Shown here piece after piece: positions 1 through 64,000 of a stretch of 64,000 nt of DNA. Location of the stretch: NCBI RefSeq assembly GCF_003573545.1, contig NZ_QWET01000016.1, positions 62,001-126,000 of the forward strand, read 5' to 3'. The DNA is from Mariniphaga sediminis (GTDB lineage: Bacteria > Bacteroidota > Bacteroidia > Bacteroidales > Prolixibacteraceae). The position numbers were made by a program, and so were the translations under genes. Numbering within the stretch: position 1 is the first letter of the stretch; every line of letters starts with the position of its first letter. The notes under the pieces are model-generated. The model did not search any database. It was not told where the DNA came from and saw only the letters and a program-made list of their open reading frames with translations.

Positions 1-1212
1 GCTGCCGATAGCATTAATGCCCATATGTCCCAGGGTCGAATTCCGGATGGTTGCATTGGCAACCCCCATGTGGGCATCGAACCGTGACAGGGTGCATTTA
101 TCGTAAACCAAATTCTTGCAGTAATTGGATCCCAGGATTCCCCAGTAAGTGCGATCATTGATGTCATTTGTCTGGGTGCAGTTCACAAATGACACATTCA
201 GGGCACGGTTCACCGTGATATCGTAAGTGCCCATAGAAACCGGTTTTCCTGCAGAGCCAATGGTACGGTATGTTTTGTGTCCGGTCAGGATGGTGTTTTG
301 TACCGTTACGTAAGAGCAATCGCGGATGTTAATAAAACCGCCATAAGGTGCTCCATGGTCCCCTTCGCCCACGACACGGTGTTCCAGTCCGTCCACAAGA
401 ACATTTGAACGCCTGATTGCTATGTTTCGGTTATAATAGGTATACTTAGATTCAGCCTGGTTGGCAATGGTGGTGAAACGCCCCCCGGTAATGGTCAGTG
501 TTGTTTCATCCATGGGGAGGGCTGTGATGTCCGTAATCTGATCAAAGTCCCAAATGATGGGAGCATTAGAATCTATGTTACCGTTTTTATCCACCACAAA
601 AATATCTGTCTGCGGAGAGCCATTATTCTGGTTCAGCCCAAACCGGATGTATCGTCTGATATGGGAATTAGTCACTGTAACCAGGCAGTTTTTGGTTAAG
701 GCAACATCTATTTTCTCCTGATTCTTTTTAAGGGAAGATACTCCCTCAAGTTTGAAAGGTTGTAATCCGGAACTGACCAAAAAAACAGAGGAATTTCGGT
801 TTTCCACCTTAGTATCGTCAATGATAAAATTTGCCGTACCAAAATCAGTGTCGGTCTGGATAACCGCGGTACGGTCTTTTCCTCCAATATAGTAGGTTGC
901 CCCTGCGTCAGCTTTTACAGCAAGACCTTGCTGATTGGCAAATGCATGAGCAGCAGCAATGGCATCTGCATCATCCGTTTTACCATTTCCTTTGGCACCA
1001 AAATCAAAATAAGAGACAAACCCATTCTTTTTAAATTCAGAGACATCCCTGGGAGATACGTTTACAAGCAACTTCCCGCTTTCGTTCGTATGCGCCTGGG
1101 TTTTACCCTTATTCGTTGTTATAACTACATTTTCATCCGGGCTATTAATCTGCCCGTGTACCAAACTGAATATACCCGAAAATAAGAAGAGAAGTAACAG
1201 TGAATTTTTCAT
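1..1212 (-). CDS. Secreted right-handed beta-helix (pectate-lyase-superfamily) protein, C-terminus outside window
   Basis: An open frame of 404 codons runs from an ATG at 1212 to the left edge with no stop, so the gene is 3'-truncated by the window. The first ~20 residues form a signal peptide (MKNSLLLLFLFSGIFSLVHG). Around residues 69-85 the motif FDFGAKGNGKTDDADAI is the classic entry to pectate-lyase/GH28-like beta-helix proteins (Pectate_lyase_3 type). The rest is Asn/Gly/Thr-rich with many short beta-strand-like repeats (for example VTVQNTILTGHKTY), as expected for solenoid coils. It probably acts in the periplasm or on the surface on a polysaccharide. Its substrate cannot be read from this fragment. 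It is oriented away from the sigma/SusCD genes but may belong to the same PUL. Confidence 0.8.
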   Translation of the reverse strand, partial: MKNSLLLLFLFSGIFSLVHGQINSPDENVVITTNKGKTQAHTNESGKLLVNVSPRDVSEFKKNGFVSYFDFGAKGNGKTDDADAIAAAHAFANQQGLAVKADAGATYYIGGKDRTAVIQTDTDFGTANFIIDDTKVENRNSSVFLVSSGLQPFKLEGVSSLKKNQEKIDVALTKNCLVTVTNSHIRRYIRFGLNQNNGSPQTDIFVVDKNGNIDSNAPIIWDFDQITDITALPMDETTLTITGGRFTTIANQAESKYTYYNRNIAIRRSNVLVDGLEHRVVGEGDHGAPYGGFINIRDCSYVTVQNTILTGHKTYRTIGSAGKPVSMGTYDITVNRALNVSFVNCTQTNDINDRTYWGILGSNYCKNLVYDKCTLSRFDAHMGVANATIRNSTLGHMGINAIGS

Positions 1213-1886
1213 GATGAAACTATTTTGTGTGGATCAATTTTCAAAATATTCATTCAAAAACTGTTTAAAAATCGTAAAAATATAATATTATATAAAATGG
1301 GGTTAAGTTTTATTGCACTAATCATGATATTGGAAATCAATTCATTTAACCCCACCCCTAAAGGGAGTAAATTCCTGCCAGACGTCAGGCTGGGATTTTC
1401 AGTACACCCTTCAGGGATTGGGGTAAAAACTGAAAATCAAAGCAATATAGTACTGTGGAATAAAATTTAAACAGTTTCTAAAATTTCAGAGGTAATTTTA
1501 CTCATAAAGTTTATCATTAGCTAATAATTTTGTGCAGAATACGCACACAAATGATTACTCCAGACATTTTTATCAAAAAAAATGGGCATTGATCTGTTTT
1601 TATTTTTGAGTTTTCTCCTTGCTGTTATCATTCTTAAAAAAGACAAAAACTGCCGGAATCATAACCTTTATTGTTCTGACTGCCTGGACAAAAGCAAGAC
1701 CGCAAAAAACGCGGCCTGCAAAATCCAAATTATTAATTCAGACAATAAGGTATGAAAAAGAGTTTAAATACCCCGGATACCACCGCAGCCAAATAAAATA
1801 TTAATTGTTTACTACAACATTTCGTAATCAAACCTTGTTAATAGAAAGTCGTTTTTGATATGCTAATACCGACTTAAAATGAAACA
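1213..1886. other. Gene-poor stretch between beta-helix gene and small membrane protein
   Basis: No convincing gene. Short open frames here have no recognisable protein character. The stretch holds the nested palindromic repeat at 1354-1438 and a TAATTTTG (TAnnTTTG-type -7 box) near 1523-1530 without a convincing -33 partner. Confidence 0.5.
1354..1438. repeat. Nested palindromic (REP/MITE-like) element
   Basis: Three nested inverted repeats are visible. A perfect 10-bp pair, GATTTTCAGT (1394-1403) and ACTGAAAATC (1429-1438), is separated by 25 bp. A near-palindrome GCCAGACGTCAGGC lies at 1377-1390. An outer imperfect pair runs between 1354-1368 (ACCCCTAAAGGGAGT) and 1404-1424 (ending GGGATTGGGGT). 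The whole is much more GC-rich than the surrounding AT-rich spacer. Such compact nested palindromes are typical of non-autonomous mobile repeats. Copy number in the genome cannot be judged from here. Confidence 0.5.
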
Positions 1887-2507
1887 ATGATAAAATATTT
1901 GTTCCAGAGCTTTTCTCCCAGGCGATTATCAATACTGAACCGATACTACAAAATCACGCAATTTTATTCCTTCCTGAAAAATACAGCCTATAAAGGAGGC
2001 ACCGTTACTGCGATTTTTGTGTTGCTACTAATTGGTCTGGAAATATTTCTTTTAGATTTTAATGTATTACTCAATAACCTGGTAACCACCTATTCTCCCA
2101 AAATAATTTATTCGGTCTTTTTTGTATCTGAGACTTTTTTAGGCCTGTTGCCTCCGGAAATGTTTATCGCCTGGGCATCCAAATTAGAAACCCCCTGGAT
2201 TGCGGTATTTGTATTGGCCACTTTATCTTATATCGGGGGAGTACTTGCATACTTTCTGGGCACCCGCCTGTTCCTGATACCTTACTTCAAGACCCATATC
2301 GAAATAAAAATACAAAAGCATATTACCAACTTAAGAAAATGGGGTGGCGTTTTTGTTTTTTTAGGTGCGGTTTCGCCCATCCCCCACTCCATCGTGAGTT
2401 TGGCATCCGGCCTGATTAAATACAATTTTAAAAGCTATTTACTGTGGTCTCTTTTCCGGTATTTGCGTTTTATTATTTATGCCCTGATCATCTTTGGGAT
2501 TTTTTAA
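1887..2507 (+). CDS. Small DedA/VTT-like (SNARE-associated) integral membrane protein
   Basis: A 206-residue protein with about four to five hydrophobic segments (residues ~38-60, ~70-95, ~105-128, ~150-172, ~180-205). The pattern FLGLLPPEMFIAWAS, then GGVLAYFLGTRL, then FLGAVSPIPHSIVSLASG resembles the VTT/DedA family, where a Gly/Pro-rich re-entrant loop and a C-terminal conserved Pro/Gly motif define the fold. DedA-type proteins are implicated in lipid-carrier recycling and membrane homeostasis; the exact role of this subgroup is not known to me. The ATG at 1887 is the first in frame. It sits upstream of the ECF sigma gene with a 333-bp gap, so it is probably not part of the PUL transcript. 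Confidence 0.7.
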   Translation: MIKYLFQSFSPRRLSILNRYYKITQFYSFLKNTAYKGGTVTAIFVLLLIGLEIFLLDFNVLLNNLVTTYSPKIIYSVFFVSETFLGLLPPEMFIAWASKLETPWIAVFVLATLSYIGGVLAYFLGTRLFLIPYFKTHIEIKIQKHITNLRKWGGVFVFLGAVSPIPHSIVSLASGLIKYNFKSYLLWSLFRYLRFIIYALIIFGIF

Positions 2508-2781
2508 TCCCCTTTGGGAAAGGTCCTTTTTCCATTTTATATCGAGGTTCAAAAAATTCCCTGGAACAAGGTAATATCATCGCATTTCTCAAAAGTTGGA
2601 ACATACTAAATTTTGAAGGCACCTGGGTTCCTGTTTCTTTTCGATTACAAAAAATTTATAAAAGACTGTAGATAAAAATCAGGCACAGTTCTTTAGGATA
2701 TTTTATACTCATTAAAGTTATACTTTCCGACAGCTTTCCTGTCGTAGTTTTTGTATTGAAACTTCGTCAGAATCCAATGAT

Positions 2782-2816
2782 TTTGTCCGCGTTCTGAAAT
2801 TTGATTTCTATATTTG
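2782..2816 (+). promoter_or_regulatory. Bacteroidota-type promoter for the ECF sigma gene
   Basis: TTTG at 2782-2785 and TATATTTG at 2809-2816 match the -33 (TTTG) and -7 (TAnnTTTG) consensus with a 23-bp spacer, at the long end of the usual range. Transcription would start near 2823, about 18 nt before the TTG start at 2841. The rest of the 2508-2840 gap shows nothing else that I can support. Confidence 0.55.
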
Positions 2817-2840
2817 TTTTCTATTTAGCAACTCATTTCA

Positions 2841-3428
2841 TTGGGTACAATTCATTTAAATAAAGAGGAAGACCTGTTATTACGCCTTAAAAAAGGGGAC
2901 AAAGTAGCTTTTGAACTTATTTTCTATAAGTACAAAGGAAAACTGTTTGACTTTATTCGCAAAAGTTTGCCCACCAGCGAGGAAGCAGAAAACATCATTC
3001 AAGATGTTTTTACAAATCTATGGTTATACCGGAAAAAGCTCGATTCAGGCAAGTCTTTAAATGCCCTGCTCTACACAATGGTTCGTAACGAGCTGTTCAT
3101 GCACCTGCGCAAACAAATAGTAAGAAGGAAATATGTAGAAGAATTTGGCTTGTTTGTGAATGAAAATGATGATTCTACGCAAAATCAAATTGAGTATAAT
3201 GAATTAAAGTTATTATTAGCTCAGTTAATAGAATCGATGCCGGAAAAGCGAAAGGAAGTATTCAAACTAAGCCGTTACGAAGGACTAAGCTATAAGGAGA
3301 TTGCCAAAAAATTAGGCATAAGCGAACATACCGTTGATACCCAAATCCGAAAAGCACTTTCTTATTTAAAGGAAAACCTAAAAAAAACAACATTTGTTCT
3401 TTTTTCTTTGTTTTTTAAACGCTTCTAA
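2841..3428 (+). CDS. ECF-type RNA polymerase sigma-70 factor (PUL regulator)
   Basis: 195 residues with the two ECF sigma regions. Region 2 (~residues 10-95, including AENIIQDVFTNLWLYR) binds the -10 element and core polymerase. Region 4 (~130-185, YKEIAKKLGISEHTVDTQIR) is the helix-turn-helix for the -35 element. The start is TTG at 2841: there is no in-frame ATG before the conserved region 2, and the promoter at 2782-2816 places the transcript start just upstream. It is followed by fecR, susC and susD, the usual Bacteroidota trans-envelope signalling set, so it most likely activates this PUL when SusC senses its glycan. Confidence 0.9.
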   Translation: MGTIHLNKEEDLLLRLKKGDKVAFELIFYKYKGKLFDFIRKSLPTSEEAENIIQDVFTNLWLYRKKLDSGKSLNALLYTMVRNELFMHLRKQIVRRKYVEEFGLFVNENDDSTQNQIEYNELKLLLAQLIESMPEKRKEVFKLSRYEGLSYKEIAKKLGISEHTVDTQIRKALSYLKENLKKTTFVLFSLFFKRF

Positions 3429-3583
3429 AAAGGGGCTGATTGTGTTTGCATTACGCCTTCCAGCCCGTAAAAAAAGACCCATACCGTTGCGAAAAAATCT
3501 AAACTAATTAAAAAAATATTCCCCCCCCTTAATCACGGAAACAATCTTTTAAAGCATATTATATTAATGAAAACATATATCAA

Positions 3584-4579
3584 ATGAATGTACCTAAGGA
3601 TATTGTTGAAATAATTAACCGTCTGTACAGTAATCATTACCTGGGGAGCGAAGAAATTCGCAACCTGGAAAAATGGTTAAAGCAATCCAAAGACAACCAG
3701 GATACGGAACAATGGCTGTTTTCGAACTGGCAACAGGCTGAAAATGTAAATTTCGATATTTCGATAGAAAACATTTTTAAACGGATAAGACAATATGAAA
3801 AACAATCAAAATCTTACCGGATCAAGGTCCTATTGAAACAGGCGCAAAAAATTGCTGCCGTACTTGCCATTCCATTACTCATTTTAAGCGTGTGGCTTTT
3901 AGTCAATCCCAGATACAAATCCTCCGAAATGGTTTTGGCTACAGCAAAAGGTGAACATTCCCATGTTTTTTTACCGGATGGCTCTGAAGTCTGGCTTAAT
4001 GTAGATTCAAGACTGGAATATACTACTGATTTTAATGCAACAAACCGCCATTTAAAATTAACCGGAGAGGCATTCTTCAAGGTCGCAAAAAAACAAAAAT
4101 ATCCATTTATAGTTGAAACTCCGGATTTTAATGTAAAAGCCATAGGAACAGAATTTAATGTTATAACATACAGGGAAGCGCCGTATGCTTCCACGTTCCT
4201 AAAAGAAGGAGCCGTAGAATTAGTTTATTTCCCCCATAGCGCGAAAGAGCAGAAAGTGAGGATGAAGCCGGGAGAAAAAGCATCGCTTAACAAAAAGGAA
4301 AATACCATAGTAATTACCAACACATTACCCCAGTATGAAATAGGCTGGCTCGAAGGAGAGCTCATGTTTGAAAATGAGCCAATGGATTTGGTATTTGAAA
4401 AGACAGAACGATGGTATGACGTCAGATTAGAATTTAACCCGGACGATTTTGAAGGTGAAAGTTTAAATGTAAAACTGAAGAAAAATGAATCGATACAAAG
4501 ATTATTTGAAATAATAGATGAGGCAATGGGCATTCATGTAAAACAAAACGGGAACGATTATGTAATCAGAAGGAAATAA
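3584..4579 (+). CDS. FecR-family anti-sigma factor
   Basis: 331 residues. The N-terminal ~80 residues are cytoplasmic and would hold the cognate sigma factor. A single transmembrane helix lies at ~89-107 (IAAVLAIPLLILSVWLLV). The periplasmic FecR domain follows (~120-225; motifs HVFLPDGSEVWLN, LTGEAFFKVAK and TEFNVITY). The last ~75 residues resemble the C-terminal DUF4974 domain, which contacts the STN domain of a SusC transporter. It lies between the sigma gene and susC, and is predicted to release the sigma factor after a signal from the STN domain of the SusC encoded immediately downstream. Confidence 0.93.
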   Translation: MNVPKDIVEIINRLYSNHYLGSEEIRNLEKWLKQSKDNQDTEQWLFSNWQQAENVNFDISIENIFKRIRQYEKQSKSYRIKVLLKQAQKIAAVLAIPLLILSVWLLVNPRYKSSEMVLATAKGEHSHVFLPDGSEVWLNVDSRLEYTTDFNATNRHLKLTGEAFFKVAKKQKYPFIVETPDFNVKAIGTEFNVITYREAPYASTFLKEGAVELVYFPHSAKEQKVRMKPGEKASLNKKENTIVITNTLPQYEIGWLEGELMFENEPMDLVFEKTERWYDVRLEFNPDDFEGESLNVKLKKNESIQRLFEIIDEAMGIHVKQNGNDYVIRRK

Positions 4580-4583
4580 AAAA

Positions 4584-4617
4584 GGTAAGCGTAAAAGTTG
4601 GCACGATTCCGCTTACC
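4584..4617 (+). terminator. Hairpin between fecR and susC (attenuator or partial terminator)
   Basis: GGTAAGCG (4584-4591) and CGCTTACC (4610-4617) form a perfect 8-bp stem with an 18-nt loop, five bases after the fecR stop. It is followed only by CTTTAG, a weak U-tract, so it may reduce rather than end read-through into susC. This would allow separate expression levels for the regulators and the transporter. Confidence 0.45.
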
Positions 4618-4661
4618 CTTTAGATAGTGATTTCTTTAATAATTAAAAATCGATCAAATTT

Positions 4662-7600
4662 ATGAAAAAAAAGTGTGAAAAACCAACCAGGTTGAAATGT
4701 GCCTGGTTGCAAAAATTAGTAAAAATCATGAAACTGACTTTCTTTTTGATCTTGGTTTCGACAATGCTTGTTTCTGCAGGAGTTTATTCTCAGAACACAA
4801 AGCTAAGCCTTCACTACGAAGAGATATCGATTGGTGATCTTCTTGAATTAATCGAGGAGCAGACAGAATTCCGGTTTGCTTTTTCTAAATCATCTCTTAA
4901 TCGAGATGAGAAGGTATCCATTAATGTAAAAGGGGAAAAGCTTGACAAGGTTCTTTCCATAATTCTGGATCCCAACCAGCTCTCTTACCGGATCATTGAC
5001 AAATATGTGGTTATATCTGATAAAAGTGTACCTGGTGAAAACAGGGGCTTTCAACCACAGATAACTGTCTCTGGAAAAGCTACGGACTCCTCCGGCTCTC
5101 CTCTGCCGGGTGTAACCGTTGTAATTAAAGGCACCACCAATGGTACGGTTACAAATGCAGATGGGGAGTATTCGCTCGCAGGTATTCCTGACAATGCCAC
5201 ACTGATATTTTCATTTGTGGGAATGAAGACACAGGAGGTGGTTGTTGGAAGCCAAACGAGCATTAATGTAACAATGGAGGAAGAGACCATCGGAATTGAG
5301 GAGGTTGTGGCAGTGGGATATGGTTATCAAACAAAAGAAGAAATTTCAGCTTCTGTTTCAGTTATTAACGCTGAGGATATAACTAAAAACAACAAAACAG
5401 ACTTACAACAAATTCTTCAAGGAAAAGCTAGTGGAGTTACTGTATTAAAATCTCATAGCCTTGGTGGAGGAGCCAGTGTTCGGATACATGGAATAACTTC
5501 CATCAATAATAATGAGCCTCTGTGGGTAATAGATGGTGTTCCTGGAGCAACAATCCCTCAACCAGATGAGATAGCGAGTATTTCTATATTAAAAAGTGCA
5601 GATGCTTCTGCCATATATGGTGCACGAGGTGCTTCCGGTGTTATTCTAGTAACCACTAAGACAGGCCGAAAAAAAATGGCCACAAAAATTAGTGTCAATG
5701 TAACACAAGGATTAAACATGTCTCCTAAGTTTTATAATTTGTTAAACACACAAGAATATGCAGAACTATATTGGTTACAGCAAATGAATTCTGGTGTGCC
5801 AACGGATCAAATATCACATCCTCTTTTTGGTTCTGGAGCCCAGCCTAGCTTACCAGAGTATATTGTACCAGCTCGGGCTACTTCAGAACTAATAACAAAC
5901 GATTACATTAGTGAGAAATATGACAATCGTCAAGTTAATGAGGATGGAAATGACGTATTCCTTATATCAAAAGCAAGTATTCCTGGAACTGATTGGTGGG
6001 ACGTTATAACTCGTAATGGATTTTATCAAAAATATGATATGAATATTATTGGAGGAAGTGAAAAATCGACTTTTGGAATTGTTGCTGGCTACTTAAATGA
6101 AGACGATTATTATAAATATTTCGACTATCAACGATATTATTTACGTGTCAATACAGATCACGATCTAAATAATTGGTTAACCATAGGACAAAGATTAAAT
6201 ACCCGATATGAAATAGACAAAACTTTTACTGGATTACATGGATACACCAATGTTATATATGCTTGTCATACGACTAATCCAATTATTCCTGTTTATGATG
6301 TAATGGGAAATTTTATGGGGAGTCAGGTTCCTGGTGGTCAAATTACAGGTTATAATCCTCTTGCAGCACTTTATCGGGGACGCAATAGTTATCAGAATAA
6401 TTTAAACCTTTCCGGTAATTTATATATTGAAGCAAATATTTTAAAAGGGCTAAAAGCGAAATCACAAGCAGGGTTTGATGTAGGAATGTCTGAAAGAAAA
6501 CGCTACGGTTATAGAACACGAGAACATATTCCACCTGTTGATTATGATGAAGTTCAAAAATATTATGATTCTGATCGCACTTGGAGTTGGATTAATACGA
6601 TCAATTATACAACTGAAATATCCGATGAGCATAGTTTGAACCTATTGGCAGGATCTGAGTGTATTGGAAACAAATGGGGATATCTTAGTGGTGGTAGACA
6701 GAATTACTATTCAGCAGGAGATGAACCACCTGTTTATTATATGATCATTAATGCAGGTGAAACAAATCGAACAAATGCCGGTAGTTATACAAGTTGGTCA
6801 AGTTTTTCATTATTTGGCAGATTAAATTATCAATTTAGAGATAAATATATTGTTAATGCAACTTTTCGACGAGATGGATCTTCACGATTTGGAAAAAATA
6901 ATCGTTATGGGAATTTCCCTGCAATTTCTTTGGCATGGAGAGTTTCCGAAGAACAATTTCTAAAAAAATTGGATTGGCTTAATCTTCTTAAAATTAGAGG
7001 AGGTTGGGGATTAGTAGGAAATGATCGAATTGGGAATTACAACTCATACACCACATACAATGTAGTAGAAGGCGGCGCACCTCCTGGATCGTGGGGCGAT
7101 TCACCTACCTCATTTTATGCGCTAAATGGTGAAAATGTAGGAGGTACTTCTGGAGTCCAGTCAGCAGCTTTTGGAAATCCAAATGCAAAATGGGAGACGA
7201 CTGAAACAATAAATTTTGGGATAGAATCTAGAATATTTGATTTTCTATATGTCAGTGTTGAAAAATGGCAGAAGATTACAAAAGATATGCTATACCAAGC
7301 CAGTATACCAGCAGTTGTCGGAGACGCAGCGATTCCTTCAGTAAATATCGCACAAATGAAGAACAGAGGATTTGATTTGGAATTAAAGATTTTGCCTAAA
7401 ATGAAGGGAAATTTTAAATATGATTTTTCATTATATCTTTCCCATTATAAAAATGAAGTAACGCAGCTAACTGATATAGAAGGAGAAACATTATGGTCAC
7501 CTGACTGGGCTGGTTCGAGATATGCAATTGCAAGAGTCGGTACTGAGTATCCAATCTTTTATGGATACATTGTAGATGGTATATTCCAAACAGAAGAGGA

Positions 7601-8225
7601 AGCAACGAAACATCCCGCAGCATTTGGAGAGGGAGGAACATACAATGAACCTGGACATTTTAAGTATAGAGATGTTAATAAGGATGGAGTTATTAATGAT
7701 AAGGACAGGACATTGATAGGAAGTCCACATCCTGATTTTACTGCTGGAGTAACTGTAAATATGGAGTATAAGAATTTTGACTTGTCTGCTGATTTATATA
7801 TGTCATATGGAAATGATATTTTGAATTTGATGAGAAGAAAGCTCGATTTTCAGAGATTTGCAGGAAATCGGTCAACCCGTACTCTTTACGAATCGTGGGG
7901 AAGCCCTTATCTAGCAAACAACGAGGATGCAAAAATGCCAAAATATGAAACAAATGATGCTGGTAGCCAGGAACCCTCTACATATTTCGTCGAAGATGGT
8001 TCATACTTACGTTTGAATAATGTTGAGTTGGGATATTCACTGCCTCATAATATTGCTAAAAAAATTGATATACGTTTTTTTACTCGTGCTTCAAATCTGT
8101 TTACTATTACTAACTATACTGGATTAGACCCGGAAGTTTTATCATCGGGAATAAGTCTGGGGCAAGATGACAGCGCAAGGCCAATCTCTTCACAAGTAAT
8201 GTTTGGTGTTAACTTTAATTTTTAA
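4662..8225 (+). CDS. SusC/RagA-family TonB-dependent outer-membrane transporter with STN domain
   Basis: 1187 residues. After an N-terminal signal segment (LTFFLILVSTMLVSAGVYSQ) comes an STN (secretin/TonB short N-terminal) domain at ~45-115. A carboxypeptidase-like regulatory domain (~130-210; GTTNGTVTNADGEYSL) and a TonB-box/plug region (EEVVAVGYGYQTK, VRIHGITSINNNEPLWVIDG, ASAIYGARGASGVILVTTK) follow. The remainder is a C-terminal 22-strand-type barrel ending in GVNFNF with a terminal Phe. It imports glycan oligomers together with the SusD lipoprotein, and the STN domain couples import to the FecR/sigma pair upstream. The barrel part reads visibly more AT-rich than the first ~650 bases. 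Confidence 0.97.
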   Translation: MKKKCEKPTRLKCAWLQKLVKIMKLTFFLILVSTMLVSAGVYSQNTKLSLHYEEISIGDLLELIEEQTEFRFAFSKSSLNRDEKVSINVKGEKLDKVLSIILDPNQLSYRIIDKYVVISDKSVPGENRGFQPQITVSGKATDSSGSPLPGVTVVIKGTTNGTVTNADGEYSLAGIPDNATLIFSFVGMKTQEVVVGSQTSINVTMEEETIGIEEVVAVGYGYQTKEEISASVSVINAEDITKNNKTDLQQILQGKASGVTVLKSHSLGGGASVRIHGITSINNNEPLWVIDGVPGATIPQPDEIASISILKSADASAIYGARGASGVILVTTKTGRKKMATKISVNVTQGLNMSPKFYNLLNTQEYAELYWLQQMNSGVPTDQISHPLFGSGAQPSLPEYIVPARATSELITNDYISEKYDNRQVNEDGNDVFLISKASIPGTDWWDVITRNGFYQKYDMNIIGGSEKSTFGIVAGYLNEDDYYKYFDYQRYYLRVNTDHDLNNWLTIGQRLNTRYEIDKTFTGLHGYTNVIYACHTTNPIIPVYDVMGNFMGSQVPGGQITGYNPLAALYRGRNSYQNNLNLSGNLYIEANILKGLKAKSQAGFDVGMSERKRYGYRTREHIPPVDYDEVQKYYDSDRTWSWINTINYTTEISDEHSLNLLAGSECIGNKWGYLSGGRQNYYSAGDEPPVYYMIINAGETNRTNAGSYTSWSSFSLFGRLNYQFRDKYIVNATFRRDGSSRFGKNNRYGNFPAISLAWRVSEEQFLKKLDWLNLLKIRGGWGLVGNDRIGNYNSYTTYNVVEGGAPPGSWGDSPTSFYALNGENVGGTSGVQSAAFGNPNAKWETTETINFGIESRIFDFLYVSVEKWQKITKDMLYQASIPAVVGDAAIPSVNIAQMKNRGFDLELKILPKMKGNFKYDFSLYLSHYKNEVTQLTDIEGETLWSPDWAGSRYAIARVGTEYPIFYGYIVDGIFQTEEEATKHPAAFGEGGTYNEPGHFKYRDVNKDGVINDKDRTLIGSPHPDFTAGVTVNMEYKNFDLSADLYMSYGNDILNLMRRKLDFQRFAGNRSTRTLYESWGSPYLANNEDAKMPKYETNDAGSQEPSTYFVEDGSYLRLNNVELGYSLPHNIAKKIDIRFFTRASNLFTITNYTGLDPEVLSSGISLGQDDSARPISSQVMFGVNFNF

Positions 8226-8251
8226 GAAACAAGACTATGGAGGCTAATACT

Positions 8252-10081
8252 ATGAAAAAGATAAATAATTGTAGTTTGATGATTGTACTTATTGTATTAA
8301 TTATTACATCATGTAAAGAAAACTTTTTTGAACATTTCCCCCCTGGGCAGATATCAGACAATACTTTAGAAGGAGCTAAAGGAGCGGAAACTGTGTTAAC
8401 CGGTGCATATTCTGCTCTTAGCGGATTTCAGGTTAGCGCTTTTAACTCAATGGAAATAGGTACAGACAACAGGTTGTTCGGGAGTATTGCAGCAGATGAT
8501 GGTTACGCCGGCTCACATATCGGGGACAGACCTAAGGTATGGACACATGAACTGTACCAGGTTCTTCCAACAAATGTGTGTGAAGAATATCGGTGGAAAT
8601 ATGTTTATGATGGGGTTTCGCGTGCAAACGATGCTCTTAAACTGATAAATGAGGCGGAAAATAATGGAGAACTTTCTGCTGAGAAGGCTAAAAAAATGAA
8701 AGCAGAAGCTCGGTTTATTAGAGGCTGGCTTCATTACAACCAAAAGATTGTTTTTAAATATATACCGTATATTACATTAAATCTCGAAAATCCAGTCAGC
8801 GATATGCCATATACTAAGGCAGAAATGGAGAATCCTTCGAAAGTTCCGAATATGACATCAGAGGATAATGAAATTGACACCTGGCGTTTAATTGAAGGAG
8901 ATATCAAGTATGCTGTTGATAATCTTCCCGAGAAGCAAGAGGAGATTGGTAGGGTTGACAAATACGCAGCTGAAGTTCTTTTGGCCAGAGTTTTTCTGAT
9001 GCAGGGGAAATATGCTGAAGTGAAACCTCTTTTAATTGATATTATTGAAAACAGCGGAGCAGAACTTGTTGAACATTTTTATTGGAATTATGACATTGTA
9101 CATAACAACAATAAAGAATCCTTATTCGAGATTCAATCATTTACAAATTCCAATGGTATAGCAACTCAAAACTCTTTTAATACAGGATTAGGTGTAATGC
9201 CTCGTAAATTAGGAGGTTGGGGGCTTTATCAGATTTCGTTACAAACTGTAAATGCATTTCAGGTAAATGAACAAGGGCTGCCGCTGGAAAACTGGGACAA
9301 ACACCCTTTTAAACATTCATATGGAATTTTATCTACTGAAGAGTTTCATCCTAGCGAGGAATTGGTGGATCCACGGTTGGATTGGACGGTGGGTAGGAGA
9401 GGAATCCCCTTTTTAGGATGGGGAATCCATATAGGATCCGGGTATGTTCGAGATCCTGCATTTGGAGGTGTATTTAATTCGAAAAAGCATATGTTTAGTT
9501 TTGAAGAAAATGGCAAAGAAAGACCTTCAACAATGTATAGTGGTTCAAGCACGCAGAATATCAGAAAGTTCCGTTTAGGTCATGTTTATTTATGGATGGC
9601 TGAGGTTGAAACGAATGAGGGCAATTTTGAGTCTGCAAGATGGTATATCAACAAACTACGTGAACGTGCTAGTAATCATGTTGTCATGGGAAAATGTTAT
9701 TCATATGAATTTAATGATGACCTAGATCCCAATGTAAATTGGGATGAACCAGCAGCAAATTATAAAATTGGTCTTTATAGGACAGAAGACTTTAATACGA
9801 AGGATAAAGCTTGGCGTGCAATTCAAATAGAAACGTTTCTTGAGACAGCTGCTGAGGGATTGCGTTTTTTCGACTTGCGGCGTTGGGAAGAACATGGTAA
9901 TTTTAATTTTTCCATGGTGGAATGGATGAACAATTATATTGAAAATGATTGGAAACAGTATAGGCCTTTTTTGAAAGAAGCTCAAGCCTTTTTTGACGAA
10001 GAGGATAAATACTTTCCTATTCCTCAAAGAGCAGTAGATGACCAACCTGGAATAATTAAACAGAACCCAAATTTTAGATAA
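8252..10081 (+). CDS. SusD/RagB-family glycan-binding lipoprotein
   Basis: 609 residues from the ATG at 8252, 26 bp after susC. An in-frame ATG at 8237 also exists, but the 8252 start gives a standard lipoprotein signal MKKINNCSLMIVLIVLIITSC with the lipidated Cys at position 21. SusD features are the N-terminal NTLEGAKGAETVLTGAYSAL segment, TPR-like helical repeats (YAAEVLLARVFLMQGKYAEV) and the C-terminal ETAAEGLRFFDLRRWEE motif with FPIPQRAVDDQPG. It sits on the outer face of the outer membrane as the lid of the SusC barrel. The exported enzymes follow downstream. Confidence 0.96.
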   Translation: MKKINNCSLMIVLIVLIITSCKENFFEHFPPGQISDNTLEGAKGAETVLTGAYSALSGFQVSAFNSMEIGTDNRLFGSIAADDGYAGSHIGDRPKVWTHELYQVLPTNVCEEYRWKYVYDGVSRANDALKLINEAENNGELSAEKAKKMKAEARFIRGWLHYNQKIVFKYIPYITLNLENPVSDMPYTKAEMENPSKVPNMTSEDNEIDTWRLIEGDIKYAVDNLPEKQEEIGRVDKYAAEVLLARVFLMQGKYAEVKPLLIDIIENSGAELVEHFYWNYDIVHNNNKESLFEIQSFTNSNGIATQNSFNTGLGVMPRKLGGWGLYQISLQTVNAFQVNEQGLPLENWDKHPFKHSYGILSTEEFHPSEELVDPRLDWTVGRRGIPFLGWGIHIGSGYVRDPAFGGVFNSKKHMFSFEENGKERPSTMYSGSSTQNIRKFRLGHVYLWMAEVETNEGNFESARWYINKLRERASNHVVMGKCYSYEFNDDLDPNVNWDEPAANYKIGLYRTEDFNTKDKAWRAIQIETFLETAAEGLRFFDLRRWEEHGNFNFSMVEWMNNYIENDWKQYRPFLKEAQAFFDEEDKYFPIPQRAVDDQPGIIKQNPNFR

Positions 10082-10464
10082 ACGATAATTCCAGACCTGT
10101 CATTAACAATAGGGTAGTCTGACTTTCATTGAACCACTTGTAGAAGTATCAGGGAAACAATAAAAAATCTCTGATAACATTTAATGTTCAGATTAGTAAA
10201 GAGGTTGATGACAGTTCTGTATTTATAAAATTCATGTGATATAGGTGTGTGATGAGAAAATACTTATGTCATGAAAATTCCTTTTAACTAATGGTAGAAA
10301 TTTGTGCTGTCTGAGTACATGTTCATGGTGTCGATTCTAAATTGTTTTTACATGTGTTTTGTTATTGCTTCGCCTTTTGATAGAGGATCTATATTGCACA
10401 TAGTTAATATGTTATGTGTAATTTGATAGTTAGTTGTAGTTAATTTTGTAAAAATTTTTGTGTA
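10082..10464. other. 383-bp AT-rich spacer between susD and the pyruvyl-transferase-like gene
   Basis: No gene or strong hairpin. Near its end TAATTTTG at 10441-10448 fits a Bacteroidota -7 box; a TTTG at 10422-10425 is only 15 bp upstream, shorter than usual. The downstream gene may therefore have its own transcription start, distinct from susCD. Confidence 0.4.
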
Positions 10465-11973
10465 ATGAAACAGAATTCTAAATATACGCAGTTAAACCGA
10501 CGAAATTTTATAGGTCATGTTGGAGTAGTTTCAGCAGGCCTCACCCTAGGGGTGAAACCATGGTATATAAAAAAAGTAAATTCAAAAAGTATGATGAAGG
10601 AAAAGAAGTGTTCTCGTATAATGATTGGTTATGTTTGGAGACTGGAGAGTACTCCGGGAGGAAATATTGGAGATTATGCCATAACTCCGGGGTTAGTAAC
10701 CCTTTTGGAACATAACTTTCCAAAATACCAGGTCACTGCATTGAATATGAAAAGAAGTTCAAAATTTAGAATCTATAATGAACTTCACGGATTTCCCAAA
10801 TGTGATGTTGTTGATGATGCTTTAAGCAGTGTTTTTAGTAGCGAATTACTAAAAATAAAAAATGAGTTTGGAGGAACCCTGCCTATTATTAATAGTTCAA
10901 ATATTGATATAGTGTTTGATAAATTTGCTTCGGGCATAATCAATCGGGTTAAACAGGAATATCCTCAATTTATTGATGTATTGCTTGAAACATGTCTTTT
11001 TATCTACAATAGTGGGATGATATTGGTTTATGGTGAAGAAACATTAGCGGGAAGCGGACCTATTGGTTTTTGGAATTATACTGTGTTAAGAAGCTTACCC
11101 CTTTTAATTGCGTGGAAATTAGGTATCCCTTATGGGATCTATGCTCATTCATTCGATTCATTTGGTGATGTTAATGATTCTGGTCAACCTTATTTTAGAA
11201 AGCTGCTGGAAAACGCAAAGTTTGTTTTTTGTCGTGATAGCAACTCTGTAGATTACGTGAAAAGTTTGCAAATAAATGCACCTAACCTCATGTTTGTACC
11301 TGATAGTACTATTTCTGCTAATCAGTGCGACAATAATTGGGCATCTGAGTTCATGAAACGCAATGGTCTAAATCAAAAACGTTTTTTAATAATTGTTGCA
11401 CGGACTTGGAATCAGGGAGATAGAGGAAGCTCCACCATTGGAAGGAAAAGGGGATTTAGTCATATGGAGAAAATGAGACATATTATTAGCCAATGGGTGT
11501 TAAAAACGGGAATGAAGGTAATAATTACATCAGAAGTTGAGTCGGATTTCAATAATGTTGCAGAATTCATTTATTATAAATTACCTGAAAATATTCGCTC
11601 AAGTTGTATAATGCCAGATGCATTTTGGACAACGGAACAGGCTGTCGCCTTATATCGGCAAGCACGTATTATTGTTACTATGGAGGTACATTCCTTTTTA
11701 ATGGCTATTCCTCAAGGTACTCCGACTATTGTCCCAACCTTTAGTGAGAGCGGAAGGAAAATTTGGATGTTAAATGATTTTAAACTTAACGATTGGCTTT
11801 TTGATATTGATAATGTTAGTGCGGAACAAATTGAAGACACTATTTTTAAAATAAATGATCAATATCAACATTATTCTGATTTAGTTAATACAAAGGTTAT
11901 TCCTTATCTAAAAAACATTGAGGATCGAGCCATGAAAATTGTTGGGAAAGCTTTAGTTCCTGAAGCTAAATAA
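10465..11973 (+). CDS. Polysaccharide pyruvyl transferase-family protein with Tat signal
   Basis: 502 residues. The N-terminus has a twin-arginine signal (LNRRNFIGHVGVVSAGLTLGV, RR at ~12-13). The body matches the polysaccharide pyruvyl transferase family (PF04230-like): GGNIGDYAITPG near residue 64, GEETLAGSGPIGFWNYTVLR, LGIPYGIYAHSFDSFGD, FVFCRDSNSVDYVK and VPDSTI. The two-lobed GT-B-like family transfers pyruvate from phosphoenolpyruvate to hexoses in the cytoplasm, so a Tat signal on such a protein is unexpected. It may act as a sugar-binding or transferase-like protein in the periplasm. The gene is clearly AT-richer than the Gfo/Idh gene 62 bp downstream, suggesting separate acquisition. 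Family call is good; function is open. Confidence 0.75.
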   Translation: MKQNSKYTQLNRRNFIGHVGVVSAGLTLGVKPWYIKKVNSKSMMKEKKCSRIMIGYVWRLESTPGGNIGDYAITPGLVTLLEHNFPKYQVTALNMKRSSKFRIYNELHGFPKCDVVDDALSSVFSSELLKIKNEFGGTLPIINSSNIDIVFDKFASGIINRVKQEYPQFIDVLLETCLFIYNSGMILVYGEETLAGSGPIGFWNYTVLRSLPLLIAWKLGIPYGIYAHSFDSFGDVNDSGQPYFRKLLENAKFVFCRDSNSVDYVKSLQINAPNLMFVPDSTISANQCDNNWASEFMKRNGLNQKRFLIIVARTWNQGDRGSSTIGRKRGFSHMEKMRHIISQWVLKTGMKVIITSEVESDFNNVAEFIYYKLPENIRSSCIMPDAFWTTEQAVALYRQARIIVTMEVHSFLMAIPQGTPTIVPTFSESGRKIWMLNDFKLNDWLFDIDNVSAEQIEDTIFKINDQYQHYSDLVNTKVIPYLKNIEDRAMKIVGKALVPEAK

Positions 11974-12035
11974 TTATTAGCCAGCTTTTTTTCGTGAGCT
12001 GGCTGATTTGATTTATAATCTTGTATTTTGTTATC

Positions 12036-13538
12036 ATGATCAATATTAACCGAAGAAACTTTGTAAAAACCACAGCCCTGGCCGGCACCGGGCTTACCTT
12101 TGTCCCGGGCACAGTACTGGGTAAGCGCTTTGGCCATGTTTCGCCGAGCGACAAGTTAAACATTGCCGGTGTAGGCGTGGGCGGCATGGGTCGCAACAAC
12201 CTGCGCAACATGAACGGCGAAAACATTGTGGCCCTGTGCGACGTAGACTGGAACTATGCCGCCAAAACATTTAAAGATTACCCTAAAGCCAAACAGTTTA
12301 AAGACTGGCGCGAGATGCTCGACAAAATGGGAAATTCCATTGATGCGGTAATGGTAGCTACACCCGACCATACCCACGCCGGAGTAACAGCCCATGCCAT
12401 CACGCTGGGCAAACACGTGTATACGCAAAAACCGCTGACCCATTCAGTTTACGAGTCACGTCTGCTAACTAAACTGGCCAAAAAGTATGGCGTGTCCACA
12501 CAAATGGGCAATCAGGGAAACTCGTTTGGTGACATACGGCGGGTGTGCGAATGGATTTGGTCAGGCGCAATAGGGGAAGTCACCGAGGTACATGCCTGGA
12601 CCGATCGCCCCATCTGGCCTCAGGGACTGCAACGCCCCACCGAAACAGTGAAAGTTCCTAAAACCCTCGACTGGGACCTCTTCCTGGGCCCAGCTGCATT
12701 CCGCCCCTACCACCCGGCCTATACGCCCTGGAACTGGCGTGGCTGGTGGGATTACGGTACCGGTGCTCTCGGTGATATGGCCTGCCATGTACTCGACCCG
12801 GTATTCTGGGCTCTTAAGCTGAAATATCCGACCAAAGTAGAAGCATCCTCCACATTGGTTAATACCGAAAGTGCACCGCATGCCGAGGTTGTGGAATATA
12901 CTTTCCCGGCACGGAAAAACCTCCCTGACGTGGGTATGCCCGAGGTAAAGGTTACCTGGTACGATGGAGGATTACTACCGCGCCGTCCCATAGAACTGGC
13001 CGATGGCGAAATACTCGGCAAAGACAGCGGCGGTGGACTGTTGTTTGTCGGGACCAAAGGGAAAATCATGACCAGCTACTACGGAATGAAACCCACCCTG
13101 CTTCCTTATTCCAAAATGGAAAAATTTGAAGAGCCCAGGCCGGTATTGCGCCGTATCCCCGGCTCTGGTGACAGCCCGTGGTCCGGGGCGCACGAACGCG
13201 ACTGGATTCGTGCCTGTAAGGAACCGGCAGGAAGCCGCACCGAAACGAGTGCCAATTTCGCCTACTCCGGCCCGTTTAACGAAATGGTGGTAATAGGCGT
13301 GCTGGCTGTCCGTCTCCAGGGATTGAACCGTATCCTGGAATGGGACGGCGAAAATATGCAATTCACCAACATATCCGACTCGGATAAAATTAAAGTGGTA
13401 TCTGTCGATAAATTTGAAGTGGTGGACGGCGACCCGCGCTTCGACAGGCAGTACGCTGAATTTAATGCAAAAGATATGGCCGAGGAATGGGTGAAACATA
13501 CCTACCGCGATGGTTGGTCGTTGCCCGAAATGCCATAA
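12036..13538 (+). CDS. Tat-exported Gfo/Idh/MocA-family oxidoreductase
   Basis: 500 residues from the ATG at 12036, chosen because a TTG 15 bp upstream would add residues before the signal. The twin-arginine signal INRRNFVKTTALAGTGLTF is followed by the Rossmann dinucleotide motif GVGVGGMGRNNL, the conserved CDVDW loop, the ATPDHTHAG motif and QKPLTHS (the EKP-type catalytic motif of the family). The C-terminal alpha/beta substrate domain holds GDMACHVLDPVFWAL. Such proteins fold with bound NAD(P) in the cytoplasm and go out through Tat, as in glucose-fructose oxidoreductase. They oxidise or reduce sugars. Base composition is GC-richer than the preceding gene. A terminator follows. Confidence 0.92.
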   Translation: MININRRNFVKTTALAGTGLTFVPGTVLGKRFGHVSPSDKLNIAGVGVGGMGRNNLRNMNGENIVALCDVDWNYAAKTFKDYPKAKQFKDWREMLDKMGNSIDAVMVATPDHTHAGVTAHAITLGKHVYTQKPLTHSVYESRLLTKLAKKYGVSTQMGNQGNSFGDIRRVCEWIWSGAIGEVTEVHAWTDRPIWPQGLQRPTETVKVPKTLDWDLFLGPAAFRPYHPAYTPWNWRGWWDYGTGALGDMACHVLDPVFWALKLKYPTKVEASSTLVNTESAPHAEVVEYTFPARKNLPDVGMPEVKVTWYDGGLLPRRPIELADGEILGKDSGGGLLFVGTKGKIMTSYYGMKPTLLPYSKMEKFEEPRPVLRRIPGSGDSPWSGAHERDWIRACKEPAGSRTETSANFAYSGPFNEMVVIGVLAVRLQGLNRILEWDGENMQFTNISDSDKIKVVSVDKFEVVDGDPRFDRQYAEFNAKDMAEEWVKHTYRDGWSLPEMP

Positions 13539-13558
13539 GGATAGGAACAAAAAACACA

Positions 13559-13594
13559 GAAGGGGCCGTCTCTTGTCAGCCCCTTCATTTTTTT
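13559..13594 (+). terminator. Rho-independent terminator after the Gfo/Idh gene
   Basis: A perfect 8-bp stem GAAGGGGC (13559-13566) / GCCCCTTC (13579-13586) with a 12-nt loop is followed by ATTTTTTTT. It lies 20 bp after the stop codon and 28 bp before the next start, so the TIM-barrel gene probably relies partly on read-through or its own start. Confidence 0.85.
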
Positions 13595-13621
13595 TAATTA
13601 TTTAATTCTACAATTCAAGTT

Positions 13622-14479
13622 ATGAAGAAAAGTATATTCGTAAAAATTTCTGTTTTACTGGCAGTTATGGTTTTATCGTTAGCTGTTTTTGCACAAAAAA
13701 GCAAGCTGGACAAAGCCGGCTGGAAACTGGGGGTACAAAGTTACTCGTTCCATAGATTTACTTTTACAGAAGCCGTTGACATAGCCCACCAGCTGGGACT
13801 GAACTACATGGAAGTGTATTACGGCCAGCCTTTGGGCGAAGGCATGGAAGGCACCATGGATTTCAGGATGGATAAAGAAACCCGCAAACAGATACTGAAA
13901 TATGCCCAATCAAAAAAGGTTAAAATCATGGCCAGCGGCGTGGTTATCTGCAAAGACGAACAGGAATGGAAACAGCTTTTTGAATTTGCCAATGCCATGG
14001 GCATTAAAATCATTACCTGCGAGCCGGAGTACAAACACCTGGAATATGTGGATGAACTGGCCAACAAGTACAAAATAGATGTGGCCATCCACAACCACCC
14101 GAAACCATCGAATTACTGGAAGCCTGAAATGTTTCTCGAAGCCACCAAAGAGCTGAGCAGCCGGATTGGGGCATGTGCCGATGTGGGCCACTGGGCACGC
14201 ATGGGGCTCGACCCGGCAGAATGCCTAAAAAAGTACAATGGCAAGGTAAAGTCGCTGCACTTTAAAGACATTAAAGCAGCAGAAGCGGGGGAAGCCGAAC
14301 GCCACGATGTGATTTGGGGGACCGGTTCGCTGGATATAGAAGGCATGCTTGCGGAATTAAAAAAACAAGACTTCGAAGGCCTCTTTTCCATCGAATACGA
14401 ACACAACTGGGATAACTCGGTTCCCGATATCGAAAAAAGCATTACATATTTCAAAAAGCTTGTCGATGAACTATATTAA
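13622..14479 (+). CDS. Exported sugar phosphate isomerase/epimerase-like TIM-barrel protein
   Basis: 285 residues with a cleavable signal peptide (FVKISVLLAVMVLSLAVFAQ). The mature part is an AP-endonuclease-2/xylose-isomerase-like TIM barrel. It contains WKLGVQSYSFH, LNYMEVYYG, the ICEPEYK-type strand (IITCEPEYKHLEY), IDVAIHNHPKP, IGACADVGHWARMGLDP, VKSLHFKDIK and FSIEYEHNWD. The Glu, His, Asp and Glu residues at the barrel ends are the usual metal ligands. It is exported, which rules out a classical cytoplasmic phosphate-sugar isomerase. Paired with the exported Gfo/Idh enzyme upstream, it likely acts on an oxidised sugar or glycoside in the periplasm (inference). Confidence 0.85.
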   Translation: MKKSIFVKISVLLAVMVLSLAVFAQKSKLDKAGWKLGVQSYSFHRFTFTEAVDIAHQLGLNYMEVYYGQPLGEGMEGTMDFRMDKETRKQILKYAQSKKVKIMASGVVICKDEQEWKQLFEFANAMGIKIITCEPEYKHLEYVDELANKYKIDVAIHNHPKPSNYWKPEMFLEATKELSSRIGACADVGHWARMGLDPAECLKKYNGKVKSLHFKDIKAAEAGEAERHDVIWGTGSLDIEGMLAELKKQDFEGLFSIEYEHNWDNSVPDIEKSITYFKKLVDELY

Positions 14480-14547
14480 ATGTAGTTATGGAAGCTTTAA
14501 TAGAAAGCGGCAATAAATTATCAGAGTCGATAAAACATTAAAAAAGC

Positions 14548-16434
14548 ATGAAAAATTTATTTATCACTTGGCTTTTCGTTCTATTTATTGGTACTGCATT
14601 TGCGCAGGGACAAAAACAGAATCAACCTGATAGTAACAATGCAATTGTAGACCTTTTACAACCTGCTACTGCATCTCAAATACGTGGTTTCTTGGGAGAA
14701 AAATTGGATGCTTCTTACTACAATCGGATACTAGCACAGGATGTTGAACGACTAATTTCTCCGTTTTGGAACCGGACAGAAACCAGTTGCTGGCAAAGTG
14801 AATTTTGGGGGAAATGGTTAACGTCGGCCGTATTGGCTTATTGCTACCATCCTGAACCGCAATTGAAAGATATTTTAGATATGGCAGTTGAGGGGCTTAT
14901 AGCTACTCAATCAGCTAATGGATATATCGGGAATTATGCAGATGATTGGCATCTTAAAAATTGGGATATATGGGGAAGAAAGTACTGTTTGCTTGGTTTA
15001 TTGGCATATTACAATCTTAGAAAAGATGGTACTGTATTGCAAGCAGCTTGTAACCTAGCTGACCATTTAATAAAAGAACTTGCTGATAATAAAGTATTGA
15101 TTGTAAAACAAGGGAACCACCGTGGTATGGCTGCTTCTTCGATACTAGAACCCATTTGCCTTCTTTTCTCTCGGACAAAAGAAAAACGATACCTTGAATT
15201 TGCCAAAGAAATTGTACGTCAGTGGGAAATTACTGATGGACCTCAACTTATTACAAAAGCAAATGTTGATGTGTCAAAACGTTTCCCAAAAACTACAAAC
15301 TGGTATGGATGGGAGCAGGGGCAAAAGGCATATGAAATGATGTCATGCTACGAAGGATTGCTAGAATTTTATCGCTTAACAGGGAAAGACGAATATAAAG
15401 AAGCAGTTGAAAAAACTTGGGAAAATATACGTAGTACTGAAATAAATATCGTTGGTTCAGGGGCATCTATAGAATGTTGGTTTGGCGGAAAGGAATTACA
15501 ATCACAACCAATTCTCCATTACCAAGAAACTTGTGTTACGGTAACTTGGATAAAACTATGCCAGAAATTACTACGATTAACAGGAGAAGCTAAATATGCA
15601 GATGCTATTGAACAAGCATATTACAATGCCTTATTGGGATCTATGAAGCCTGATGGAGCAGAATGGGCGATGTACTCCCCTCTCTCCGGGCAACGGATGG
15701 TAGGCAGTGAACAATGCGGCATGGGGATAAATTGCTGTAAGGCTAATGGCCCCCGCAGTTTATTCTCATTTCCATCTACTGTTGCAATGGGCAGAAACGA
15801 TGGGCTACAGGTAAATTTTTATGCAAAGGGAGCTTATGTTCTTCAAACCCCGGATGGGCAGAAAGTCAAATTGGTACAGGAAACAGATTATCCGATTAGT
15901 GGAAAAATCAACATCAAAATAGAATTGCCCAAGTCGGAAGAAATGGCAATCCGGTTACGTATACCTGAATGGAGCAAACATTCTTCTCTTTTTGTGAACG
16001 AGAAATCAGTTCCGGGAATTACTGCCGGGCAATATGTCGTTATCCAAAAGAAATGGAAAGACAAGGACAAAATAAGTTTGTACCTGGATATGAAAGGTAA
16101 AATTATAAAACCAGGGAAACAAACTGAGAATATAGCTATCGTACGAGGTCCAATTGTCTTTGCACGCGACAGCCGCTTGCTCGGTTCACCCCTCGATGCA
16201 TGGTTAATCCCGTTAACTGATAAAGACGGTTATTTAAATTTGAAAATGAACGAACAAAAACCACAAGGTTTCTGGATGCAATGCAAAGTGCAGTGCAAAT
16301 ACGAACCTACTCAAAAAGGAGGTGACCAACAAGGTCAGTTAACCTTTTGCGATTACGCTTCGGCCGGAAACACCTTCGACGAGCGTTCACGTTTTCGGGT
16401 TTGGTTTCCTCAGTTAATTGATCCTCGAAAGTAA
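14548..16434 (+). CDS. GH127-type beta-L-arabinofuranosidase-like glycoside hydrolase (DUF1680)
   Basis: 628 residues with signal peptide MKNLFITWLFVLFIGTAFAQ. An (alpha/alpha)6-barrel domain includes FWNRTETSCWQSEFWGKWLTS, SANGYIGNY and GYxEGLLEFYRLTG-like repeats. The GH127 metal/nucleophile set is visible: QETC with Glu327 and Cys329, and NCC with Cys396 and Cys397, equivalent to the Zn-binding Glu/Cys and nucleophilic Cys of characterised beta-L-arabinofuranosidases. A C-terminal beta-sandwich follows (LRIPEWSK, VNEKSV, IVRGPIVFAR). It is predicted to remove terminal L-arabinofuranose in the periplasm. Family members GH127/GH146 cannot be separated by eye. Confidence 0.9.
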   Translation: MKNLFITWLFVLFIGTAFAQGQKQNQPDSNNAIVDLLQPATASQIRGFLGEKLDASYYNRILAQDVERLISPFWNRTETSCWQSEFWGKWLTSAVLAYCYHPEPQLKDILDMAVEGLIATQSANGYIGNYADDWHLKNWDIWGRKYCLLGLLAYYNLRKDGTVLQAACNLADHLIKELADNKVLIVKQGNHRGMAASSILEPICLLFSRTKEKRYLEFAKEIVRQWEITDGPQLITKANVDVSKRFPKTTNWYGWEQGQKAYEMMSCYEGLLEFYRLTGKDEYKEAVEKTWENIRSTEINIVGSGASIECWFGGKELQSQPILHYQETCVTVTWIKLCQKLLRLTGEAKYADAIEQAYYNALLGSMKPDGAEWAMYSPLSGQRMVGSEQCGMGINCCKANGPRSLFSFPSTVAMGRNDGLQVNFYAKGAYVLQTPDGQKVKLVQETDYPISGKINIKIELPKSEEMAIRLRIPEWSKHSSLFVNEKSVPGITAGQYVVIQKKWKDKDKISLYLDMKGKIIKPGKQTENIAIVRGPIVFARDSRLLGSPLDAWLIPLTDKDGYLNLKMNEQKPQGFWMQCKVQCKYEPTQKGGDQQGQLTFCDYASAGNTFDERSRFRVWFPQLIDPRK

Positions 16435-16748
16435 GTTATAGTAATCTTTTCTTATAAAACCATTTTTACAAAGCCAATTGGAGAAGAGCTTGACAGGCTC
16501 GTCGAAGTGGCATAAAAAACAAAGAAAGGAGGAGAATATGGGAAATACCCCAAGAGTGTATGGGCGAGGTACGTTCTTTTAACTCAAAAAAGGAAAATCA
16601 AGAGGCGTTTTATGCTCGAAGGACAAAGGATACAGAATATTTAAAGGTGGAGTTAAACCAAATTGACTCCAATTGAATAGCCTTTGCTTCATAAGCCGGA
16701 AAAAAATCAATTTGGATATTTAAGTTTACTTTTTCTGGAGATAGTCAA
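16435..16748. other. 314-bp spacer with possible gene-end relic
   Basis: No intact gene. Between ~16465 and 16515 an open stretch reads TKPIGEELDRLVEVA then stops, which looks like the C-terminus of a lost protein. A strong GGAGGAG precedes an ATG at 16538 that opens only a 13-codon frame. Both fit a decayed or rearranged gene between the two glycosidases. TGGAGT and ACTCCA near 16646-16671 form a short inverted repeat. Confidence 0.35.
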
Positions 16749-17996
16749 ATGAATCAAAAAAATATCAAAAAAATGAAACATAACTTTTTATTTGCGTATC
16801 TATGTATTTTTCTTTTTTCATGTTCGCAACAGAAAAAAGAGATTCAATTCGCAGAGCGCCCCAAAACCCCCGTTATGGGCTGGGCCAGTTGGAACAATTA
16901 CAGGGTGAACATCAATGAAGATATTATAAAACAACAGGCCGATGCCATGGTTGATCGGGGCATGGCCGATGCCGGCTACCGTTACATAAATATCGATGAC
17001 GGATATTTTGGTGGCCGCGATTCGGAAGGGAATTTACTGGTACACAAAGAGCGTTTCCCTGGAGGGATGAAAGCCTTGGCCGGGTACATTCATTCGAAAG
17101 GCTTACGTGCCGGTATTTACACAGACGCAGGGATTAACACCTGCGCATCCTTCTGGAACAAAGATACCCTTGGGATAGGTATGGGACTTTTTGGACACGA
17201 ATACCGCGACCTGTCGTTGTTTTTAAATGACTGGAAATATGATTTCGTAAAAATCGACTGGTGTGGCGGCGACTGGTTGGGCTTCGACGAACAAATCCGC
17301 TATACCGAGCTGGGCAGGATAATACGCGAACTAAGGCCTGATGCAGTTTATAATATTTGCCGCTGGAAATTTCCGGGGAAATGGGCTGTACAGGTTGCCG
17401 ATTCGTGGCGCATATCAGAAGATATTGCCAATACCTTTGAATCGGTGATGCACATTGTGGATTTGAATGCCGATTTATGGTGCTACAGCGGCCCCGGGCA
17501 TGTAAACGACATGGATATGTTGCAGGTGGGCCGCGGAATGACCTACGAAGAAGACAAAACCCATTTTACCATGTGGTGCATTATGAACTCTCCCTTGCTG
17601 GCCGGTAACGATTTAACGACCATGTCGGACGAAACGCTTTCAATTTTAACAAACGAAGAGGTAATTGCCCTCAACCAGGATCCGATGGTATATCAGGCAC
17701 GCCGTTTGGTTGATCACGGCGATCATGAAATTTGGGGCAGGCCTTTGGTTTCAGCTATAAGCGGCGAGGTTGGGGTTGTTCTGCTCAACCGTGGCGAAAA
17801 GCCGGCCGAAATCACTTTAAACCTCGAAACCATTGGTATTAACGCTTCGGAAGGTTACAAAGTAAAGGATTTGTGGAAAAAAGAAACACAGCAAAATGTT
17901 ACCAAAGATTCGTTGACATACACGGTTCCCGTTCATGGCGTGGTAGCCTTAAAAATTGATGGTGAATCAATCCCGTTCAATATTTTTCAACAATAA
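16749..17996 (+). CDS. GH27 alpha-galactosidase-type lipoprotein
   Basis: 415 residues starting with a lipoprotein signal (CIFLFSC; Cys near residue 26). The ATG at 16749 has a GGAG 9 bp upstream, and an in-frame ATG at 16773 is the alternative. GH27 landmarks: PVMGWASWNNYRVNI, YINIDDGYFGGRD, the nucleophile Asp170 in VKIDWCGGD, and the acid/base Asp225 in SWRISEDI. The two are 55 residues apart, as in known GH27 enzymes. The C-terminal ~90 residues are the beta-sandwich. Substrate is alpha-galactose or, in a known GH27 branch, beta-L-arabinopyranose. With the GH127 gene upstream, an arabinose/galactose-containing glycan is the likely target. Confidence 0.94.
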   Translation: MNQKNIKKMKHNFLFAYLCIFLFSCSQQKKEIQFAERPKTPVMGWASWNNYRVNINEDIIKQQADAMVDRGMADAGYRYINIDDGYFGGRDSEGNLLVHKERFPGGMKALAGYIHSKGLRAGIYTDAGINTCASFWNKDTLGIGMGLFGHEYRDLSLFLNDWKYDFVKIDWCGGDWLGFDEQIRYTELGRIIRELRPDAVYNICRWKFPGKWAVQVADSWRISEDIANTFESVMHIVDLNADLWCYSGPGHVNDMDMLQVGRGMTYEEDKTHFTMWCIMNSPLLAGNDLTTMSDETLSILTNEEVIALNQDPMVYQARRLVDHGDHEIWGRPLVSAISGEVGVVLLNRGEKPAEITLNLETIGINASEGYKVKDLWKKETQQNVTKDSLTYTVPVHGVVALKIDGESIPFNIFQQ

Positions 17997-18026
17997 GAGT
18001 TCAAAAAAAATAAATCTTCCCCACTA

Positions 18027-18046
18027 CCCCTCGTTTGCAACAGGGG
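18027..18046. repeat. GC-rich palindromic repeat, copy 1
   Basis: CCCCTCGTTTGCAACAGGGG: CCCCT/AGGGG arms around a TTGCAA-containing core. It resembles the reverse complement of the unit at 18364-18384, so the two copies are in opposite orientation about 340 bp apart. Confidence 0.5.
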
Positions 18047-18363
18047 ATAGACTGTTTCGTATTTGTAATGCATTTTTTTCAGCAACATGGTTTTTTATGA
18101 TGTAATCGCTATTTTTAAAATAAAAGAATGTCAGCAGACAATTACTTTATTACTGACCAGAACGCTGTTTATTTTTTAACATTCACTGTTTGGCTCATGA
18201 AAATCCGGTTCGGGCTTTGATAGTTGCGAAACCATATGAATACCTGCTTAGTTAGGCACGCGATTATTCAGGTAAAAAAGGTTTTGTACATGCACAAACA
18301 GAAATCTAAATCAGTAAAAAGACTTAATGGAAAATTGAGAGTTACAAACTCTAAGACAGCTTC

Positions 18364-18384
18364 CCCCTCGTTGCAAACAAGGGG
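18364..18384. repeat. GC-rich palindromic repeat, copy 2
   Basis: Starts CCCCTCGTTGCAAAC and ends AAGGGG; the core GTTGCAAAC and the CCCCT/AGGGG arms match the unit at 18027-18046 when read on the other strand. Together they look like a pair of REP-like units. Confidence 0.5.
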
Positions 18385-18482
18385 CAGTTGGGCTTGCTGC
18401 AGGAGAGGTGGAAATGACTTTATAATCATTAAAACCATGTATAAAGTGTTCCACCTAATGGGTACGGAGCCGCTAAAACATT

Positions 18483-18716
18483 TTAAGGATAAAGATTCCA
18501 CCAATTTTTATAATAATCTCTTACAAGCAATACTTCTTCAGCTGCTATTCCTTTCCCAATTTTTTGTTCGTTCGTATTAACCATGAATGGATTCAAAGGT
18601 GGGAAATGACCGTCTATTGTATATTGAACACACCATAATACATATTCTCCAAGAAAAACCTTTCCAGGTCTGTTTCCCCAAAACAACAACTCTTTCAAAA
18701 TGAACAAATTAATCAT
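18483..18716 (-). CDS. Possible small protein of unknown function
   Basis: A 77-residue frame from the ATG at 18716. The sequence has natural protein character (LLFWGNRPGKVFLGEYVLWC, then KIGKGIAAEEVLLVRDYYKN, ending WWNLYP), with aromatic clusters and no low complexity. I do not recognise a family. It may be a complete small protein or a C-terminal remnant, because flanking DNA is decayed. A plus-strand frame overlaps it but looks less like protein. Confidence 0.35.
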   Translation of the reverse strand: MINLFILKELLFWGNRPGKVFLGEYVLWCVQYTIDGHFPPLNPFMVNTNEQKIGKGIAAEEVLLVRDYYKNWWNLYP

Positions 18717-18805
18717 TTTTAACTTACGGACAAGCTGTTTTAAGACAAAGATGTCTTATATTGTATTAATTATTTGAGTATTAATCAATTTAATAGATTA
18801 CGATT

Positions 18806-19132
18806 ATGGGATTAGTTGTTGCGCCTGTATTAAAAGGTATGGAAGAAGAATGGAAAAATTGGATTCTAAAAATGAAGGGTGAAAAGAAAAAAGACTGGGA
18901 TGAACTGAATAAACGTTATAGTCTTACCCGCCATGATGTCTGGGCAGTAGAAACTCCAAATGGATTAATGGCAGTTGTGCTTCACGAAGGTCCTGGTGCG
19001 GAATCGTTTATGCACGATGTGGCAGTATCTGATCATCCTATTGACATTCTTATGAAGGAAAATATAGAAAAATGTCACGGGATGGATATGAATGCCCCGC
19101 CTTCGGGCCCTATGCCGGAAAAACTTATTTAG
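18806..19132 (+). CDS. Small protein, probable dimeric alpha/beta-barrel (DUF6176/ABM-like)
   Basis: 108 residues, no signal peptide or membrane segment, so cytoplasmic. A helix rich in Trp/Lys (MEEEWKNWILKMKGEKKKDW) precedes strands RHDVWAVETPNG and LMAVVLHEG. The segment VSDHPIDILMKENIEKC recalls the C-terminal motif of small ferredoxin-like proteins of the DUF6176 type. That assignment is tentative. The C-terminus is Met/Pro-rich. It stands alone: upstream is decayed DNA and the next gene is convergent. Confidence 0.6.
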   Translation: MGLVVAPVLKGMEEEWKNWILKMKGEKKKDWDELNKRYSLTRHDVWAVETPNGLMAVVLHEGPGAESFMHDVAVSDHPIDILMKENIEKCHGMDMNAPPSGPMPEKLI

Positions 19133-19568
19133 GTTAGGACTTTAAGATGACTATTGAAATATTGGATATTGAAATAGACATTCAGTATTTCATTAGTAGT
19201 TTTTAATTTATTGACGTGATGATCAAGTTCTCTGCTGGTTCGGATGTACAGCCCGCCCCGTTTAGCAACACGCTGACGCAAGATTGCATCTTGTGGCAAT
19301 TTCCAACGATACATCAACATACGTGTGGCGTAAAAAGGAACACGGTAAAATCGTGCCTCTTTGGGAACAAAAGAAAAAACACATACTACCGGTTTTGAGG
19401 AAATAAAATAAATGCCAGGATAAATACAGAAAAAACTGTCACAACTGACGACCTTTTTTGTACTCTTCCTAACAATTGGAAGTTGCAATCTAATTTGCGA
19501 GAGTTTGGCATGAATCACCACCGAACCTGAACCATTAATGAGCCATTTGAGCCAATAATATTTTAATT
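19133..19568. mobile_element. Decayed mobile-element-like DNA with REP-like palindrome
   Basis: No intact gene. A minus-strand frame contains the peptide RVAKRGGLYIRTSREL and looks like a fragment of repeat-derived sequence. At 19279-19293 CAAGATTGCATCTTG is a hairpin with 6-bp arms and a 3-nt loop, next to a GC-rich patch (CAGCCCGCCCCGTTTAGC). This arrangement resembles intergenic REP-like units of this phylum. Copy A of the 48-bp dispersed repeat lies at 19468-19515. Element identity is inferred only from appearance. Confidence 0.35.
19468..19515 (+). repeat. 48-bp dispersed repeat, copy A
   Basis: Shares the block GGAAGTTGCAA plus flanking bases with copies at 27048-27095 and 29724-29771. 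Read on the plus strand in one frame all three encode LT(x)GSCNLICESL(x) followed by a stop, with differences mostly at third codon positions. Confidence 0.6.
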
Positions 19569-20906
19569 TTACCCTAATTTATCTAATTCCCGTTCAATAC
19601 GGTGCACAAGGTAAAAAGGCAGATTAACAAGAGTAAACGTTTTACCTGCAATAGTTTTGGCTTTTTGTATCAGGTATTCCCCCTGATAGACTCTTACTGC
19701 AATATTATGAGGGGCACGATCCATAAACTGGTGCAACGATTTTAATTTTCCAATACTTCCTGATTTTACTTCAATGGGAATAAGTTTTCCCCGCCAGGGT
19801 AAAATATAATCTACCTCGGCACTTGATTCTTTTTTGTCGCGTACCCAAAAATTTAGTTTGTTACTAATCGAGAAATTGGATGCAAGCAACTCCTGTCCGG
19901 TAATGTGCTCGGCAATAATTCCCCGGTATGTATCACCAATATTTTCGTTAAAAACGAGCTCGCCCATCAATCCCCGTGCATGATTAATCAATCCGGTATC
20001 TAACACATGGAGACGGGGTTTCCTTTTCAGTGAAGGAGAAGCCGGTACTTCCAAATTGGTGCTTGGATATACCATCCGTATCAACATTGTTTTTTCGAGG
20101 GCACGAAATGCTTCTCGCATTTCTCTTGAACGGTATTCCGAATTTCCAAATTTTTCAAATGTAACTTTAGTCCCACCCATAGCAAAAGCATGGTCAATGA
20201 CATGCCTGATGTAAGTTGTTTGTGCTGAAGAAACAGCATACTTTTCCACATCGTCGGAAAAAGAATAGATTAGACTATCGTAAACCGAACCGAGTGAAGA
20301 AATATCGGTACCGTTTGCATAAAGTTTCAATACCTCGGGCATTCCACCAATGGTGGCATATTTTTTAAATTGTGCCGTAAGCTGGTTATGCAAAAAAACC
20401 GGGACTTCAGGTCTTTCAAGCTCTGCTGCCAATAATTCGTTATTGGTGGCATAGAGGAATTCCTTAAATGAACAGGGGTGAATTGCCAGGTATTCCACCC
20501 TGCCCACCGGGGAGGAAATTTTTCTGTCCATTATGCTCTCTAAAAGTGACCCCGCAGTTATTACGAACAGTTCATTAGCCTCTTCATAAAAATACCTGAG
20601 AAGAGCTATCGCTTTTGGAGAGTTCTGAATTTCATCAATAAAAATAAGGGTTGTCCCCCCGTTTCTCTTCTTCCCTGCATAAATAAACAGGTTAGTGATT
20701 AAATCAAGGAAAGGATAGTTCTGCTCAAATAATTGTCTTTCTTCTTCTTTTTCAAGATTAAGGTAAATGTACTGGTCAAACTGTTCAGAAAACATATTTA
20801 TAGCAGTAGTTTTCCCTACCTGCCTGGCACCTCTTATGACCAGAGGTTTTCGGAACTCCTTACTTTTCCATTTTACCAGTTCTTCTAATATTTCCCGCTT
20901 AAACAT
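19569..20906 (-). CDS. AAA-type ATPase with DUF4143 C-terminal domain
   Basis: 445 residues from the ATG at 20906 (MFKREILEELVKW). An open frame continues upstream only because the 33-bp tandem repeats there contain no stop. The N-terminal AAA domain has Walker A GARQVGKTTAINMF (~35), Walker B TLIFIDEIQNSPKA and sensor-1 ITAGSLLES. The C-terminal half is DUF4143, including FEKFGNSEYRSREMREAFRALEK, then LHVLDTGLINHARG and a restriction-nuclease-like ending AEVDYILPWRGKLIPIEVKSG. These stand-alone ATPases are widespread in this phylum and their substrate is unknown to me. The DxxEVK-like end (AEVDYI with IEVKSG) recalls PD-(D/E)XK nucleases. Confidence 0.9.
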   Translation of the reverse strand: MFKREILEELVKWKSKEFRKPLVIRGARQVGKTTAINMFSEQFDQYIYLNLEKEEERQLFEQNYPFLDLITNLFIYAGKKRNGGTTLIFIDEIQNSPKAIALLRYFYEEANELFVITAGSLLESIMDRKISSPVGRVEYLAIHPCSFKEFLYATNNELLAAELERPEVPVFLHNQLTAQFKKYATIGGMPEVLKLYANGTDISSLGSVYDSLIYSFSDDVEKYAVSSAQTTYIRHVIDHAFAMGGTKVTFEKFGNSEYRSREMREAFRALEKTMLIRMVYPSTNLEVPASPSLKRKPRLHVLDTGLINHARGLMGELVFNENIGDTYRGIIAEHITGQELLASNFSISNKLNFWVRDKKESSAEVDYILPWRGKLIPIEVKSGSIGKLKSLHQFMDRAPHNIAVRVYQGEYLIQKAKTIAGKTFTLVNLPFYLVHRIERELDKLG

Positions 20907-20919
20907 TTTTACTTTTGTA

Positions 20920-21018
20920 CTAAAGTGAGGGTTAAAAATACAAAAAGTTGTATTAAAGTGAGGGTTAATTATAAAAAATATTGTATTACAGAGAGGGATA
21001 CATTTTATACCAGACAAA
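20920..21018 (-). repeat. Three 33-bp tandem repeats (iteron-like) upstream of the DUF4143 ATPase
   Basis: Units start at 20953 (TTAAAGTGAGGGTTA) and 20986 (TTACAGAGAGGGATA), with a first unit at 20920 (CTAAAGTGAGGGTTA). The spacing is exactly 33 bp twice. Each core is preceded by TTGTA or TTTGTA. The third unit is the most diverged. The block ends 13 bp before the ATPase ATG, so it covers the promoter and leader of that gene. A 33-bp period is about three DNA turns, which fits binding of a repeated protein on one face. Confidence 0.75.
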
Positions 21019-21420
21019 CAATTTTATAAACTAAAGACCATGTAATGCTTTCAAATATAATACGACCATGAATAAATTTTATCCACACAAAAGCAATATT
21101 ATCATTTTCATGGGGGGTTACATTGAACATCAATGAAAACAAACAATAATAATGAGAAATACAGCTAAGTGTTAACTACCACCATTCTTTATCAGGTTTT
21201 ACAGAAAGTAATTCGCAATGCCTTCCTGAAACTGCAACCTATAAACTCACAAAACCGACACAAGTACTGAGATTGGCACACTTGTATAATTTATACTAAA
21301 CGCAAAAAAGAACAAATAACAACAGAATACGTATTACTTTTTGTCCATGGTATAATTTGATTATTATGATTTTATCGGACGTCATGTCCATTTTATAAAG
21401 AGGTCTTAAAATATACAACT
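21019..21420. other. 402-bp spacer between divergent ATPase and regulator genes
   Basis: No gene seen. AT-rich with scattered short palindromes, such as GGAC/GTCC around 21378-21390. It should contain the promoter of the DUF4242/AraC regulator, but I found no canonical TTTG / TAnnTTTG pair. Confidence 0.4.
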
Positions 21421-22530
21421 ATGCCAATCTACATGGATCGTCATGATGTTTCAGAAGAGGTAACTGCTGAAGCTGTTGCAAAACTTCATCAAGAAGATTT
21501 GAAAATCCAGCATAAATTTAACTGCAGGGGATTAACATATTGGTTTGATGATAAAAGAAAGACTGCATTTTGTCTTATCGAAGCACCAGACGAACAGAGC
21601 CTTATTAATATGCATAACAGCGCCCATGGTGTAGTTCCTCATCGTATTATTGAAGTTGAACCCAGTATCGTGGAATCATTTTTAGGAAGAATAGAAGATC
21701 CTGAAAAATCAAAAAACGTCAGCCTGAATATCATTAATGAACCTGCATTCAGAACCATTATGATGACGGGGCTTGAGCAATTATCCTATCTGGATACGGA
21801 AATTCAGTCTTTGAAAGAATCTATAAATAAAATCAATCAATCAATTTCCGCTACAATCAAATCTTTCAAGGGAAGGGTAGTTAATCAAACTTCAGATTAT
21901 TTTCTGGTTTCTTTTGAATCTGTCTCACATGCCATTAACTGTGCCGTTCAGGTACAAACGGATTTTAATCAGTGGAAAGAACAAAATAAGTTGGATAATA
22001 TTGAGCTGAAAACTGGATTAAGCGCTGGTGTTCCTGTTACTGATAAAGAATCTGTTTTTGAAGATACCATTCAAAGGGCTGAACGTTTGTACTATATTTC
22101 AAGGGCAAAAATTGTGATCACAAACGAGGTTAAAGAGCTATACCAGAGCGAGAATCAAAATGTTTCTTTTCAACCCGATATTATAAGTCCAATATCGCCA
22201 AATGATGAGGATTTACTCCATAATTTAATGGACTACATGGAATCAATCTGGACTAAGCATTCATTTCACTCTAACGATTTAAGCAAAGAATTAAATTTAA
22301 GTAAATCCAATCTATACCGGAAAATGACCTCAATTACCGGAGAATCGCCTAATGCATTTATCAAAGAATTCAGGCTTAACAAGGCTTTAAGTTATATTCG
22401 CTCAAAAAAAGGGAACATTTCAGAAATTGCCTATGAAACAGGCTTTGGAAGTCCCTCATATTTTACAAAATGCTTTCAACAAAAATATGGTGTAAGCCCT
22501 ACCGACTACCTTCATTTACTGGACATTTAG
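21421..22530 (+). CDS. Fusion regulator: DUF4242 (nickel-binding-like) + degenerate cyclase-like domain + AraC HTH
   Basis: 369 residues with three parts. Residues 1-~85 match the DUF4242 family (YMDRHDVSEEVTAEAVAKLH, LTYWFDDKRKTAFCLIEAP, HGVVPHRIIEVEP), whose Streptomyces member SCO4226 binds nickel. Residues ~115-250 resemble a class III nucleotide cyclase domain (FKGRVVNQTSDYFLVSFES, IELKTGLSAGVPV, QRAERLYYISRAKIVIT), but the metal-binding Asp motif is not visible, so it is probably a sensory relic. Residues ~265-365 are an AraC/XylS double helix-turn-helix ending YFTKCFQQKYGVSPTDY. No membrane segment, so it is cytoplasmic. It likely controls the cupin and flavoprotein genes downstream (inference from position). 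Confidence 0.85.
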   Translation: MPIYMDRHDVSEEVTAEAVAKLHQEDLKIQHKFNCRGLTYWFDDKRKTAFCLIEAPDEQSLINMHNSAHGVVPHRIIEVEPSIVESFLGRIEDPEKSKNVSLNIINEPAFRTIMMTGLEQLSYLDTEIQSLKESINKINQSISATIKSFKGRVVNQTSDYFLVSFESVSHAINCAVQVQTDFNQWKEQNKLDNIELKTGLSAGVPVTDKESVFEDTIQRAERLYYISRAKIVITNEVKELYQSENQNVSFQPDIISPISPNDEDLLHNLMDYMESIWTKHSFHSNDLSKELNLSKSNLYRKMTSITGESPNAFIKEFRLNKALSYIRSKKGNISEIAYETGFGSPSYFTKCFQQKYGVSPTDYLHLLDI

Positions 22531-22727
22531 TACAATCCAGAATAAAAGACAATTTTGTATTTATTTTGAATCAATCTTACAAGCATTTGAATAAAATGTA
22601 GTAACACCTGAGCACTTTTCTGCCGTATATTTGATTTTCTATAACAGTCACAATCATCTAATCAGTAGCTGACCGCAACAAAGGAAATCTGTTCAGGATT
22701 ACGAATGAATCATTTTAACCAGGTACT

Positions 22728-22883
22728 ATGAACAGAACATTATTTGAACGATTAGAAGGAAGAGAAGGCATCGCAAAAATTGGGAATGATGCGGTTGAAA
22801 ACCACATGAACAACCCGGGAGTGAGTACACGGTTTTTGTCTTGCAAAGAAAATCAGGAGGATTTGGCAGTAATATTTAAATAA
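22728..22883 (+). pseudogene. Truncated-hemoglobin N-terminal fragment
   Basis: A 51-codon frame starting MNRTLFERLEGREGIAKIGN and continuing DAVENHMNNPGVSTRF matches the N-terminal helices of group-1 truncated globins (TLYERLGG-EGI pattern, then DN-H--NP). It ends after LAVIFK with no E-helix, no distal residues and no proximal His, about one third of the family length. It cannot bind heme as it stands. The downstream part seems to have been deleted and joined to the 5' region of the cupin gene 17 bp further on. Confidence 0.7.
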
Positions 22884-22900
22884 TAATGGAGGATTGAAAA

Positions 22901-23287
22901 ATGAAAATTGCAAAAGAAAACATTGAAGTAAAAATGGAAATTCCTGGCGCCGTTGTACGCCAAAGAACAGATTTTGGTGATGCATCAGGATTAGGTAAAA
23001 TTAGCGGTGAGTATTTTAGCCTTTCTGAAGGGGTCGATACTACTCCTCTTTTTATCGGACTTGAAGGAAACCAATGCCAATGTCCCCACTGGGGATATGT
23101 TCTGAAAGGTGAGATTACAACTACTGATGCAGAGGGCAATCAGGAAACAGTTACCACAAATGATTTATTCTACTGGCCTGCCGGGCATAATGTTAAGGTC
23201 AATGCTGATGCAGAAATTATCATGTTCAGCCCACAGCATGAACACAGTGAGGTAATTAATCACATGATTGAAAAGACGAAAGGATAA
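22901..23287 (+). CDS. Single-domain cupin protein
   Basis: 128 residues, cytoplasmic, with a strong ribosome binding site GGAGG 9-13 bp before the ATG. Cupin motif 1 is seen around CPHWGYVLKGEI and motif 2 around DLFYWPAGHNVKV, with His residues at the usual metal positions and a His-rich SPQHEHSEV end. Cupins of this size are isomerases, dioxygenases or small-molecule sensors; the substrate cannot be told. It is 4 bp from the next start at 23292, so it is almost certainly translated together with the flavoprotein. Confidence 0.85.
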   Translation: MKIAKENIEVKMEIPGAVVRQRTDFGDASGLGKISGEYFSLSEGVDTTPLFIGLEGNQCQCPHWGYVLKGEITTTDAEGNQETVTTNDLFYWPAGHNVKVNADAEIIMFSPQHEHSEVINHMIEKTKG

Positions 23288-23291
23288 TACG

Positions 23292-24683
23292 ATGGAAACA
23301 AAAATTAAAAATCTGCAAGAAGACATCTTGCAGGAATTTGAAACAAAAATCAGGGGAGAGTTAGTATTTCCCGACAATCAGAAGTACGAAGAAACCCGTA
23401 AAGTCTATAACGGAATGATCGATAAGAAGCCGGGGCTTATTGTAAAATGTGTCGATGTTGCAGACGTAATTTCTGCAGTAACTTTTGGCAGAGAAAATAA
23501 TTTGCTCGTTTCGGTTCGCGGAGGAGGTCATAATGCCGGGGGGCTTGGAATTTGCGATGACGGATTGGTCATTGATTTATCAGGAATCAAATTTATTCGG
23601 GTTGACACATCGGATAATACGGTACGTGTTGGAGGCGGCAATGTTTGGGGAGAAGTAGATCATGCAACTCATCCTTTTGGCCTGGCTGTGCCCGCTGGAA
23701 TAATTTCAACAACCGGTGTCGGCGGATTAACCTTGGGCGGTGGCGTTGGTCATTTATCCAGAAATTTTGGATTGACTATTGATAATCTTCTTGAAGCGGA
23801 CATGGTTTTAGCTGACGGAAGTTTTGTGACTGTAAATAATGAAAAGAATACCGATCTTTTCTGGGCAATAAGGGGAGGAGGAGGAAATTTTGGTATTGTA
23901 ACTTCCTTTAAATTCCAGGCTCATGAAGTAAACACAGTTTATGGCGGACCAACATTATGGCCTATTGAAAAAACGGAAGAAATAATGGAATGGTACGATG
24001 GTTTTCTTCATAACGCCCCCGATGAATTAAATGGATTTGTCGCCACTTTGGTTATTCCGGGGCCACCTTTTCCGCCTCATTTACACAACAAGAAATTTTG
24101 CGGAATTGTCTGGTGCTACTCTGGTGACGTAAAAAAAGGACCTGAAGTTTTTGAGCCAGTTATAGCCATGAATCCATTGTTTGAACATGTGGGAGAAATG
24201 CCTTATCCTTCAGTACAAACTTTGTTTGACGGACTCTTGCCTCCAGGCATGCAATGGTACTGGCGAGCTGATTTTTTCAATGACATTCCCGCTGATGCAG
24301 CGGCTCTTCATAAAAAATTCGGTTCAGAAATTCCAACACCACTTTCGCAAATGCATTTGTATCCAATAAGTGGCGCGGCTGGCAGAGTTGGGAAAACGGA
24401 AACTCCCTGGGCATATCGCGATGCAAAATATGCCGGCGTATTTGTTGGTATTGATCCGGATCCTGTTAATGCAGAAAAAATTACAAAGTGGGCTAAAGAT
24501 TACTGGAATGCATTGCACCCATATTCTTCAGGGGGAGCCTATTTAAACTTTATCATGAATGAGGGACAGGAACGGATTAAAGCAAGTTACAAGGATAATT
24601 ATGAGCGATTAAGTCAAATCAAAAAGAAGTATGATCCCGCCAATTTTTTCCGGGTAAATCAAAATATTGTTCCGGCTGAGTAA
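23292..24683 (+). CDS. FAD-linked oxidase of the berberine-bridge (BBE) family
   Basis: 463 residues from the ATG at 23292 (METKIKNLQED), preferred over a frame extension that overlaps the cupin gene. The PCMH-type FAD domain shows VRGGGHNAGGLG (the His that bonds FAD covalently), STTGVGGLTLGGGVGHLSRNFG and DLFWAIRGGGGNFGIVTSF. The C-terminal YDPANFFRVNQNI is the BBE signature. The second, Cys-linked FAD attachment of plant enzymes is absent here, so single covalent attachment via His is expected. No signal peptide. These enzymes oxidise sugars or aromatic alcohols. Substrate unknown. Confidence 0.92.
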   Translation: METKIKNLQEDILQEFETKIRGELVFPDNQKYEETRKVYNGMIDKKPGLIVKCVDVADVISAVTFGRENNLLVSVRGGGHNAGGLGICDDGLVIDLSGIKFIRVDTSDNTVRVGGGNVWGEVDHATHPFGLAVPAGIISTTGVGGLTLGGGVGHLSRNFGLTIDNLLEADMVLADGSFVTVNNEKNTDLFWAIRGGGGNFGIVTSFKFQAHEVNTVYGGPTLWPIEKTEEIMEWYDGFLHNAPDELNGFVATLVIPGPPFPPHLHNKKFCGIVWCYSGDVKKGPEVFEPVIAMNPLFEHVGEMPYPSVQTLFDGLLPPGMQWYWRADFFNDIPADAAALHKKFGSEIPTPLSQMHLYPISGAAGRVGKTETPWAYRDAKYAGVFVGIDPDPVNAEKITKWAKDYWNALHPYSSGGAYLNFIMNEGQERIKASYKDNYERLSQIKKKYDPANFFRVNQNIVPAE

Positions 24684-24724
24684 GCGGAACACTTACTATC
24701 AGGTGAACATGATCTTTTTGGATA

Positions 24725-24880
24725 TTAATTTTCAATCATTTCACATGATTTCCATTCCAACAGCATTGGGATGCCCTGCGGTAGCAATTCCTTGATCAAA
24801 CCTTCAAGAACGCGAAATAGGTATTTAGGTGTCCATACAATATGATAGGTACACCTACACCCATAAATTACATGGTTCTG
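24725..24880 (-). mobile_element. IS200/IS605-family transposase TnpA remnant
   Basis: The minus strand encodes HVIYGCRCTYHIVWTPKY, then FRVLEGLIKELL, then LLEWKSCEMIEN and a stop. YHIVWTPKY and LEWKSCEMIE are the N-terminal signature of Y1/IS200 transposases. The HUH motif and the catalytic Tyr that should follow are missing, and a stop codon lies just upstream of the fragment. It is a dead remnant. The remainder of the 24684-24986 spacer shows no gene. Confidence 0.75.
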
Positions 24881-25010
24881 TCAATTGAATCATAATAAAA
24901 GACATAAATGTCTTTTATATCTACGGATTAATTTGTAACTTGTTTAATATTTGAACTTAACCCCAATTACATGATAATCAGATGAATTGTTTAATGTAAA
25001 ATCAGTCATC

Positions 25011-26708
25011 ATGAAACTCAAAACTATTCTTTTTTTATTAAACATTTGGATTATTGGAGATAAAGATCCTTCCAATATCTCCTATGGTTCAATTTTATCC
25101 TCTCTATCTCAGGCGAAGTCTGAGGTTGAACTTTTTGATGGACTGGGCTCATATAAATGCAGCTTAAGTGAATTTTCTTCAAATGCTCAGGATTACTTGA
25201 ATCAGGGTTTTATTTGGTTGCAATCCTTTAACCATGATGAAGCAATTCGCTTGTTCACAAAAGCAACAGAAATTGATCCTAATTGCGCAATTGCATGGTG
25301 GGCGATATCGTATGCTCAAGGACCAAATTATAATGATCCATTCATGACGGAGCAAAGGAATCAAGCTTCGTGGGATGCATTGCAGAAAGCTATAAAACTT
25401 TTAGAATCTGCATCACCTATAGAAAGAGACCTCATTGAAACATTGAAAACCCGATATGAGAATCCATTCCCAGCAGATCGTTCAAAACTGGAAAAAGCCT
25501 TTGCTGAATCAATGGCAAAAGTTTGGAAGAAATACCCTGAAAATCCGGACGTTGGAGCAATATATGCCGAATCAATGATGCAAATCAGACCTTGGGGTTT
25601 ATACACTACTGACCGCGAACCTGTAGAAGGCACGGAATTTATTGTAGAGACACTGGAACAAGTTCTTAATTTGAACCCAAATCATCCCGGAGCATGTCAC
25701 TTATACATACATGCAGTTGAACAAGGTAAGATTCCTGAGAAAGCGCTTGCAGTTGCTGAACGTTTAGGCAACATGGTTCCTGCCAGCGGACACATGATTC
25801 ATATGCCTTCGCACATTTATACCAGAGTAAACATGTGGGATCGTTCGATTATTCAAAACGAATTAGCCATGGAGGCGGATATCCGGTATCGAAAGATTTC
25901 TCCAAATCAGGGAATTCAACATATGTATATGGTACATAATAATCATATTCTTTCATATTCTGCAATGATGATAGGACATAAAAATAAAGCTCTTGATGCA
26001 TCCCGTCATATGTGGACCGATATACCCAAGGATAAACTCAAGATGCTCACGCCTGACATTGATATTTGGATGTGTTCTGTTTACGATGTGCAAAAGCGCT
26101 TTGGCCTTTGGGATGAACTACTTGAAGAACCTGCACCTCCAGAATTTATGCCTATAACTTCTGCTATGTGGCGGGCACATCGTGCTATTGCATATGCCGC
26201 TAAAAAGAATTTTGATGCTGCAGAAACAGAGTATGCTGAGTTTAAAGAATTATACAACACTACTCCTCCACAGGAATTGTTATTTCCGGGATGGACTGAG
26301 GAGTCATATCGAAAACGTTTGGATCCGATTCTTCATTTTGTTCCCGGTGAAATTGCACTACAAAAAGAAGATTATGCACTTGCCATTGAACATTTGAAAA
26401 AGGCAGTGTTGGCAGAAGATGAATTAGGTTTTGGTGGAGAGCCACCTGAATATCTCCAACCAATCAGACATACTCTGGGTGCCGTTTATTTTAAAGCTGA
26501 AAAATTCGAAGCTGCGGAACAAGTGTATCGCGAAGATCTTGAAGAGTTTCCCGGAAATGGATGGTCATTGTATGGATTAAGCAGGGCCCTTGATGCACAG
26601 GGTAAATCAACAGAAGCGGACATTGTAGAAAGACAGTTCCTAACTGCTTGGGCAGAAGCAGATGTTCCACTCCTTAAAACAACATGTGAATGTATTAAGG
26701 ACATGTAA
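25011..26708 (+). CDS. Tetratricopeptide-repeat protein with N-terminal signal
   Basis: 565 residues from the ATG at 25011 (MKLKTILFLLNIWII); a TTG at 24987 would only add residues before the signal. TPR-like helical pairs recur, for example DYLNQGFIWLQSFNHDEAIR, LFTKATEIDPNCAIAWWAI and HPGACHLYIHAVEQGKIPEK near 85-260, and LYGLSRALDAQGKSTEAD at the end. The central part has a HMIHMPSHIYTRVNMW motif with several His residues that recurs in this TPR subgroup. Probably periplasmic and a protein-interaction scaffold. The natural partner is unknown, and it is separated by 460 bp from the next gene. Confidence 0.8.
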   Translation: MKLKTILFLLNIWIIGDKDPSNISYGSILSSLSQAKSEVELFDGLGSYKCSLSEFSSNAQDYLNQGFIWLQSFNHDEAIRLFTKATEIDPNCAIAWWAISYAQGPNYNDPFMTEQRNQASWDALQKAIKLLESASPIERDLIETLKTRYENPFPADRSKLEKAFAESMAKVWKKYPENPDVGAIYAESMMQIRPWGLYTTDREPVEGTEFIVETLEQVLNLNPNHPGACHLYIHAVEQGKIPEKALAVAERLGNMVPASGHMIHMPSHIYTRVNMWDRSIIQNELAMEADIRYRKISPNQGIQHMYMVHNNHILSYSAMMIGHKNKALDASRHMWTDIPKDKLKMLTPDIDIWMCSVYDVQKRFGLWDELLEEPAPPEFMPITSAMWRAHRAIAYAAKKNFDAAETEYAEFKELYNTTPPQELLFPGWTEESYRKRLDPILHFVPGEIALQKEDYALAIEHLKKAVLAEDELGFGGEPPEYLQPIRHTLGAVYFKAEKFEAAEQVYREDLEEFPGNGWSLYGLSRALDAQGKSTEADIVERQFLTAWAEADVPLLKTTCECIKDM

Positions 26709-27047
26709 TTATTCAGCTTTCCAATTTTTTTAATGTCAGCAAAATGTGATAGGTACCTTCCTATTCTATTACTTCAGGTGTATAAGAAGTGGAATTTTCA
26801 TCAGGATTATAATCAATTTTACAGTCTCTGATGTTATCCTCTGGTGGTTCCGGCATTTTCAGAGGAAGCGATTCCATTGGGAGAACCGTGTCTCGATTCG
26901 ATACAATACAGCTCGCAACTTTGTAGCAACACTTCGGGATATGGTCCCTGAAGGCATAACACCTTTCGAAACTTCTGAACTGAAGATTTCTTACAATGAG
27001 AATGCTGTGGAATACACTCATATCGTGCTTGATGAATTTGAATATCC
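26709..27047. other. Spacer with possible coding remnant
   Basis: No intact gene. A minus-strand frame ending at 26761 reads like the C-terminus of a protein (MESLPLKMPEPPEDNIRDCK, then IDYNPDENSTSYTPEVIE). A plus-strand frame on the same DNA runs into the 48-bp repeat. One of them may be a remnant; I cannot decide which. Confidence 0.3.
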
Positions 27048-27095
27048 CCTGACAGCCGGAAGTTGCAACCTGATTTGTGAAAGTTTAGTGTAAAT
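27048..27095 (+). repeat. 48-bp dispersed repeat, copy B
   Basis: Matches copy C (29724-29771) at about 41 of 48 positions and stands 75 bp upstream of the first membrane AraC gene, as copy C stands 79 bp upstream of the second. The intervening DNA is also related (TTTTTCAATACAAAAA, then GTAAATTGTA in both). Confidence 0.65.
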
Positions 27096-27170
27096 AATCA
27101 GCAAATTGGATCAATCTTTCAATATTTTTCAATACAAAAATTAGTAAATTGTATATGCAATTTTTAGCAT

Positions 27171-28331
27171 ATGCTTTTATTTTTATCCATTACAGGTATT
27201 TTTTTGTCATTAATTTTACTGTATTTCAATGCGAAGAAATACACATCTACCATCTACCTGAGTTTATTCTTTTTATTTATTAGCCTTTATGGTTTTTATC
27301 AGTACATTTTACTGTATTCCAAATCAGTAACACTTATCAGTCTTTTCCTTTTTAATTTATCGGTTGCAGGCTCTCCCGTTTATTTAATCGGGCCGATGCT
27401 ATTTTGGTACACAAGAAGTGTTTTAACAGATGATGCGAAACTGAAAAGAAGCGATTTTTGGCATTTTATCCCAGCAGTTATCTTTTTTATTTCAGCTTTA
27501 CCAAATTCCTTTGTTCCCTGGCACGAAAAAGTAGAAGCTGCTGAAACTGTTATTCATGACCAGAGCTACATTATGATTTACAAAGCCACATTATTAAGTG
27601 AAATTTTCTCTTCTGTTACAATTTTCATAACACGTCTCTTCCTGGTTTTAGGATATACAATATGGTCTATTGGCTTATTCATAAACTATCTGGTAAAGAA
27701 AAAATCATCTGCAGTTTTGTCGAAACAACAATTTATGAGAAAATGGTTGTGTTATTTACTGGGATTTATGTTGATTTTGGTTGTCAGCCAGATGGCCCTC
27801 GTCATTAAAAGTTTTGAAATGCATTTTTCTACCGTATTCTTTACATTTAATATCATACGTGTTGTATCAGTAGTCGGGCTTCTTGGATTGCTTATCTCGC
27901 CATTCTTTTTTCCAACCATTCTTTATGGGTTACCCCGAATGTCTAAAACAAATGAGACAAAGCCGTCCTTTTATTCTTTTGAATCCGATTATCTTCAATC
28001 CATAGGGAAAAAATCAGATTCTGTTATGGAAGAGCTGCAGCTTTATCTGGAACCCGATTGTAATCTTGCCTTTTTTTCAAAGCAAATTAATATTCCAGCT
28101 CATCATCTTTCATATTATTTCAGGGAGGTAAAAAAACAACGTTTTAATGATTTCAGAAATGAGTGGCGAATTAACCATGCAAAAGCCCTTATTCAGGAGG
28201 GAAAGGCAAATGAGATTACCTTGGAAGCCATTGGGACGCTTTCCGGATTCTCATCGCGAAATGCATTTATTACTGACTTTAAAAAGCTGGAAGGAGAATC
28301 TCCAGGCACCTATGCTGCCCGCTTCAATTAA
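27171..28331 (+). CDS. Membrane-anchored AraC-family transcriptional regulator, paralog 1
   Basis: 386 residues. About seven hydrophobic segments fill residues 1-235 (for example MLLFLSITGIFLSLILLYF, LFFLFISLYGFYQYILLY and VSVVGLLGLLISPFFFPTIL). A cytoplasmic AraC/XylS helix-turn-helix domain follows (~275-385; FNDFRNEWRINHAKALIQEG, GTLSGFSSRNAFITDFKKLEG). One-component sensors of this design detect a signal in or at the membrane and act on nearby genes. It is about three-quarters identical to the gene at 29851. Just downstream lie two inverted repeats and a FISUMP lipoprotein gene, its likely target. Confidence 0.9.
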   Translation: MLLFLSITGIFLSLILLYFNAKKYTSTIYLSLFFLFISLYGFYQYILLYSKSVTLISLFLFNLSVAGSPVYLIGPMLFWYTRSVLTDDAKLKRSDFWHFIPAVIFFISALPNSFVPWHEKVEAAETVIHDQSYIMIYKATLLSEIFSSVTIFITRLFLVLGYTIWSIGLFINYLVKKKSSAVLSKQQFMRKWLCYLLGFMLILVVSQMALVIKSFEMHFSTVFFTFNIIRVVSVVGLLGLLISPFFFPTILYGLPRMSKTNETKPSFYSFESDYLQSIGKKSDSVMEELQLYLEPDCNLAFFSKQINIPAHHLSYYFREVKKQRFNDFRNEWRINHAKALIQEGKANEITLEAIGTLSGFSSRNAFITDFKKLEGESPGTYAARFN

Positions 28332-28355
28332 AAAATTTCTTTAAAAACCATCTTC

Positions 28356-28386
28356 CCTTGCACCATTTTTCAAAAACAGTACAAGG
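28356..28386 (+). promoter_or_regulatory. Inverted repeat IR1, copy 1 (conserved leader block)
   Basis: CCTTGCAC (28356-28363) and GTACAAGG (28379-28386) pair at 7 of 8 positions around a 15-nt spacer, 24 bp after the AraC stop. The same element, with perfect 7-bp arms, follows the paralogous gene at 31067-31095. It may be an operator or a weak terminator; there is no U-tract. Confidence 0.5.
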
Positions 28387-28463
28387 TGAACCTCCAAAAA
28401 TTTCCTCTTTTTTTTTCACTTCCCGAATTTTGTTTGAAGTTATATAACTACAGCTGAATTCAT

Positions 28464-28510
28464 GAGACGGTAATGCAAATCTGGATTAACCAGCCACGCA
28501 TGACCGTCTC
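28464..28510 (+). promoter_or_regulatory. Inverted repeat IR2, copy 1 (conserved hairpin leader of the FISUMP lipoprotein)
   Basis: GAGACGGTAATGC (28464-28476) and GCATGACCGTCTC (28498-28510) pair at 12 of 13 positions with a 21-nt loop, 64 bp before the ATG at 28575. The counterpart at 31174-31220 also pairs at 12 of 13, with the single mismatch at a different position. The stem is thus kept while the sequence drifts. No U-tract follows, so this is not a standard terminator. Confidence 0.65.
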
Positions 28511-28574
28511 TGAACAGCAGTAGTAAAAACACATTCTTAATTCAACTGAGTTATAACTTTAAAAACTAAAAATC

Positions 28575-29570
28575 ATGGAAAAAAAATTGTTTGAAAAAAG
28601 AACCATCAAAAGAATGATTCCTTATGTATTAGCTCTAGTTCTGATTTCTATTTCATTCCAGTCTTGCCAAAAGGATGAAATACTACTGAACGATTTTGAA
28701 AATGAATCTATCCAATTAAAAAGTGCAACTATTTCAATTGGTGCGATTGATGCACTGATTGATAAAATTGAAAATTATGAAACCGCAGGTGTATTAGATT
28801 CCAAACTGGCAAATGTTTTTATCAAAGAACTTGAAAATGTAAAGAAAAGCCTGGAAAAAGGAAATGAGAAAGCGGCAGAAAACCTGCTTCAGGCAATCAT
28901 ATATCAACTTGAGGGTATGGTGAAAGCCGGAAACATTGAGACATCTATTGGTGAAGGACTTATTTCTCAACTGGAATCAATGGTTGGAGAATATCCAACA
29001 TTTACTGATACGAGAGACGGTCATGTTTATAAGATAGTTACCATCGGAAATCAGACCTGGATGGCTGAGAACCTGGCGTATGATGCAGGTACCGGATGTT
29101 ACGCTTATAACAATGATGAAAGTAATGTGGCTATTTATGGCAGATTATATACATGGAATGCAGCGATGGCAGGAGGAACCACCCCCGGTGCACAAGGTAT
29201 TAGCCCTGATGGTTGGCACATTCCAACGATTGCAGAATGGGAAGAACTTCGGTCGTACCTTGGTGGAGAAGAAGTTGCCGGCGGAAAGATGAAAACAACA
29301 GGTACAATACAAGATGGTACTGGTTTATGGGTAACTCCAAATACAGCGGCTACCAACGAAAGTGGTTTTAGCGGGTTACCCGGAGGTATTGTTAATTACT
29401 CAGGTAATTCTGAAGCTATAGGCATATATGGATTTTGGTGGAGTTCTAACCAAACCACAACAACCACTGCTGCAAATATGCGTTTAGATTTTGGTTCAGG
29501 GTATTTAGTTCGACAAGATCTGAATAAGATATATGGGCAAAGTATCCGTTGTATTAAAGATAGCGAATAA
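28575..29570 (+). CDS. FISUMP-domain surface lipoprotein
   Basis: 331 residues. N-terminal lipoprotein signal with lipobox FQSC (VLALVLISISFQSC, Cys ~31). Residues ~50-140 are helical with a repeated pattern of Lys/Glu/Leu (FIKELENVKKSLEKGNEKAA). The rest is a Fibrobacter-succinogenes-major-paralogous (FISUMP) domain: YKIVTIGNQTWMAENLAYDA, YGRLYTWNAAM, GWHIPTIAEWEEL, ESGFSGLPGG, WWSSNQT and QSIRCIKDSE at the end. It is likely on the outer surface. Function of the FISUMP domain is not established. It follows the first AraC paralog and its hairpin leader. Confidence 0.9.
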   Translation: MEKKLFEKRTIKRMIPYVLALVLISISFQSCQKDEILLNDFENESIQLKSATISIGAIDALIDKIENYETAGVLDSKLANVFIKELENVKKSLEKGNEKAAENLLQAIIYQLEGMVKAGNIETSIGEGLISQLESMVGEYPTFTDTRDGHVYKIVTIGNQTWMAENLAYDAGTGCYAYNNDESNVAIYGRLYTWNAAMAGGTTPGAQGISPDGWHIPTIAEWEELRSYLGGEEVAGGKMKTTGTIQDGTGLWVTPNTAATNESGFSGLPGGIVNYSGNSEAIGIYGFWWSSNQTTTTTAANMRLDFGSGYLVRQDLNKIYGQSIRCIKDSE

Positions 29571-29684
29571 GTGAAGTTTGACTATTTGGTTAATTTTGAT
29601 TTTTAGGGAAATACAGAATTAATCTAAATGATTTCGGAGAATTAGGCATTTACATTCTAACCTTGAATAAATCCAGGCTCAAAA

Positions 29685-29711
29685 AAAAGAGGTCGATACT
29701 GACCTCTTTTT
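29685..29711 (+). terminator. Rho-independent terminator downstream of the FISUMP lipoprotein gene
   Basis: AAAAGAGGTC (29685-29694) / GACCTCTTTTT (29701-29711), a 10-bp stem with a 6-nt loop, flanked by A-run and T-run so it could work in both directions. It lies 114 bp after the stop codon. Confidence 0.8.
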
Positions 29712-29723
29712 GCTTTTGGCTCC

Positions 29724-29771
29724 CCTGACAGTTGGAAGTTGCAACCTAATATGTGAAAGTTTGGTGTGAAT
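29724..29771 (+). repeat. 48-bp dispersed repeat, copy C
   Basis: Copy starting CCTGACAGTTGGAAGTTGC, immediately after the terminator and 79 bp before the second AraC paralog. See copies A and B for comparison. Confidence 0.65.
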
Positions 29772-29850
29772 TTGCATCAACTTGAACTAATCTTCTTGTA
29801 TTTTTCAATACAAAAAATTCGTAAATTGTACCTCATAATTAATGTAGTAG

Positions 29851-31041
29851 ATGCTTTTATTTTTATCGATAGCCGGCATTTTCTTGTCTTTGCTTCTACT
29901 GTATTTCAATGCAAAAAAATTTGCATCTACTACCTATCTCGGTATTTTCTTCTTTTTGATTAGTCTGTATGGTCTTTATCAATATATATTATTGTATTCA
30001 AAATCAGTTACCTTAATCAGTCTTTTTCTTTTTAATCTTTCTTTATTCAGCTCTCCGGTTTATTTAATTGGACCAATGCTTTACTGGTATGTCAGAAGTG
30101 TGCTAACTGATGATCCAAAATTGAAAAGAAGCGATTTATTGCATTTTATTCCTGCAATAATTTTTTTCATTTCAGCCTTGCCAAACACTTTTGTTCCATG
30201 GCAAGAAAAAGTAGAAGTAGCAAAAACAGTTGTAAGTGATCAAAGTTATATAATGGTATATAAAGCTACATTATTAAGCGAATTTCTCTCTTCAGCTACC
30301 ATATTTTTAACTCGACTTTTTCTGGTTCTTGGGTATACAATATGGTCAATTGTTTTATTTATTAATTACATAAAAAAAAGAAAATCATCATCAGTATTCT
30401 CGAAGCAACAATTCATGAAAAAGTGGTTATGCTATTTGCTCGGGTTTATGTTGATTTTGGTGATCAGTCAGTTGTTTATGGTATCTAAAAGTTTTGAGAT
30501 GCATTTTCCCGCGATATTCTTTACATTCAATATCATACGAGTAATATCGGTAGTTGGGCTTGTAGGGCTTTTAATCTCACCATTCTTTTTCCCGACTATT
30601 CTTTACGGATTACCCCGGATGCCCGAAAGAAATGAAGAGGAAAAAGATAACAGGCTGACAAATGAGACTAAACCACCTTCCAATTCTTTTGAATCCGATT
30701 ATCTTCAATCCATCGGACTAAAATCAGATTCTTTAATGAAAGAGAAGCAGCTTTATCTTGAACCTGAATGCAATCTTGGTTTTTTCTCCAGGCAAATTGA
30801 CGTCCCGGCTCATCATCTTGCATACTATTTTAGGGAAATAAAAAAGCAGCGCTTTAATGATTTTCGCAACGAGTGGCGGATTAACCATGCAAAATCCCTC
30901 ATTCAGGAAGGCAAAGCAAATGAAATTACCCTTGAAGCAATCGGATCACTTTCCGGATTCTCTTCCCGTAACGCATTTATAACCGACTTCAAAAAAACAG
31001 AAGGCGTTTCGCCAAGCGTGTATGCCTCCCGATTCAATTAA
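29851..31041 (+). CDS. Membrane-anchored AraC-family transcriptional regulator, paralog 2
   Basis: 396 residues, the same architecture as the gene at 27171: about seven membrane segments (MLLFLSIAGIFLSLLLLYF onward), then an insertion of ~10 residues in the linker (EEEKDNRLTN), then the AraC helix-turn-helix (FNDFRNEWRINHAKSLIQEG, GSLSGFSSRNAFITDFKKTEG). The DNA-binding half is nearly identical to paralog 1, so the two may recognise similar sites. The spacing to its following inverted repeats matches that of paralog 1 to within a base or two. The next gene is a large T9SS surface protein. Confidence 0.9.
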   Translation: MLLFLSIAGIFLSLLLLYFNAKKFASTTYLGIFFFLISLYGLYQYILLYSKSVTLISLFLFNLSLFSSPVYLIGPMLYWYVRSVLTDDPKLKRSDLLHFIPAIIFFISALPNTFVPWQEKVEVAKTVVSDQSYIMVYKATLLSEFLSSATIFLTRLFLVLGYTIWSIVLFINYIKKRKSSSVFSKQQFMKKWLCYLLGFMLILVISQLFMVSKSFEMHFPAIFFTFNIIRVISVVGLVGLLISPFFFPTILYGLPRMPERNEEEKDNRLTNETKPPSNSFESDYLQSIGLKSDSLMKEKQLYLEPECNLGFFSRQIDVPAHHLAYYFREIKKQRFNDFRNEWRINHAKSLIQEGKANEITLEAIGSLSGFSSRNAFITDFKKTEGVSPSVYASRFN

Positions 31042-31066
31042 AAAAATTTCATAAAGAACTCCCTTT

Positions 31067-31095
31067 CTTGTACCATCTTTCAAAATCAGTACAAG
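31067..31095 (+). promoter_or_regulatory. Inverted repeat IR1, copy 2 (conserved leader block)
   Basis: Perfect 7-bp arms CTTGTAC (31067-31073) and GTACAAG (31089-31095) with 15-nt spacer; same place relative to the AraC stop as IR1 copy 1. Confidence 0.5.
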
Positions 31096-31173
31096 GGTAA
31101 CCCTCAAAAATTTCAGCATTGATTTTCACTTTCCGAATTTTGTTTCAGGTTATTTAACTACAGCTGAATTTAT

Positions 31174-31220
31174 GAGACGGTCATGTTAAACTGAATCAAA
31201 CGGCCACACATGACCTTCTC
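31174..31220 (+). promoter_or_regulatory. Inverted repeat IR2, copy 2 (conserved hairpin leader of the GLUG/T9SS gene)
   Basis: GAGACGGTCATGT (31174-31186) and ACATGACCTTCTC (31208-31220), 12 of 13 pairs, 21-nt loop, 61 bp before the ATG at 31282. It lies 132 bp after the AraC stop, exactly as copy 1 does. Flanking blocks (AACTACAGCTGAATT upstream, CAGCAGTAGTAAAAAC downstream) are conserved too. Confidence 0.65.
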
Positions 31221-31281
31221 TAATCAGCAGTAGTAAAAACCATTTTAATTCAACTTAGTTATAACCTTTAATTAAAAAATC

Positions 31282-34200
31282 ATGAAAAAAGTACTACTTC
31301 TAAACCTGATGTTGCTCATCATAAGCTGGGCAATAAGTGCACAAACTGCCACCCCGCCTGCAATTGGCGATGGTTCTGAAAGTAATCCCTATCAAATTGC
31401 AACTCTTGAAAACCTTTACTGGATTGCAACGAATTCATCTCGGTCTATGGGGGATAATTATTTTATTCAAACGGCAGATATTGACGCATCTTCAACTGCA
31501 AATTGGACCGGTGGCTGGACTCCTATTGGCAATAGTACGAATAATTTTTGGGGACACTACGATGGAATGAATCATGTTATTTCAGGTCTTTATATTAATA
31601 GTTCCTCTAATGCTGAAATTGGGCTTTTTGGTTTCACACAAAACGCTGAATTTAAGAACCTGGGTATTACGAATGTTTATATTGAAGCAGAAAGTGCAGA
31701 AAATACAGGAGCACTTTTAGGATATGCCGATTTTAATGTTATAGTTGATAACTGTTTTAGTACGGGTACAGTAAAGGGACATTATTTCACAGGTGGATTA
31801 GCAGGTTATTTGACAAATTACAATACTAATACAACCATCCGTAACAGTTACAGTACGTGCAATGTAAGTGGTTCTCAATATGCAGGAGGATTAGTTGGTG
31901 TTTGTCAAAGTTATGTTTCTATTCTTAATTGTTTTCATGCTGAAGGCACTGTTGAATGCAATGAAGGTTGCGGAGGTCTGATTGGATATGTTAATGGAGC
32001 AACAATCTCACAATGTTATAGTACTGGAAAAGTGATAGGTAATTCCGGTGCGGGTGGTTTGATTGGTATTAATGCTGGTTCAACAATTTATAATAGTTAC
32101 AGCAAGTGCCCGGTCACAAGCAATTCAACTTTTCAGTCATGCGGAGGCCTTGTTGGATTAACTATTGGCAATGCAAACATAATCAATTCCTATAGTACCG
32201 GATCTGTTTTGTCTGGTATGGGCGGATTGGTCGGAGGCTTTAATCCTGATTATGGTACTCCTACTATTACGAGTTCTTTTTGGGACACCGAAACATCAGG
32301 AACAACCTTGAGTGCAGCAGGTGTGGGAAAAACCACTGTACAAATGACAATGGAATCGACCTTTACCAATGCAGGTTGGGATTTTACAACTACTTGGGGC
32401 ATGAACGCAGGTTGCAATGACAAATATCCTTACCTGATCCCAAAGGTCATCAGGTTACCATCGGTAACCATTACATGCGATGTTAATGGAGAGATATGTT
32501 CCAACATGACACCGAATTTCACGGCAACGCCACACAACACCGGCGTAGGCGATATTTACTATTCATGGAAGCTTAATGGTGAATCGGTTGGATTAAACCA
32601 GAATCCTTACACTTTAATAGACCTTGTACCTGGATATGAGTATAAGGTAAGCTGTGAAATAACTGTTGCCGACACTACCTGTTGTACTTCTGTCACAGCT
32701 ACTTCGAACGAAATTACACTATACGTCACTGACAAACCAGATGCTGGAGAGATAACCGGGAAAAATCTGATTCAGGTTGGGGATACCACTACACTTAGCT
32801 CAACTGTTACAGGTGGCTTCTGGTTGAGTGCTTATGATACGATTGCCACAGTAGATGAATATGGCAAGGTTACCGGCACGGGTGTCGGAGAAACAACTAT
32901 AGGTTATGCAGTAATAGGAGATGATCCATGCAATGAAGTTGGTTGGACGGAATTTCAGATTACAGTAAGTGAACCTCAGAGCCAATGTACGGGTTCCGCT
33001 TTGGCCGTATTTGCCTATCTCGATAACGACAATAACATGAACCCGCAAAATGCAACCGGTGAACCGGATGACCAATTCGCTGCGATTGGATACATGGAAC
33101 ATGTTCAGCTTGACCTTACCGGTGGCAACCTGACCATTGCAAGCCCGGTAACCATCCGTATGAGAAAAGAACCGGGCGGCGATAACTCATTTGCCTTGAT
33201 ATTTGAATCTGAGAATGGCCAATACTGGAGTGTGCCAGGACCGTTCACGGTGACAACCGATGATTTTACAGAATATAATATCAACTTGAACGAAAACACA
33301 CGCTACATCAGCATTGAAAATCTTTCTCCAAACTGGTTGTTTGTCGAATCGGTCACATTCAACTACCCCTGTCAGGAATGTACCGATGGTACACTTACAC
33401 TGATCTCGGACAATAGCCAACAATCAGTTTGCCTTTCGACCGCCGTCGGCGACATCGTTTACACAACAGGTGGTAGCGCGACCGGAGCAACCGTGGAAGG
33501 GTTACCGACTGGAGTTGGCGGAACTTTCGATAACGGAACATTCACGATCAGTGGTACACCAATTGTATCAGGCACTTTCGATTATACAGTTACCACCACA
33601 GGTATTGTGTCGCCTTGTGCAGAAGCAATCGCCACAGGGACCATTACTGTTAATGCACTGCCGGATGTTTCGGATATTATTCCTTCAACTACAGATCCGA
33701 TAGCAATTAATGTATTATTATCAATAACTGTTTCATACTCGGATGTTGACGGCAATGTCGAAACTGCTGTTATTGACTGGGGAGATGGAAGTAGCAATGA
33801 CTTTTCAATAAAAGAGCATTCTTATGCTAGTGCAGGAGTTTATACAATAACTGCATCGGTAGTCGATGATTGTGGTAAGGTAACTAAAACATACCAGTAT
33901 GTTGTCGTTTACGATCCATCCGCAGGCTTTGTAACCGGTGGCGGCTGGATAGAATCACCAATATGTGACAATGTTGATCCTGCTTATGAATATATGGATG
34001 TAAGTGGCACAGCTAATTTTGGTTTTGTTGCCAAATATTTGAAAGGAAAACAAACACCTGATGGCAGCACCGAATTCCAGTTCAAAGCCGGAGGTCTGAA
34101 TTTCAAAAGTACCGATTATGAATGGTTGATAATCGCTGGTTCAAAAGCTCAATATAAAGGCTCAGGTACAATTAATGGTTCCGGCGATTTCGGATTTATG

Positions 34201-34683
34201 CTTAGTGCTGTCGATGCTGATTTAGCCGAAATTACTGAAACGGATCTCTTCCGAATCAAAATCTGGGATAAAAACAATGGTGACGCAGTAGTATATGATA
34301 ACCAATGTGGAGCTGATGACTATGCTGATCTAGATCAAACGACTGCAATTTCAGGAGGTTCAATTGTGATTCATTCCGCAGACAATAAAACCAAATCAGC
34401 TACCATTCAGATCGACTTTGACAAGCCGGAATTGAATGTTTATCCCAATCCGTTCAGCGAAAGATTGTATTTTAAATTTATTTCACCTGTCGATACCCAT
34501 GTCCGCATTGATTTATACGACCTGACAGGACGACTAATTCAAACGGTATTTAACAATCAGGTTGAAGCAGAAATAAAATATACAACGGATTTTATTCCGG
34601 GGAATACTGTTACCAATATGTATGTTTATCGCATGACGATGGGAGAAACAGTTTTCAATGGGAAAGTTTTTTATAAACAGTAG
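31282..34683 (+). CDS. Large secreted GLUG-repeat/Ig-like/PKD protein with T9SS type A sorting domain
   Basis: 1133 residues with signal peptide MKKVLLLNLMLLIISWAISAQ. Order of parts: an N-terminal module (ESNPYQIATLENLYWIA); GLUG-type repeats at ~90-345 (GLFGFTQNAEFKNLGITNV, GGLVGVCQ, GGLIGINAGSTIYNSYS); Ig-like/Big-2-like segments (~390-570); a discoidin-like domain (~575-700); a putative Ig domain (~705-795); a PKD domain (VIDWGDGSSND, ~830); a GFVTGGGWIESP domain (~890-1040); and a C-terminal type A sorting domain (LNVYPNPFSERLYFKF to VFYKQ). It is predicted to be exported by T9SS and anchored to the surface, probably as an adhesin. It is the likely target of the AraC paralog upstream. 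Confidence 0.9.
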   Translation: MKKVLLLNLMLLIISWAISAQTATPPAIGDGSESNPYQIATLENLYWIATNSSRSMGDNYFIQTADIDASSTANWTGGWTPIGNSTNNFWGHYDGMNHVISGLYINSSSNAEIGLFGFTQNAEFKNLGITNVYIEAESAENTGALLGYADFNVIVDNCFSTGTVKGHYFTGGLAGYLTNYNTNTTIRNSYSTCNVSGSQYAGGLVGVCQSYVSILNCFHAEGTVECNEGCGGLIGYVNGATISQCYSTGKVIGNSGAGGLIGINAGSTIYNSYSKCPVTSNSTFQSCGGLVGLTIGNANIINSYSTGSVLSGMGGLVGGFNPDYGTPTITSSFWDTETSGTTLSAAGVGKTTVQMTMESTFTNAGWDFTTTWGMNAGCNDKYPYLIPKVIRLPSVTITCDVNGEICSNMTPNFTATPHNTGVGDIYYSWKLNGESVGLNQNPYTLIDLVPGYEYKVSCEITVADTTCCTSVTATSNEITLYVTDKPDAGEITGKNLIQVGDTTTLSSTVTGGFWLSAYDTIATVDEYGKVTGTGVGETTIGYAVIGDDPCNEVGWTEFQITVSEPQSQCTGSALAVFAYLDNDNNMNPQNATGEPDDQFAAIGYMEHVQLDLTGGNLTIASPVTIRMRKEPGGDNSFALIFESENGQYWSVPGPFTVTTDDFTEYNINLNENTRYISIENLSPNWLFVESVTFNYPCQECTDGTLTLISDNSQQSVCLSTAVGDIVYTTGGSATGATVEGLPTGVGGTFDNGTFTISGTPIVSGTFDYTVTTTGIVSPCAEAIATGTITVNALPDVSDIIPSTTDPIAINVLLSITVSYSDVDGNVETAVIDWGDGSSNDFSIKEHSYASAGVYTITASVVDDCGKVTKTYQYVVVYDPSAGFVTGGGWIESPICDNVDPAYEYMDVSGTANFGFVAKYLKGKQTPDGSTEFQFKAGGLNFKSTDYEWLIIAGSKAQYKGSGTINGSGDFGFMLSAVDADLAEITETDLFRIKIWDKNNGDAVVYDNQCGADDYADLDQTTAISGGSIVIHSADNKTKSATIQIDFDKPELNVYPNPFSERLYFKFISPVDTHVRIDLYDLTGRLIQTVFNNQVEAEIKYTTDFIPGNTVTNMYVYRMTMGETVFNGKVFYKQ

Positions 34684-34952
34684 CGTTTATTAAACACGAA
34701 TATTGACCATCAAAGGAAGCAAGTTAGGTTTTAACTTAACTTGAAATTGGCGGAAATAACACATCTACTAAAATTTATGGAGAAAAATTTTATCCGAATT
34801 TGACCTGTAAACCTATTAACTTTACTATACTTTCGATTATACACAATGTTGGGGATTGATCTATAAAATGAATTGCTAAGTTGCAACTTGTCAATTCACA
34901 AACCAATGCAGGTACTTCTCAACACCAGCAAGGTTTTGAAAAATTCAGGCAT
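34684..34952. other. Spacer after the T9SS protein gene
   Basis: No gene seen. A short palindrome AAGTTGCAACTT near 34878 is the only structure noted. It marks the border between the accessory cassette and core genes. Confidence 0.4.
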
Positions 34953-34981
34953 AAAAAAAGGAGATCAAAATTGATCTCCTT
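34953..34981 (-). terminator. Terminator of the tRNA-Asn transcript
   Basis: On the minus strand an 11-bp-armed hairpin (AAGGAGATCAA / TTGATCTCCTT, 34958-34981) is followed by a run of T (34953-34959 on that strand). It lies 6 bp after the tRNA 3' end. Confidence 0.85.
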
Positions 34982-34986
34982 CCATA

Positions 34987-35063
34987 TGGCTCCCCAGGTA
35001 GGACTTGAACCTACGACCTACGGATTAACAGTCCGCCGCTCTAACCAACTGAGCTACTAGGGA
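34987..35063 (-). tRNA. tRNA-Asn (anticodon GTT)
   Basis: 77 nt on the minus strand including an encoded CCA end. The acceptor stem TCCCTAG/CTGGGGA pairs with one G-T. D-loop AGCTCAGTTGGTTAGAGC, anticodon stem GGACT/AATCC-type with loop CTGTTAA reading GTT, T-arm TAGGTTCAAGTCCTA. It is a normal, complete tRNA. Confidence 0.95.
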
Positions 35064-35105
35064 ATTTTTTTATTTCTTAGAACGTTTGCTTTTTCTAAAG
35101 CGATG

Positions 35106-35113
35106 CAAAAATA
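35106..35113 (-). promoter_or_regulatory. Probable -7 box of the tRNA-Asn promoter
   Basis: TATTTTTG on the minus strand, the same sequence as the -7 box of the tRNA-Glu promoter, 43 bp upstream of the tRNA 5' end. No clean TTTG at the usual distance, only a T-rich stretch. Confidence 0.5.
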
Positions 35114-35180
35114 ACAGCTTTTCGCAAAAGAAAAAATTTTTTTGAAAAAGAATTCGTCTCTTTTAAGTTCCTTCAATTTT

Positions 35181-36110
35181 TCAAAATAATCTTTTCCTTT
35201 TTACCAGGTAAGCCAGCAAAACCTCTTTAAAATCTTTATTGATATCGGCTTCAGCCAGATCGATCTGATACTGACCGCATTTTAGCTTCAAATCGTTAAA
35301 ATAAGACTTTACGGCCGAAGTATAATAGTCTTTCACTTCCCAGGGATTAAATTTTACCATCTGCCCGCTTTCCAGGTCCACAAATTTATGAGGGCGGTTG
35401 CTAAATTGAAACTCCCTTTCCTGCCTGTGGTCCGTTACATGAAAAAGCAGTACCTCGTGTTTATTGTAGCGAAGATGTTGCAGCGCAGAAAAAAGCTCTT
35501 CCGTTTTATTACTGTCTATCATGTCGCTGAAAATAATTACCAGAGAACGTTTATGTATGTTTTCGGCAATTTGGTGAAGCACGTCCGTAGTGTTGGTATG
35601 CTTTCGAAGCTGCATGTTTTTGGGGTCAATCAGTTCAGACAATTTACCGAACATCAACTCTGCATTTACCGAAGAAAGCCGGGGAGAAGTGTGAAATTCG
35701 ATTTCATCTGAAAAAAGGGTGAGCCCCACCGCATCGCGTTGTTTACGCAACAAATAAACGAGAGCTGCTGCTGTATATACCGAAAAAGCCAGTTTATTTT
35801 CGAGGTGCTTCTTCCCTTTATAATACGGGAAAAGCATGGAAGAAGAAGTATCAATAACCAGTTGGCAACGTAAATTTGTTTCTTCTTCATATTGCTTCAC
35901 GAAAAGCTTGTCGGTGCGGGCAAACAACTTCCAGTCAATGTGTTTGGTAGATTCTCCCTCGTTGTATTGCCGGTGTTCGGCAAACTCCACCGAAAATCCG
36001 TGAAACGGGCTCCGGTGTAGTCCGGTAATAAATCCTTCGACTACCTCACGGGCAATCAAGCCCAAATTATCGAACTGATGAAACTGTTCTATGTCGAAAA
36101 TATTTTTCAA
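35181..36110 (-). CDS. DUF58 domain protein (VWA-like)
   Basis: 309 residues, no signal or membrane segment. The DUF58 signature GFSVEFAEHRQYNEGESTKH followed by IDWKLFARTDKLFVKQYEEE occupies residues ~38-80. A von Willebrand A-like fold follows with the MIDAS-type DTSSSM. Members usually sit beside MoxR ATPases and Bat proteins; here that partner is not next to it. The neighbour upstream is trxA, separated by a hairpin. The cellular role is not defined. Confidence 0.9.
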   Translation of the reverse strand: MKNIFDIEQFHQFDNLGLIAREVVEGFITGLHRSPFHGFSVEFAEHRQYNEGESTKHIDWKLFARTDKLFVKQYEEETNLRCQLVIDTSSSMLFPYYKGKKHLENKLAFSVYTAAALVYLLRKQRDAVGLTLFSDEIEFHTSPRLSSVNAELMFGKLSELIDPKNMQLRKHTNTTDVLHQIAENIHKRSLVIIFSDMIDSNKTEELFSALQHLRYNKHEVLLFHVTDHRQEREFQFSNRPHKFVDLESGQMVKFNPWEVKDYYTSAVKSYFNDLKLKCGQYQIDLAEADINKDFKEVLLAYLVKRKRLF

Positions 36111-36133
36111 ACCCGGTTAGTATAAAATATATA

Positions 36134-36161
36134 AGGCGGCCTCACCCAGTGGAGACCGCCT
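36134..36161 (-). terminator. Hairpin between trxA and the DUF58 gene
   Basis: AGGCGG(C)CTC / GAG(A)CCGCCT arms around an 8-nt loop, 25 bp after the trxA stop on the minus strand. The following T-run is weak (TTATATATTTTA). Confidence 0.55.
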
Positions 36162-36185
36162 CAGCTTTTCCTTACTTAAAATTGG

Positions 36186-36503
36186 CTAAAGCAGCGCATC
36201 CAACTTAGAGGTAAACGCCTGTTTGGGTGCAGCACCCACCTGTTTATCGGCCACCTCTCCGTTTTTCACAAACAATACGGTTGGAATATTCCGAATTCCG
36301 TATTTCATGGCAACATTGGGATTGGAATCCACATCCACTTTCCCAATCACTGCTTTTCCTTCATATTCCTGCGACATTTCTTCCACAATAGGAGCAATCA
36401 TCCGGCACGGTCCGCACCAAATCGCCCAGAAATCAATCATCACAGGTTTATCTGAATTTACAACCAATTCTTCAAAATTGGCATCGGTAATTTCTATTGC
36501 CAT
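36186..36503 (-). CDS. trxA: Thioredoxin
   Basis: 105 residues, standard thioredoxin length with no signal peptide, so cytoplasmic. The active site WCGPCRM is at ~residues 29-35, with the cis-Pro in GIRNIPTVLFVKNGEV and the conserved MIDFWAIWCGPC strand. It reduces protein disulfides using electrons from thioredoxin reductase. It lies 46 bp downstream of dnaE on the same strand. A -7-like TAATTTTG is at 36541-36548 on the minus strand, in the gap just upstream. Confidence 0.97.
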   Translation of the reverse strand: MAIEITDANFEELVVNSDKPVMIDFWAIWCGPCRMIAPIVEEMSQEYEGKAVIGKVDVDSNPNVAMKYGIRNIPTVLFVKNGEVADKQVGAAPKQAFTSKLDALL

Positions 36504-36549
36504 ATTCTTTACTTTTAAATGTTAATTCTCAATTTTTTCACAAAATTAG

Positions 36550-39500
36550 CTAATTAATTCTATATCCAATATCGGTTTCTTTTTCAAAGTATTCCAGTAA
36601 ACTATTGGTTAATTCAATCCTAGTGTTGCGCGAAAACAAATGAATAAACATATTGCTTTCCGGATCGTAAACATTAAATTTTAACAATGCCTTGCCTTTA
36701 TTGTTTCGGACAATACTTTCGATTTGTTCTATGACCGATTCATTCACTTTATTGAGTGGAATATTGATGGTTACGCTCTTCACATAGTTCTTTCGTGCTT
36801 CGGAGAGCAACTCTATCTGCGAAGCCTTGAACTCGTAAAAATCACTTTTAAATCTCTGCTTTACTGTACCCTTCAAAAGAATAAACAGCCCGGTCTTACA
36901 ATACTTATGAAAATTCACATAATCTTGTCCGAAAAAGAAAAACTCGTAAGAATCGGTATAGTCCGAAAGGGTGAGTGTACTGAACGGATTTCCGTTTTTG
37001 GAAGTTCCTTCGCGTGCAGCTGTTACCATGCCGCCAAAAGTAAAGTCACGATCCTTGAATTTTTCAATGTCATTCTTCAAATCTGTTAACGACACATCGC
37101 GCGAGCAAAAATTCTGAATCTCAACCTTGTAATCGTCGAGCGGATGGGCAGTAAGGTAAATTCCAATGAGGTTTTTTTCTTTCTCCAGCAGGATAAGCTG
37201 GGGCCATTCTTCCACTTCAGGAATAGCAGGCTTTTTTACAGCTGCGCCGCTACCAAGATCCCCAAACAAACTTTGCTGCATGCTCTGGCTTTCGGTTTGA
37301 ATTTTATTCCCGTAACGAATAAGTTTTTCGATGAATGTGGTACTGTCGTTTTCATTTTCACCAGCAAAAAAGCTACTCCGTTTTACCCCTTCAAGGCTGT
37401 CGAAAGCACCTGCCATTGCAAGAGCCTCCATGTTTTTTTTATTTACGGTTTGCAGGTTCACATTCTCCACAAAATCATAAATGGTTTTAAACGTGCCGTT
37501 TTTTTCCCGAGCCCCGATAACATCTTTTGCAGCCCCTGAACCTACTCCTTTGATGGCTGCCATCCCGAAACGAATATTCCCGTTTTTGTTGGCCGTAAAT
37601 TTGCTAAAACTTTCGTTCACATCGGGCCCCAGAACGTTCAGTTTCATACGGTTACACTCGTTCATCAGTTTGGTAATTTCAGAGATATTACTCAGGTTCC
37701 GGCTAAGGTTGGCCGCCATAAACTCTCCCGGGAAATGTGCTTTCAGATAGCCCGTCTGGTAGGCAATATAAGCATAACACACCGAATGCGATTTGTTGAA
37801 AGCGTAAGAAGCAAAAGCCTCCCAGTCTTTCCATATTTTTTCGATCACGTCGTCAGGCTTCTTGCCAACCAGCTTACATTCGTCAATAAACTTAAAATTG
37901 GCCTTGCACCCGTCTACAAACTTCACTTTCAGCTTGTCCATAAGAGCCGTAATTTTTTTACCCATTGCTTTTCGCAGGGTATCGGAGTCACCGCGGGTAA
38001 AATTGGCCAACAGCCGGGAGAGGAGCATCACCTGTTCCTGGAAAACAGTAATCCCGTATGTCTCACTCAGGTATTTTTCCATCATGGGGAGGTCGTACTC
38101 CACCTTTTGCCTTCCATGCTTCCGGGCAATATAAGCCGGAATATATTCCATAGGCCCCGGACGGTAAAGTGCATTCATGGCCACCAAATCCTCAAACCGG
38201 TTGGGTTTCAGTTCACGCAGATGCTTTTTCATCCCCTCCGATTCAAACTGGAAAATGGCCGTTGTTTCACCGTGGCTAAACAACTCAAAGGCCTTTTCAT
38301 CGTTCCACGGAATGTTATCTACATCGATTTCTATACCTTTTGAAATCCTGATGTTTTCAAGGGTTTCCTTAATGATGGAAAGCGTTTTCAATCCGAGAAA
38401 ATCCATCTTCAACAATCCGATATCTTCCACAAAACGCCCGTCGTATTGAGTTGTAAGCAGGTTCTCCTCATCTTTGGTGGGCATGAGGGGAATGTGATCC
38501 GTCAACGGATCCCGGCTAATAAGGATTCCGCAGGCATGAACACCGGTTTGCCGCACTGAACCTTCGAGTGTTTCTGCAAATTTGATAGTCTTGGCAATAA
38601 GCGGGTTATCCGAATTTTTTTCCTTTTTCAGGTCGGGACTTTCTTTGAATGCTTTTTGAAAGGTCATTTTCGGCGCTTCAGGAACCAGCTTTGCCAGCCT
38701 GTCTGCTTCAGGGAGAGGAAGTTTCAGCACACGCGCCACATCGCGGATGGCCAGTTTGGTAGCCATAGTACCGAATGTACAGATATGGGCCACCTTGTCC
38801 TGCCCGTATTTTTTTGTAACGTAATCGAGTACCAGTTGCCTGCCGTCGTCGTCAAAATCAATATCCACGTCAGGCAGTGAAATTCGATCGGGATTGAGAA
38901 AACGTTCAAAAAGCAAATCGTATTTAATGGGGTCGATGTTGGTAATTCCCGTACTGTAGGAAACCGCAGCACCCGCAGCCGAGCCGCGCCCGGGCCCAAC
39001 CAAAACACCCATTTTGCGGGCTTCATTAATAAAATCCTGAACAATCAGGAAGTACCCCGGATAACCCATTGTCTTGATGGTTTCCAATTCGAAGTCGAGC
39101 CGGGTAGCCACGTCTTCAGGGACCGGATCGCCATACCGCTCTTTTGCACCTTCGTAGGTCAAATGCCTGAGATAGGCGGCTTCCTGTTTTACACGCAACA
39201 CCTTCTCATAGCCGCCAAGCCGGGTGAATGTCTGTTCACCAAACTCTTCCACCAGTTTTGCTTCCGAATATTCTTTTCTGAAATCTTCCATTGTCCCAAA
39301 TTCCTTGGGAATGGGGAAAAAGGGCATAATGGGTGGTGAATCCAATTCAAAATCTTCCACCTTTTCCACAATCTCAGCGGTATTCGCTAATGCTTCAGGC
39401 ACATCAGCAAACAATTCGTTCATCTCCTGCTGTGTTTTAAACCATTCCTGCTTTGTGTATCTCATCCGGCCCGGGTCATCCACATCTTTCCCTGTATTAA

Positions 39501-40197
39501 GGCAAATCAGCAAATCATGCGCATCAGCATCCTCCGCATTCGTAAAGTGAACATCGTTTGTCGCAATTATCTTGACATCGTGTTTTTTGGCCAATTGCAG
39601 GAGCACCTTGTTTACAAGAACCTGGTTATCGTAAACATTTTCCCTTTGCGCCGCTTCTTCTGCGGGATGTCTCATCAACTCGAGATAATAATCGGCACCA
39701 AAAATACTTTTATACCATAAAATGGCATCTTCTGCCTCCTTCACCTGGTTTTTCATAATAAAACCAGCTACTTCCCCACCCAAACAGGCCGAAGAAATAA
39801 TCAACCCTTCCCGGTGCGCTTCCAGTATTTTTTTATCGATTCTTGGCTTATAATAGAAACCTTCATTACTGGCTATGGAAATCAACTTTACCAGGTTCCG
39901 GTAACCTGTTTTATTTTTTGCCAGTAAAATCAGGTGGTCTCCGTACCGGTCCACCACATCGGTTTTGTCATGCAGGTTACGCACCGCTACGTAAGTTTCA
40001 CATCCCAAAACAGGTTTTATCCTGGCTTTTTTACAGGCGGAATGAAATTCTTTAATGCCGAACATGGTACCGTGATCGGTAAGGGCTAAGGCTTTCATTC
40101 CATCTTTTACTGCCTTTCCTACCAGATCGGAAACGCTTGCCGCGCCGTCTAATATCGAATATTGCGAGTGTACATGTAAATGTGTAAACGGAACCAT
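36550..40197 (-). CDS. dnaE: DNA polymerase III subunit alpha
   Basis: 1215 residues, the replicative polymerase alpha subunit. N-terminal PHP domain (FTHLHVHSQYSILDGA, KALALTDHGTMFG; residues ~3-70). Polymerase palm with the catalytic Asp motif PDVDIDFDDDGRQLVLDYV around ~440 and GPGRGSAAGAAVSYS just before it. Finger region and tandem HhH (ALAMAGAFDSLEGVKR). OB-fold at ~1000-1080 (FTFGGMVTAAREGTSKNGNP). Full length with no frameshift. Transcribed toward trxA. Confidence 0.97.
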   Translation of the reverse strand: MVPFTHLHVHSQYSILDGAASVSDLVGKAVKDGMKALALTDHGTMFGIKEFHSACKKARIKPVLGCETYVAVRNLHDKTDVVDRYGDHLILLAKNKTGYRNLVKLISIASNEGFYYKPRIDKKILEAHREGLIISSACLGGEVAGFIMKNQVKEAEDAILWYKSIFGADYYLELMRHPAEEAAQRENVYDNQVLVNKVLLQLAKKHDVKIIATNDVHFTNAEDADAHDLLICLNTGKDVDDPGRMRYTKQEWFKTQQEMNELFADVPEALANTAEIVEKVEDFELDSPPIMPFFPIPKEFGTMEDFRKEYSEAKLVEEFGEQTFTRLGGYEKVLRVKQEAAYLRHLTYEGAKERYGDPVPEDVATRLDFELETIKTMGYPGYFLIVQDFINEARKMGVLVGPGRGSAAGAAVSYSTGITNIDPIKYDLLFERFLNPDRISLPDVDIDFDDDGRQLVLDYVTKKYGQDKVAHICTFGTMATKLAIRDVARVLKLPLPEADRLAKLVPEAPKMTFQKAFKESPDLKKEKNSDNPLIAKTIKFAETLEGSVRQTGVHACGILISRDPLTDHIPLMPTKDEENLLTTQYDGRFVEDIGLLKMDFLGLKTLSIIKETLENIRISKGIEIDVDNIPWNDEKAFELFSHGETTAIFQFESEGMKKHLRELKPNRFEDLVAMNALYRPGPMEYIPAYIARKHGRQKVEYDLPMMEKYLSETYGITVFQEQVMLLSRLLANFTRGDSDTLRKAMGKKITALMDKLKVKFVDGCKANFKFIDECKLVGKKPDDVIEKIWKDWEAFASYAFNKSHSVCYAYIAYQTGYLKAHFPGEFMAANLSRNLSNISEITKLMNECNRMKLNVLGPDVNESFSKFTANKNGNIRFGMAAIKGVGSGAAKDVIGAREKNGTFKTIYDFVENVNLQTVNKKNMEALAMAGAFDSLEGVKRSSFFAGENENDSTTFIEKLIRYGNKIQTESQSMQQSLFGDLGSGAAVKKPAIPEVEEWPQLILLEKEKNLIGIYLTAHPLDDYKVEIQNFCSRDVSLTDLKNDIEKFKDRDFTFGGMVTAAREGTSKNGNPFSTLTLSDYTDSYEFFFFGQDYVNFHKYCKTGLFILLKGTVKQRFKSDFYEFKASQIELLSEARKNYVKSVTINIPLNKVNESVIEQIESIVRNNKGKALLKFNVYDPESNMFIHLFSRNTRIELTNSLLEYFEKETDIGYRIN

Positions 40198-40291
40198 TTG
40201 TCGGTGTTTTTTAATGAAACAGTTTTAAAAAAGTTGGATAAAGTTACTGAATTTGTACCGGCAATATTGGGATGTTGATAAAAACTGGAAT

Positions 40292-40317
40292 AAAAAACCC
40301 GGCTTTAAAGCCGGGTT
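40292..40317 (-). terminator. Terminator of the greA-HIT transcript
   Basis: AACCCGGCTTT / AAAGCCGGGTT is a perfect 11+11 palindrome (40296-40317), followed on the minus strand by TTTTTT. It lies 29 bp after the HIT gene stop. Confidence 0.9.
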
Positions 40318-40345
40318 CATAAACTTCAATCAGCTTAGCTGACTG

Positions 40346-40738
40346 TTAAATATTATTTGAGATTTTATCCCTGATTTCTTCAAACTCAGCTTCACTCAAA
40401 CTCAGTTTTTTCGAGAAATTCAAAACGTCTGACTCATCCTGCATAGGAATGAGGTGAATATGGGCATGTGGCACTTCGAGCCCCAATACCAGTACTCCCA
40501 CTTTTTTACAAGGGATTGCATTTTTAAGCCCCGAGGCCACTTTTTTTGCAAACAGTTGCAACCCGGCATACAGTTCATTATCGAGGTCGAACAGATAGTC
40601 CACCTCCTTTTTAGGAATTACCAGTGTATGCCCTTTGGCAACCGGGAAGATATCCAGAAACGCCAGAAAATTCTCGTCTTCGGCTACTTTATATGCTGGA
40701 ATTTCTCCCGCTACAATTTTTGTAAAAATGCTTCCCAT
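40346..40738 (-). CDS. HIT-family hydrolase (histidine triad protein)
   Basis: 130 residues. The HIT fold starts with SIFTKIVAGEIPAYKVAEDE. The histidine triad HAHIHLIP near residue 93 supplies the nucleophilic His of nucleoside phosphoramidases and related hydrolases. FLDIFPVAKGHTLVIPKKEVDYLFDL is the characteristic beta-strand region. Cytoplasmic. Six bases separate it from greA on the same strand, so they form one operon. Confidence 0.95.
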   Translation of the reverse strand: MGSIFTKIVAGEIPAYKVAEDENFLAFLDIFPVAKGHTLVIPKKEVDYLFDLDNELYAGLQLFAKKVASGLKNAIPCKKVGVLVLGLEVPHAHIHLIPMQDESDVLNFSKKLSLSEAEFEEIRDKISNNI

Positions 40739-40744
40739 GGTTTT

Positions 40745-41218
40745 TTAAATTGAAATTTCAACAATTTCAAACGGGATAAGCCCTGAGGGTACTTTAATTT
40801 CTACTACATCGCCTACCTTTTTACCCATCAGTCCCTTGGCAATGGGCGTAGTAGCAGAAATTTTTCCCTGCTTCAGGTTGGATTCTCCTTCGGGTACAAT
40901 CATGTACTGCATGATGGCGTTATTCTTTCTGTTTTTGATCTTCACCTTGTTCAGAATCTGCACCTTCGAAGTGTTAATTTTAGATTCATCAAGAATGCGT
41001 GCATTGGCAATTTTGGATTGCAAGCCAGCAATTTTTGCTTCCAGCATTCCCTGAGCATCTTTGGCGGCATCGTATTCGGCATTTTCCGAAATGTCGCCCT
41101 TCTCTATTGCCTCGCCAATTTGTTTCGATATGGCCGGACGCTCCACATTAATAAGCTGTTCGAGCTCCTTTTTAAGCCTCTGCAGCCCTTCTTTTGTCAA
41201 ATATGTTATTTGTGACAT
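40745..41218 (-). CDS. greA: Transcription elongation factor GreA
   Basis: 157 residues, the family length. N-terminal coiled-coil (TYLTKEGLQRLKKELEQL, then GDISENAEYDAAKDAQGMLE) carries the acidic tip Asp/Glu residues that enter the RNA polymerase secondary channel and stimulate transcript cleavage. C-terminal FKBP-like domain ends with SPIAKGLMGKKVGD-like text (TTPIAKGLMGKKVGDVVEIK). A strong GAGGAGG ribosome binding site precedes the ATG. Confidence 0.97.
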   Translation of the reverse strand: MSQITYLTKEGLQRLKKELEQLINVERPAISKQIGEAIEKGDISENAEYDAAKDAQGMLEAKIAGLQSKIANARILDESKINTSKVQILNKVKIKNRKNNAIMQYMIVPEGESNLKQGKISATTPIAKGLMGKKVGDVVEIKVPSGLIPFEIVEISI

Positions 41219-41293
41219 TTTTTGTTCCTCCTCATTTACTTTGAGCTATAAAAAAATAGAAAGAATTCCAGACTTCCGGAACTCTTCCTTTGG

Positions 41294-41301
41294 CAAAAGT
41301 A
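41294..41301 (-). promoter_or_regulatory. Probable -7 box of the greA operon promoter
   Basis: TACTTTTG on the minus strand (TAnnTTTG), 75 bp upstream of greA, with a TTGTTTTT stretch about 20 bp further upstream as a poor -33 box. Confidence 0.5.
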
Positions 41302-41357
41302 TACAATTTCCCTGATATTAAAAACAACTTTTGTTAAGAATGTTAAAAATGAATCAT

Positions 41358-41762
41358 TTATGATTCCTCAATATATTTTCGTTGAAGGATTTCGCTGTAA
41401 ATAACAGCTTCCTTTAGCGGAAACTTTTTCTTTCTGATCTTTTTGTGAGCTGGTTTTGTATTGCGTCTGTCCTTACCAGTTGTGTTATTCACATAAATAC
41501 CCGCTCCTTCGTTTTCTGGCTTAAAATGGTACTTTTCTTCCTTAAAAGGTACTTCCTCCTTTACTTCCTCTCTCTCTCCGGGATTGAATTCAGTCCACTC
41601 CGGATCTTTTCTGTCTCCATCCAATAAATCCCAGAAATCATCTTTCTGCGGCTGATTGCCAGATTCTGTTTCCTGTAGCGCCTGCTGCCGTTTTCTTTTT
41701 TGCCCGAATATTCCGGCAACAATAAAAATCAATGTCAGTATCAATACTATTATATCATCCAT
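41358..41762 (-). CDS. Small single-pass membrane protein of unknown function
   Basis: 134 residues. Residues ~4-20 (IIVLILTLIFIVAGIFG) form a membrane anchor, followed by a highly charged, mostly disordered tail rich in Lys, Glu and Pro (QKRKRQQALQETESGNQPQK, KREEVKEEVPFKEEK-type runs). The C-terminal 35 residues (KIRKKKFPLKEAVIYSEILQ, ending RKYIEES) look like a conserved interaction motif. I do not recognise a family. It is divergent from the lipoprotein gene at 41826. Confidence 0.7.
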   Translation of the reverse strand: MDDIIVLILTLIFIVAGIFGQKRKRQQALQETESGNQPQKDDFWDLLDGDRKDPEWTEFNPGEREEVKEEVPFKEEKYHFKPENEGAGIYVNNTTGKDRRNTKPAHKKIRKKKFPLKEAVIYSEILQRKYIEES

Positions 41763-41825
41763 TTTCTTTGCACTTTTGCTACAATAATTTATATACCTTT
41801 AAAGTTTGTAGTAAAAATAAGAAAA

Positions 41826-42260
41826 ATGCAGCAGTCGGTTCTGAAATACGGAAAGTATTTCATCTTTTTCCTTTTTCTAACTCTTGTTAGTCCTTCATGC
41901 GATAAGCTCAATAACTCGCCTGTTCCCGATGTTTATGTTTCATTTACCGTAAATCTAAACATTGCAAATGCACTAACCGTCCCCGGCAATTCGGTGCTTT
42001 TCCCCGGATTCGGTTTTGGCGGTGTTATTGTTTACTGCGAGCTGCCAGGCTCTTACTATGCTTTTGATGCGGCCTGCACTTACGAGGCAAGCAAGACCTG
42101 TATTGTAAAAAACGAAGGAGTACTCGCCGACTGTCCCTGCTGTGGGTCGCAATTTGTGTTAATCAGTGGGGCATACCCCACAGAAGGACCTGCTGCTCTC
42201 CCTCTAAAGCAGTATAACGTTTCAATTGTGAACGATTTTACGTTACGCGTTTACAACTAA
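41826..42260 (+). CDS. Rieske-like lipoprotein lacking the ligand histidines
   Basis: 144 residues from the ATG at 41826; a longer frame upstream reaches into the divergent gene and is not used. Lipoprotein signal FLFLTLVSPSC with Cys25. The mature part resembles a periplasmic Rieske domain: FDAACTYE, then a spacer, then ADCPCCGSQFVL and a Gly/Pro loop. In true Rieske proteins the cluster is bound by CxH and CxxH; here the corresponding positions are Cys84-Thr-Tyr86 and Cys103-Pro-Cys105-Cys106. Four Cys remain nearby (84, 92, 103 and 105 or 106), so another metal site is possible. Convergent with ahcY, 3 bp apart. Confidence 0.7.
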   Translation: MQQSVLKYGKYFIFFLFLTLVSPSCDKLNNSPVPDVYVSFTVNLNIANALTVPGNSVLFPGFGFGGVIVYCELPGSYYAFDAACTYEASKTCIVKNEGVLADCPCCGSQFVLISGAYPTEGPAALPLKQYNVSIVNDFTLRVYN

Positions 42261-42263
42261 AAA

Positions 42264-43682
42264 TTAGTACCTGTAATGTTCAGGTTTGAATGGTCCATCT
42301 TTCGAAACGCCAAGATACCGCGCCTGATCGTCTGTTAAACTTGTAAGCTTTACCCCCAACTGTTCAAGGTGAAGGCGCGCCACTTCCTCATCTAATTTTT
42401 TGGAAAGCCGGTACACACCAATTTCGTAATTGTTCTGCCAAAGATCAATTTGAGCCAGCGACTGGTTAGTAAACGAGTTACTCATTACAAATGAAGGATG
42501 ACCTGTAGCACAGCCCAGGTTTACCAAACGTCCTTCGGCCAACAGATAAATACTACGTCCTTCTTCAAATGTAAATTTGTCAACCTGCGGTTTGATATTC
42601 AACTTTTTAACTCCCGGCCATTTATGCAGTTGCGCCACCTGAATTTCATTATCGAAATGGCCAATGTTACATACAATAGCCTGGTCTTTCATCTTCGACA
42701 TGTGGTTGGCAGTAATTACATCTTTGTTTCCGGTTGTTGTAACAAAAATATTACCTTCACTAAGAGCGTCTTCCATCGTTTTTACCTCAAACCCTTCCAT
42801 GGCCGCCTGCAGGGCACAAATAGGATCAATTTCGGTTACAATAACGCGGGCGCCGTAACCACGCATCGACTTGGCGCAACCTTTCCCCACATCTCCGTAA
42901 CCAGCCACAACCACTACCTTACCGGCGATCATTACGTCGGTTGCCCGTTTAATTCCATCGGCAAGAGATTCGCGGCATCCGTAAAGGTTGTCAAATTTCG
43001 ACTTAGTAACCGAATCATTTACATTAATGGCAGGAAAAAGGAGTTTACCTTCCTCTTGCATCTGATAAAGCCGGTGTACGCCCGTAGTTGTCTCTTCGGA
43101 AACGCCTTTCAGTTTTTCCGCAGCATTGTGCCAGCGGGTAGGGTTTTCCCGAAGGATACGTTTCAGTATTTTATTCAATTCTTCTTCATCTTCCCCTCCG
43201 GCTGGTATATCCAGAACAGAGGCATCTTCTTCAGCATCGTAACCCCGATGAATCATAAGGGTTGCGTCTCCCCCGTCGTCTACAATCAGTTGCGGGCCTG
43301 CACCCTCTCCAAAATCAAGTGCCCTTTCGGTGCACCACCAATATTCCTCCAGGGTTTCACCTTTCCATGCAAACACCGGAATACCAGCTGCCGCAATGGC
43401 TGCCGCCGCATGATCCTGGGTGGAAAAGATATTGCAACTTGCCCATCTGACTTCAGCACCCAATTCAACCAGCGTTTCAATCAGTACCGCTGTTTGTACT
43501 GTCATGTGCAGGCTTCCCATGATACGGGCGCCCTGAAGGGGTTTAGATGGTCCAAATTTTTCGCGAATCGACATAAGGCCGGGCATCTCTTTTTCGGCTA
43601 TATCAATTTCTTTCCGTCCAAATTCGGCAAGGTCTATATCAGCTACTTTAAATTTCATTTGTTCTTTTACAGCAATACTCAT
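42264..43682 (-). CDS. ahcY: Adenosylhomocysteinase (S-adenosyl-L-homocysteine hydrolase)
   Basis: 472 residues, full length. It splits S-adenosylhomocysteine into adenosine and homocysteine, recycling the product of methyltransferases. Motifs: [42 protein letters not shown], the NAD-binding [44 protein letters not shown] and the C-terminal KPEHYRY. The internal insert with [14 protein letters not shown] is common in bacterial forms. A -7-like TACCTTTG sits at 43719-43726 on the minus strand, 36 bp upstream. Confidence 0.97.
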
Positions 43683-43750
43683 TTTTAGTAAAGATTAAAT
43701 TTTGTATTTAATGTGTTGCAAAGGTAACAATTTACATATCAAAATGGTTT

Positions 43751-43769
43751 GAAAAAAAGAAGGCCGTCT
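43751..43769 (-). terminator. Short terminator after recQ
   Basis: On the minus strand GAAG-ACGGC-CTTC followed by TTTTTTTC directly at the recQ stop codon. The stem is only 4-5 bp, so efficiency is uncertain. Confidence 0.5.
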
Positions 43770-45956
43770 TCAATTACCCATGTCTGACAAAAATTTGATT
43801 CGCATCAGCCGGATATCTTCTTCGGAGTATTCATCTTCTCCCAATTCGGCAAGAGCCTCTTCCACCGAATCGCTTTCCGCTTCCCTGAAATAATCAAATA
43901 CTTCTTCCTGATGTTCTTCGTCGAGTACATCGTTGACGTAATAATCTATATTGAGTCTGGTCCCTGAATGAACAATGGCTTCTACCTCTGAAATCACTTC
44001 CCTGACTTCCACCCCTTTGGCGTTGGCAATATCTTCGAATGGAATTTTGCGGTCGATACTTTGGATAATAAATACTTTCATTTTCGACTTGTTTGCGACT
44101 GTTCGCACAACAAAATCTTCAGGCCTTTCAATCTCATTCTCCTCCACATACTTTTTAATGAGCTCCAGAAACTCTTTCCCGTATCTTTGTGCTTTTCCCT
44201 GGCCTACGCCTTGTATATTCTGTAACTCTTCTGTTGTGATAGGGTACTGAATCGACATATCGGCCAGTGAAGGATCCTGGAAAATAACAAAAGGAGGCAG
44301 GTTCTTACGTTTTGCAATTTTTTTCCGCAAATCTTTCAACATGGCAAACAATGCCGGATCGCCGCCTGTTGCCCCGGAAGGCGCCCCTCCACTGCCAGAC
44401 GACTCCTCTTCCTCTTCGTATTCGTGGTTTTTAACCAGCATAAAACTGGTTGGGCTTTGCAAAAATTCATGCCCTTTAGGCATTACTTTCAGCAAACCGT
44501 AATTTTCAATATCCTTATTTATCAATCCTTTTATCATCGACTGCCTGAACACGGCGTTCCAAAACCGTTCGTCGTGATCTTTTCCTGCACCAAACGATTT
44601 CAGGGTATAATGTTTAAACGACTTGATGGCTGCCGTTTTATTACCAATAAGAATATTGGCAATATGTTCTCCTTTGTATTTTTCATTCACCTCCAGAATA
44701 GCATCTAAGGCCCTTACAACTTCATCTTTAGCTTCAATCTGCTCCTTGGGATTAAGACAATTGTCGCAGTTCCCGCAATTTCCCTGTTTGTAAGTTTCCC
44801 CAAAGTAATGGAGCAAAATAATGCGGCGACAAATAGCAGATTCGGCATAAGAAACCGTGTCAAGCAAAAGTTGCTTTCCTATCTCCTGTTCGGCCACAGG
44901 TTTCCCGTGCATAAATTTTTCCAGTTTCTGAATGTCTTTATAACTGTAAAAAGTGATACACTTTCCTTCGCCGCCATCACGGCCGGCACGACCGGTCTCC
45001 TGATAATATCCCTCAAGACTTTTGGGAATATCATAATGAATAACGAACCGCACGTCGGGCTTATCAATACCCATTCCAAAGGCAATCGTAGCAACAATTA
45101 CATCCACCTCTTCCATCAGGAATTTATCCTGATTGCCTGATCGGGTTGCGGCATCCATCCCGGCATGATATGCAAGAGCTTTAATGCCATTCACCTGAAG
45201 TGTTTCTGCAATTTCTTCTACCTTTTTCCGGCTCAGACAATAAATAATACCCGATTTCCCTTCATTCTGCTTGATAAAGCGAATAATTTGCGATTCTGGT
45301 TTTACTTTGGGCCTCACTTCATAATACAGGTTAGCCCTGTTAAACGAAGCCTTAAATACTTCCGCATCGAGAATACCGAGGTTCTTCTGGATATCGTGCT
45401 GCACTTTTGCCGTAGCAGTTGCCGTCAGGGCAATAATCGGCGCCTGTCCTATTTCTTCAACGATGGGCCTTATACGCCTGTATTCCGGGCGAAAATCGTG
45501 CCCCCATTCAGAAATACAATGAGCCTCATCAATGGCATAAAACGATATATTAATATTCTTCAGAAACTCTATATTGTCTTCTTTGGTCAATGACTCAGGA
45601 GCCACATACAGCAATTTAGTCCTTCCCGCCTGCACATCGCTTTTTACCTCCTGAATGGCTGCCCTTGAAAGCGATGAATTCAGAAAATGCGCCACATAAT
45701 CCTCCGTTTGCATGCCCCTGATGGAATCCACCTGATTTTTCATCAAGGCAATAAGCGGTGAAATAACAATGGCCGTACCATCAAGCAACAGGGCCGGCAA
45801 CTGGTAAATTAACGACTTCCCCCCACCTGTTGGCATCAGAACAAAAGTGTTCTTCCCTTCCAACACACTCTTTACAGCTTCCTCCTGTTGGCCCTTAAAC
45901 CTACTGAACCCAAAATATTGCTGTAAATACCCGGTTAATGAAATATCTTTATTCAT
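43770..45956 (-). CDS. recQ: ATP-dependent DNA helicase RecQ
   Basis: 728 residues. Walker A MPTGGGKSLIYQLPALL (~40), DEAHCISEWGHDFRPEYRR (motif II), SAT-type motif III as ALTATATAKVQ, and motif VI YYQETGRAGRDG. The RQC zinc-binding Cys set lies at CRRIILLHYFGE with CGNCDNC (~380-400), then a winged helix and an HRDC domain (~540-610: PPFVIFQDPSLADMSIQYP). The C-terminal ~100-residue extension (EEHQEEVFDYFREAESDSVE) is acidic and typical of Bacteroidota RecQ. It unwinds DNA in recombination repair. Divergent from tatC. Confidence 0.96.
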   Translation of the reverse strand: MNKDISLTGYLQQYFGFSRFKGQQEEAVKSVLEGKNTFVLMPTGGGKSLIYQLPALLLDGTAIVISPLIALMKNQVDSIRGMQTEDYVAHFLNSSLSRAAIQEVKSDVQAGRTKLLYVAPESLTKEDNIEFLKNINISFYAIDEAHCISEWGHDFRPEYRRIRPIVEEIGQAPIIALTATATAKVQHDIQKNLGILDAEVFKASFNRANLYYEVRPKVKPESQIIRFIKQNEGKSGIIYCLSRKKVEEIAETLQVNGIKALAYHAGMDAATRSGNQDKFLMEEVDVIVATIAFGMGIDKPDVRFVIHYDIPKSLEGYYQETGRAGRDGGEGKCITFYSYKDIQKLEKFMHGKPVAEQEIGKQLLLDTVSYAESAICRRIILLHYFGETYKQGNCGNCDNCLNPKEQIEAKDEVVRALDAILEVNEKYKGEHIANILIGNKTAAIKSFKHYTLKSFGAGKDHDERFWNAVFRQSMIKGLINKDIENYGLLKVMPKGHEFLQSPTSFMLVKNHEYEEEEESSGSGGAPSGATGGDPALFAMLKDLRKKIAKRKNLPPFVIFQDPSLADMSIQYPITTEELQNIQGVGQGKAQRYGKEFLELIKKYVEENEIERPEDFVVRTVANKSKMKVFIIQSIDRKIPFEDIANAKGVEVREVISEVEAIVHSGTRLNIDYYVNDVLDEEHQEEVFDYFREAESDSVEEALAELGEDEYSEEDIRLMRIKFLSDMGN

Positions 45957-46144
45957 AAAACTCTTCTCTCTATAACCCCTACTATTTTTTCGGGGTTTCT
46001 AAATTATTAAAAGTAAGAAAAATGGCAATACATTTTTTGCTTTTTTATAAATTATATAGCATTCTTTTAAATAATGAAAGGAGGAAAAGCGGTGAATAGC
46101 AGGAAGTATTTATATTTGTGAAGTTTTTAAAAAATCAGGATTCA

Positions 46145-47026
46145 ATGAGCGAAGACACGAGACAAGAAGAACAACAAGACAAAAAAGGCAGGCGTAAAAA
46201 CAGACAGGGGGTTAAATCAAGTTATGCCGAGATGTCGTTTCTGGAGCACCTGGAAGAGTTGCGCTGGCATATCATCCGGTCGGCTTTGGCCATTACGATT
46301 TTTGCAGTTATTGCATTTATCCTGAAAGATTTTATTTTTAATACCATTATATTAAATCCGCGCACGCCCGACTTTTGGACCAACCGAATGTTTGCGCTAT
46401 TAGCCGATTGGTCTGGCACCGAGGCCCTGCGAATAAACCAAAAACCGCTGGAACTTATCAGCATAAAAATTGCCGGTCAGTTCATGACCCACATCTGGGT
46501 ATCTATTATTGCCGGTTTTATTATTTCTTCTCCGGTCGTTTTTTATGAGTTTTGGCGCTTTATTAAACCGGCACTTTACGAAAACGAAAAAAAATATGCA
46601 GGCGGCGCTGTGTTTTTTACTTCTTTTCTGTTTATGCTCGGCATTTTATTTGGCTACTATTTAATTGTACCCCTTTCAATCCATTTTTTAGGAACGTACA
46701 ATGTGAGTGGTGACGTAACCAATCAAATCAACCTGCGATCTTATATCGGGTCGGTTACTTCCATTTCGCTGGCTGCCGGTGTGGTGTTTCTTATTCCTAT
46801 TTTTTCCTATTTCCTGAGCAAGGTGGGCATATTGACCCCACAGTTCATGAAAACCTACCGGAAACATTCGTATGTAGTAATGCTGCTGCTTTCAGCCATT
46901 ATAACACCGCCCGACGTTTTTAGCCAGATTATGGTGTGTTTCCCATTGATATTTTTGTATGAAATTGGCATCCTGATTTCACGACACGTCGTTAAAAAAC
47001 GTGAAAAAGAAATGGATGAAGTATAA
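46145..47026 (+). CDS. tatC: Sec-independent (Tat) translocase subunit TatC
   Basis: 293 residues from the ATG at 46145; an upstream GTG at 46118 is less likely. Six membrane segments. Landmarks: MSFLEHLEELRWHIIRSALA at the N-terminus (cytoplasmic signal-binding face), PVVFYEFWRFIKPALYENEKK with the conserved Phe/Glu, and SAIITPPDVFSQIMVCFPLIFLYE near the end. A long charged N-terminal tail (EEQQDKKGRRKNRQG) is unusual in E. coli TatC but common in this phylum. It recognises twin-arginine signals such as those of the two exported proteins at 10465 and 12036. Confidence 0.96.
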   Translation: MSEDTRQEEQQDKKGRRKNRQGVKSSYAEMSFLEHLEELRWHIIRSALAITIFAVIAFILKDFIFNTIILNPRTPDFWTNRMFALLADWSGTEALRINQKPLELISIKIAGQFMTHIWVSIIAGFIISSPVVFYEFWRFIKPALYENEKKYAGGAVFFTSFLFMLGILFGYYLIVPLSIHFLGTYNVSGDVTNQINLRSYIGSVTSISLAAGVVFLIPIFSYFLSKVGILTPQFMKTYRKHSYVVMLLLSAIITPPDVFSQIMVCFPLIFLYEIGILISRHVVKKREKEMDEV

Positions 47027-47056
47027 GTCTCCCAATAAATTGCGTTATTTGCCCAC

Positions 47057-47779
47057 ATGATTCTTCGTGCAGAAAATATTGTAAAAAAATACCGGAAACG
47101 AACGGTAGTTAAAGGAGTCAGTTTCGATGTAAAACAGGGAGAGATTGTTGGATTACTTGGTCCGAACGGCGCCGGAAAAACAACCTCTTTTTATATGATT
47201 GTCGGATTAATACGTCCATTGTCGGGGAATATTTTTATGGACAAAGAAGATATTACCCGGCTGCCGGTATACAAAAGGGCTAAAAAAGGAATTGGTTATC
47301 TGGCCCAGGAAGCGTCGGTTTTCAGAAAACTAAGCATCGAAGACAACCTGAAAGCTGTATTGGAGATGACCGACTACAGCAAAGAGTTCCAGCGCGAAAA
47401 AGTGGAAACATTGCTTACTGAGTTCGGGCTGCAGCATATCCGCAAAAGTAAAGGGATTCAGCTTTCAGGGGGAGAGCGCCGACGAACAGAGATTGCACGT
47501 GCTCTGGCCATCGATCCTAAGTTTATTTTGCTCGACGAACCATTTGCAGGAGTGGATCCTATTGCGGTAGAAGATATCCAGCAAATTGTTGTAAAGCTGA
47601 AAGAAAAAAATATCGGGGTTCTTATTACCGACCACAATGTACACGAAACGCTTTCCATCACCGATCGTTCATACCTGCTGTTTGAAGGTTCTATTATGAA
47701 AGCCGGCACCGCGGAGGAGTTGGCTAATGATGAAGATGTGAGAAGAGTTTACCTGGGACAAAATTTCGAGTTGCGTTAG
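47057..47779 (+). CDS. lptB: LPS export ABC transporter ATP-binding protein
   Basis: 240 residues. Walker [17 protein letters not shown], the Q-loop [13 protein letters not shown], signature [16 protein letters not shown], Walker [14 protein letters not shown] and the H-loop ITDHNVHE. The [20 protein letters not shown] and YLGQNFELR ends are characteristic of LptB. It powers lipopolysaccharide transport to the outer membrane with LptFG, which are not in the window. 30 bp after tatC, same strand. Confidence 0.95.
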
Positions 47780-47871
47780 CAATTAAAATCCCTTTAATAA
47801 TGCAGGCTACACGCATTAAGGTTAACACCAGCCTAAAAAATTACATTCTCTTTAAAAATTTTAATTTAAAA

Positions 47872-47902
47872 TTTGGTGGATAATAAAAATGAAGTATTTT
47901 TG
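47872..47902 (+). promoter_or_regulatory. Strong Bacteroidota promoter for tRNA-Glu/rpsT
   Basis: TTTG at 47872-47875, exactly 19 bp spacer, then TATTTTTG at 47895-47902: a full match to the -33/-7 consensus. The transcript would start close to 47909, 23 bp before the tRNA. Confidence 0.85.
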
Positions 47903-47931
47903 CAGTCCCAATTTCAGGGAAATATAAGGAA

Positions 47932-48003
47932 GGCCCGTTCGTCTAGGGGTTAGGACGCCAGGTTTTCATCCTGGTAGCAGGGGTTCGAATCCCCTACGGG
48001 CTA
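47932..48003 (+). tRNA. tRNA-Glu (anticodon TTC)
   Basis: 72 nt to the discriminator base, no encoded CCA. Acceptor GGCCCGT/ACGGGCT (first pair G-T), D-arm GTCTAGGGGTTAGGAC, anticodon stem CCAGG/CCTGG with loop TTTTCAT (TTC), T-arm CAGGGGTTCGAATCCCCT. A strong promoter precedes it and rpsT follows 30 bp downstream, so they may be co-transcribed. Confidence 0.95.
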
Positions 48004-48033
48004 CTTAAATTTTAAAGATTTTAAAAGAATAAA

Positions 48034-48285
48034 ATGGCAAATCACAAGTCAGCTTTAAAAAGAATCAGGCAAAACGAAAAAAAACGTTTGCACAACAGGT
48101 ATTATGCCAAAACAACCCGTAATGCGGTAAAAGCATTGCGCAATGAAACCGACAAAGAAGAGGCTGCTAAAAAGTATCCTGAAGTGGTTTCAATGATTGA
48201 CAAACTGGCCAAGAGGAATATCATTCACAAAAACAAGGCCGCTAACCTGAAGTCAAAACTGGCTGTTCAGGTAAATAATTTGTAA
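48034..48285 (+). CDS. rpsT: 30S ribosomal protein S20
   Basis: 83 residues, the usual size. Begins [20 protein letters not shown], followed by a helix bundle rich in Lys/Arg ([16 protein letters not shown]) and the conserved [17 protein letters not shown] end. It binds 16S rRNA early in small-subunit assembly. It lies just after tRNA-Glu and is followed by a strong terminator. Confidence 0.97.
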
Positions 48286-48309
48286 GAAAATTTTTACGAT
48301 ATGGTTGAA

Positions 48310-48338
48310 GCCTCTCCGTTGACGGAGAGGCTTTTTTT
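48310..48338 (+). terminator. Rho-independent terminator of the rpsT transcript
   Basis: GCCTCTCCG (48310-48318) / CGGAGAGGC (48323-48331), 9-bp perfect stem, 4-nt loop TTGA, then TTTTTTT. It lies 24 bp after the stop. Confidence 0.95.
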
Positions 48339-48403
48339 CGTAGGGACAATTCATTCCCGGCATTTGTAAAGAAATTTGTTTATTTTTAGGCACACTCCAA
48401 AAA

Positions 48404-49102
48404 ATGAACGAATACAAAAAACTAAATATCAAAGAATGGGCTGTAGAAGATCGTCCGCGTGAAAAGCTCCTTTCAAAAGGCCCGCGATCACTTTCGGATG
48501 CCGAATTGATTGCCATTCTGATAGGCTCCGGAAATACCGGAGAGACGGCAGTAGAACTTAGTCGCCGTGTACTCAACTCGGTAAACAATAACCTCAACGA
48601 TTTAGGAAGAAAGGGAATCGACTACCTGAAAACTTTTAACGGAATTGGCCAGGCCAAAGCTGTTTCAATTGTTGCTGCGCTCGAACTGGGAAAAAGAAGA
48701 AAAGAAGCCGAAGTGTTTATAAAAAAGAAAATTACTTCCAGTAAAGATGCCGCTGACTTTTTTATGCCACTGCTGGGTGACCTTAACCACGAAGAGTTTT
48801 GGGTACTGCTACTCGACCGGGGAAACAAAATTATTGATCATTTTATGATCAGTCAGGGGGGGATTTCCGGAACCGTTATCGATGTACGCATCATCCTTAA
48901 AAATGCCCTTGAAAAACTGGCTGTTTCTCTTATTCTTAGTCATAATCATCCATCCGGGACAATGGAAGCATCGGATGCCGACCTGAAAATCACCCGAAAA
49001 ATAAAGCAGGCTGCCGATGTGATGGAGATTTCGGTACTCGACCATATCATTATTGGGCAAAACCGTTATATTAGTCTGGCTGATGAGGGAATGATGTACT
49101 AA
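48404..49102 (+). CDS. radC: RadC-family JAB/MPN protein
   Basis: 232 residues. N-terminal helix-hairpin-helix (RKGIDYLKTFNGIGQAKAVS) and GPRSLSDAELIAILIGSG. The C-terminal JAB/MPN metalloprotease-like domain has SHNHPSGTMEASDADL with its His-x-His and distant Asp, and HIIIGQNRYISLADEGM. The older link to recombination repair is doubtful; the true activity of RadC is not established. It precedes the deacetylase operon by 18 bp. Confidence 0.93.
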   Translation: MNEYKKLNIKEWAVEDRPREKLLSKGPRSLSDAELIAILIGSGNTGETAVELSRRVLNSVNNNLNDLGRKGIDYLKTFNGIGQAKAVSIVAALELGKRRKEAEVFIKKKITSSKDAADFFMPLLGDLNHEEFWVLLLDRGNKIIDHFMISQGGISGTVIDVRIILKNALEKLAVSLILSHNHPSGTMEASDADLKITRKIKQAADVMEISVLDHIIIGQNRYISLADEGMMY

Positions 49103-49120
49103 AAAAAAACCAAAACCGAT

Positions 49121-50443
49121 ATGATATTAATTTACACTGAAGAACTGACTCCCCGCATTGAATACATTTCGCGGTTGATTTTTACAACCATTTTGCAAAA
49201 CGAGGTTTCATTTACTACAAAATCCTCTAAATTTCTTGTGTCGGATTTGCCGAAAATAAACTATTCCTATGAGAAATTTGGGAATGAATTCTACCTCAAG
49301 CCGCACCGGTTTTTGCATTGCAAAGCGCTTATTCAGCCCAATATTCAGCCCGTGTGGTACAATGGTGAAAAGTATTTCTTCGAAAGCTCCGCCGACTCCG
49401 ACTTGCCGTTCGATCCGCTGGCTGCATCCTTCTATCTGGTTTCTCGCTACGAAGAGTATTTAGACACCCAACGCGACAGGCACAACCGGTTTCCTGCCGA
49501 AGAGAGCATTCTTGTGAAGTACGGTTTGCTTAAAAAGCCGGTAGTCAATATTTGGGCGCATTTGCTGGCCGGGAAACTAAAAGCGCGTTTTCCCGAACTT
49601 ATATTTCCTGAACCTAAATTTGAGTTTCTTTCCACCATCGACATTGATAATGCATGGGCGTATGCACACAAGGGTTTTTGGCGGAGTTTCGGAGCCTTTT
49701 CCCAGGCTGTTTCAAAAGGTCATTTTACCGAAGCGCGAAACCGTATCCGTGTTTGGCAGGGCAGGCAAACCGACCCATATGACACCTATAACTTTTTGAA
49801 TAAAACGTACGAAGGAAACGAGAATAAAGTATTGTTTTTCTTTCTTTTAGGAGATTACAAACGGTTCGATAAAAATGTTTCGTGGAAAAACAAACACCTG
49901 CAAAAACTGGTTAAAGAAACAGCGGCAAAATATTCCGTTGGCATCCATCCTTCCTTTTCTGCCAGTAAAAAGAAAGGCAAGAAAAAACTGGCCACAGAAA
50001 TAGGAAGGTTCAAAAAAATAACCGCTTCAGAAGTGACAAAAAGCAGACAACACTTTCTGCGACTTCGGTTGCCGCGTTCTTACAGACGTTTAATCAAAGC
50101 AGGTATTTCAGAAGATTATACCATGGGATACCCATCGCATACCGGATTCAGGGCCGGAACCTGCACCCCGTATTATTTTTACGATTTAAAAAGGGAAACC
50201 GCAACATCGTTAAAAATTATTCCGTTTCAGGTGATGGATGTCACCCTGCATCAATACATGGGACTGCCTCCCGAAGAGGCCAGTGCCGAAATTGAAAACC
50301 TGATGCAGGAGGTAAAAAATGTGGGCGGCGTTTTTTCGGCCATCTGGCACAACGAAACCCTGAATGACATGGATGACTGGAAGGGATACCGGGACGTTTT
50401 TATAAAAATGAACCAAAAAGGATTTGAGTGGGCCAATGCTTAA
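49121..50443 (+). CDS. Polysaccharide deacetylase-family protein with DUF7033-like N-terminus
   Basis: 440 residues, no signal peptide. Residues ~1-150 are the N-terminal domain found in Bacteroidota deacetylases (FESSADSDLPFDPLAASFYL, LVSRYEEYLDTQRDRHNRFP). The catalytic half starts with the STIDIDNAWAY motif (metal-binding DxD) and contains VGIHPSFSASKK and YTMGYPSHTGFRAGTC, then VTLHQYMGLPP and IWHNETLND near the end. The typical HxxxH of NodB is represented only loosely. First of four overlapping genes. It probably modifies an envelope polysaccharide. Confidence 0.8.
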   Translation: MILIYTEELTPRIEYISRLIFTTILQNEVSFTTKSSKFLVSDLPKINYSYEKFGNEFYLKPHRFLHCKALIQPNIQPVWYNGEKYFFESSADSDLPFDPLAASFYLVSRYEEYLDTQRDRHNRFPAEESILVKYGLLKKPVVNIWAHLLAGKLKARFPELIFPEPKFEFLSTIDIDNAWAYAHKGFWRSFGAFSQAVSKGHFTEARNRIRVWQGRQTDPYDTYNFLNKTYEGNENKVLFFFLLGDYKRFDKNVSWKNKHLQKLVKETAAKYSVGIHPSFSASKKKGKKKLATEIGRFKKITASEVTKSRQHFLRLRLPRSYRRLIKAGISEDYTMGYPSHTGFRAGTCTPYYFYDLKRETATSLKIIPFQVMDVTLHQYMGLPPEEASAEIENLMQEVKNVGGVFSAIWHNETLNDMDDWKGYRDVFIKMNQKGFEWANA

Positions 50444-51365
50444 CAGAGAGGAACTGAAATATTTAAAACAGCATGAAATTGATTACCCTAAATGGGATCG
50501 GTGCATAGAGGAAGCCCCAAACAGCAGGGTATACGCTGTAAGCTGGTACCTAGATCGCACCGCCATTGAATGGGATGCACTGGTTTGGGGGAACTACGAG
50601 TTCGTAATGCCCCTTCCACGCAGGCGAAAATTGGGGATAAGCTATCTGTACCAGCCTTTGTATTGTCAGCAACTCGGGATTTTCCCAAATCCACCTACCA
50701 AAATTGCTATCGAATTTTATAAAGCTATAACCCATAAATTCAGCTATTTTGATATCCAGAACAATGCCGAAAACATACCGCCAAAAAGTTTAAAAGGCGT
50801 ACACATTCTTCCACGAAAAAACTTTTTACTCCACCTGGAAACTGATTACGAGGCCATCCTTTCAGGGTATTCAAAAAATACACACCGTAATATTGCAAAG
50901 GCCAACAACAACCGGTTGGGATTTGTGGAGAATATTCGGCTGGAAGATTACCTTCAGCTAAAACAGAAAAATTTACCTGCCCAATTCCCTAAAAGCGGGT
51001 TTCAAAAATTAAAAAGCATTATCGCTTACAGCCAATACAAAGGATTGGGTGAAATTGAAGGTGTATATTCTCCGGGGAATAACCTTTGCGCCGCGGTATT
51101 TTTTCTTCGGTGGAAAGACCGACTGCTCTATCTGAATGCCGCTTCAAGTGAGGAAGGAAAAGAACTGCGGGCTATGTTTTTTTTAATCGACCATTTTTTG
51201 GGAACTACTGCAGGGAAGAACCTGACCCTTGATTTCGAAGGTTCCATGCTGCCGGGAGTTGCACGTTTTTTTGAAGGTTTTGGCGCTACACCCGAAACCT
51301 ATTACCAGATAAGAGGCAACCGGCTGCCGGCACCGTTGAAATGGCTCAAAAGAAATTCAGAATGA
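50436..51365 (+). CDS. FemAB/GNAT-like acyltransferase
   Basis: 309 residues from the ATG at 50436, overlapping the previous gene by 8 bp. A GNAT-like or FemAB-like fold is suggested by YSKNTHRNIAKANNNRLGFV, AAVFFLRWKDRLLYLNAASS and AMFFLIDHFLGTTAGKNLTLDFEGS, a pattern in lipid II/LPS-related aminoacyl and acyl transferases. No signal or membrane segment. Translationally coupled with both neighbours. The donor and acceptor cannot be told. Confidence 0.75.
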   Translation: MLNREELKYLKQHEIDYPKWDRCIEEAPNSRVYAVSWYLDRTAIEWDALVWGNYEFVMPLPRRRKLGISYLYQPLYCQQLGIFPNPPTKIAIEFYKAITHKFSYFDIQNNAENIPPKSLKGVHILPRKNFLLHLETDYEAILSGYSKNTHRNIAKANNNRLGFVENIRLEDYLQLKQKNLPAQFPKSGFQKLKSIIAYSQYKGLGEIEGVYSPGNNLCAAVFFLRWKDRLLYLNAASSEEGKELRAMFFLIDHFLGTTAGKNLTLDFEGSMLPGVARFFEGFGATPETYYQIRGNRLPAPLKWLKRNSE

Positions 51366-52336
51366 AAACGTTTTCGCGATTTTTGAGTAAACAGGGAAGC
51401 CGCTTCTTTTCCCCTGAATGGCTTTTTAAGCAGGAAACTCCTTATTTTCTGCCTTTTTACCACGTAGTAAGCGATGAAATACTACCTCATATTTTAAACT
51501 ACCCTTACCGGAATACATCTCAGTTTGAGAAGGAGCTTGATTATTATCTGAGGTACTTTGAGCCGGTTTCACTGGAAGGACTGGTTGCCGGAGAATATTC
51601 CGGCAAGAAAGTATTTCACCTCTGTTTTGATGACGGCCTGCGCGAGTGCGCCGAGGTGGTGGCTCCCATCCTGCTGCGAAAAGGCATTCCCGCTACTTTC
51701 TTTGTCAACACGGCATTTGTAAACAACAAGGGACTATTCCATAAATACAAAGCCAGCCTTATTTTAAACAGACTTCTCAAAGCTCCAAATCCGGATGTTG
51801 AAGCATTTCTGAAAATACATAACCTGACAAACAAAAATATTTTATCGGCCGGAATTTGGCAGGCAGATGTGTTGGACGAGGCTGCAACCATGCTGGGAAT
51901 CGACTTTACTACGTTTTTAGCTCAGCAGCAGCCCTATTTAAACTCAGAACAAATAAAAAAACTGGCCGCCGACGGTTTCTCCATTGGCGCCCACAGCCAT
52001 AATCATCCTGAATTTTGGAAAATTCCGGAAGAAAAACAAATCAAAGAAGTAAAGGAAAGTATGAGCCAGGTAGAAAAACTGGTAAATCAGCCGGTTCGTG
52101 CATTTGCATTTCCATTCACGGATTGGGGAGTACCGGGTAACGTTTTAGAAACCATTAAAAATGAACATATTTGTGATGTAACATTTGGAACAGCAGGTGT
52201 AAAACACGACATATTTGATTTCCATTTACAAAGATATCCTGTGGAGCAGGAGGGAAACTTTATTCAAAACTTAAAAGGGGAATTTTTATATTCTGAACTG
52301 CGGAAATGGGTGGGAAAAGCAACGGTGAAACATTGA
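51362..52336 (+). CDS. NodB-type polysaccharide deacetylase
   Basis: 324 residues; start chosen at 51362, where ATG overlaps the previous stop as ATGA. NodB-homology motifs: CFDDGLRECAEVVAPILLRK (catalytic Asp and metal Asp), GIPATFFVNTAFV, SIGAHSHNHPEFW (metal His pair) and FAFPFTDWGVPG. It is predicted to remove an acetyl group from an amino-sugar of a surface polysaccharide. No signal peptide, so it likely works on cytoplasmic or lipid-linked intermediates. Confidence 0.9.
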   Translation: MKTFSRFLSKQGSRFFSPEWLFKQETPYFLPFYHVVSDEILPHILNYPYRNTSQFEKELDYYLRYFEPVSLEGLVAGEYSGKKVFHLCFDDGLRECAEVVAPILLRKGIPATFFVNTAFVNNKGLFHKYKASLILNRLLKAPNPDVEAFLKIHNLTNKNILSAGIWQADVLDEAATMLGIDFTTFLAQQQPYLNSEQIKKLAADGFSIGAHSHNHPEFWKIPEEKQIKEVKESMSQVEKLVNQPVRAFAFPFTDWGVPGNVLETIKNEHICDVTFGTAGVKHDIFDFHLQRYPVEQEGNFIQNLKGEFLYSELRKWVGKATVKH

Positions 52337-53421
52337 GTCCTGAAATCAGAAAAATAGAACTGAAAAATCTGGAATTTTTTACACAAAGTGAAATTTTCCG
52401 GCAATTCTCTTTTGTCCCCATAACTCCTTCCCGGGCAAAGTCATATCTTTCAAACCCGCATGGTCGTCCCAACGATGTAGTTCTGATTTTAGCCCTGGTT
52501 GATGGGGATTTGGTTGCATTCCGGAGTATATTTGCAGGTGTGGTTCAATCAGGAAGTGAGACAATCCGGTTTGGCTGGTGCAGTGGTGCCTGGGTAAAAC
52601 CTGGTTTCAGAAGAAAAGGGTTGTCAAAACAACTTCTGGAAGAGGCACTCGCAGACTGGAAAGGCAAACTCATGTTTTCAAATTATGCACCTGAAGCAGA
52701 GAAATTAATTCTTTCAACCAGCCGATTCAAACCCATCCACCAATTTGAAGGCGCCCGTGCGTATCTTTTCCCAAAAACGGTAAAGCTGTTACCTTTTGCA
52801 CAAAAAAACAAGCTGGTAAAAATGGTCTTTCGGCTGATCGATATTTTTATTGCCGGCTTTGCAAAAATTCGGGGTTCGTTTTTCAGCCTTAAAAAAAATC
52901 CGGAAATACGGTTTGAAGAAATGGAATTTCCTGATGCGCCCTGTTATCAGTTTCTTCAAAATAAAAATACAACCTGTTTATTTGGACGGGACGAAAAAGA
53001 ATGGGAATGGATTTTCCGGTTCCCCTGGATTTCAGAAACAAACCGCGAATTAAAAAATAAATATCCATTTTCGGCTTGCTCGGATTCATTCTTTTACCGG
53101 ACTGTGAAGGTCTTACAAAAAAATGAATTGAAGGGCGTTTTTATCTTTTCCGTTCGGGAAGGACATTTAAAAACACTTTATAGCAGCCTTACATCACCCC
53201 TCGAAAACGAAACGGCCCTGTTTATAAAAAAATACTGTGTAAAGCATCAAATCGAACTTGTTACGGTATATAATACCCCCATAGCGCGCCAGTTTTTTGC
53301 TCAAAAATTCCCATTTTTGCACGTTAAAAGAATGGGACAAAAAATATACAGCTCATTTGACATTCAGGGAACAGAAAAATTTCAGATTCAGGATGGCGAC
53401 GGCGATTCAGTATTTACTTAA
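52306..53421 (+). CDS. GNAT-family N-acetyltransferase-like protein
   Basis: 371 residues from an ATG at 52306 that overlaps the deacetylase gene by 31 bp; a TTG at 52333 is the alternative. GNAT features in the N-terminal 160 residues: VLILALVDGDLVAFRSIFAG, GWCSGAWVKPGFRRKGLSKQ (acetyl-CoA loop R-x-x-G-x) and LLEEALADWKGK. The C-terminal half is a second domain with FGRDEKEWEWIFRFPW. Fourth gene of the operon; upp follows 9 bp later. Confidence 0.8.
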   Translation: MGGKSNGETLSPEIRKIELKNLEFFTQSEIFRQFSFVPITPSRAKSYLSNPHGRPNDVVLILALVDGDLVAFRSIFAGVVQSGSETIRFGWCSGAWVKPGFRRKGLSKQLLEEALADWKGKLMFSNYAPEAEKLILSTSRFKPIHQFEGARAYLFPKTVKLLPFAQKNKLVKMVFRLIDIFIAGFAKIRGSFFSLKKNPEIRFEEMEFPDAPCYQFLQNKNTTCLFGRDEKEWEWIFRFPWISETNRELKNKYPFSACSDSFFYRTVKVLQKNELKGVFIFSVREGHLKTLYSSLTSPLENETALFIKKYCVKHQIELVTVYNTPIARQFFAQKFPFLHVKRMGQKIYSSFDIQGTEKFQIQDGDGDSVFT

Positions 53422-53430
53422 TGAATAATA

Positions 53431-54093
53431 ATGGAAATAAAAATTTTAGGGAACAACCATTCAGTATTAGATCAATATCTGGCAGAAATCAGGGATATAT
53501 CCATTCAGAAAGATCCATTACGGTTCAGGGAGAACCTTTACCGGATGGGGGAATTATTTGCTTATGAAATCAGTAAAGAACTAAAGTTTGAGGTAACCGA
53601 TGTTACAACTCCATTAGGGGTGGCAAAGGTGCCGAAACTTGGGGAACAACCGGTACTCGCTACCATTTTAAGGGCCGGGCTGGCCATGCATAACGGCTTG
53701 CTGAAAATACTCGACCGGGCTGAAAACTGCTTTATCTCTGCCTTTCGAAAATATACGGACAACGGCGGGTTCGAAATCGAATTTGAATATATGGCTTCGC
53801 CATCACTTGACGGGAAAGTGGTTATTCTTTCCGACCCGATGCTGGCCTCGGGCAAGTCCATGGAAATTGGGTACAATGCCCTTTTTAGCAAAGGAACGCC
53901 TTCGCATGTTCACCTGGTCTCCGTTATCGCCAGCAGGCAGGGAGTTGATTACATTTCAAAAACCATCCAGTCCAAAAGTGTGACACTTTGGCTGGGGGCT
54001 GTTGATGAGGGATTAAACCCGAAATCATATATTGTTCCCGGACTTGGCGACGTTGGTGACCTGGCCTACGGTGAAAAAATCGATTCGAAATAA
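53431..54093 (+). CDS. upp: Uracil phosphoribosyltransferase
   Basis: 220 residues. UPRT fold with the PRPP-binding loop VVILSDPMLASGKSMEIG (~130), TTPLGVAKVPKLGEQPVLAT, ILRAGLAMHNGL, and the C-terminal uracil-binding YIVPGLGDVGDLAYG. It makes UMP from uracil and PRPP. The PRPP loop reads DPMLASGKSM where many bacteria have DPMLATGGS, a variant also known in this phylum. It ends directly against the convergent reductase gene with no intergenic base. Confidence 0.95.
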   Translation: MEIKILGNNHSVLDQYLAEIRDISIQKDPLRFRENLYRMGELFAYEISKELKFEVTDVTTPLGVAKVPKLGEQPVLATILRAGLAMHNGLLKILDRAENCFISAFRKYTDNGGFEIEFEYMASPSLDGKVVILSDPMLASGKSMEIGYNALFSKGTPSHVHLVSVIASRQGVDYISKTIQSKSVTLWLGAVDEGLNPKSYIVPGLGDVGDLAYGEKIDSK

Positions 54094-54774
54094 TCAAAAA
54101 TATACTTCCACGTTCACGTCGTTGCGGTCAAATCCTTTTTCCTTCAGAATTTCCATGGCATCGAAAATCATATCGCTGTTGCCGCAAAGATAAAAACTGG
54201 AATTTTTATCAAATTCCGCTTCCCGGAGGTAACCGGTGAGACGTCCGTGGTAGTCGCCCGCTTCATCACGCGAAGTGCAAAGAAAGTACCTGCCGGGATC
54301 ATACTCCTCCCGTTCATACGCTTCATCGGCACTGCGCACCCCGTGAATGACGCGATAGTTCAATCCCGGATTACTTTTCACCATACTGTGAAAAGGAGCG
54401 ATGCCTGTGCCGCTGGCAATAAAAACATGCTGATGCGAATCGCGCCTTTCCGAATCGAGGGCAAACCGTCCGAACGGCCCGTGAACCTCCACCATATCCC
54501 CTTTTTTCAGATGCTTTAGCCTGGGCGAAAAATAGCCCCCTTCCACTTCTTTTACCAATACCTCCAAATGGTCTGCTTCTTCGGCACTGTAAATGGAATA
54601 TTCGCGGCTTTGGTAGTCTTCTGCAATGGAAAGTGAAATATGCTGTCCTGCTTCAAATTTAAACCTACTTTTAGGGAGCTGGATAACAAATGCACTTTCT
54701 GTTAAAATTCTAATATCCTGTACTTTGTAGTAATTTGTATCAATCTGTACTTCAGATTTCATTTCGAATGTCAT
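54094..54774 (-). CDS. Ferredoxin-NADP reductase-like flavoprotein
   Basis: 226 residues, cytoplasmic. FAD-binding motif SREYSIYSAEEADHLE (RxYS) and EVHGPFGRFAL. NAD(P)-binding motif FIASGTGIAPFHSMVKSNPG, and the C-terminal FYLCGNSDMIFDAMEIL. The C-terminal residues VNVEVYF end the chain without the usual extra aromatic. It transfers electrons between NAD(P)H and a small carrier. The flavodoxin gene divergently located at 54976 is a candidate partner (inference). Confidence 0.93.
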   Translation of the reverse strand: MTFEMKSEVQIDTNYYKVQDIRILTESAFVIQLPKSRFKFEAGQHISLSIAEDYQSREYSIYSAEEADHLEVLVKEVEGGYFSPRLKHLKKGDMVEVHGPFGRFALDSERRDSHQHVFIASGTGIAPFHSMVKSNPGLNYRVIHGVRSADEAYEREEYDPGRYFLCTSRDEAGDYHGRLTGYLREAEFDKNSSFYLCGNSDMIFDAMEILKEKGFDRNDVNVEVYF

Positions 54775-54903
54775 TCCTTATAATTTTTTTTAAACTGCAA
54801 AAATAGAATCACCTGTAAAAAAAAAGACTTTTTTGTATCTTATTTCACCGGTTATTTTAGAGAATTAACCGATTATTAACACAATTGTTCGGTATAAAAA
54901 AAA

Positions 54904-54911
54904 TAATTTTG
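54904..54911 (+). promoter_or_regulatory. Probable -7 box of the flavodoxin gene
   Basis: TAATTTTG in an AT-rich leader 65 bp before the ATG at 54976; the nearest TTGT (54885) is 15 bp upstream, so the -33 box is uncertain. Confidence 0.4.
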
Positions 54912-54975
54912 AAACCATTCTGAAATTCAGTTTACAAGAAAAATTATTTTAAAGCCGGAAAACAGTTAAACAAAA

Positions 54976-55479
54976 ATGAAAACACTCATCGCTTATGCAA
55001 CAACACATGGTTGTACCGAAAGAATTTCGGAACAACTAAAAGATTACCTGGAGGGCGAAGTGGCCCTCGTTGACCTGAAAGAAAATCCTAATCCACCGAT
55101 AAAAGAGTTCCAGCGAGTTATTATCGGAGGTTCCATTCATGCAGGACAGATTCAAAAACGGGTGAAGGAATTTGGCACCACCAACCTGAAGGACCTTCAG
55201 AAAAAGGAACTGGGATTATTTATTTGCTGTATGGAGGAAGGCGAAACAGCCCACAAACAACTGATGGAAGCTTATCCCGAAGAATTGCACCGCAGCGCAA
55301 AAGCGACTGCTTTTTTTGGTGGTGCATTCGATTTTGACAGGATGAATTTCCTTGAAAAGATGGTGGTGAAAAAGGTGGCCCATGTAAAACAAAGCACCTC
55401 GAAAGTTGATTTTGAAGCAGTCCGAAAGTTTTCCCGACGCATGGATCGCATCTTCAACCCGTTTTTATTCCTTGCTTAA
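54976..55479 (+). CDS. Flavodoxin-domain protein (HemG-like)
   Basis: 167 residues. The flavodoxin phosphate loop is seen as YATTHGCTERISEQL at ~8-22, followed by VIIGGSIHAGQIQKRVKEF and LFICCMEEGETAHKQLMEAY. ATAFFGGAFDFDRMNFLEKM and the C-terminal tail match menaquinone-dependent protoporphyrinogen oxidase (HemG)-type flavodoxins rather than short electron-transfer flavodoxins. Specific activity cannot be assigned. A tail hairpin lies at 55509-55560. Confidence 0.85.
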   Translation: MKTLIAYATTHGCTERISEQLKDYLEGEVALVDLKENPNPPIKEFQRVIIGGSIHAGQIQKRVKEFGTTNLKDLQKKELGLFICCMEEGETAHKQLMEAYPEELHRSAKATAFFGGAFDFDRMNFLEKMVVKKVAHVKQSTSKVDFEAVRKFSRRMDRIFNPFLFLA

Positions 55480-55508
55480 CCCAAAAAATTGATTTTTTCA
55501 ATCAAAAT

Positions 55509-55560
55509 CCGATTTAGATGGACTTACCTTTTTTCAAAAATATAAGTTCATCTAAGTCGG
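55509..55560. repeat. Long 18-bp inverted repeat (stable hairpin)
   Basis: Arms at 55509-55526 (CCGATTTAGATGGACTTA) and 55543-55560 (TAAGTTCATCTAAGTCGG) pair at 18 of 18 positions if two G-U pairs are allowed, around a 16-nt loop. It lies between the flavodoxin stop (55479) and the convergent methyltransferase stop (55637). No T-run follows on either strand. It may be a bidirectional terminator, an RNA element or a small mobile repeat. Confidence 0.7.
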
Positions 55561-55636
55561 GGTTATTGGCATTTATACGTAATATGTATAACCATTAGAA
55601 ATCCCCTGACAATCTAACGGATGTAAAAAATGCATA

Positions 55637-56353
55637 CTAAAAATTCAGGTAAAAGTCGCGGGTAAGCTCTTTGTACTGATCCGTGAATCCGACACCGTCG
55701 TCGTTGTGAATATTCAAAAAATTCTTTTCTGTTTCTGCCTTGTTGTATCCGAATTCCATCAGGTAGCGGTGGGGATATTTCAGGTTGTTGGGCCTGACTT
55801 CAGTCTCCCTCAGTAAAAACAGTTTTTCCTTTTCAGCCATTTTTACAAATTCACTGACTGCGGTAACCGGCAGGATGATGGCAAGTTTTCCGTCAGGTAC
55901 CAAGAGCCGGGTAATACCATGGGCCAGGTCGGCCCAGGGAAGCAGGTGGTTATGTTTGGCCATGGCCAGGTTTCCACATTTCGATTTCTGACTGTTGGTA
56001 AAAAAAGGAGGATTGGACACAATCCGATCGAAAAGCCCCGGTTTACTTTTTACAAAATCCTGGAAAGAGATATTCAGAATAGTTATTTGCTGGTTCCATG
56101 GCGAATTTTCTGCATTTTCAATGGCTTCTTCCGCTGCATTTTTTTCAATCTCAATTCCGGTAACTTTTGCTTCCGAACGCTGGGCCATCATAAGGGCAAT
56201 CAACCCGGTTCCGGCGCCAATATCCAGAATGGTCCGTGCAGTAGAAACATCTGCCCAGGCCCCCAGCAAAACACCGTCGGTACCCACTTTCATAGCCGCG
56301 CGTTCCTGAATAATTCTAAACTGTTTGAACTGAAACCAGTTATTTTTAGCCAT
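55637..56353 (-). CDS. trmN6: tRNA1(Val) A37 N6-methyltransferase-like
   Basis: 238 residues. Class I methyltransferase with SAM motif TILDIGAGTGLIALMMAQ (~41) and the N6-adenine catalytic motif SNPPFF (~115). FKQFRIIQERAAMKVGTDGV at the start is the YfiC/TrmN6 signature. It methylates A37 of tRNA-Val. It is 20 bp after the TIGR02757 gene on the same strand. Confidence 0.93.
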   Translation of the reverse strand: MAKNNWFQFKQFRIIQERAAMKVGTDGVLLGAWADVSTARTILDIGAGTGLIALMMAQRSEAKVTGIEIEKNAAEEAIENAENSPWNQQITILNISFQDFVKSKPGLFDRIVSNPPFFTNSQKSKCGNLAMAKHNHLLPWADLAHGITRLLVPDGKLAIILPVTAVSEFVKMAEKEKLFLLRETEVRPNNLKYPHRYLMEFGYNKAETEKNFLNIHNDDGVGFTDQYKELTRDFYLNF

Positions 56354-56373
56354 TTTAATTCTGCATTGACCTG

Positions 56374-57138
56374 TTAAAAGTCTTCAAAAACTCCCAGTCC
56401 GAAAAGTGCAAAATCGTACTTCACCGGATCGGTGGCATCAAATTTACGAAGTGTTGCAGTAACTTCTTCCACTGCCTTCCAATCGTTTTGTTTCCGTTTC
56501 AGGAGTCCCAGTTTTCGGGCTGTATTTCCGGTGTGCACATCCAAAGGGAGCATTAATTCCGATGTCGGAATTCTTTTCCAAAGGCCAAAATCTACTCCAC
56601 CATTATCCTTTCGTACCAGCCAGCGCAGAAACATATTCAGTCGTTTCCCTGATGCACCGCGTTCCACGTTAGCCACATGCTTGCGGGTACGTTCGCCGGG
56701 AATCTCAAAAAATACCGAATGAAAATGCGCCAAAGCCGATTTTACTGAATCTTCTTTTTTGAAGCCGGTTTCAAACACCTGCTGCAACCCACCGTAGTTT
56801 TTGTAAATGTTTTTCAGCGCCCGGACAAAATAGAGGCAATCCTCTCCATTAAACGTCCGGTGTACGAAAGATTTTAAAACGGCCTGATCCGAAGCAGAAG
56901 TCTCCGTAATAAAATCGAAAGGCCGGTTATCCATAAGTTCCATGAGGCGGAGGGCATTTTTAATAATGGCAGGCCGGTTACCCCACGAAATGGTAGCAGT
57001 TAAAAAAGCAGCAATTTCAATATTTTCTTTTTGGGTAAATTGTTTGGGTACCTGAATGGGATCGGATTCAATAAAAGCAGGCCGGTTAAATTTCTCCGCC
57101 TTTTCGTCAAGAAAGTCTTTCAGTTCAGTATGTTCCAT
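56374..57138 (-). CDS. TIGR02757-family protein of unknown function
   Basis: 254 residues, no signal. Matches a Bacteroidota/Helicobacter conserved family: EHTELKDFLDEKAEKFNRPA, DPIQVPKQFTQKENIEIAAF, WGNRPAIIKNALRLMELMDN, NMFLRWLVRKDNGGVDFGLW and PLDVHTGNTARKLGLL. The last segments recall the helix-hairpin-helix/GPD region of base-excision glycosylases, which is only a resemblance. Biochemical role unknown to me. Confidence 0.85.
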   Translation of the reverse strand: MEHTELKDFLDEKAEKFNRPAFIESDPIQVPKQFTQKENIEIAAFLTATISWGNRPAIIKNALRLMELMDNRPFDFITETSASDQAVLKSFVHRTFNGEDCLYFVRALKNIYKNYGGLQQVFETGFKKEDSVKSALAHFHSVFFEIPGERTRKHVANVERGASGKRLNMFLRWLVRKDNGGVDFGLWKRIPTSELMLPLDVHTGNTARKLGLLKRKQNDWKAVEEVTATLRKFDATDPVKYDFALFGLGVFEDF

Positions 57139-57195
57139 ATTTCAAATGCTGACGGGTTCTGTTCGGAAATTAAATATCCTCCGTTTTCTTTTCAT

Positions 57196-57852
57196 TCAAT
57201 CTCCCTCAATCACCCCATCTTTTATGTGAACAATCCTGTCTGAACGTTCAGCAAAATGATCATCGTGCGTAACAATTATAAAAGTTTGCCCAAAATCATC
57301 ACGGAGTTTGAAAAGCAGATCATGGAGTTCTTCCCGATTGGCCGAGTCAAGATTTCCGGAAGGCTCGTCTGCCAATACTACTGCCGGTTTATTGATGAGG
57401 GCCCTTGCTACAGCCACCCGCTGTTTTTCCCCTCCTGACAATTCAGAGGGTTTATGCTGGAGGCGATCGGTCAACCCGAGATATTCGAGCAGCCTGAACG
57501 CTTCCGTCTCCGCTTCTTTTTTAGAACGCCGCGCGATGAAAGCCGGAATGCACACATTTTCCAATGCCGTAAATTCAGGCAAAAGGTGGTGGAACTGAAA
57601 AACAAACCCAATTTCCCTGTTCCGGAAAGAAGAGAGTTCTTTTTCTGAAAGGGAAGAGACATTCTTGTCACTATAAAATATCTGACCGCTGTCGGGTTTG
57701 CTGAGTGTCCCGATAATTTGCAGGAGGGTAGTTTTTCCTGCCCCACTGGCTCCTACAATAGAATAAATTTTCCCTGACGGAATTTCCAAATGAATTCCCT
57801 TTAAAACCTCAAGCGGTCCAAACGATTTTTTTATGTTTTCTGCTCTTATCAA
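57196..57852 (-). CDS. LolD-like ABC transporter ATPase
   Basis: 218 residues. Walker [19 protein letters not shown]-loop [19 protein letters not shown], signature [16 protein letters not shown], Walker [14 protein letters not shown] and H-loop [14 protein letters not shown]. The length and [12 protein letters not shown] are typical of LolD/MacB-type ATPases that work with LolCE to release lipoproteins from the inner membrane. The permease is not in the window. Confidence 0.9.
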
Positions 57853-57881
57853 AACAACAATTTTACTTAAAAGTAACGAAG

Positions 57882-58910
57882 TTAAGGCATTAGTATTTCA
57901 CTGAGAACATAAAGAAAGTAAATTCCGAGAAAAACTACTCCGGTAATTTTCCCAATTCTCCACCTGCTCAGAAGTAACCAGACAATTAATAAAACAACAG
58001 AACCAAACAGAATAATGGCCGAACGGGAAATATCTCCCCCCGTGCTAATCGCTTCATTCGACATAAGGACAAAGATGGCAAGGGGCAAACCAAGCCCCAC
58101 GAGAATGTCGAAAATATTGGAACCTATCGCATTGCTCACTGCCATATCACCTCTTCCCTGGCGTGCCACAATCATCGATGAAATGAGATCGGGAACAGAA
58201 GTACCTATGGCTAAAACAGTAAGGGCAATGATGGCTTCGGGAATATTAAGAATGTAAGAAATAACCACGGCGAGTTCCACCAGGGCCCAACTCAAACCGG
58301 CTATAATAAATATTGAAAGCAGAAACACCCTGTAATAGTGTTTTTTATCGGGGAATATCCGGCAAAGCAGCCGATCGAAAATATTTAAAACTCCCTTCTC
58401 TGCACAGTCCTGTTCTTCCCTTTCATCAAAAGAAAGGTCGTTGTAGGGAAGAACCTTTTTCCAGTAAACAACGGCTATCACATAAAAAATATAGATTCCC
58501 AAAAAAACAATGGCTTCAGTCAAAGTAAACCTGCCATCCCAAATAAACCACACAAGAAGCACCACCGCAAGCGTATAAAAAAACAGATCGCGCACCATGG
58601 GTTGCCAGGTAAGGCGGGCTTTGCGCACCAATGCCGCAGCACCCACAATAACGAGAAGGTTAAAAATGGCGCTCCCCACAATACTGCCAATTCCAATAGC
58701 CTGGTGATCTCCCGGTTTAAGAACAGAAAACAACGCCACAAAAAGTTCAGGAGCACTGGAGCCAATTGCCATCAGGGTAGCCCCGGCAGCGTCGCTTGAA
58801 AGACGTAAATCATGGGATATTTTATCTAAAGAAGCGATAAAGAAAAGATCAACAATGCGTGCCAGTAATACAAAACAGACCAACAATGCCAGGGTGTACA
58901 GAATAATCAT
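57882..58910 (-). CDS. Calcium/sodium antiporter (CaCA family, YrbG-like)
   Basis: 342 residues with about ten membrane segments in two inverted repeats. Each alpha-repeat has the ion-binding motif: [20 protein letters not shown] with [16 protein letters not shown] (first half), and [20 protein letters not shown] with [18 protein letters not shown] (second half). The acidic residue of the second motif is Asp rather than Glu. A cytoplasmic loop of ~60 residues joins the halves. It moves cations across the inner membrane. Confidence 0.95.
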
Positions 58911-58924
58911 TCCTGTGGTTTTAT

Positions 58925-59299
58925 TTAATCTTCCGGATAATCTTCGATTCTCTTTTTCTCATTTTCAGAATCTTTTTCATCCAGGGAAGAAGCATCATCC
59001 AGCTCTCTTTTTATTTGGTTAGTCTCCTTGTCCACGGCTGAAGAAACCTCGTCCAACTCATGTTTCATTTTATAGGTTTCCCGATCCACGGTTGATTTAA
59101 CTTCGTTGATATCCTTCTTTATATCAGAAGTATGTTCATTGATTTCGCGCTTGATCTCATTGGTTGCCTTTCTAAATTCGCGTAACCCCTTTCCCAGCGT
59201 TTTAGCGATATCAGGAATGGCTTTCGACCCAAAAAAAAGTAATGCCAGCAACATTACAAGCACCAGCTCTCCTCCGCTTATAAATAATATATGATTCAT
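58925..59299 (-). CDS. Sec-independent translocase TatA/TatB-like protein
   Basis: 124 residues. Short N-terminal membrane helix (ISGGELVLVMLLALLFFG, residues ~7-24), then FGSKAIPDIAKTLGKGLREF, the amphipathic helix of TatA/TatB. The tail is long and charged with a duplicated unit (STVDRETYKMKHELDEV and SAVDKETNQIKRELDDA, period 19) that suggests coiled coil. It partners TatC (46145). Whether it acts as TatA or TatB cannot be decided by sequence. -7-like TATATTTG at 59320-59327 on the minus strand. Confidence 0.93.
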   Translation of the reverse strand: MNHILFISGGELVLVMLLALLFFGSKAIPDIAKTLGKGLREFRKATNEIKREINEHTSDIKKDINEVKSTVDRETYKMKHELDEVSSAVDKETNQIKRELDDASSLDEKDSENEKKRIEDYPED

Positions 59300-59363
59300 T
59301 CTTCATTTTGTTTAGCCCACAAATATACAAATTGGCAACATCATTTAAACAGGATGTACCAAT

Positions 59364-59398
59364 AAAAAAACAATAGCCCTGCTAATGCAAGGCTATTG
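59364..59398 (-). terminator. Terminator of secDF
   Basis: CAATAGCC (59371-59378) / GGCTATTG (59391-59398), perfect 8-bp stem, followed on the minus strand by TTTTTTT. It lies 23 bp after the secDF stop. Confidence 0.9.
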
Positions 59399-59421
59399 AC
59401 TAAAGCTATAATTTCATATCG

Positions 59422-62400
59422 TTATTTACGCTTTTCTGCCACTTTTGCCAACTTCTTTTGGAAGTCATAAGCAATAGGCGTAGCCACAAACAGCGATGAG
59501 TATGTACCAACAAGAACACCTACCAGCAATGCGAATGTGAACCCGCGAATAGTGGCTCCTCCAAAGAGGAAAATAGCGAGCAATACAACAAATGTAGAAA
59601 GCGAGGTGCTGAATGTACGGCGTAGCGTACTGTTCACTGCCTCATCCACGTTTTGCTCACGCTTACGTTTCGGATGCAATTTCAGGTATTCCCTGATACG
59701 GTCGAAAACCACCACGGTATCGTTAATGGAATAACCAAGCACCGTTAGAATAGCCGCAATAAATGCCTGGTCAATTTCCAGGGAGAATGGCAACACATTG
59801 TAGAGTAACGAGAAAATACCCAATACGATAAGTGAATCGTGAGCAAGGGCAACTACAGCTCCCAGCCCGTACTGCCAGTTGGTGAAACGAATTAAAATGT
59901 AGAGGAAAATAATTATCAGCGCAAAACTGATGGCAATTACTGCGTCTTTCCGGATATCATCGGAAATGGTCGGTCCCACCTTCTGCGAACTTTGCTGATA
60001 GTCCTCGGTAAATTCTTCGAGGGTTATATTATCATCGAGTAAATCAGCATCCTGAAGGCCTTTCATCAGCATGGCTTCCACTTCATTATCAATATTCTCG
60101 CTGTCGTCATCAATTTTATAGGTAGTAGTAATCCTCACCTGGTTACTGGCGCCGAAGGTTTTCACTTCCGGAGCAGTGCCGTAAACATCAGCCAGCGCCT
60201 GTTGAACATCGGCCACCTCAACATCCTGGTCAAAACGAACTACATAAGTCCGGCCTCCTTTAAAATCAATGCCGTAATTCAATCCGCGAACAGCAAGTGA
60301 GCCAATTGATAAAATAATGAAGGCCCCGGAAAGGATATACGCAATTTTCCTTTTTTCAAGAAATTTGATGGAAGTATTCTGGAGCCAGTTTTCTGTAAAT
60401 TTTGTGGCAAAAAGAATATTCTTGGTCCGTTTCAGTTTCCATTCAAAAATGAGACGTGTTAAGAAAATGGCAGAGAAAAGTGAAGTCAGGATACCGATAA
60501 TCAGCGTAGTGGCAAACCCTTTAATCGGCCCGGAACCAAATACATAAAGGACGATCCCGGTTAAAAGGGTTGTCACCTGACCGTCGATAATGGCTGAATA
60601 GGCATTTTTATACCCGTCTGAAATGGCAAGCTTAATTCCTTTCCCGGCGCGCAATTCTTCCTGCACCCTTTCATAAATCAGCACGTTGGCATCTACCGAC
60701 ATACCAATGGTAAGTACAATACCGGCAATCCCCGGAAGGGTAAGGGTAGCACCCAATGAAGCGAGGATACCTAAAATGAAGAACATGTTGGCAATCAGTG
60801 CAACATTGGCAGTAAGCCCAGCATTCCGACTGTAAAAGAAAAACATGTATACAAGCACCAAAATGAAGGCTACAATAAATGAATACAAGCCACTACTGAT
60901 AGCTTCCTGTCCCAGTGAAGGTCCTACGATTTCTTCCTGGATAATACGTGCCGGCGCCGGCATTTTCCCTGATTTCAGAATATTGGCAAGGTCTTTTGCT
61001 TCCTCAATGCTTTCCAGACCGGTAATACTGGAACGTCCTCCGGAAATTTCATTTTGCACAGTGGGAAAAGAACGCACGTAACCGTCGAGCACAATAGCGA
61101 TTGATTTGCCAATGTTCTCCTTGGTCAGGCGTTGCCAGGTTTTGGCTCCTTCACTGTTCATGGTCATCGACACCTCCGGATTTGAGCCCATTTGATCAAA
61201 ATCCTGGCGGGCATCGGTAATCACGTCACCATCGAGTGGCGCCTGTCCATCGCGGGTGTTCGCTTTCAGAGCAATCAGACGAAAGAAATTACCGGCTTCA
61301 TCCACCGAATTGGCCGTCCACCTGAACATCATGTCCCGTGGAAAAATGCTTTTAACCTGCTCCCGCGAAAGGAATTCATTCACTTTGGAAGTATCTCTTG
61401 AATGGGCAATTCCGATTGCCGGTCCCTGAAATAACTGTCCCTGTTGGTCAGTACTGGGATTCAACACAGCAAAAAGCGGATATTCCTTTCTGAAATTTTC
61501 GAGGTTGTCCATTCCTATATCTGTGGAATCGCTTTCGGTTCCGGCTTCGAGTTCCGAAAGCAGGGAACTTTCTTCTGCAGTGGTATCTGTTTCTGCAACT
61601 GCCGCACTTTCAGTATCTACCCCGGCTGACTCAGAAACATTGCCTGAAGAGGCAGCTTCCATTTCTTTTAGCCGCTCATTGGCCTGGAGCAGGAACGGAT
61701 AAACCTCCTGGTTCTCGTAAGTTTCCCAGAACTCGAGCATGGCAGTCCCCTGAAGCAGGTTACGTACCCGGTTTTGGTCTTTCACCCCGGGAAGTTCCAC
61801 CAAAATCCGGCCTTTTGTCTGCAATTGCTGAATGTTGGGCTGCGCTACCCCAAAACGGTCGATACGCGTACGGATGATATTGAATGCATTATCAATAGCT
61901 GCATTGGTTTCATCCCTGATAACATCCAGCACCTCCTGGTTTGTTGTATTTATATTGATTTTCTCACGCAATTCCAGCGTCAGAAAAATAGAGGCAAGTC
62001 TTGCATTCGGGTCAATTTCTTCAAAAGCCCGTCCGAAAAGGGTTACAAAATCTTCCTGGCTTCCCCGTTGCATCAGCCTGGCTTGTCTTAACGCTGCATT
62101 AAACGTAGAATCATTGTTGTAATTGGACAATGCCCTGATAAGATCATCGACCGAGACTTCCAACGTTACGTTCATCCCTCCTTTGAGGTCCAGACCAAGG
62201 TTCAGTTCCAGCTCTTTTACCTCTTTGTAGGTATATTTTTTCAGCCCCAGAAAATTGTAAACCTCTTCGCCTGAAATGGAATCGAGGTAATTAAATTCCT
62301 GGTCTGAATTGCCCTGGGCATATTCCCGGGCCGCTTTTTCCACCTGTCTGGCTTTGAATGTAAACGAAAGCTGGTATAGACATACCGCAGCAAGCAGGAT

Positions 62401-62433
62401 GGCAAATGTTAAAATAGCACCTTTGTTTTGCAT
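59422..62433 (-). CDS. secDF: Protein translocase subunit SecDF (fused)
   Basis: 1003 residues, SecD and SecF joined in one chain, as is usual in Bacteroidota. N-terminal membrane helix, SecD motif LGLDLKGGMNVTLEV (~80), periplasmic P1 domain with an Asn/Ser/Glu-rich insert (~255-300: EAASSGNVSESAGVDTESAA), SecD C-terminal helices with GMSVDANVLIYERVQEELR. The SecF part begins near 695 with LNYGIDFKGGRTYVVRF, and GYSINDTVVVFDRIREYL is its second signature. It uses proton motive force to pull preproteins across the inner membrane, and is part of the Sec pathway used by most exported proteins here. Confidence 0.96.
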   Translation of the reverse strand: MQNKGAILTFAILLAAVCLYQLSFTFKARQVEKAAREYAQGNSDQEFNYLDSISGEEVYNFLGLKKYTYKEVKELELNLGLDLKGGMNVTLEVSVDDLIRALSNYNNDSTFNAALRQARLMQRGSQEDFVTLFGRAFEEIDPNARLASIFLTLELREKININTTNQEVLDVIRDETNAAIDNAFNIIRTRIDRFGVAQPNIQQLQTKGRILVELPGVKDQNRVRNLLQGTAMLEFWETYENQEVYPFLLQANERLKEMEAASSGNVSESAGVDTESAAVAETDTTAEESSLLSELEAGTESDSTDIGMDNLENFRKEYPLFAVLNPSTDQQGQLFQGPAIGIAHSRDTSKVNEFLSREQVKSIFPRDMMFRWTANSVDEAGNFFRLIALKANTRDGQAPLDGDVITDARQDFDQMGSNPEVSMTMNSEGAKTWQRLTKENIGKSIAIVLDGYVRSFPTVQNEISGGRSSITGLESIEEAKDLANILKSGKMPAPARIIQEEIVGPSLGQEAISSGLYSFIVAFILVLVYMFFFYSRNAGLTANVALIANMFFILGILASLGATLTLPGIAGIVLTIGMSVDANVLIYERVQEELRAGKGIKLAISDGYKNAYSAIIDGQVTTLLTGIVLYVFGSGPIKGFATTLIIGILTSLFSAIFLTRLIFEWKLKRTKNILFATKFTENWLQNTSIKFLEKRKIAYILSGAFIILSIGSLAVRGLNYGIDFKGGRTYVVRFDQDVEVADVQQALADVYGTAPEVKTFGASNQVRITTTYKIDDDSENIDNEVEAMLMKGLQDADLLDDNITLEEFTEDYQQSSQKVGPTISDDIRKDAVIAISFALIIIFLYILIRFTNWQYGLGAVVALAHDSLIVLGIFSLLYNVLPFSLEIDQAFIAAILTVLGYSINDTVVVFDRIREYLKLHPKRKREQNVDEAVNSTLRRTFSTSLSTFVVLLAIFLFGGATIRGFTFALLVGVLVGTYSSLFVATPIAYDFQKKLAKVAEKRK

Positions 62434-62554
62434 ATAAATTTTGTTTTAAAATTGTAATGTTAGTCCCAATTGAGTTTATTCTGTAAAATGGTAAAATGCG
62501 GGAAAGATATCCCGTCTCCTCCAATCAACTATCTGATTTTTTAGATAGGATGAA

Positions 62555-62962
62555 TCAGGAGACTAACGGATCATTATCAGGGAGGGAGAAATAGTAGTGC
62601 CTGAAAATCAGGTGATGATATGTGAGAAAAAGTGTTTTCCGGGGAGCCTTCTTTTCTGTCTTTAATAACTGGTGGTTTCGAAGATGATGACACTTTTGAA
62701 GCAGTTTGTTATGTGTCTCATCAAATAATTTACGCACAGATGTCCTTTGTACCAGCGACTTTGCGCTTACATTATTTGCCTGAGAAAACAGGTAAATTGT
62801 ACCATGTTCATCAGCTGCTCCTTCGCTTTCAGCCTGTAGTTCTTTCAGCGTTCCCGGATGATTCTCGAAATAAATATCGAACAGCACGGCAACACTTACC
62901 AATGCTGTAAAAAACACTAATCGTACAATAAATTTTTTCGATATTTTAAATTTGAAATTCAC
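62555..62962 (-). CDS. Hypothetical single-pass membrane protein
   Basis: About 135 residues from a GTG at 62962 (VNFKFKISKKFIVRLVFFTA). The frame stays open to an ATG at 63040, but a full -33/-7 promoter lies within that extension, so the shorter start is preferred. One membrane helix (~12-32: VRLVFFTALVSVAVLFDIYF) follows a basic N-terminus. The remaining ~100 residues are likely periplasmic with His/Lys-rich segments (LLQKCHHLRNHQLLKTEKK). No family recognised. Confidence 0.5.
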   Translation of the reverse strand: MNFKFKISKKFIVRLVFFTALVSVAVLFDIYFENHPGTLKELQAESEGAADEHGTIYLFSQANNVSAKSLVQRTSVRKLFDETHNKLLQKCHHLRNHQLLKTEKKAPRKTLFLTYHHLIFRHYYFSLPDNDPLVS

Positions 62963-62984
62963 CTTATAGTCAAATTTAGCCGGG

Positions 62985-63015
62985 CAAATATACCGAAATA
63001 GTTCAGGTTTACAAA
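62985..63015 (-). promoter_or_regulatory. Bacteroidota promoter upstream of the hypothetical membrane protein
   Basis: On the minus strand TTTG (63015-63012), exactly 19 bp, then TATATTTG (62992-62985). A second overlapping -7-like TAAATTTG lies ~10 bp downstream. Confidence 0.65.
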
Positions 63016-63182
63016 GATGAGATTCATGAATTTTAAACACTCAGAATCAATGTACCGGACTATTCTTTTCCATTTTTATTACTGAATTAAACACATTCTA
63101 AAAGAAGAGAGTGTCTGTCCCGGCAAAAAAAATCAAAACCGAAGTCTGATTGGCAAATGAAATTTGTATTTTCAACTCTACA

Positions 63183-64000
63183 ATGAGATTCAAAAAGTAT
63201 TATTTTTTATTGTTGTTAGCCTTCCTGACTTTTAACGCTCAGGCACAACCTGTTAACATACCAACTATTTCGGAAGAACAACTAAAAAGACATATTTCCT
63301 TCCTGGCATCAGACAGTTTGCAGGGGCGCGCACCAGGCACCTCTGTCCGGGGCTTAAACATGGCAGCGAAATACATTGAAAAAATGGGATCGGAATCTTC
63401 TTTACAGATCCTTTCCCAAACGTTCCCCCTTATCTCATCCCAGCCTGATGAAAAAAACACCTTTCTAAAAATATCCGGTAAAAAAGGGAAAGAAACGGTA
63501 TATAAAAAAAACTTCGCTGCATTAAAACCTCATATTGAAACACTCGGGTTTTCCGGGGAATTGGTTTTCACCGGCTTCGGTTGGAAAGATAGTATTTCAG
63601 GCTACAATGATTTTGAAGGAATGGATCTCCAAGGGAAGGTGGCCATTTATTCTGTTGGCACTCCCGAATCTTTCAGGGAAGGCTTTTCGTATTTGTGGAA
63701 CAGCTCGCAGGAATACCAAAAAGCTAAAAAAATCCTTGATGCAGGCGCCGCAGGTATTATTTTGGTTACCAGTCTCCAGGCCCCCAGAGACAATACGATT
63801 CAGCAATTAGAACAATGGACAAAGAAATCAAACTACATACTGGAGCCATCGAACAAAGAAAACCTTTTACCGATCGTTGCTGCCACCCCTGCTTTTGCCA
63901 ACACGCTTTTCGGGAAAAACAATAAATGGGAAAGACAGTTGAAGTCCATTTCAAAAAAAGGTACCCCCGAAACTTTCATCACAAAAAACAAGGAGGTGCA
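63183..64000 (+). CDS. Exported M28-family peptidase with PA domain, C-terminus outside window
   Basis: 272 codons to the right edge without a stop. Signal peptide MRFKKYYFLLLLAFLTFNAQAQ. The mature part starts with EEQLKRHISFLASDSLQGRA, the typical N-terminal segment of M28 aminopeptidases of this phylum, followed by a PA (protease-associated) domain at ~130-235 (GFGWKDSISGYNDFEGMDLQ, GKVAIYSVG, DAGAAGIILVTS). The zinc-binding catalytic core should lie beyond the window. Predicted periplasmic or secreted. Confidence 0.8.
   Translation, partial: MRFKKYYFLLLLAFLTFNAQAQPVNIPTISEEQLKRHISFLASDSLQGRAPGTSVRGLNMAAKYIEKMGSESSLQILSQTFPLISSQPDEKNTFLKISGKKGKETVYKKNFAALKPHIETLGFSGELVFTGFGWKDSISGYNDFEGMDLQGKVAIYSVGTPESFREGFSYLWNSSQEYQKAKKILDAGAAGIILVTSLQAPRDNTIQQLEQWTKKSNYILEPSNKENLLPIVAATPAFANTLFGKNNKWERQLKSISKKGTPETFITKNKEV

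Follow-up and report, generated by a model that had tools for sequence, protein, structure and literature searches.

What does a protein do that joins a SCO4226-like domain and a cyclase-like domain to an AraC-type helix-turn-helix, and which genes does it address? The question is raised by an open reading frame at positions 21421-22530 (plus strand) of the window, by which we mean the whole 64,000-nucleotide stretch of Mariniphaga sediminis DNA analysed here. We found no description of a SCO4226-like/pseudocyclase/AraC fusion family in an open-licence library, where searches for DUF4242 with AraC, for pseudocyclase-AraC and for globin-BBE-AraC also gave nothing relevant. The answer that we favor, and consider likely, is that the protein acts as a local one-component activator of the AraC type, which would control the adjoining operon via direct repeats and use a dead cyclase for relay and dimerization.

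Domain layout and family

The reading frame is open from its ATG across 369 codons. PF14026 (SCO4226-like, formerly DUF4242), a ferredoxin-like domain, matches residues 4-79 (21430-21657, plus strand; E = 6.1e-19, 68.4 bits against a cut-off of 28.5) and carries conserved D6, H8, H23, D26, C51, H65 and H69. At the other end, HTH_18 matches residues 287-364 (22279-22512, plus strand; E = 2.8e-19, 69.6 bits against a cut-off of 33.6), and HTH_AraC reaches 62.2 bits against a cut-off of 26.6; by these curated cut-offs for the C-terminal helix-turn-helix, also seen in relatives, the predicted protein is a member of the AraC/XylS transcription regulators. Between these domains, at about residues 106-248 (21736-22164, plus strand), no Pfam cyclase model matches the window protein, the sole Pfam hint being Cas10-Cmr2_palm2 at 149-223, which stays under its cut-off (E = 0.0036). 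A profile built from 35 relatives matches Ma1120 (4wp3) in the PDB with E = 2.1e-16 over profile positions 84-241, and among solved structures it also matches SCO4226 (E = 4e-10) and AraC domains. In an AlphaFold2 model of the regulator (mean pLDDT 83.9; confidence is low at 92-108, where the first domain gives way to the second), Foldseek retrieves adenylyl cyclases (4wp8 at E = 2e-7), and VIA-align superposes residues 109-271 on CyaB (3r5g) with Z = 17.2 and an rmsd of 2.8 Å over 148 residues. Cyclases fill the best 50 Foldseek and VIA matches, and SCO4226 structures are absent from them. An earlier note on this DNA had read three domains in this single frame; two of them exceed their Pfam cut-offs, and the middle one, on whose fold that reading could have foundered, comes out as a cyclase fold in both profile and model.

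The three-domain layout is not accidental, since a survey of the combination finds co-linear proteins in many genomes of the phylum. In an alignment of 35 co-linear relatives, the AraC domain is present in all 35 and PF14026 in 34 (E of 0.1 or better). Of 140 genomes belonging to the same family as the window, 37 contain a match to the first 280 residues, which in 31 reaches E = 3e-15 or better, and a collection scan yields eleven loci, including ones from Gillisia, Pricia, Gramella, Algoriphagus, Draconibacterium and MAGs. PF14026 itself is found in 44 of 395 Bacteroidota genomes, from which 20 stretches were inspected. The genome studied here holds a second copy, 51% identical, that adjoins an intact globin gene (the L061 locus). 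Judged by sequence, the regulator is a member of a Bacteroidota family of co-linear proteins spread across the phylum. Directly upstream of it, on the opposite strand, lies an AAA_14/DUF4143 ATPase gene (19569-21017), which has no counterpart among the neighbors at the other family loci compared.

The cyclase-fold and SCO4226-like domains

At the positions that we take, from standard knowledge of class III cyclases, to be catalytic, the window protein has G117, N155, D159, S211, Q218 and R222. Asp1 is thus replaced by Gly, the Lys by Asn, the adenine Asp by Ser and the transition-state Asn by Gln; the second metal position is still Asp, without flanking glycines, and R222 is the retained Arg. 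The earlier suggestion that the metal-binding Asp motif is lost holds for Asp1 and fails for the second metal position. We compared 68 AraC-fused proteins with six unfused relatives that end after the cyclase domain, namely L131 from Bacteroidota and five plasmid proteins of Rhizobiaceae and Azospirillum; because they match only in part, L049 and the protein of L084 are omitted from this 74-row alignment, which merges the identical pairs L045/L066 and L046/L068. Asp1, Lys, Asp2, Asn/Gln and Arg are all present in 2/68 fused versus 6/6 unfused proteins, and those two fused proteins lack only the adenine Asp, and their metal loop is one residue longer. Once the adenine Asp is included, the set is complete in 0/68 fused and 6/6 unfused proteins, and a strict GDG plus Asp1 occurs in none of the 68. 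By profile, model and residue comparison, the middle domain is a predicted class III cyclase fold that lacks the catalytic set. The non-catalytic character that the earlier note had proposed for it is borne out at the level of residues, as is the description of a one-component regulator, with a sensor-like domain, this cyclase fold and an AraC helix-turn-helix joined in one protein.

The numbering of the window protein aligns gaplessly with that of SCO4226 from Streptomyces coelicolor through residue 68. The SCO4226 paper names nickel ligands that include H3, H12, H20, H23, E38, D43, S46, E74 and H76, and calls only the D43/S46/H76 site conserved (PMC4186839); another paper reports SCO4226 as down-regulated under oxidative stress (PMC4991794). 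Among the nickel ligands listed, H23 and D43 alone have counterparts in the regulator, and S46, H76, E74, H3, H12, H20 and E38 have none; at the Ni-1 site D43 is present, with R46 and I77 instead of S46 and H76. The NF033706 nickel-binding equivalog scores 36.3 bits against a curated cut-off of 125. The dimer core of SCO4226 (M5, W41, Y50, L52 and V78) recurs in the regulator as M5, W41, F50, L52 and V79. Moreover, D6, H8, H23, D26, C51 and H65 are near-invariant, each being found in 64-67 of the 68 AraC-fused proteins and kept in 20-21 of 21 PF14026 domain copies, a sample that partly overlaps the 68 and includes two double-domain proteins. Strand alternation suggests that the residues of this Asp/His/Cys cluster should face the helices, and a family-wide ligand site there is more plausible than the SCO4226 nickel sites. 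These findings argue against the ‘nickel-binding’ label that databases attach to relatives of the SCO4226-like domain. The double-domain proteins (L132:4986-5642 and L133:4773-5519) have tandem SCO4226-like domains behind an apparent N-terminal signal or lipoprotein peptide; by their sequences, these relatives of the sensor domain are probably exported.

Several signals and activities could be imagined for such a protein. Catalysis is not expected of the regulator, despite D159, because Asp1, Lys, the adenine Asp and Asn are replaced; a still active cyclase domain, which would make the protein a bifunctional enzyme and transcription factor, has the Asp at the second metal position and the retained Arg to recommend it, yet with Gly117, Asn155, Ser211 and Gln218 at the remaining positions we give it almost no chance. 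The degenerate pocket could also bind a nucleotide or cyclic nucleotide as a signal that gates the regulator. Its fold is intact, the window protein keeps D159 and R222, and Arg occupies the latter position in 48 of the 68 AraC-fused proteins, but in the family neither the Lys nor the adenine-Asp position is constrained, which speaks against conservation of a purine site and leaves this idea fairly unlikely in our estimation. Sensing of nickel, as envisaged in the earlier note, loses its footing with the D43/S46/H76 site, from which D43 alone remains, H23 being the only other ligand matched. More generally, nickel or another divalent metal might bind the SCO4226-like dimer and switch the AraC domain: the regulator matches PF14026, SCO4226 binds nickel with a Kd of about 10 μM (PMC4186839), H23 and D43 are present, and the conserved Asp/His/Cys cluster could bind a metal. 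Nevertheless, R46 and I77 stand at the conserved nickel site, none of 35 aligned relatives has a His at the H76 position and no nickel transport or nickel enzyme genes were seen in the conserved neighborhood, so that we regard a metal switch as quite unlikely, while leaving room for a metal or other ligand at a different site of the SCO4226-like domain.

Downstream operon, operator and promoter

Downstream of the regulator and on the same strand, relatives carry genes for a group 1 truncated globin (PF01152), a cupin and a flavin oxidase. In the window, where all of the following genes lie on the plus strand, the globin gene is a remnant of 51 codons (22728-22883) that matches positions 3-54 of the 127-position family model and then meets a stop; the globin is intact in homologues, including the paralogous L061 locus of the same genome, and has relatives of solved structure. 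The remnant is followed by a cupin gene (22901-23287), a conserved operon member identified by synteny and by a Cupin_2 match slightly under its cut-off (E = 1.1e-5), and by a FAD_binding_4/BBE flavin oxidase gene (23268-24683, with an ATG at 23292) recognized by Pfam. A TPR protein gene (24987-26708), which also comes after the oxidase in L075, L076 and L081, is a possible last member. Among solved structures the oxidase is closest to EncM (E of about 2e-100), an FAD oxygenase of antibiotic biosynthesis; no biosynthetic cluster was recognized around the window regulator. Close downstream, at 27171-28331, lies the gene of a second AraC-type regulator, whose N-terminal half is hydrophobic and membrane-like.

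This arrangement is conserved. The loci of 52 of 72 family proteins contain at least one globin, cupin or BBE gene, all on the regulator's strand, and all three are absent nearby in the other 20, three of which are at contig ends; the 72 include tandems, duplicates (L045/L066 and L046/L068 counted separately) and contig ends. Among the 140 family genomes, 26 have the regulator and a full BBE gene, 5 the regulator only, 2 a BBE gene only and 107 neither (Fisher p = 4e-21, kinship uncorrected).

Searched for motifs, the 220 bp that follow the regulator genes yield TGAACyAAAaTTAC-N7-TGAACtAAAtGTAG, a direct repeat with a 21-bp period. This 34-bp motif scores 21.5 in 27 intergenic regions versus at most 13.9 in 10 dinucleotide-preserving shuffles; a control stretch after the -7 box reaches 15.1 against 13.2-13.9 in mononucleotide shuffles (24 sequences), indicating a slight residual similarity of the intergenic regions that is well under the operator's 21.5. 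The predicted operator of the window (22567-22604, plus strand) comprises TGAATCAATCTTAC at 22567-22580 and TGAATAAAATGTAG at 22588-22601 and scores 27.9 bits with a matrix made without this genome, the next best site in the 64-kb window scoring 11.5. In leave-one-out scoring 22 of 24 sites stay at 11.7 or more, and in 26 of the 40 held-out loci a downstream site exceeds 8.5, the 99th percentile of shuffles; as shuffled sequences reach up to 16.0, the weakest sites must be regarded as uncertain. 

Upstream of the regulator the best score among the 40 held-out loci is 7.8, with none over threshold, a motif search upstream of regulator genes (28 sequences) gave nothing above shuffles, and a weak upstream match (10.8) occurs in a single locus, L121, of the 27 used for discovery. 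The site accompanies the regulator even when the next gene is different (L080, L082 and L083), and L131, the one locus scored whose protein has no DNA-binding domain, gives -8.0. No downstream site exceeds the threshold in 14 of the 40 held-out loci; in several of these a site precedes the cupin or follows the second copy of a tandem regulator pair, and in L079 and L128, as in L065, L055 and L050 of the discovery set, no site over 8.5 was found anywhere on that strand of the locus. Twelve BBE loci away from the regulator (L140-L151) have no clear operator, the best site scoring 14.2 in L150 and no higher than 11.3 in any of the remaining 11. Genome-wide, a pattern search ranks the window site best, with 1 mismatch; matches with 2-3 mismatches are about as common as in the reversed control (10 versus 8), and we therefore claim no further targets in the genome. 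In L116-L120, which belong to one Bacteroidota family, the regulator is often tandem-duplicated and an operator-like site with an altered half-site (TGCAACAAATG) follows the second copy. At L115:4790 a strong operator-like site (26.9) lies upstream of a small reading frame, at a stand-alone PF14026 match located ahead of the regulator gene, which suggests possible autoregulation at that locus.

One study gives TAnnTTTG as the -7 promoter consensus of Bacteroidota (PMC9723704), and in the window such a box (TATATTTG, 22626-22633, plus strand) is found 59 nt past the operator start. Among the 26 held-out loci with a site, 17 have the same box 58 or 59 nt from where the site begins, and 15 of the 25 discovery rows have it at equivalent offsets. 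About 24 bp separate the end of the second repeat from the -7 box, a placement to be expected of an activator in contact with polymerase. A TTTG promoter element has its place at -33, and the window promoter has no TTTG there. Conserved same-strand synteny, the predicted direct-repeat operator and the promoter box at fixed distance all speak for the earlier proposal that the regulator would control the globin remnant, the cupin and the BBE oxidase.

In the activation mechanism that we favor, two protomers would be joined through their SCO4226-like and cyclase-fold domains, and the pair would bind the 21-bp-period direct repeat at 22567-22604, directly upstream of the -7 box. The bound regulator would then turn on the globin, cupin and EncM-like flavin oxidase operon. 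The cyclase-fold domain would no longer make a cyclic nucleotide and would serve as a dimerization and signal-relay module, possibly with a ligand pocket; the most likely entry point of the input would be D6/H8/H23/D26/C51/H65, the conserved cluster in the SCO4226-like domain. In principle a different factor might recognize the motif; direct-repeat binding is mostly a property of AraC-family regulators, according to PMC9723621. The same parts could also form a repressor that leaves the promoter upon ligand binding, which would account for the same operator data, as direct-repeat binding leaves the sign of regulation open. By contrast, a site that stops before the -7 box of a promoter without TTTG at -33 would fit dependence on an activator, and we hold repression to be rather improbable. 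For a widespread Bacteroidota regulator family, a target site, a promoter and an operon are now available for testing, and the inducer of the putatively controlled operon, with its EncM-like flavin oxidase, globin and cupin, can now be screened for by reporter.

Ancestry and comparison with known systems

A tree that we rooted by choice on the rhizobial proteins requires one gain of the AraC domain and is compatible, with weak support, with its gain by an intact cyclase; because the branch support is 56/14 and several long branches meet, we do not claim a single origin of the fusion. Tentatively, it is possible that the fusion descends from a second-messenger cyclase with a SCO4226-like sensor, which acquired an AraC domain and ceased to catalyze, that the Asp/His/Cys cluster, as opposed to the surface nickel sites of SCO4226, is the true sensor site of the PF14026 family and that the sensor now addresses one promoter directly, bypassing cyclic nucleotide. 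The proteins of L078, L081, L130, L125 and L118, which keep most catalytic residues, would be late intermediates in such a passage from enzyme to regulator. More broadly, the cyclase fold would have been retained as a signaling part after catalytic loss, and fused inactive and unfused intact relatives allow the two states to be compared.

The regulator shares with SCO4226 the ferredoxin-like domain, the dimer-core residues and the D6/H8/H23/D26/C51/H65 set, whereas SCO4226 is a stand-alone protein of 82 residues, most of whose nickel ligands are unmatched in the regulator. The two-domain proteins composed of a SCO4226-like domain and a class III cyclase (L131 and those of rhizobial and Azospirillum plasmids) share the regulator's first two domains and their order; identity between the plasmid proteins and L131 is 40-50%, and several of the former are annotated as ‘nickel-binding protein’. 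In contrast to the regulator, they have the full cyclase set, no DNA-binding domain and other neighbors, and L131, the one scored, is without a downstream operator.

The BLUF photoactivated cyclases OaPAC and bPAC place a ferredoxin-like sensor N-terminal to a cyclase dimer, and their Foldseek and VIA matches cover both of the regulator's first two domains. With an rmsd of about 17 Å over both domains and no flavin site shown, only the plan is alike, and the BLUF cyclases are active, unlike the predicted dead cyclase of the regulator. Mycobacterial fusions of class III cyclases also combine a cyclase fold and a helix-turn-helix in one protein, but theirs is of the LuxR type, with an ATPase domain between, whereas the regulator has an AraC domain and an N-terminal SCO4226-like domain. 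Finally, AraC, RhaS and ToxT resemble the regulator in their C-terminal double helix-turn-helix and in a promoter-close direct-repeat operator, which is predicted here; the araI1-I2 spacing is 21 bp. The sensor of AraC/XylS proteins is usually a cupin or another domain, whereas that of the regulator would consist of a SCO4226-like domain and a dead cyclase.

Follow-up and report, generated by a model that had tools for sequence, protein, structure and literature searches.

The window analyzed here, a stretch of 64,000 nucleotides of Mariniphaga sediminis DNA, carries two units in which the gene for an AraC-type regulator is followed by a leader and then by the gene for a cargo protein (Table 1). 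An earlier reading of this DNA, made from the letters alone (the sequence-only reading), had described two units of identical order, and our open reading frames and coordinates agree with it. Its cargo identities, a FISUMP lipoprotein and a 1133-residue GLUG/PKD/T9SS protein, were borne out as well, and a BLAST comparison of the cargo of unit 1 with that of unit 2 gave no match, in keeping with the claim that they are unrelated. The lipoprotein of unit 1 possesses a FIMAH domain at 59-136. When the two leaders were aligned, they proved to be 82% identical over 243 bp (E = 4e-58); the two inverted repeats proposed for each of them, here called IR1 and IR2, are real, and the GAGACGG of IR2 begins 132 bp past the stop codon of the regulator gene in both units, exactly as had been noted. 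Sliding comparison of the DNA of the two units gave identities of 0.65-0.9 up to the start codon of the cargo gene and of 0.38-0.45 beyond it. The regulators are indeed alike, with 80-82% identity overall, but the description of their DNA-binding halves as nearly identical is slightly too strong. The source genome contains only these two close copies of the regulator; the next best AraC matches are 24-32% identical.

Table 1. Features of the two units and of their surroundings, in window positions.
Feature	Position	Strand	Description
Older left-type scar	19419..19515	.	Same tRNA-Asn hotspot; 77% to left border of locus L039, E = 3.5e-14
Further tRNA-Asn scar	21233		
Left scar, unit 1	27045..27153	.	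tRNA-Asn 3'-end remnant (TCCCC...) and GTTGCAAC-containing stretch; includes 48-bp repeat; identity 82% to 29721-29830, 82% to L039 left border, 80% to L040 left border
Regulator, unit 1	27171..28331	+	386 aa; N-terminal 7-helix membrane domain and C-terminal AraC HTH
Leader, unit 1	28332-28574		
IR1, unit 1	28358..28384	.	Proposed operator, TTGCACCATTTTTCAAAAACAGTACAA
-7 promoter box, unit 1	28425..28432	+	GAATTTTG; 40 bp past IR1 right end
IR2, unit 1	28447..28524	+	Predicted 5'-UTR hairpin, -37.7 kcal/mol, z = -8.5 against dinucleotide shuffles
Cargo, unit 1	28575..29570	+	331 aa lipoprotein, SCQK lipobox, FIMAH and FISUMP domains
Left scar, unit 2	29669..29725	.	tRNA-Asn terminator copy and last tRNA bases, AAAAAAAAGAGGTC...GACCTCTTTTTG..TGGCTCCCC; leads into 48-bp repeat at 29721-29768; 79% to L039 tRNA-Asn flank, 75% to the window's own flank
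Regulator, unit 2	29851..31041	+	396 aa; 93% identical to Maribellus sp. YY47 copy
Leader, unit 2	31042-31281		
IR1, unit 2	31068..31094	.	TTGTACCATCTTTCAAAATCAGTACAA
-7 promoter box, unit 2	31135..31142	+	GAATTTTG; 40 bp past IR1
IR2, unit 2	31157..31234	+	Predicted 5'-UTR hairpin, -30.8 kcal/mol, z = -7.5 against dinucleotide shuffles
Cargo, unit 2	31282..34683	+	1133 aa; signal peptide, GLUG and PKD domains, T9SS type A sorting tail
Right border, unit 2	34930..35063	-	tRNA-Asn and terminator on its 3' side
tRNA-Asn (GTT) gene	34987-35063	-	Single-copy; insertion hotspot

The regulator possesses a two-HTH AraC DNA-binding domain (HTH_18, PF12833; E = 2.5e-12 and 8.8e-11), and its N-terminal membrane part gave no match in Pfam. 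An AF2 model of the homologue in unit 2, computed from nine input sequences (pLDDT 77.8), displays a helical membrane domain, whose long helices run from 2-20 through 228-246 ahead of the HTH, followed by a low-confidence linker (255-277) and the AraC domain. The best PDB matches of this model are AraC-type domains (e.g., 3oou and 3oio), at only marginal E-values; for the membrane part, the PDB gave similarities to 7-TM receptors that were not significant. Our search of the literature on membrane AraC regulators and on FISUMP proteins in Bacteroidetes returned nothing on point.

More than 1,000 genome scans altogether were devoted to relatives of the regulator in the family, the order and the phylum. 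They revealed a sparse and patchy clade that, the source genome being counted each time, is represented in 22 of 140 genomes of the family (E<=1e-60), 12 of 393 genomes of the order (E<=1e-70) and 3 of 396 genomes of the phylum (E<=1e-70); close relatives within it include Maribellus sp. YY47 and Draconibacterium aestuarii. Deep branches of the regulator tree are poorly resolved. Since the unit 2 regulator and the Maribellus copy are sisters (support 100/99) and unit 1 falls outside, the pair in the window is not a simple recent tandem duplicate, so that the duplicated cassette of the sequence-only reading holds with respect to two related units but not with respect to their recent duplication. 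An older duplication or two separate arrivals are possible origins of the pair. Several regulators of such cassettes are stop-broken or truncated (L046 12067-12857, L058, L051, L065); behind the broken regulator of L046, IR1 and a cargo with a T9SS tail are nonetheless present.

IR1 is a palindrome with a TTTT..AAAA core that usually lies 7-32 bp past the stop codon of the regulator gene, and farther away in some branches. With one detector, IR1-like palindromes less than 500 bp from the stop codon were found in 25 of the 45 clade loci, compared to none of the 20 loci of other, distant 7-helix AraC proteins of Bacteroidota that served as controls. The -7 box of Bacteroidetes promoters reads TAnnTTTG and occupies positions -12 to -5 (PMC9723704). 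Matches to this box average 4.52 of 6 at an offset of 40 from the end of IR1 and 1.89 (sd 0.38) at other offsets; the best or tied-best box stands at 40 bp from IR1 in 18 of 27 loci, and two loci have it 10-12 bp farther away, about one helix turn. Transcription of the unit 1 cargo gene is predicted to start near 28437, and that of the unit 2 cargo gene near 31147. In the 5.8-Mb genome, the window-type IR1 occurs at three sites only, one in each unit and one in a relic on contig C23, where the 40-bp spacing to a -7 box is likewise retained; a reversed-pattern control had no occurrence in the source genome. Five clade members (L047, L050, L093, L095, L096) have no detectable IR1, which counts against the cassette reading. 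The branch comprising L049, L054, L056 and L057 carries an IR1 of the GATGTAACG type, and there a conserved protein of about 46 aa (seen in L049, L054 and L056) that lacks a Pfam match precedes an OmpA-like protein of about 115 aa. The leader with its two inverted repeats had been made part of the module, and homologous regulators devoid of leader blocks would have spoken against it; among the relatives most loci retain IR1 and the promoter, but IR2 belongs to a single six-member subclade only. IR1 is hence the family-wide leader element and the more important of the two repeats, and its geometry reads as that of a dedicated activator operator, with a putative site centred near -66 at which the regulator would bind and activate transcription.

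IR2, which begins about 11 nt into the predicted transcript, is present in six members (unit 1, unit 2, L039, L040, L045 and L126) and stands there ahead of three kinds of cargo. The alignment of these six sequences contains 28 pairs with 93.5% of the cells paired, against at most 50% in sliding controls; three pairs exhibit double changes. Several pairs are preserved as G-U, in favour of a role as RNA, although six sequences are a small sample; IR2 would probably serve to stabilize or tune the mRNA. When we searched Rfam with positions 26500-36000, the tRNA alone reached the gathering score and IR2 had no match; the leader as a riboswitch or other known RNA was ruled out on this basis. A 5'-UTR hairpin as a general feature of the cassette was also rejected, since it is confined to the GLUG subclade and absent from the other leaders tested.

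Homologous regulators elsewhere do not always stand before the same cargo, the outcome that would have spoken against a module. In our tabulation of the genes downstream of the relatives, regulators that are 60-83% identical mostly have unrelated genes behind them. Forty clade pairs have regulators that share 60% identity or more; a clear downstream match was found in only 11 of them, two of these matches being just the common IR2 leader, and no downstream match was found for L041 and L042 with regulators that are 83% identical. In the control set, all of the 25 pairs of distant 7-helix AraC proteins with the highest similarity (58-96% identity) kept the downstream gene. The cargo of the clade comprises T9SS proteins, giants of adhesin-like character among them, of the LamG (3075 aa), Ig_7, CBM6, beta-helix and GLUG kinds, FISUMP lipoproteins, YadA-head/Lcl_C fibre-like proteins, a beta-barrel, and DUF1254/1214, Collar, NusG/UpxY-like and small-protein/OmpA kinds; the small-protein/OmpA branch has kept its cargo, which argues against exchange there. 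FISUMP lipoproteins with similar signal regions are located behind distant regulators (unit 1 and L094), and the cargo of L046 has only its N-terminal 50 aa in common with them, an indication of mosaic cargo. In L063, the cassette is followed by a gene (7568-8104) for a NusG/UpxY-like antiterminator, so that a polysaccharide locus may be under the control of the switch in this case.

These proteins might be ordinary local one-component regulators of an old and fast-evolving clade, with downstream genes that differ through normal genome rearrangement and with no module at all. AraC regulators commonly adjoin their target, an exported protein is encoded downstream about equally often in the controls (12 of 20) and in the clade (23 of 35), and the upstream neighbours of the controls are just as variable; we have consequently abandoned both the exported neighbour as a distinguishing mark of the clade and the divergence of the upstream flanks as evidence. 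Yet these controls retain the gene downstream even where their regulators are no more similar to each other than those of the clade, and in the clade IR1 stays in place, 40 bp ahead of the -7 box, although the gene behind it changes, which leaves this explanation rather unlikely. The special feature of the clade is the changing cargo, not the presence of an exported neighbour.

Genes for tRNAs are among the sites at which mobile DNA is known to land. The 48-bp repeat that the sequence-only reading had made part of the cassette does exist twice (27045-27092 and 29721-29768, with 6 differences), but it is a scar of the tRNA-Asn 3' end and flanks unrelated cargo in a congener too: in G029 the same left repeat (92%) bounds a dehydrogenase gene and a glucoamylase-like gene, functions that were assigned by eye from the sequence. 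Only about 9-11 nt of the window scars lie inside the tRNA, and the remainder is tRNA terminator. Cassettes are positioned 3' of tRNA-Asn in the window and in L039, L040, L044, L046 and L094, the last of which belongs to a different family; four further loci (L042, L050, L055, L065) have them likewise on the 3' side of another tRNA gene, for tRNA-Met, -Gln, -Leu or -Val. L039 and L040 are arranged as in the window, with unrelated upstream flanks, and duplicated tRNA 3' ends flank the cassette in L040, L094 and L055, where a 39-nt copy of tRNA-Gln is found immediately upstream of it. The third IR1 of the genome is situated 223 bp from a copied 3' half of tRNA-Met (95% to C45); in this segment (G000 contig C23, 400019-400268; L068, 9314-9563), the tRNA half and its terminator are followed by the orphan IR1 and a -7 box. 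Near a contig end and devoid of a regulator, the site is a decayed cassette. Proximity to a tRNA gene as such does not differ significantly between clade loci (9 of 45) and controls (1 of 20), and many loci of the clade lack a tRNA within 8 kb; such proximity was dropped as a proof of mobility in its own right, and the argument rests instead on the recurrence of tRNA-Asn, the bias for one side and the duplicated ends. Taken in this way, the cassettes were probably brought by tRNA-targeted elements. In L094, a small GIY-YIG endonuclease gene is duplicated along with the tRNA-Asn 3' end (13717-14004 and 16423-16710), the two copies enclosing a Fic-domain gene. G052 has a second copy of tRNA-Asn (L161 8492-11439), flanked by two related tyrosine recombinase genes.

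The two units could also be passengers of an integrative island at tRNA-Asn, the cassette being a product of island accretion and the regulator having no special link to the cargo. This would fit the repeated tRNA-end scars, the hotspot content, which differs among the congeners G008, G029 and G052 on the 3' side of tRNA-Asn while the genes on its 5' side are common to them, and the island of about 8 kb with a tyrosine recombinase at the same tRNA-Asn in G117. Loci without a tRNA within 8 kb, however, still combine IR1 and the -7 box with an exported cargo encoded on the same strand, and we consider the passenger explanation improbable. A tblastn search of the cassette loci with the G117 and G052 integrases (tyrosine recombinases) found no relative, and the absence of any close copy from plasmid, phage and viral collections led us to reject carriage of the cassette by such elements. 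That IR1 is a site-specific recombination site for promoter-cargo swaps and not an operator is very improbable and was rejected: similarity of L041 to L042 and to L043 drops to background directly past this near-perfect palindrome right behind the regulator, but the spacer between stop codon and IR1 has diverged too, so that the breakpoints are not placed, the similarity of the window pair reaches the start codon of the cargo gene, a constant distance of 40 bp to the -7 box suits an operator, and no relative of the queried tyrosine recombinases lies nearby.

The cassette is real and unusual in that sensor, operator and promoter stay constant while the cargo changes, often at tRNA hotspots. The central claim of the sequence-only reading, a regulator-leader module with different surface proteins, has thus withstood the comparison, but its details on IR2, the 48-bp repeat, the duplication and the exported neighbour have not. 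We regard it as likely that the locus represents a compact expression cassette composed of a 7-helix AraC activator, the putative operator IR1 and an exported, exchangeable cargo. How the cassette is regulated and how it moves, namely the sensing of a signal, the binding of IR1, activation, the function of IR2 and the route of exchange, we infer as follows. The membrane domain would sense the state of the envelope or of the extracellular space, and the AraC domains, bound to IR1 at about -53 to -79, would turn on the adjacent surface-protein gene alone; in the GLUG subclade the transcript would start with the conserved 78-nt hairpin of IR2. Cassettes, which would have no integrase of their own, may spread by horizontal transfer, often within islands at tRNA 3' ends and those of tRNA-Asn above all, and the cargo behind regulator and operator may be replaced after arrival or between copies. 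Modular capture is supported by the exchange data, its mechanism left aside; the fuller proposal, a regulator-operator-promoter plug without integrase that moves among tRNA-targeted islands and captures genes for secreted proteins or lipoproteins under one conserved membrane-sensed switch, is offered tentatively. If correct, environmental Bacteroidota could rewire their surface proteins without re-evolving control, since switch and site stay while the surface protein changes. For AraC proteins of this type, whose membrane sensor is uncharacterised, the cassette would supply a regulator-operator pair that is open to testing and has a strict 40-bp geometry. Surface-adhesin genes could be traced through their putative operator, and IR2 adds a predicted 5'-UTR hairpin that Rfam lacks.

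Among known systems, the one-component activators of the AraC/XylS type share with the cassette the C-terminal AraC-type HTH (PF12833), and IR1, 40 bp ahead of the -7 box, would correspond to their operator close upstream of the activated promoter, often beside the target. In the cassette, however, about seven membrane helices without Pfam match replace the N-terminal ligand domain, there is one dedicated palindromic putative operator, and the target gene is exchanged among relatives. The 7-helix AraC-type proteins of the control set have the same general architecture and an exported neighbour, but one conserved downstream gene and no IR1. Islands with tyrosine recombinases that target tRNA genes resemble the cassette in their position on the tRNA 3' side, the duplicated tRNA ends and a content that varies among relatives, whereas the cassette has no integrase and occurs away from tRNA genes too. 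Phase-variable (invertible) promoters of Bacteroides surface loci also have inverted repeats upstream of surface-protein genes; IR1 and IR2, in contrast, lie upstream and downstream of the -7 box, respectively, are unrelated in sequence and form no promoter-flanking pair, and relatives of the queried tyrosine recombinases are missing nearby. Finally, the gene cassettes of integrons likewise place exchangeable cargo behind a fixed promoter region, but here promoter and regulator travel with each cargo, and IR2 precedes it.
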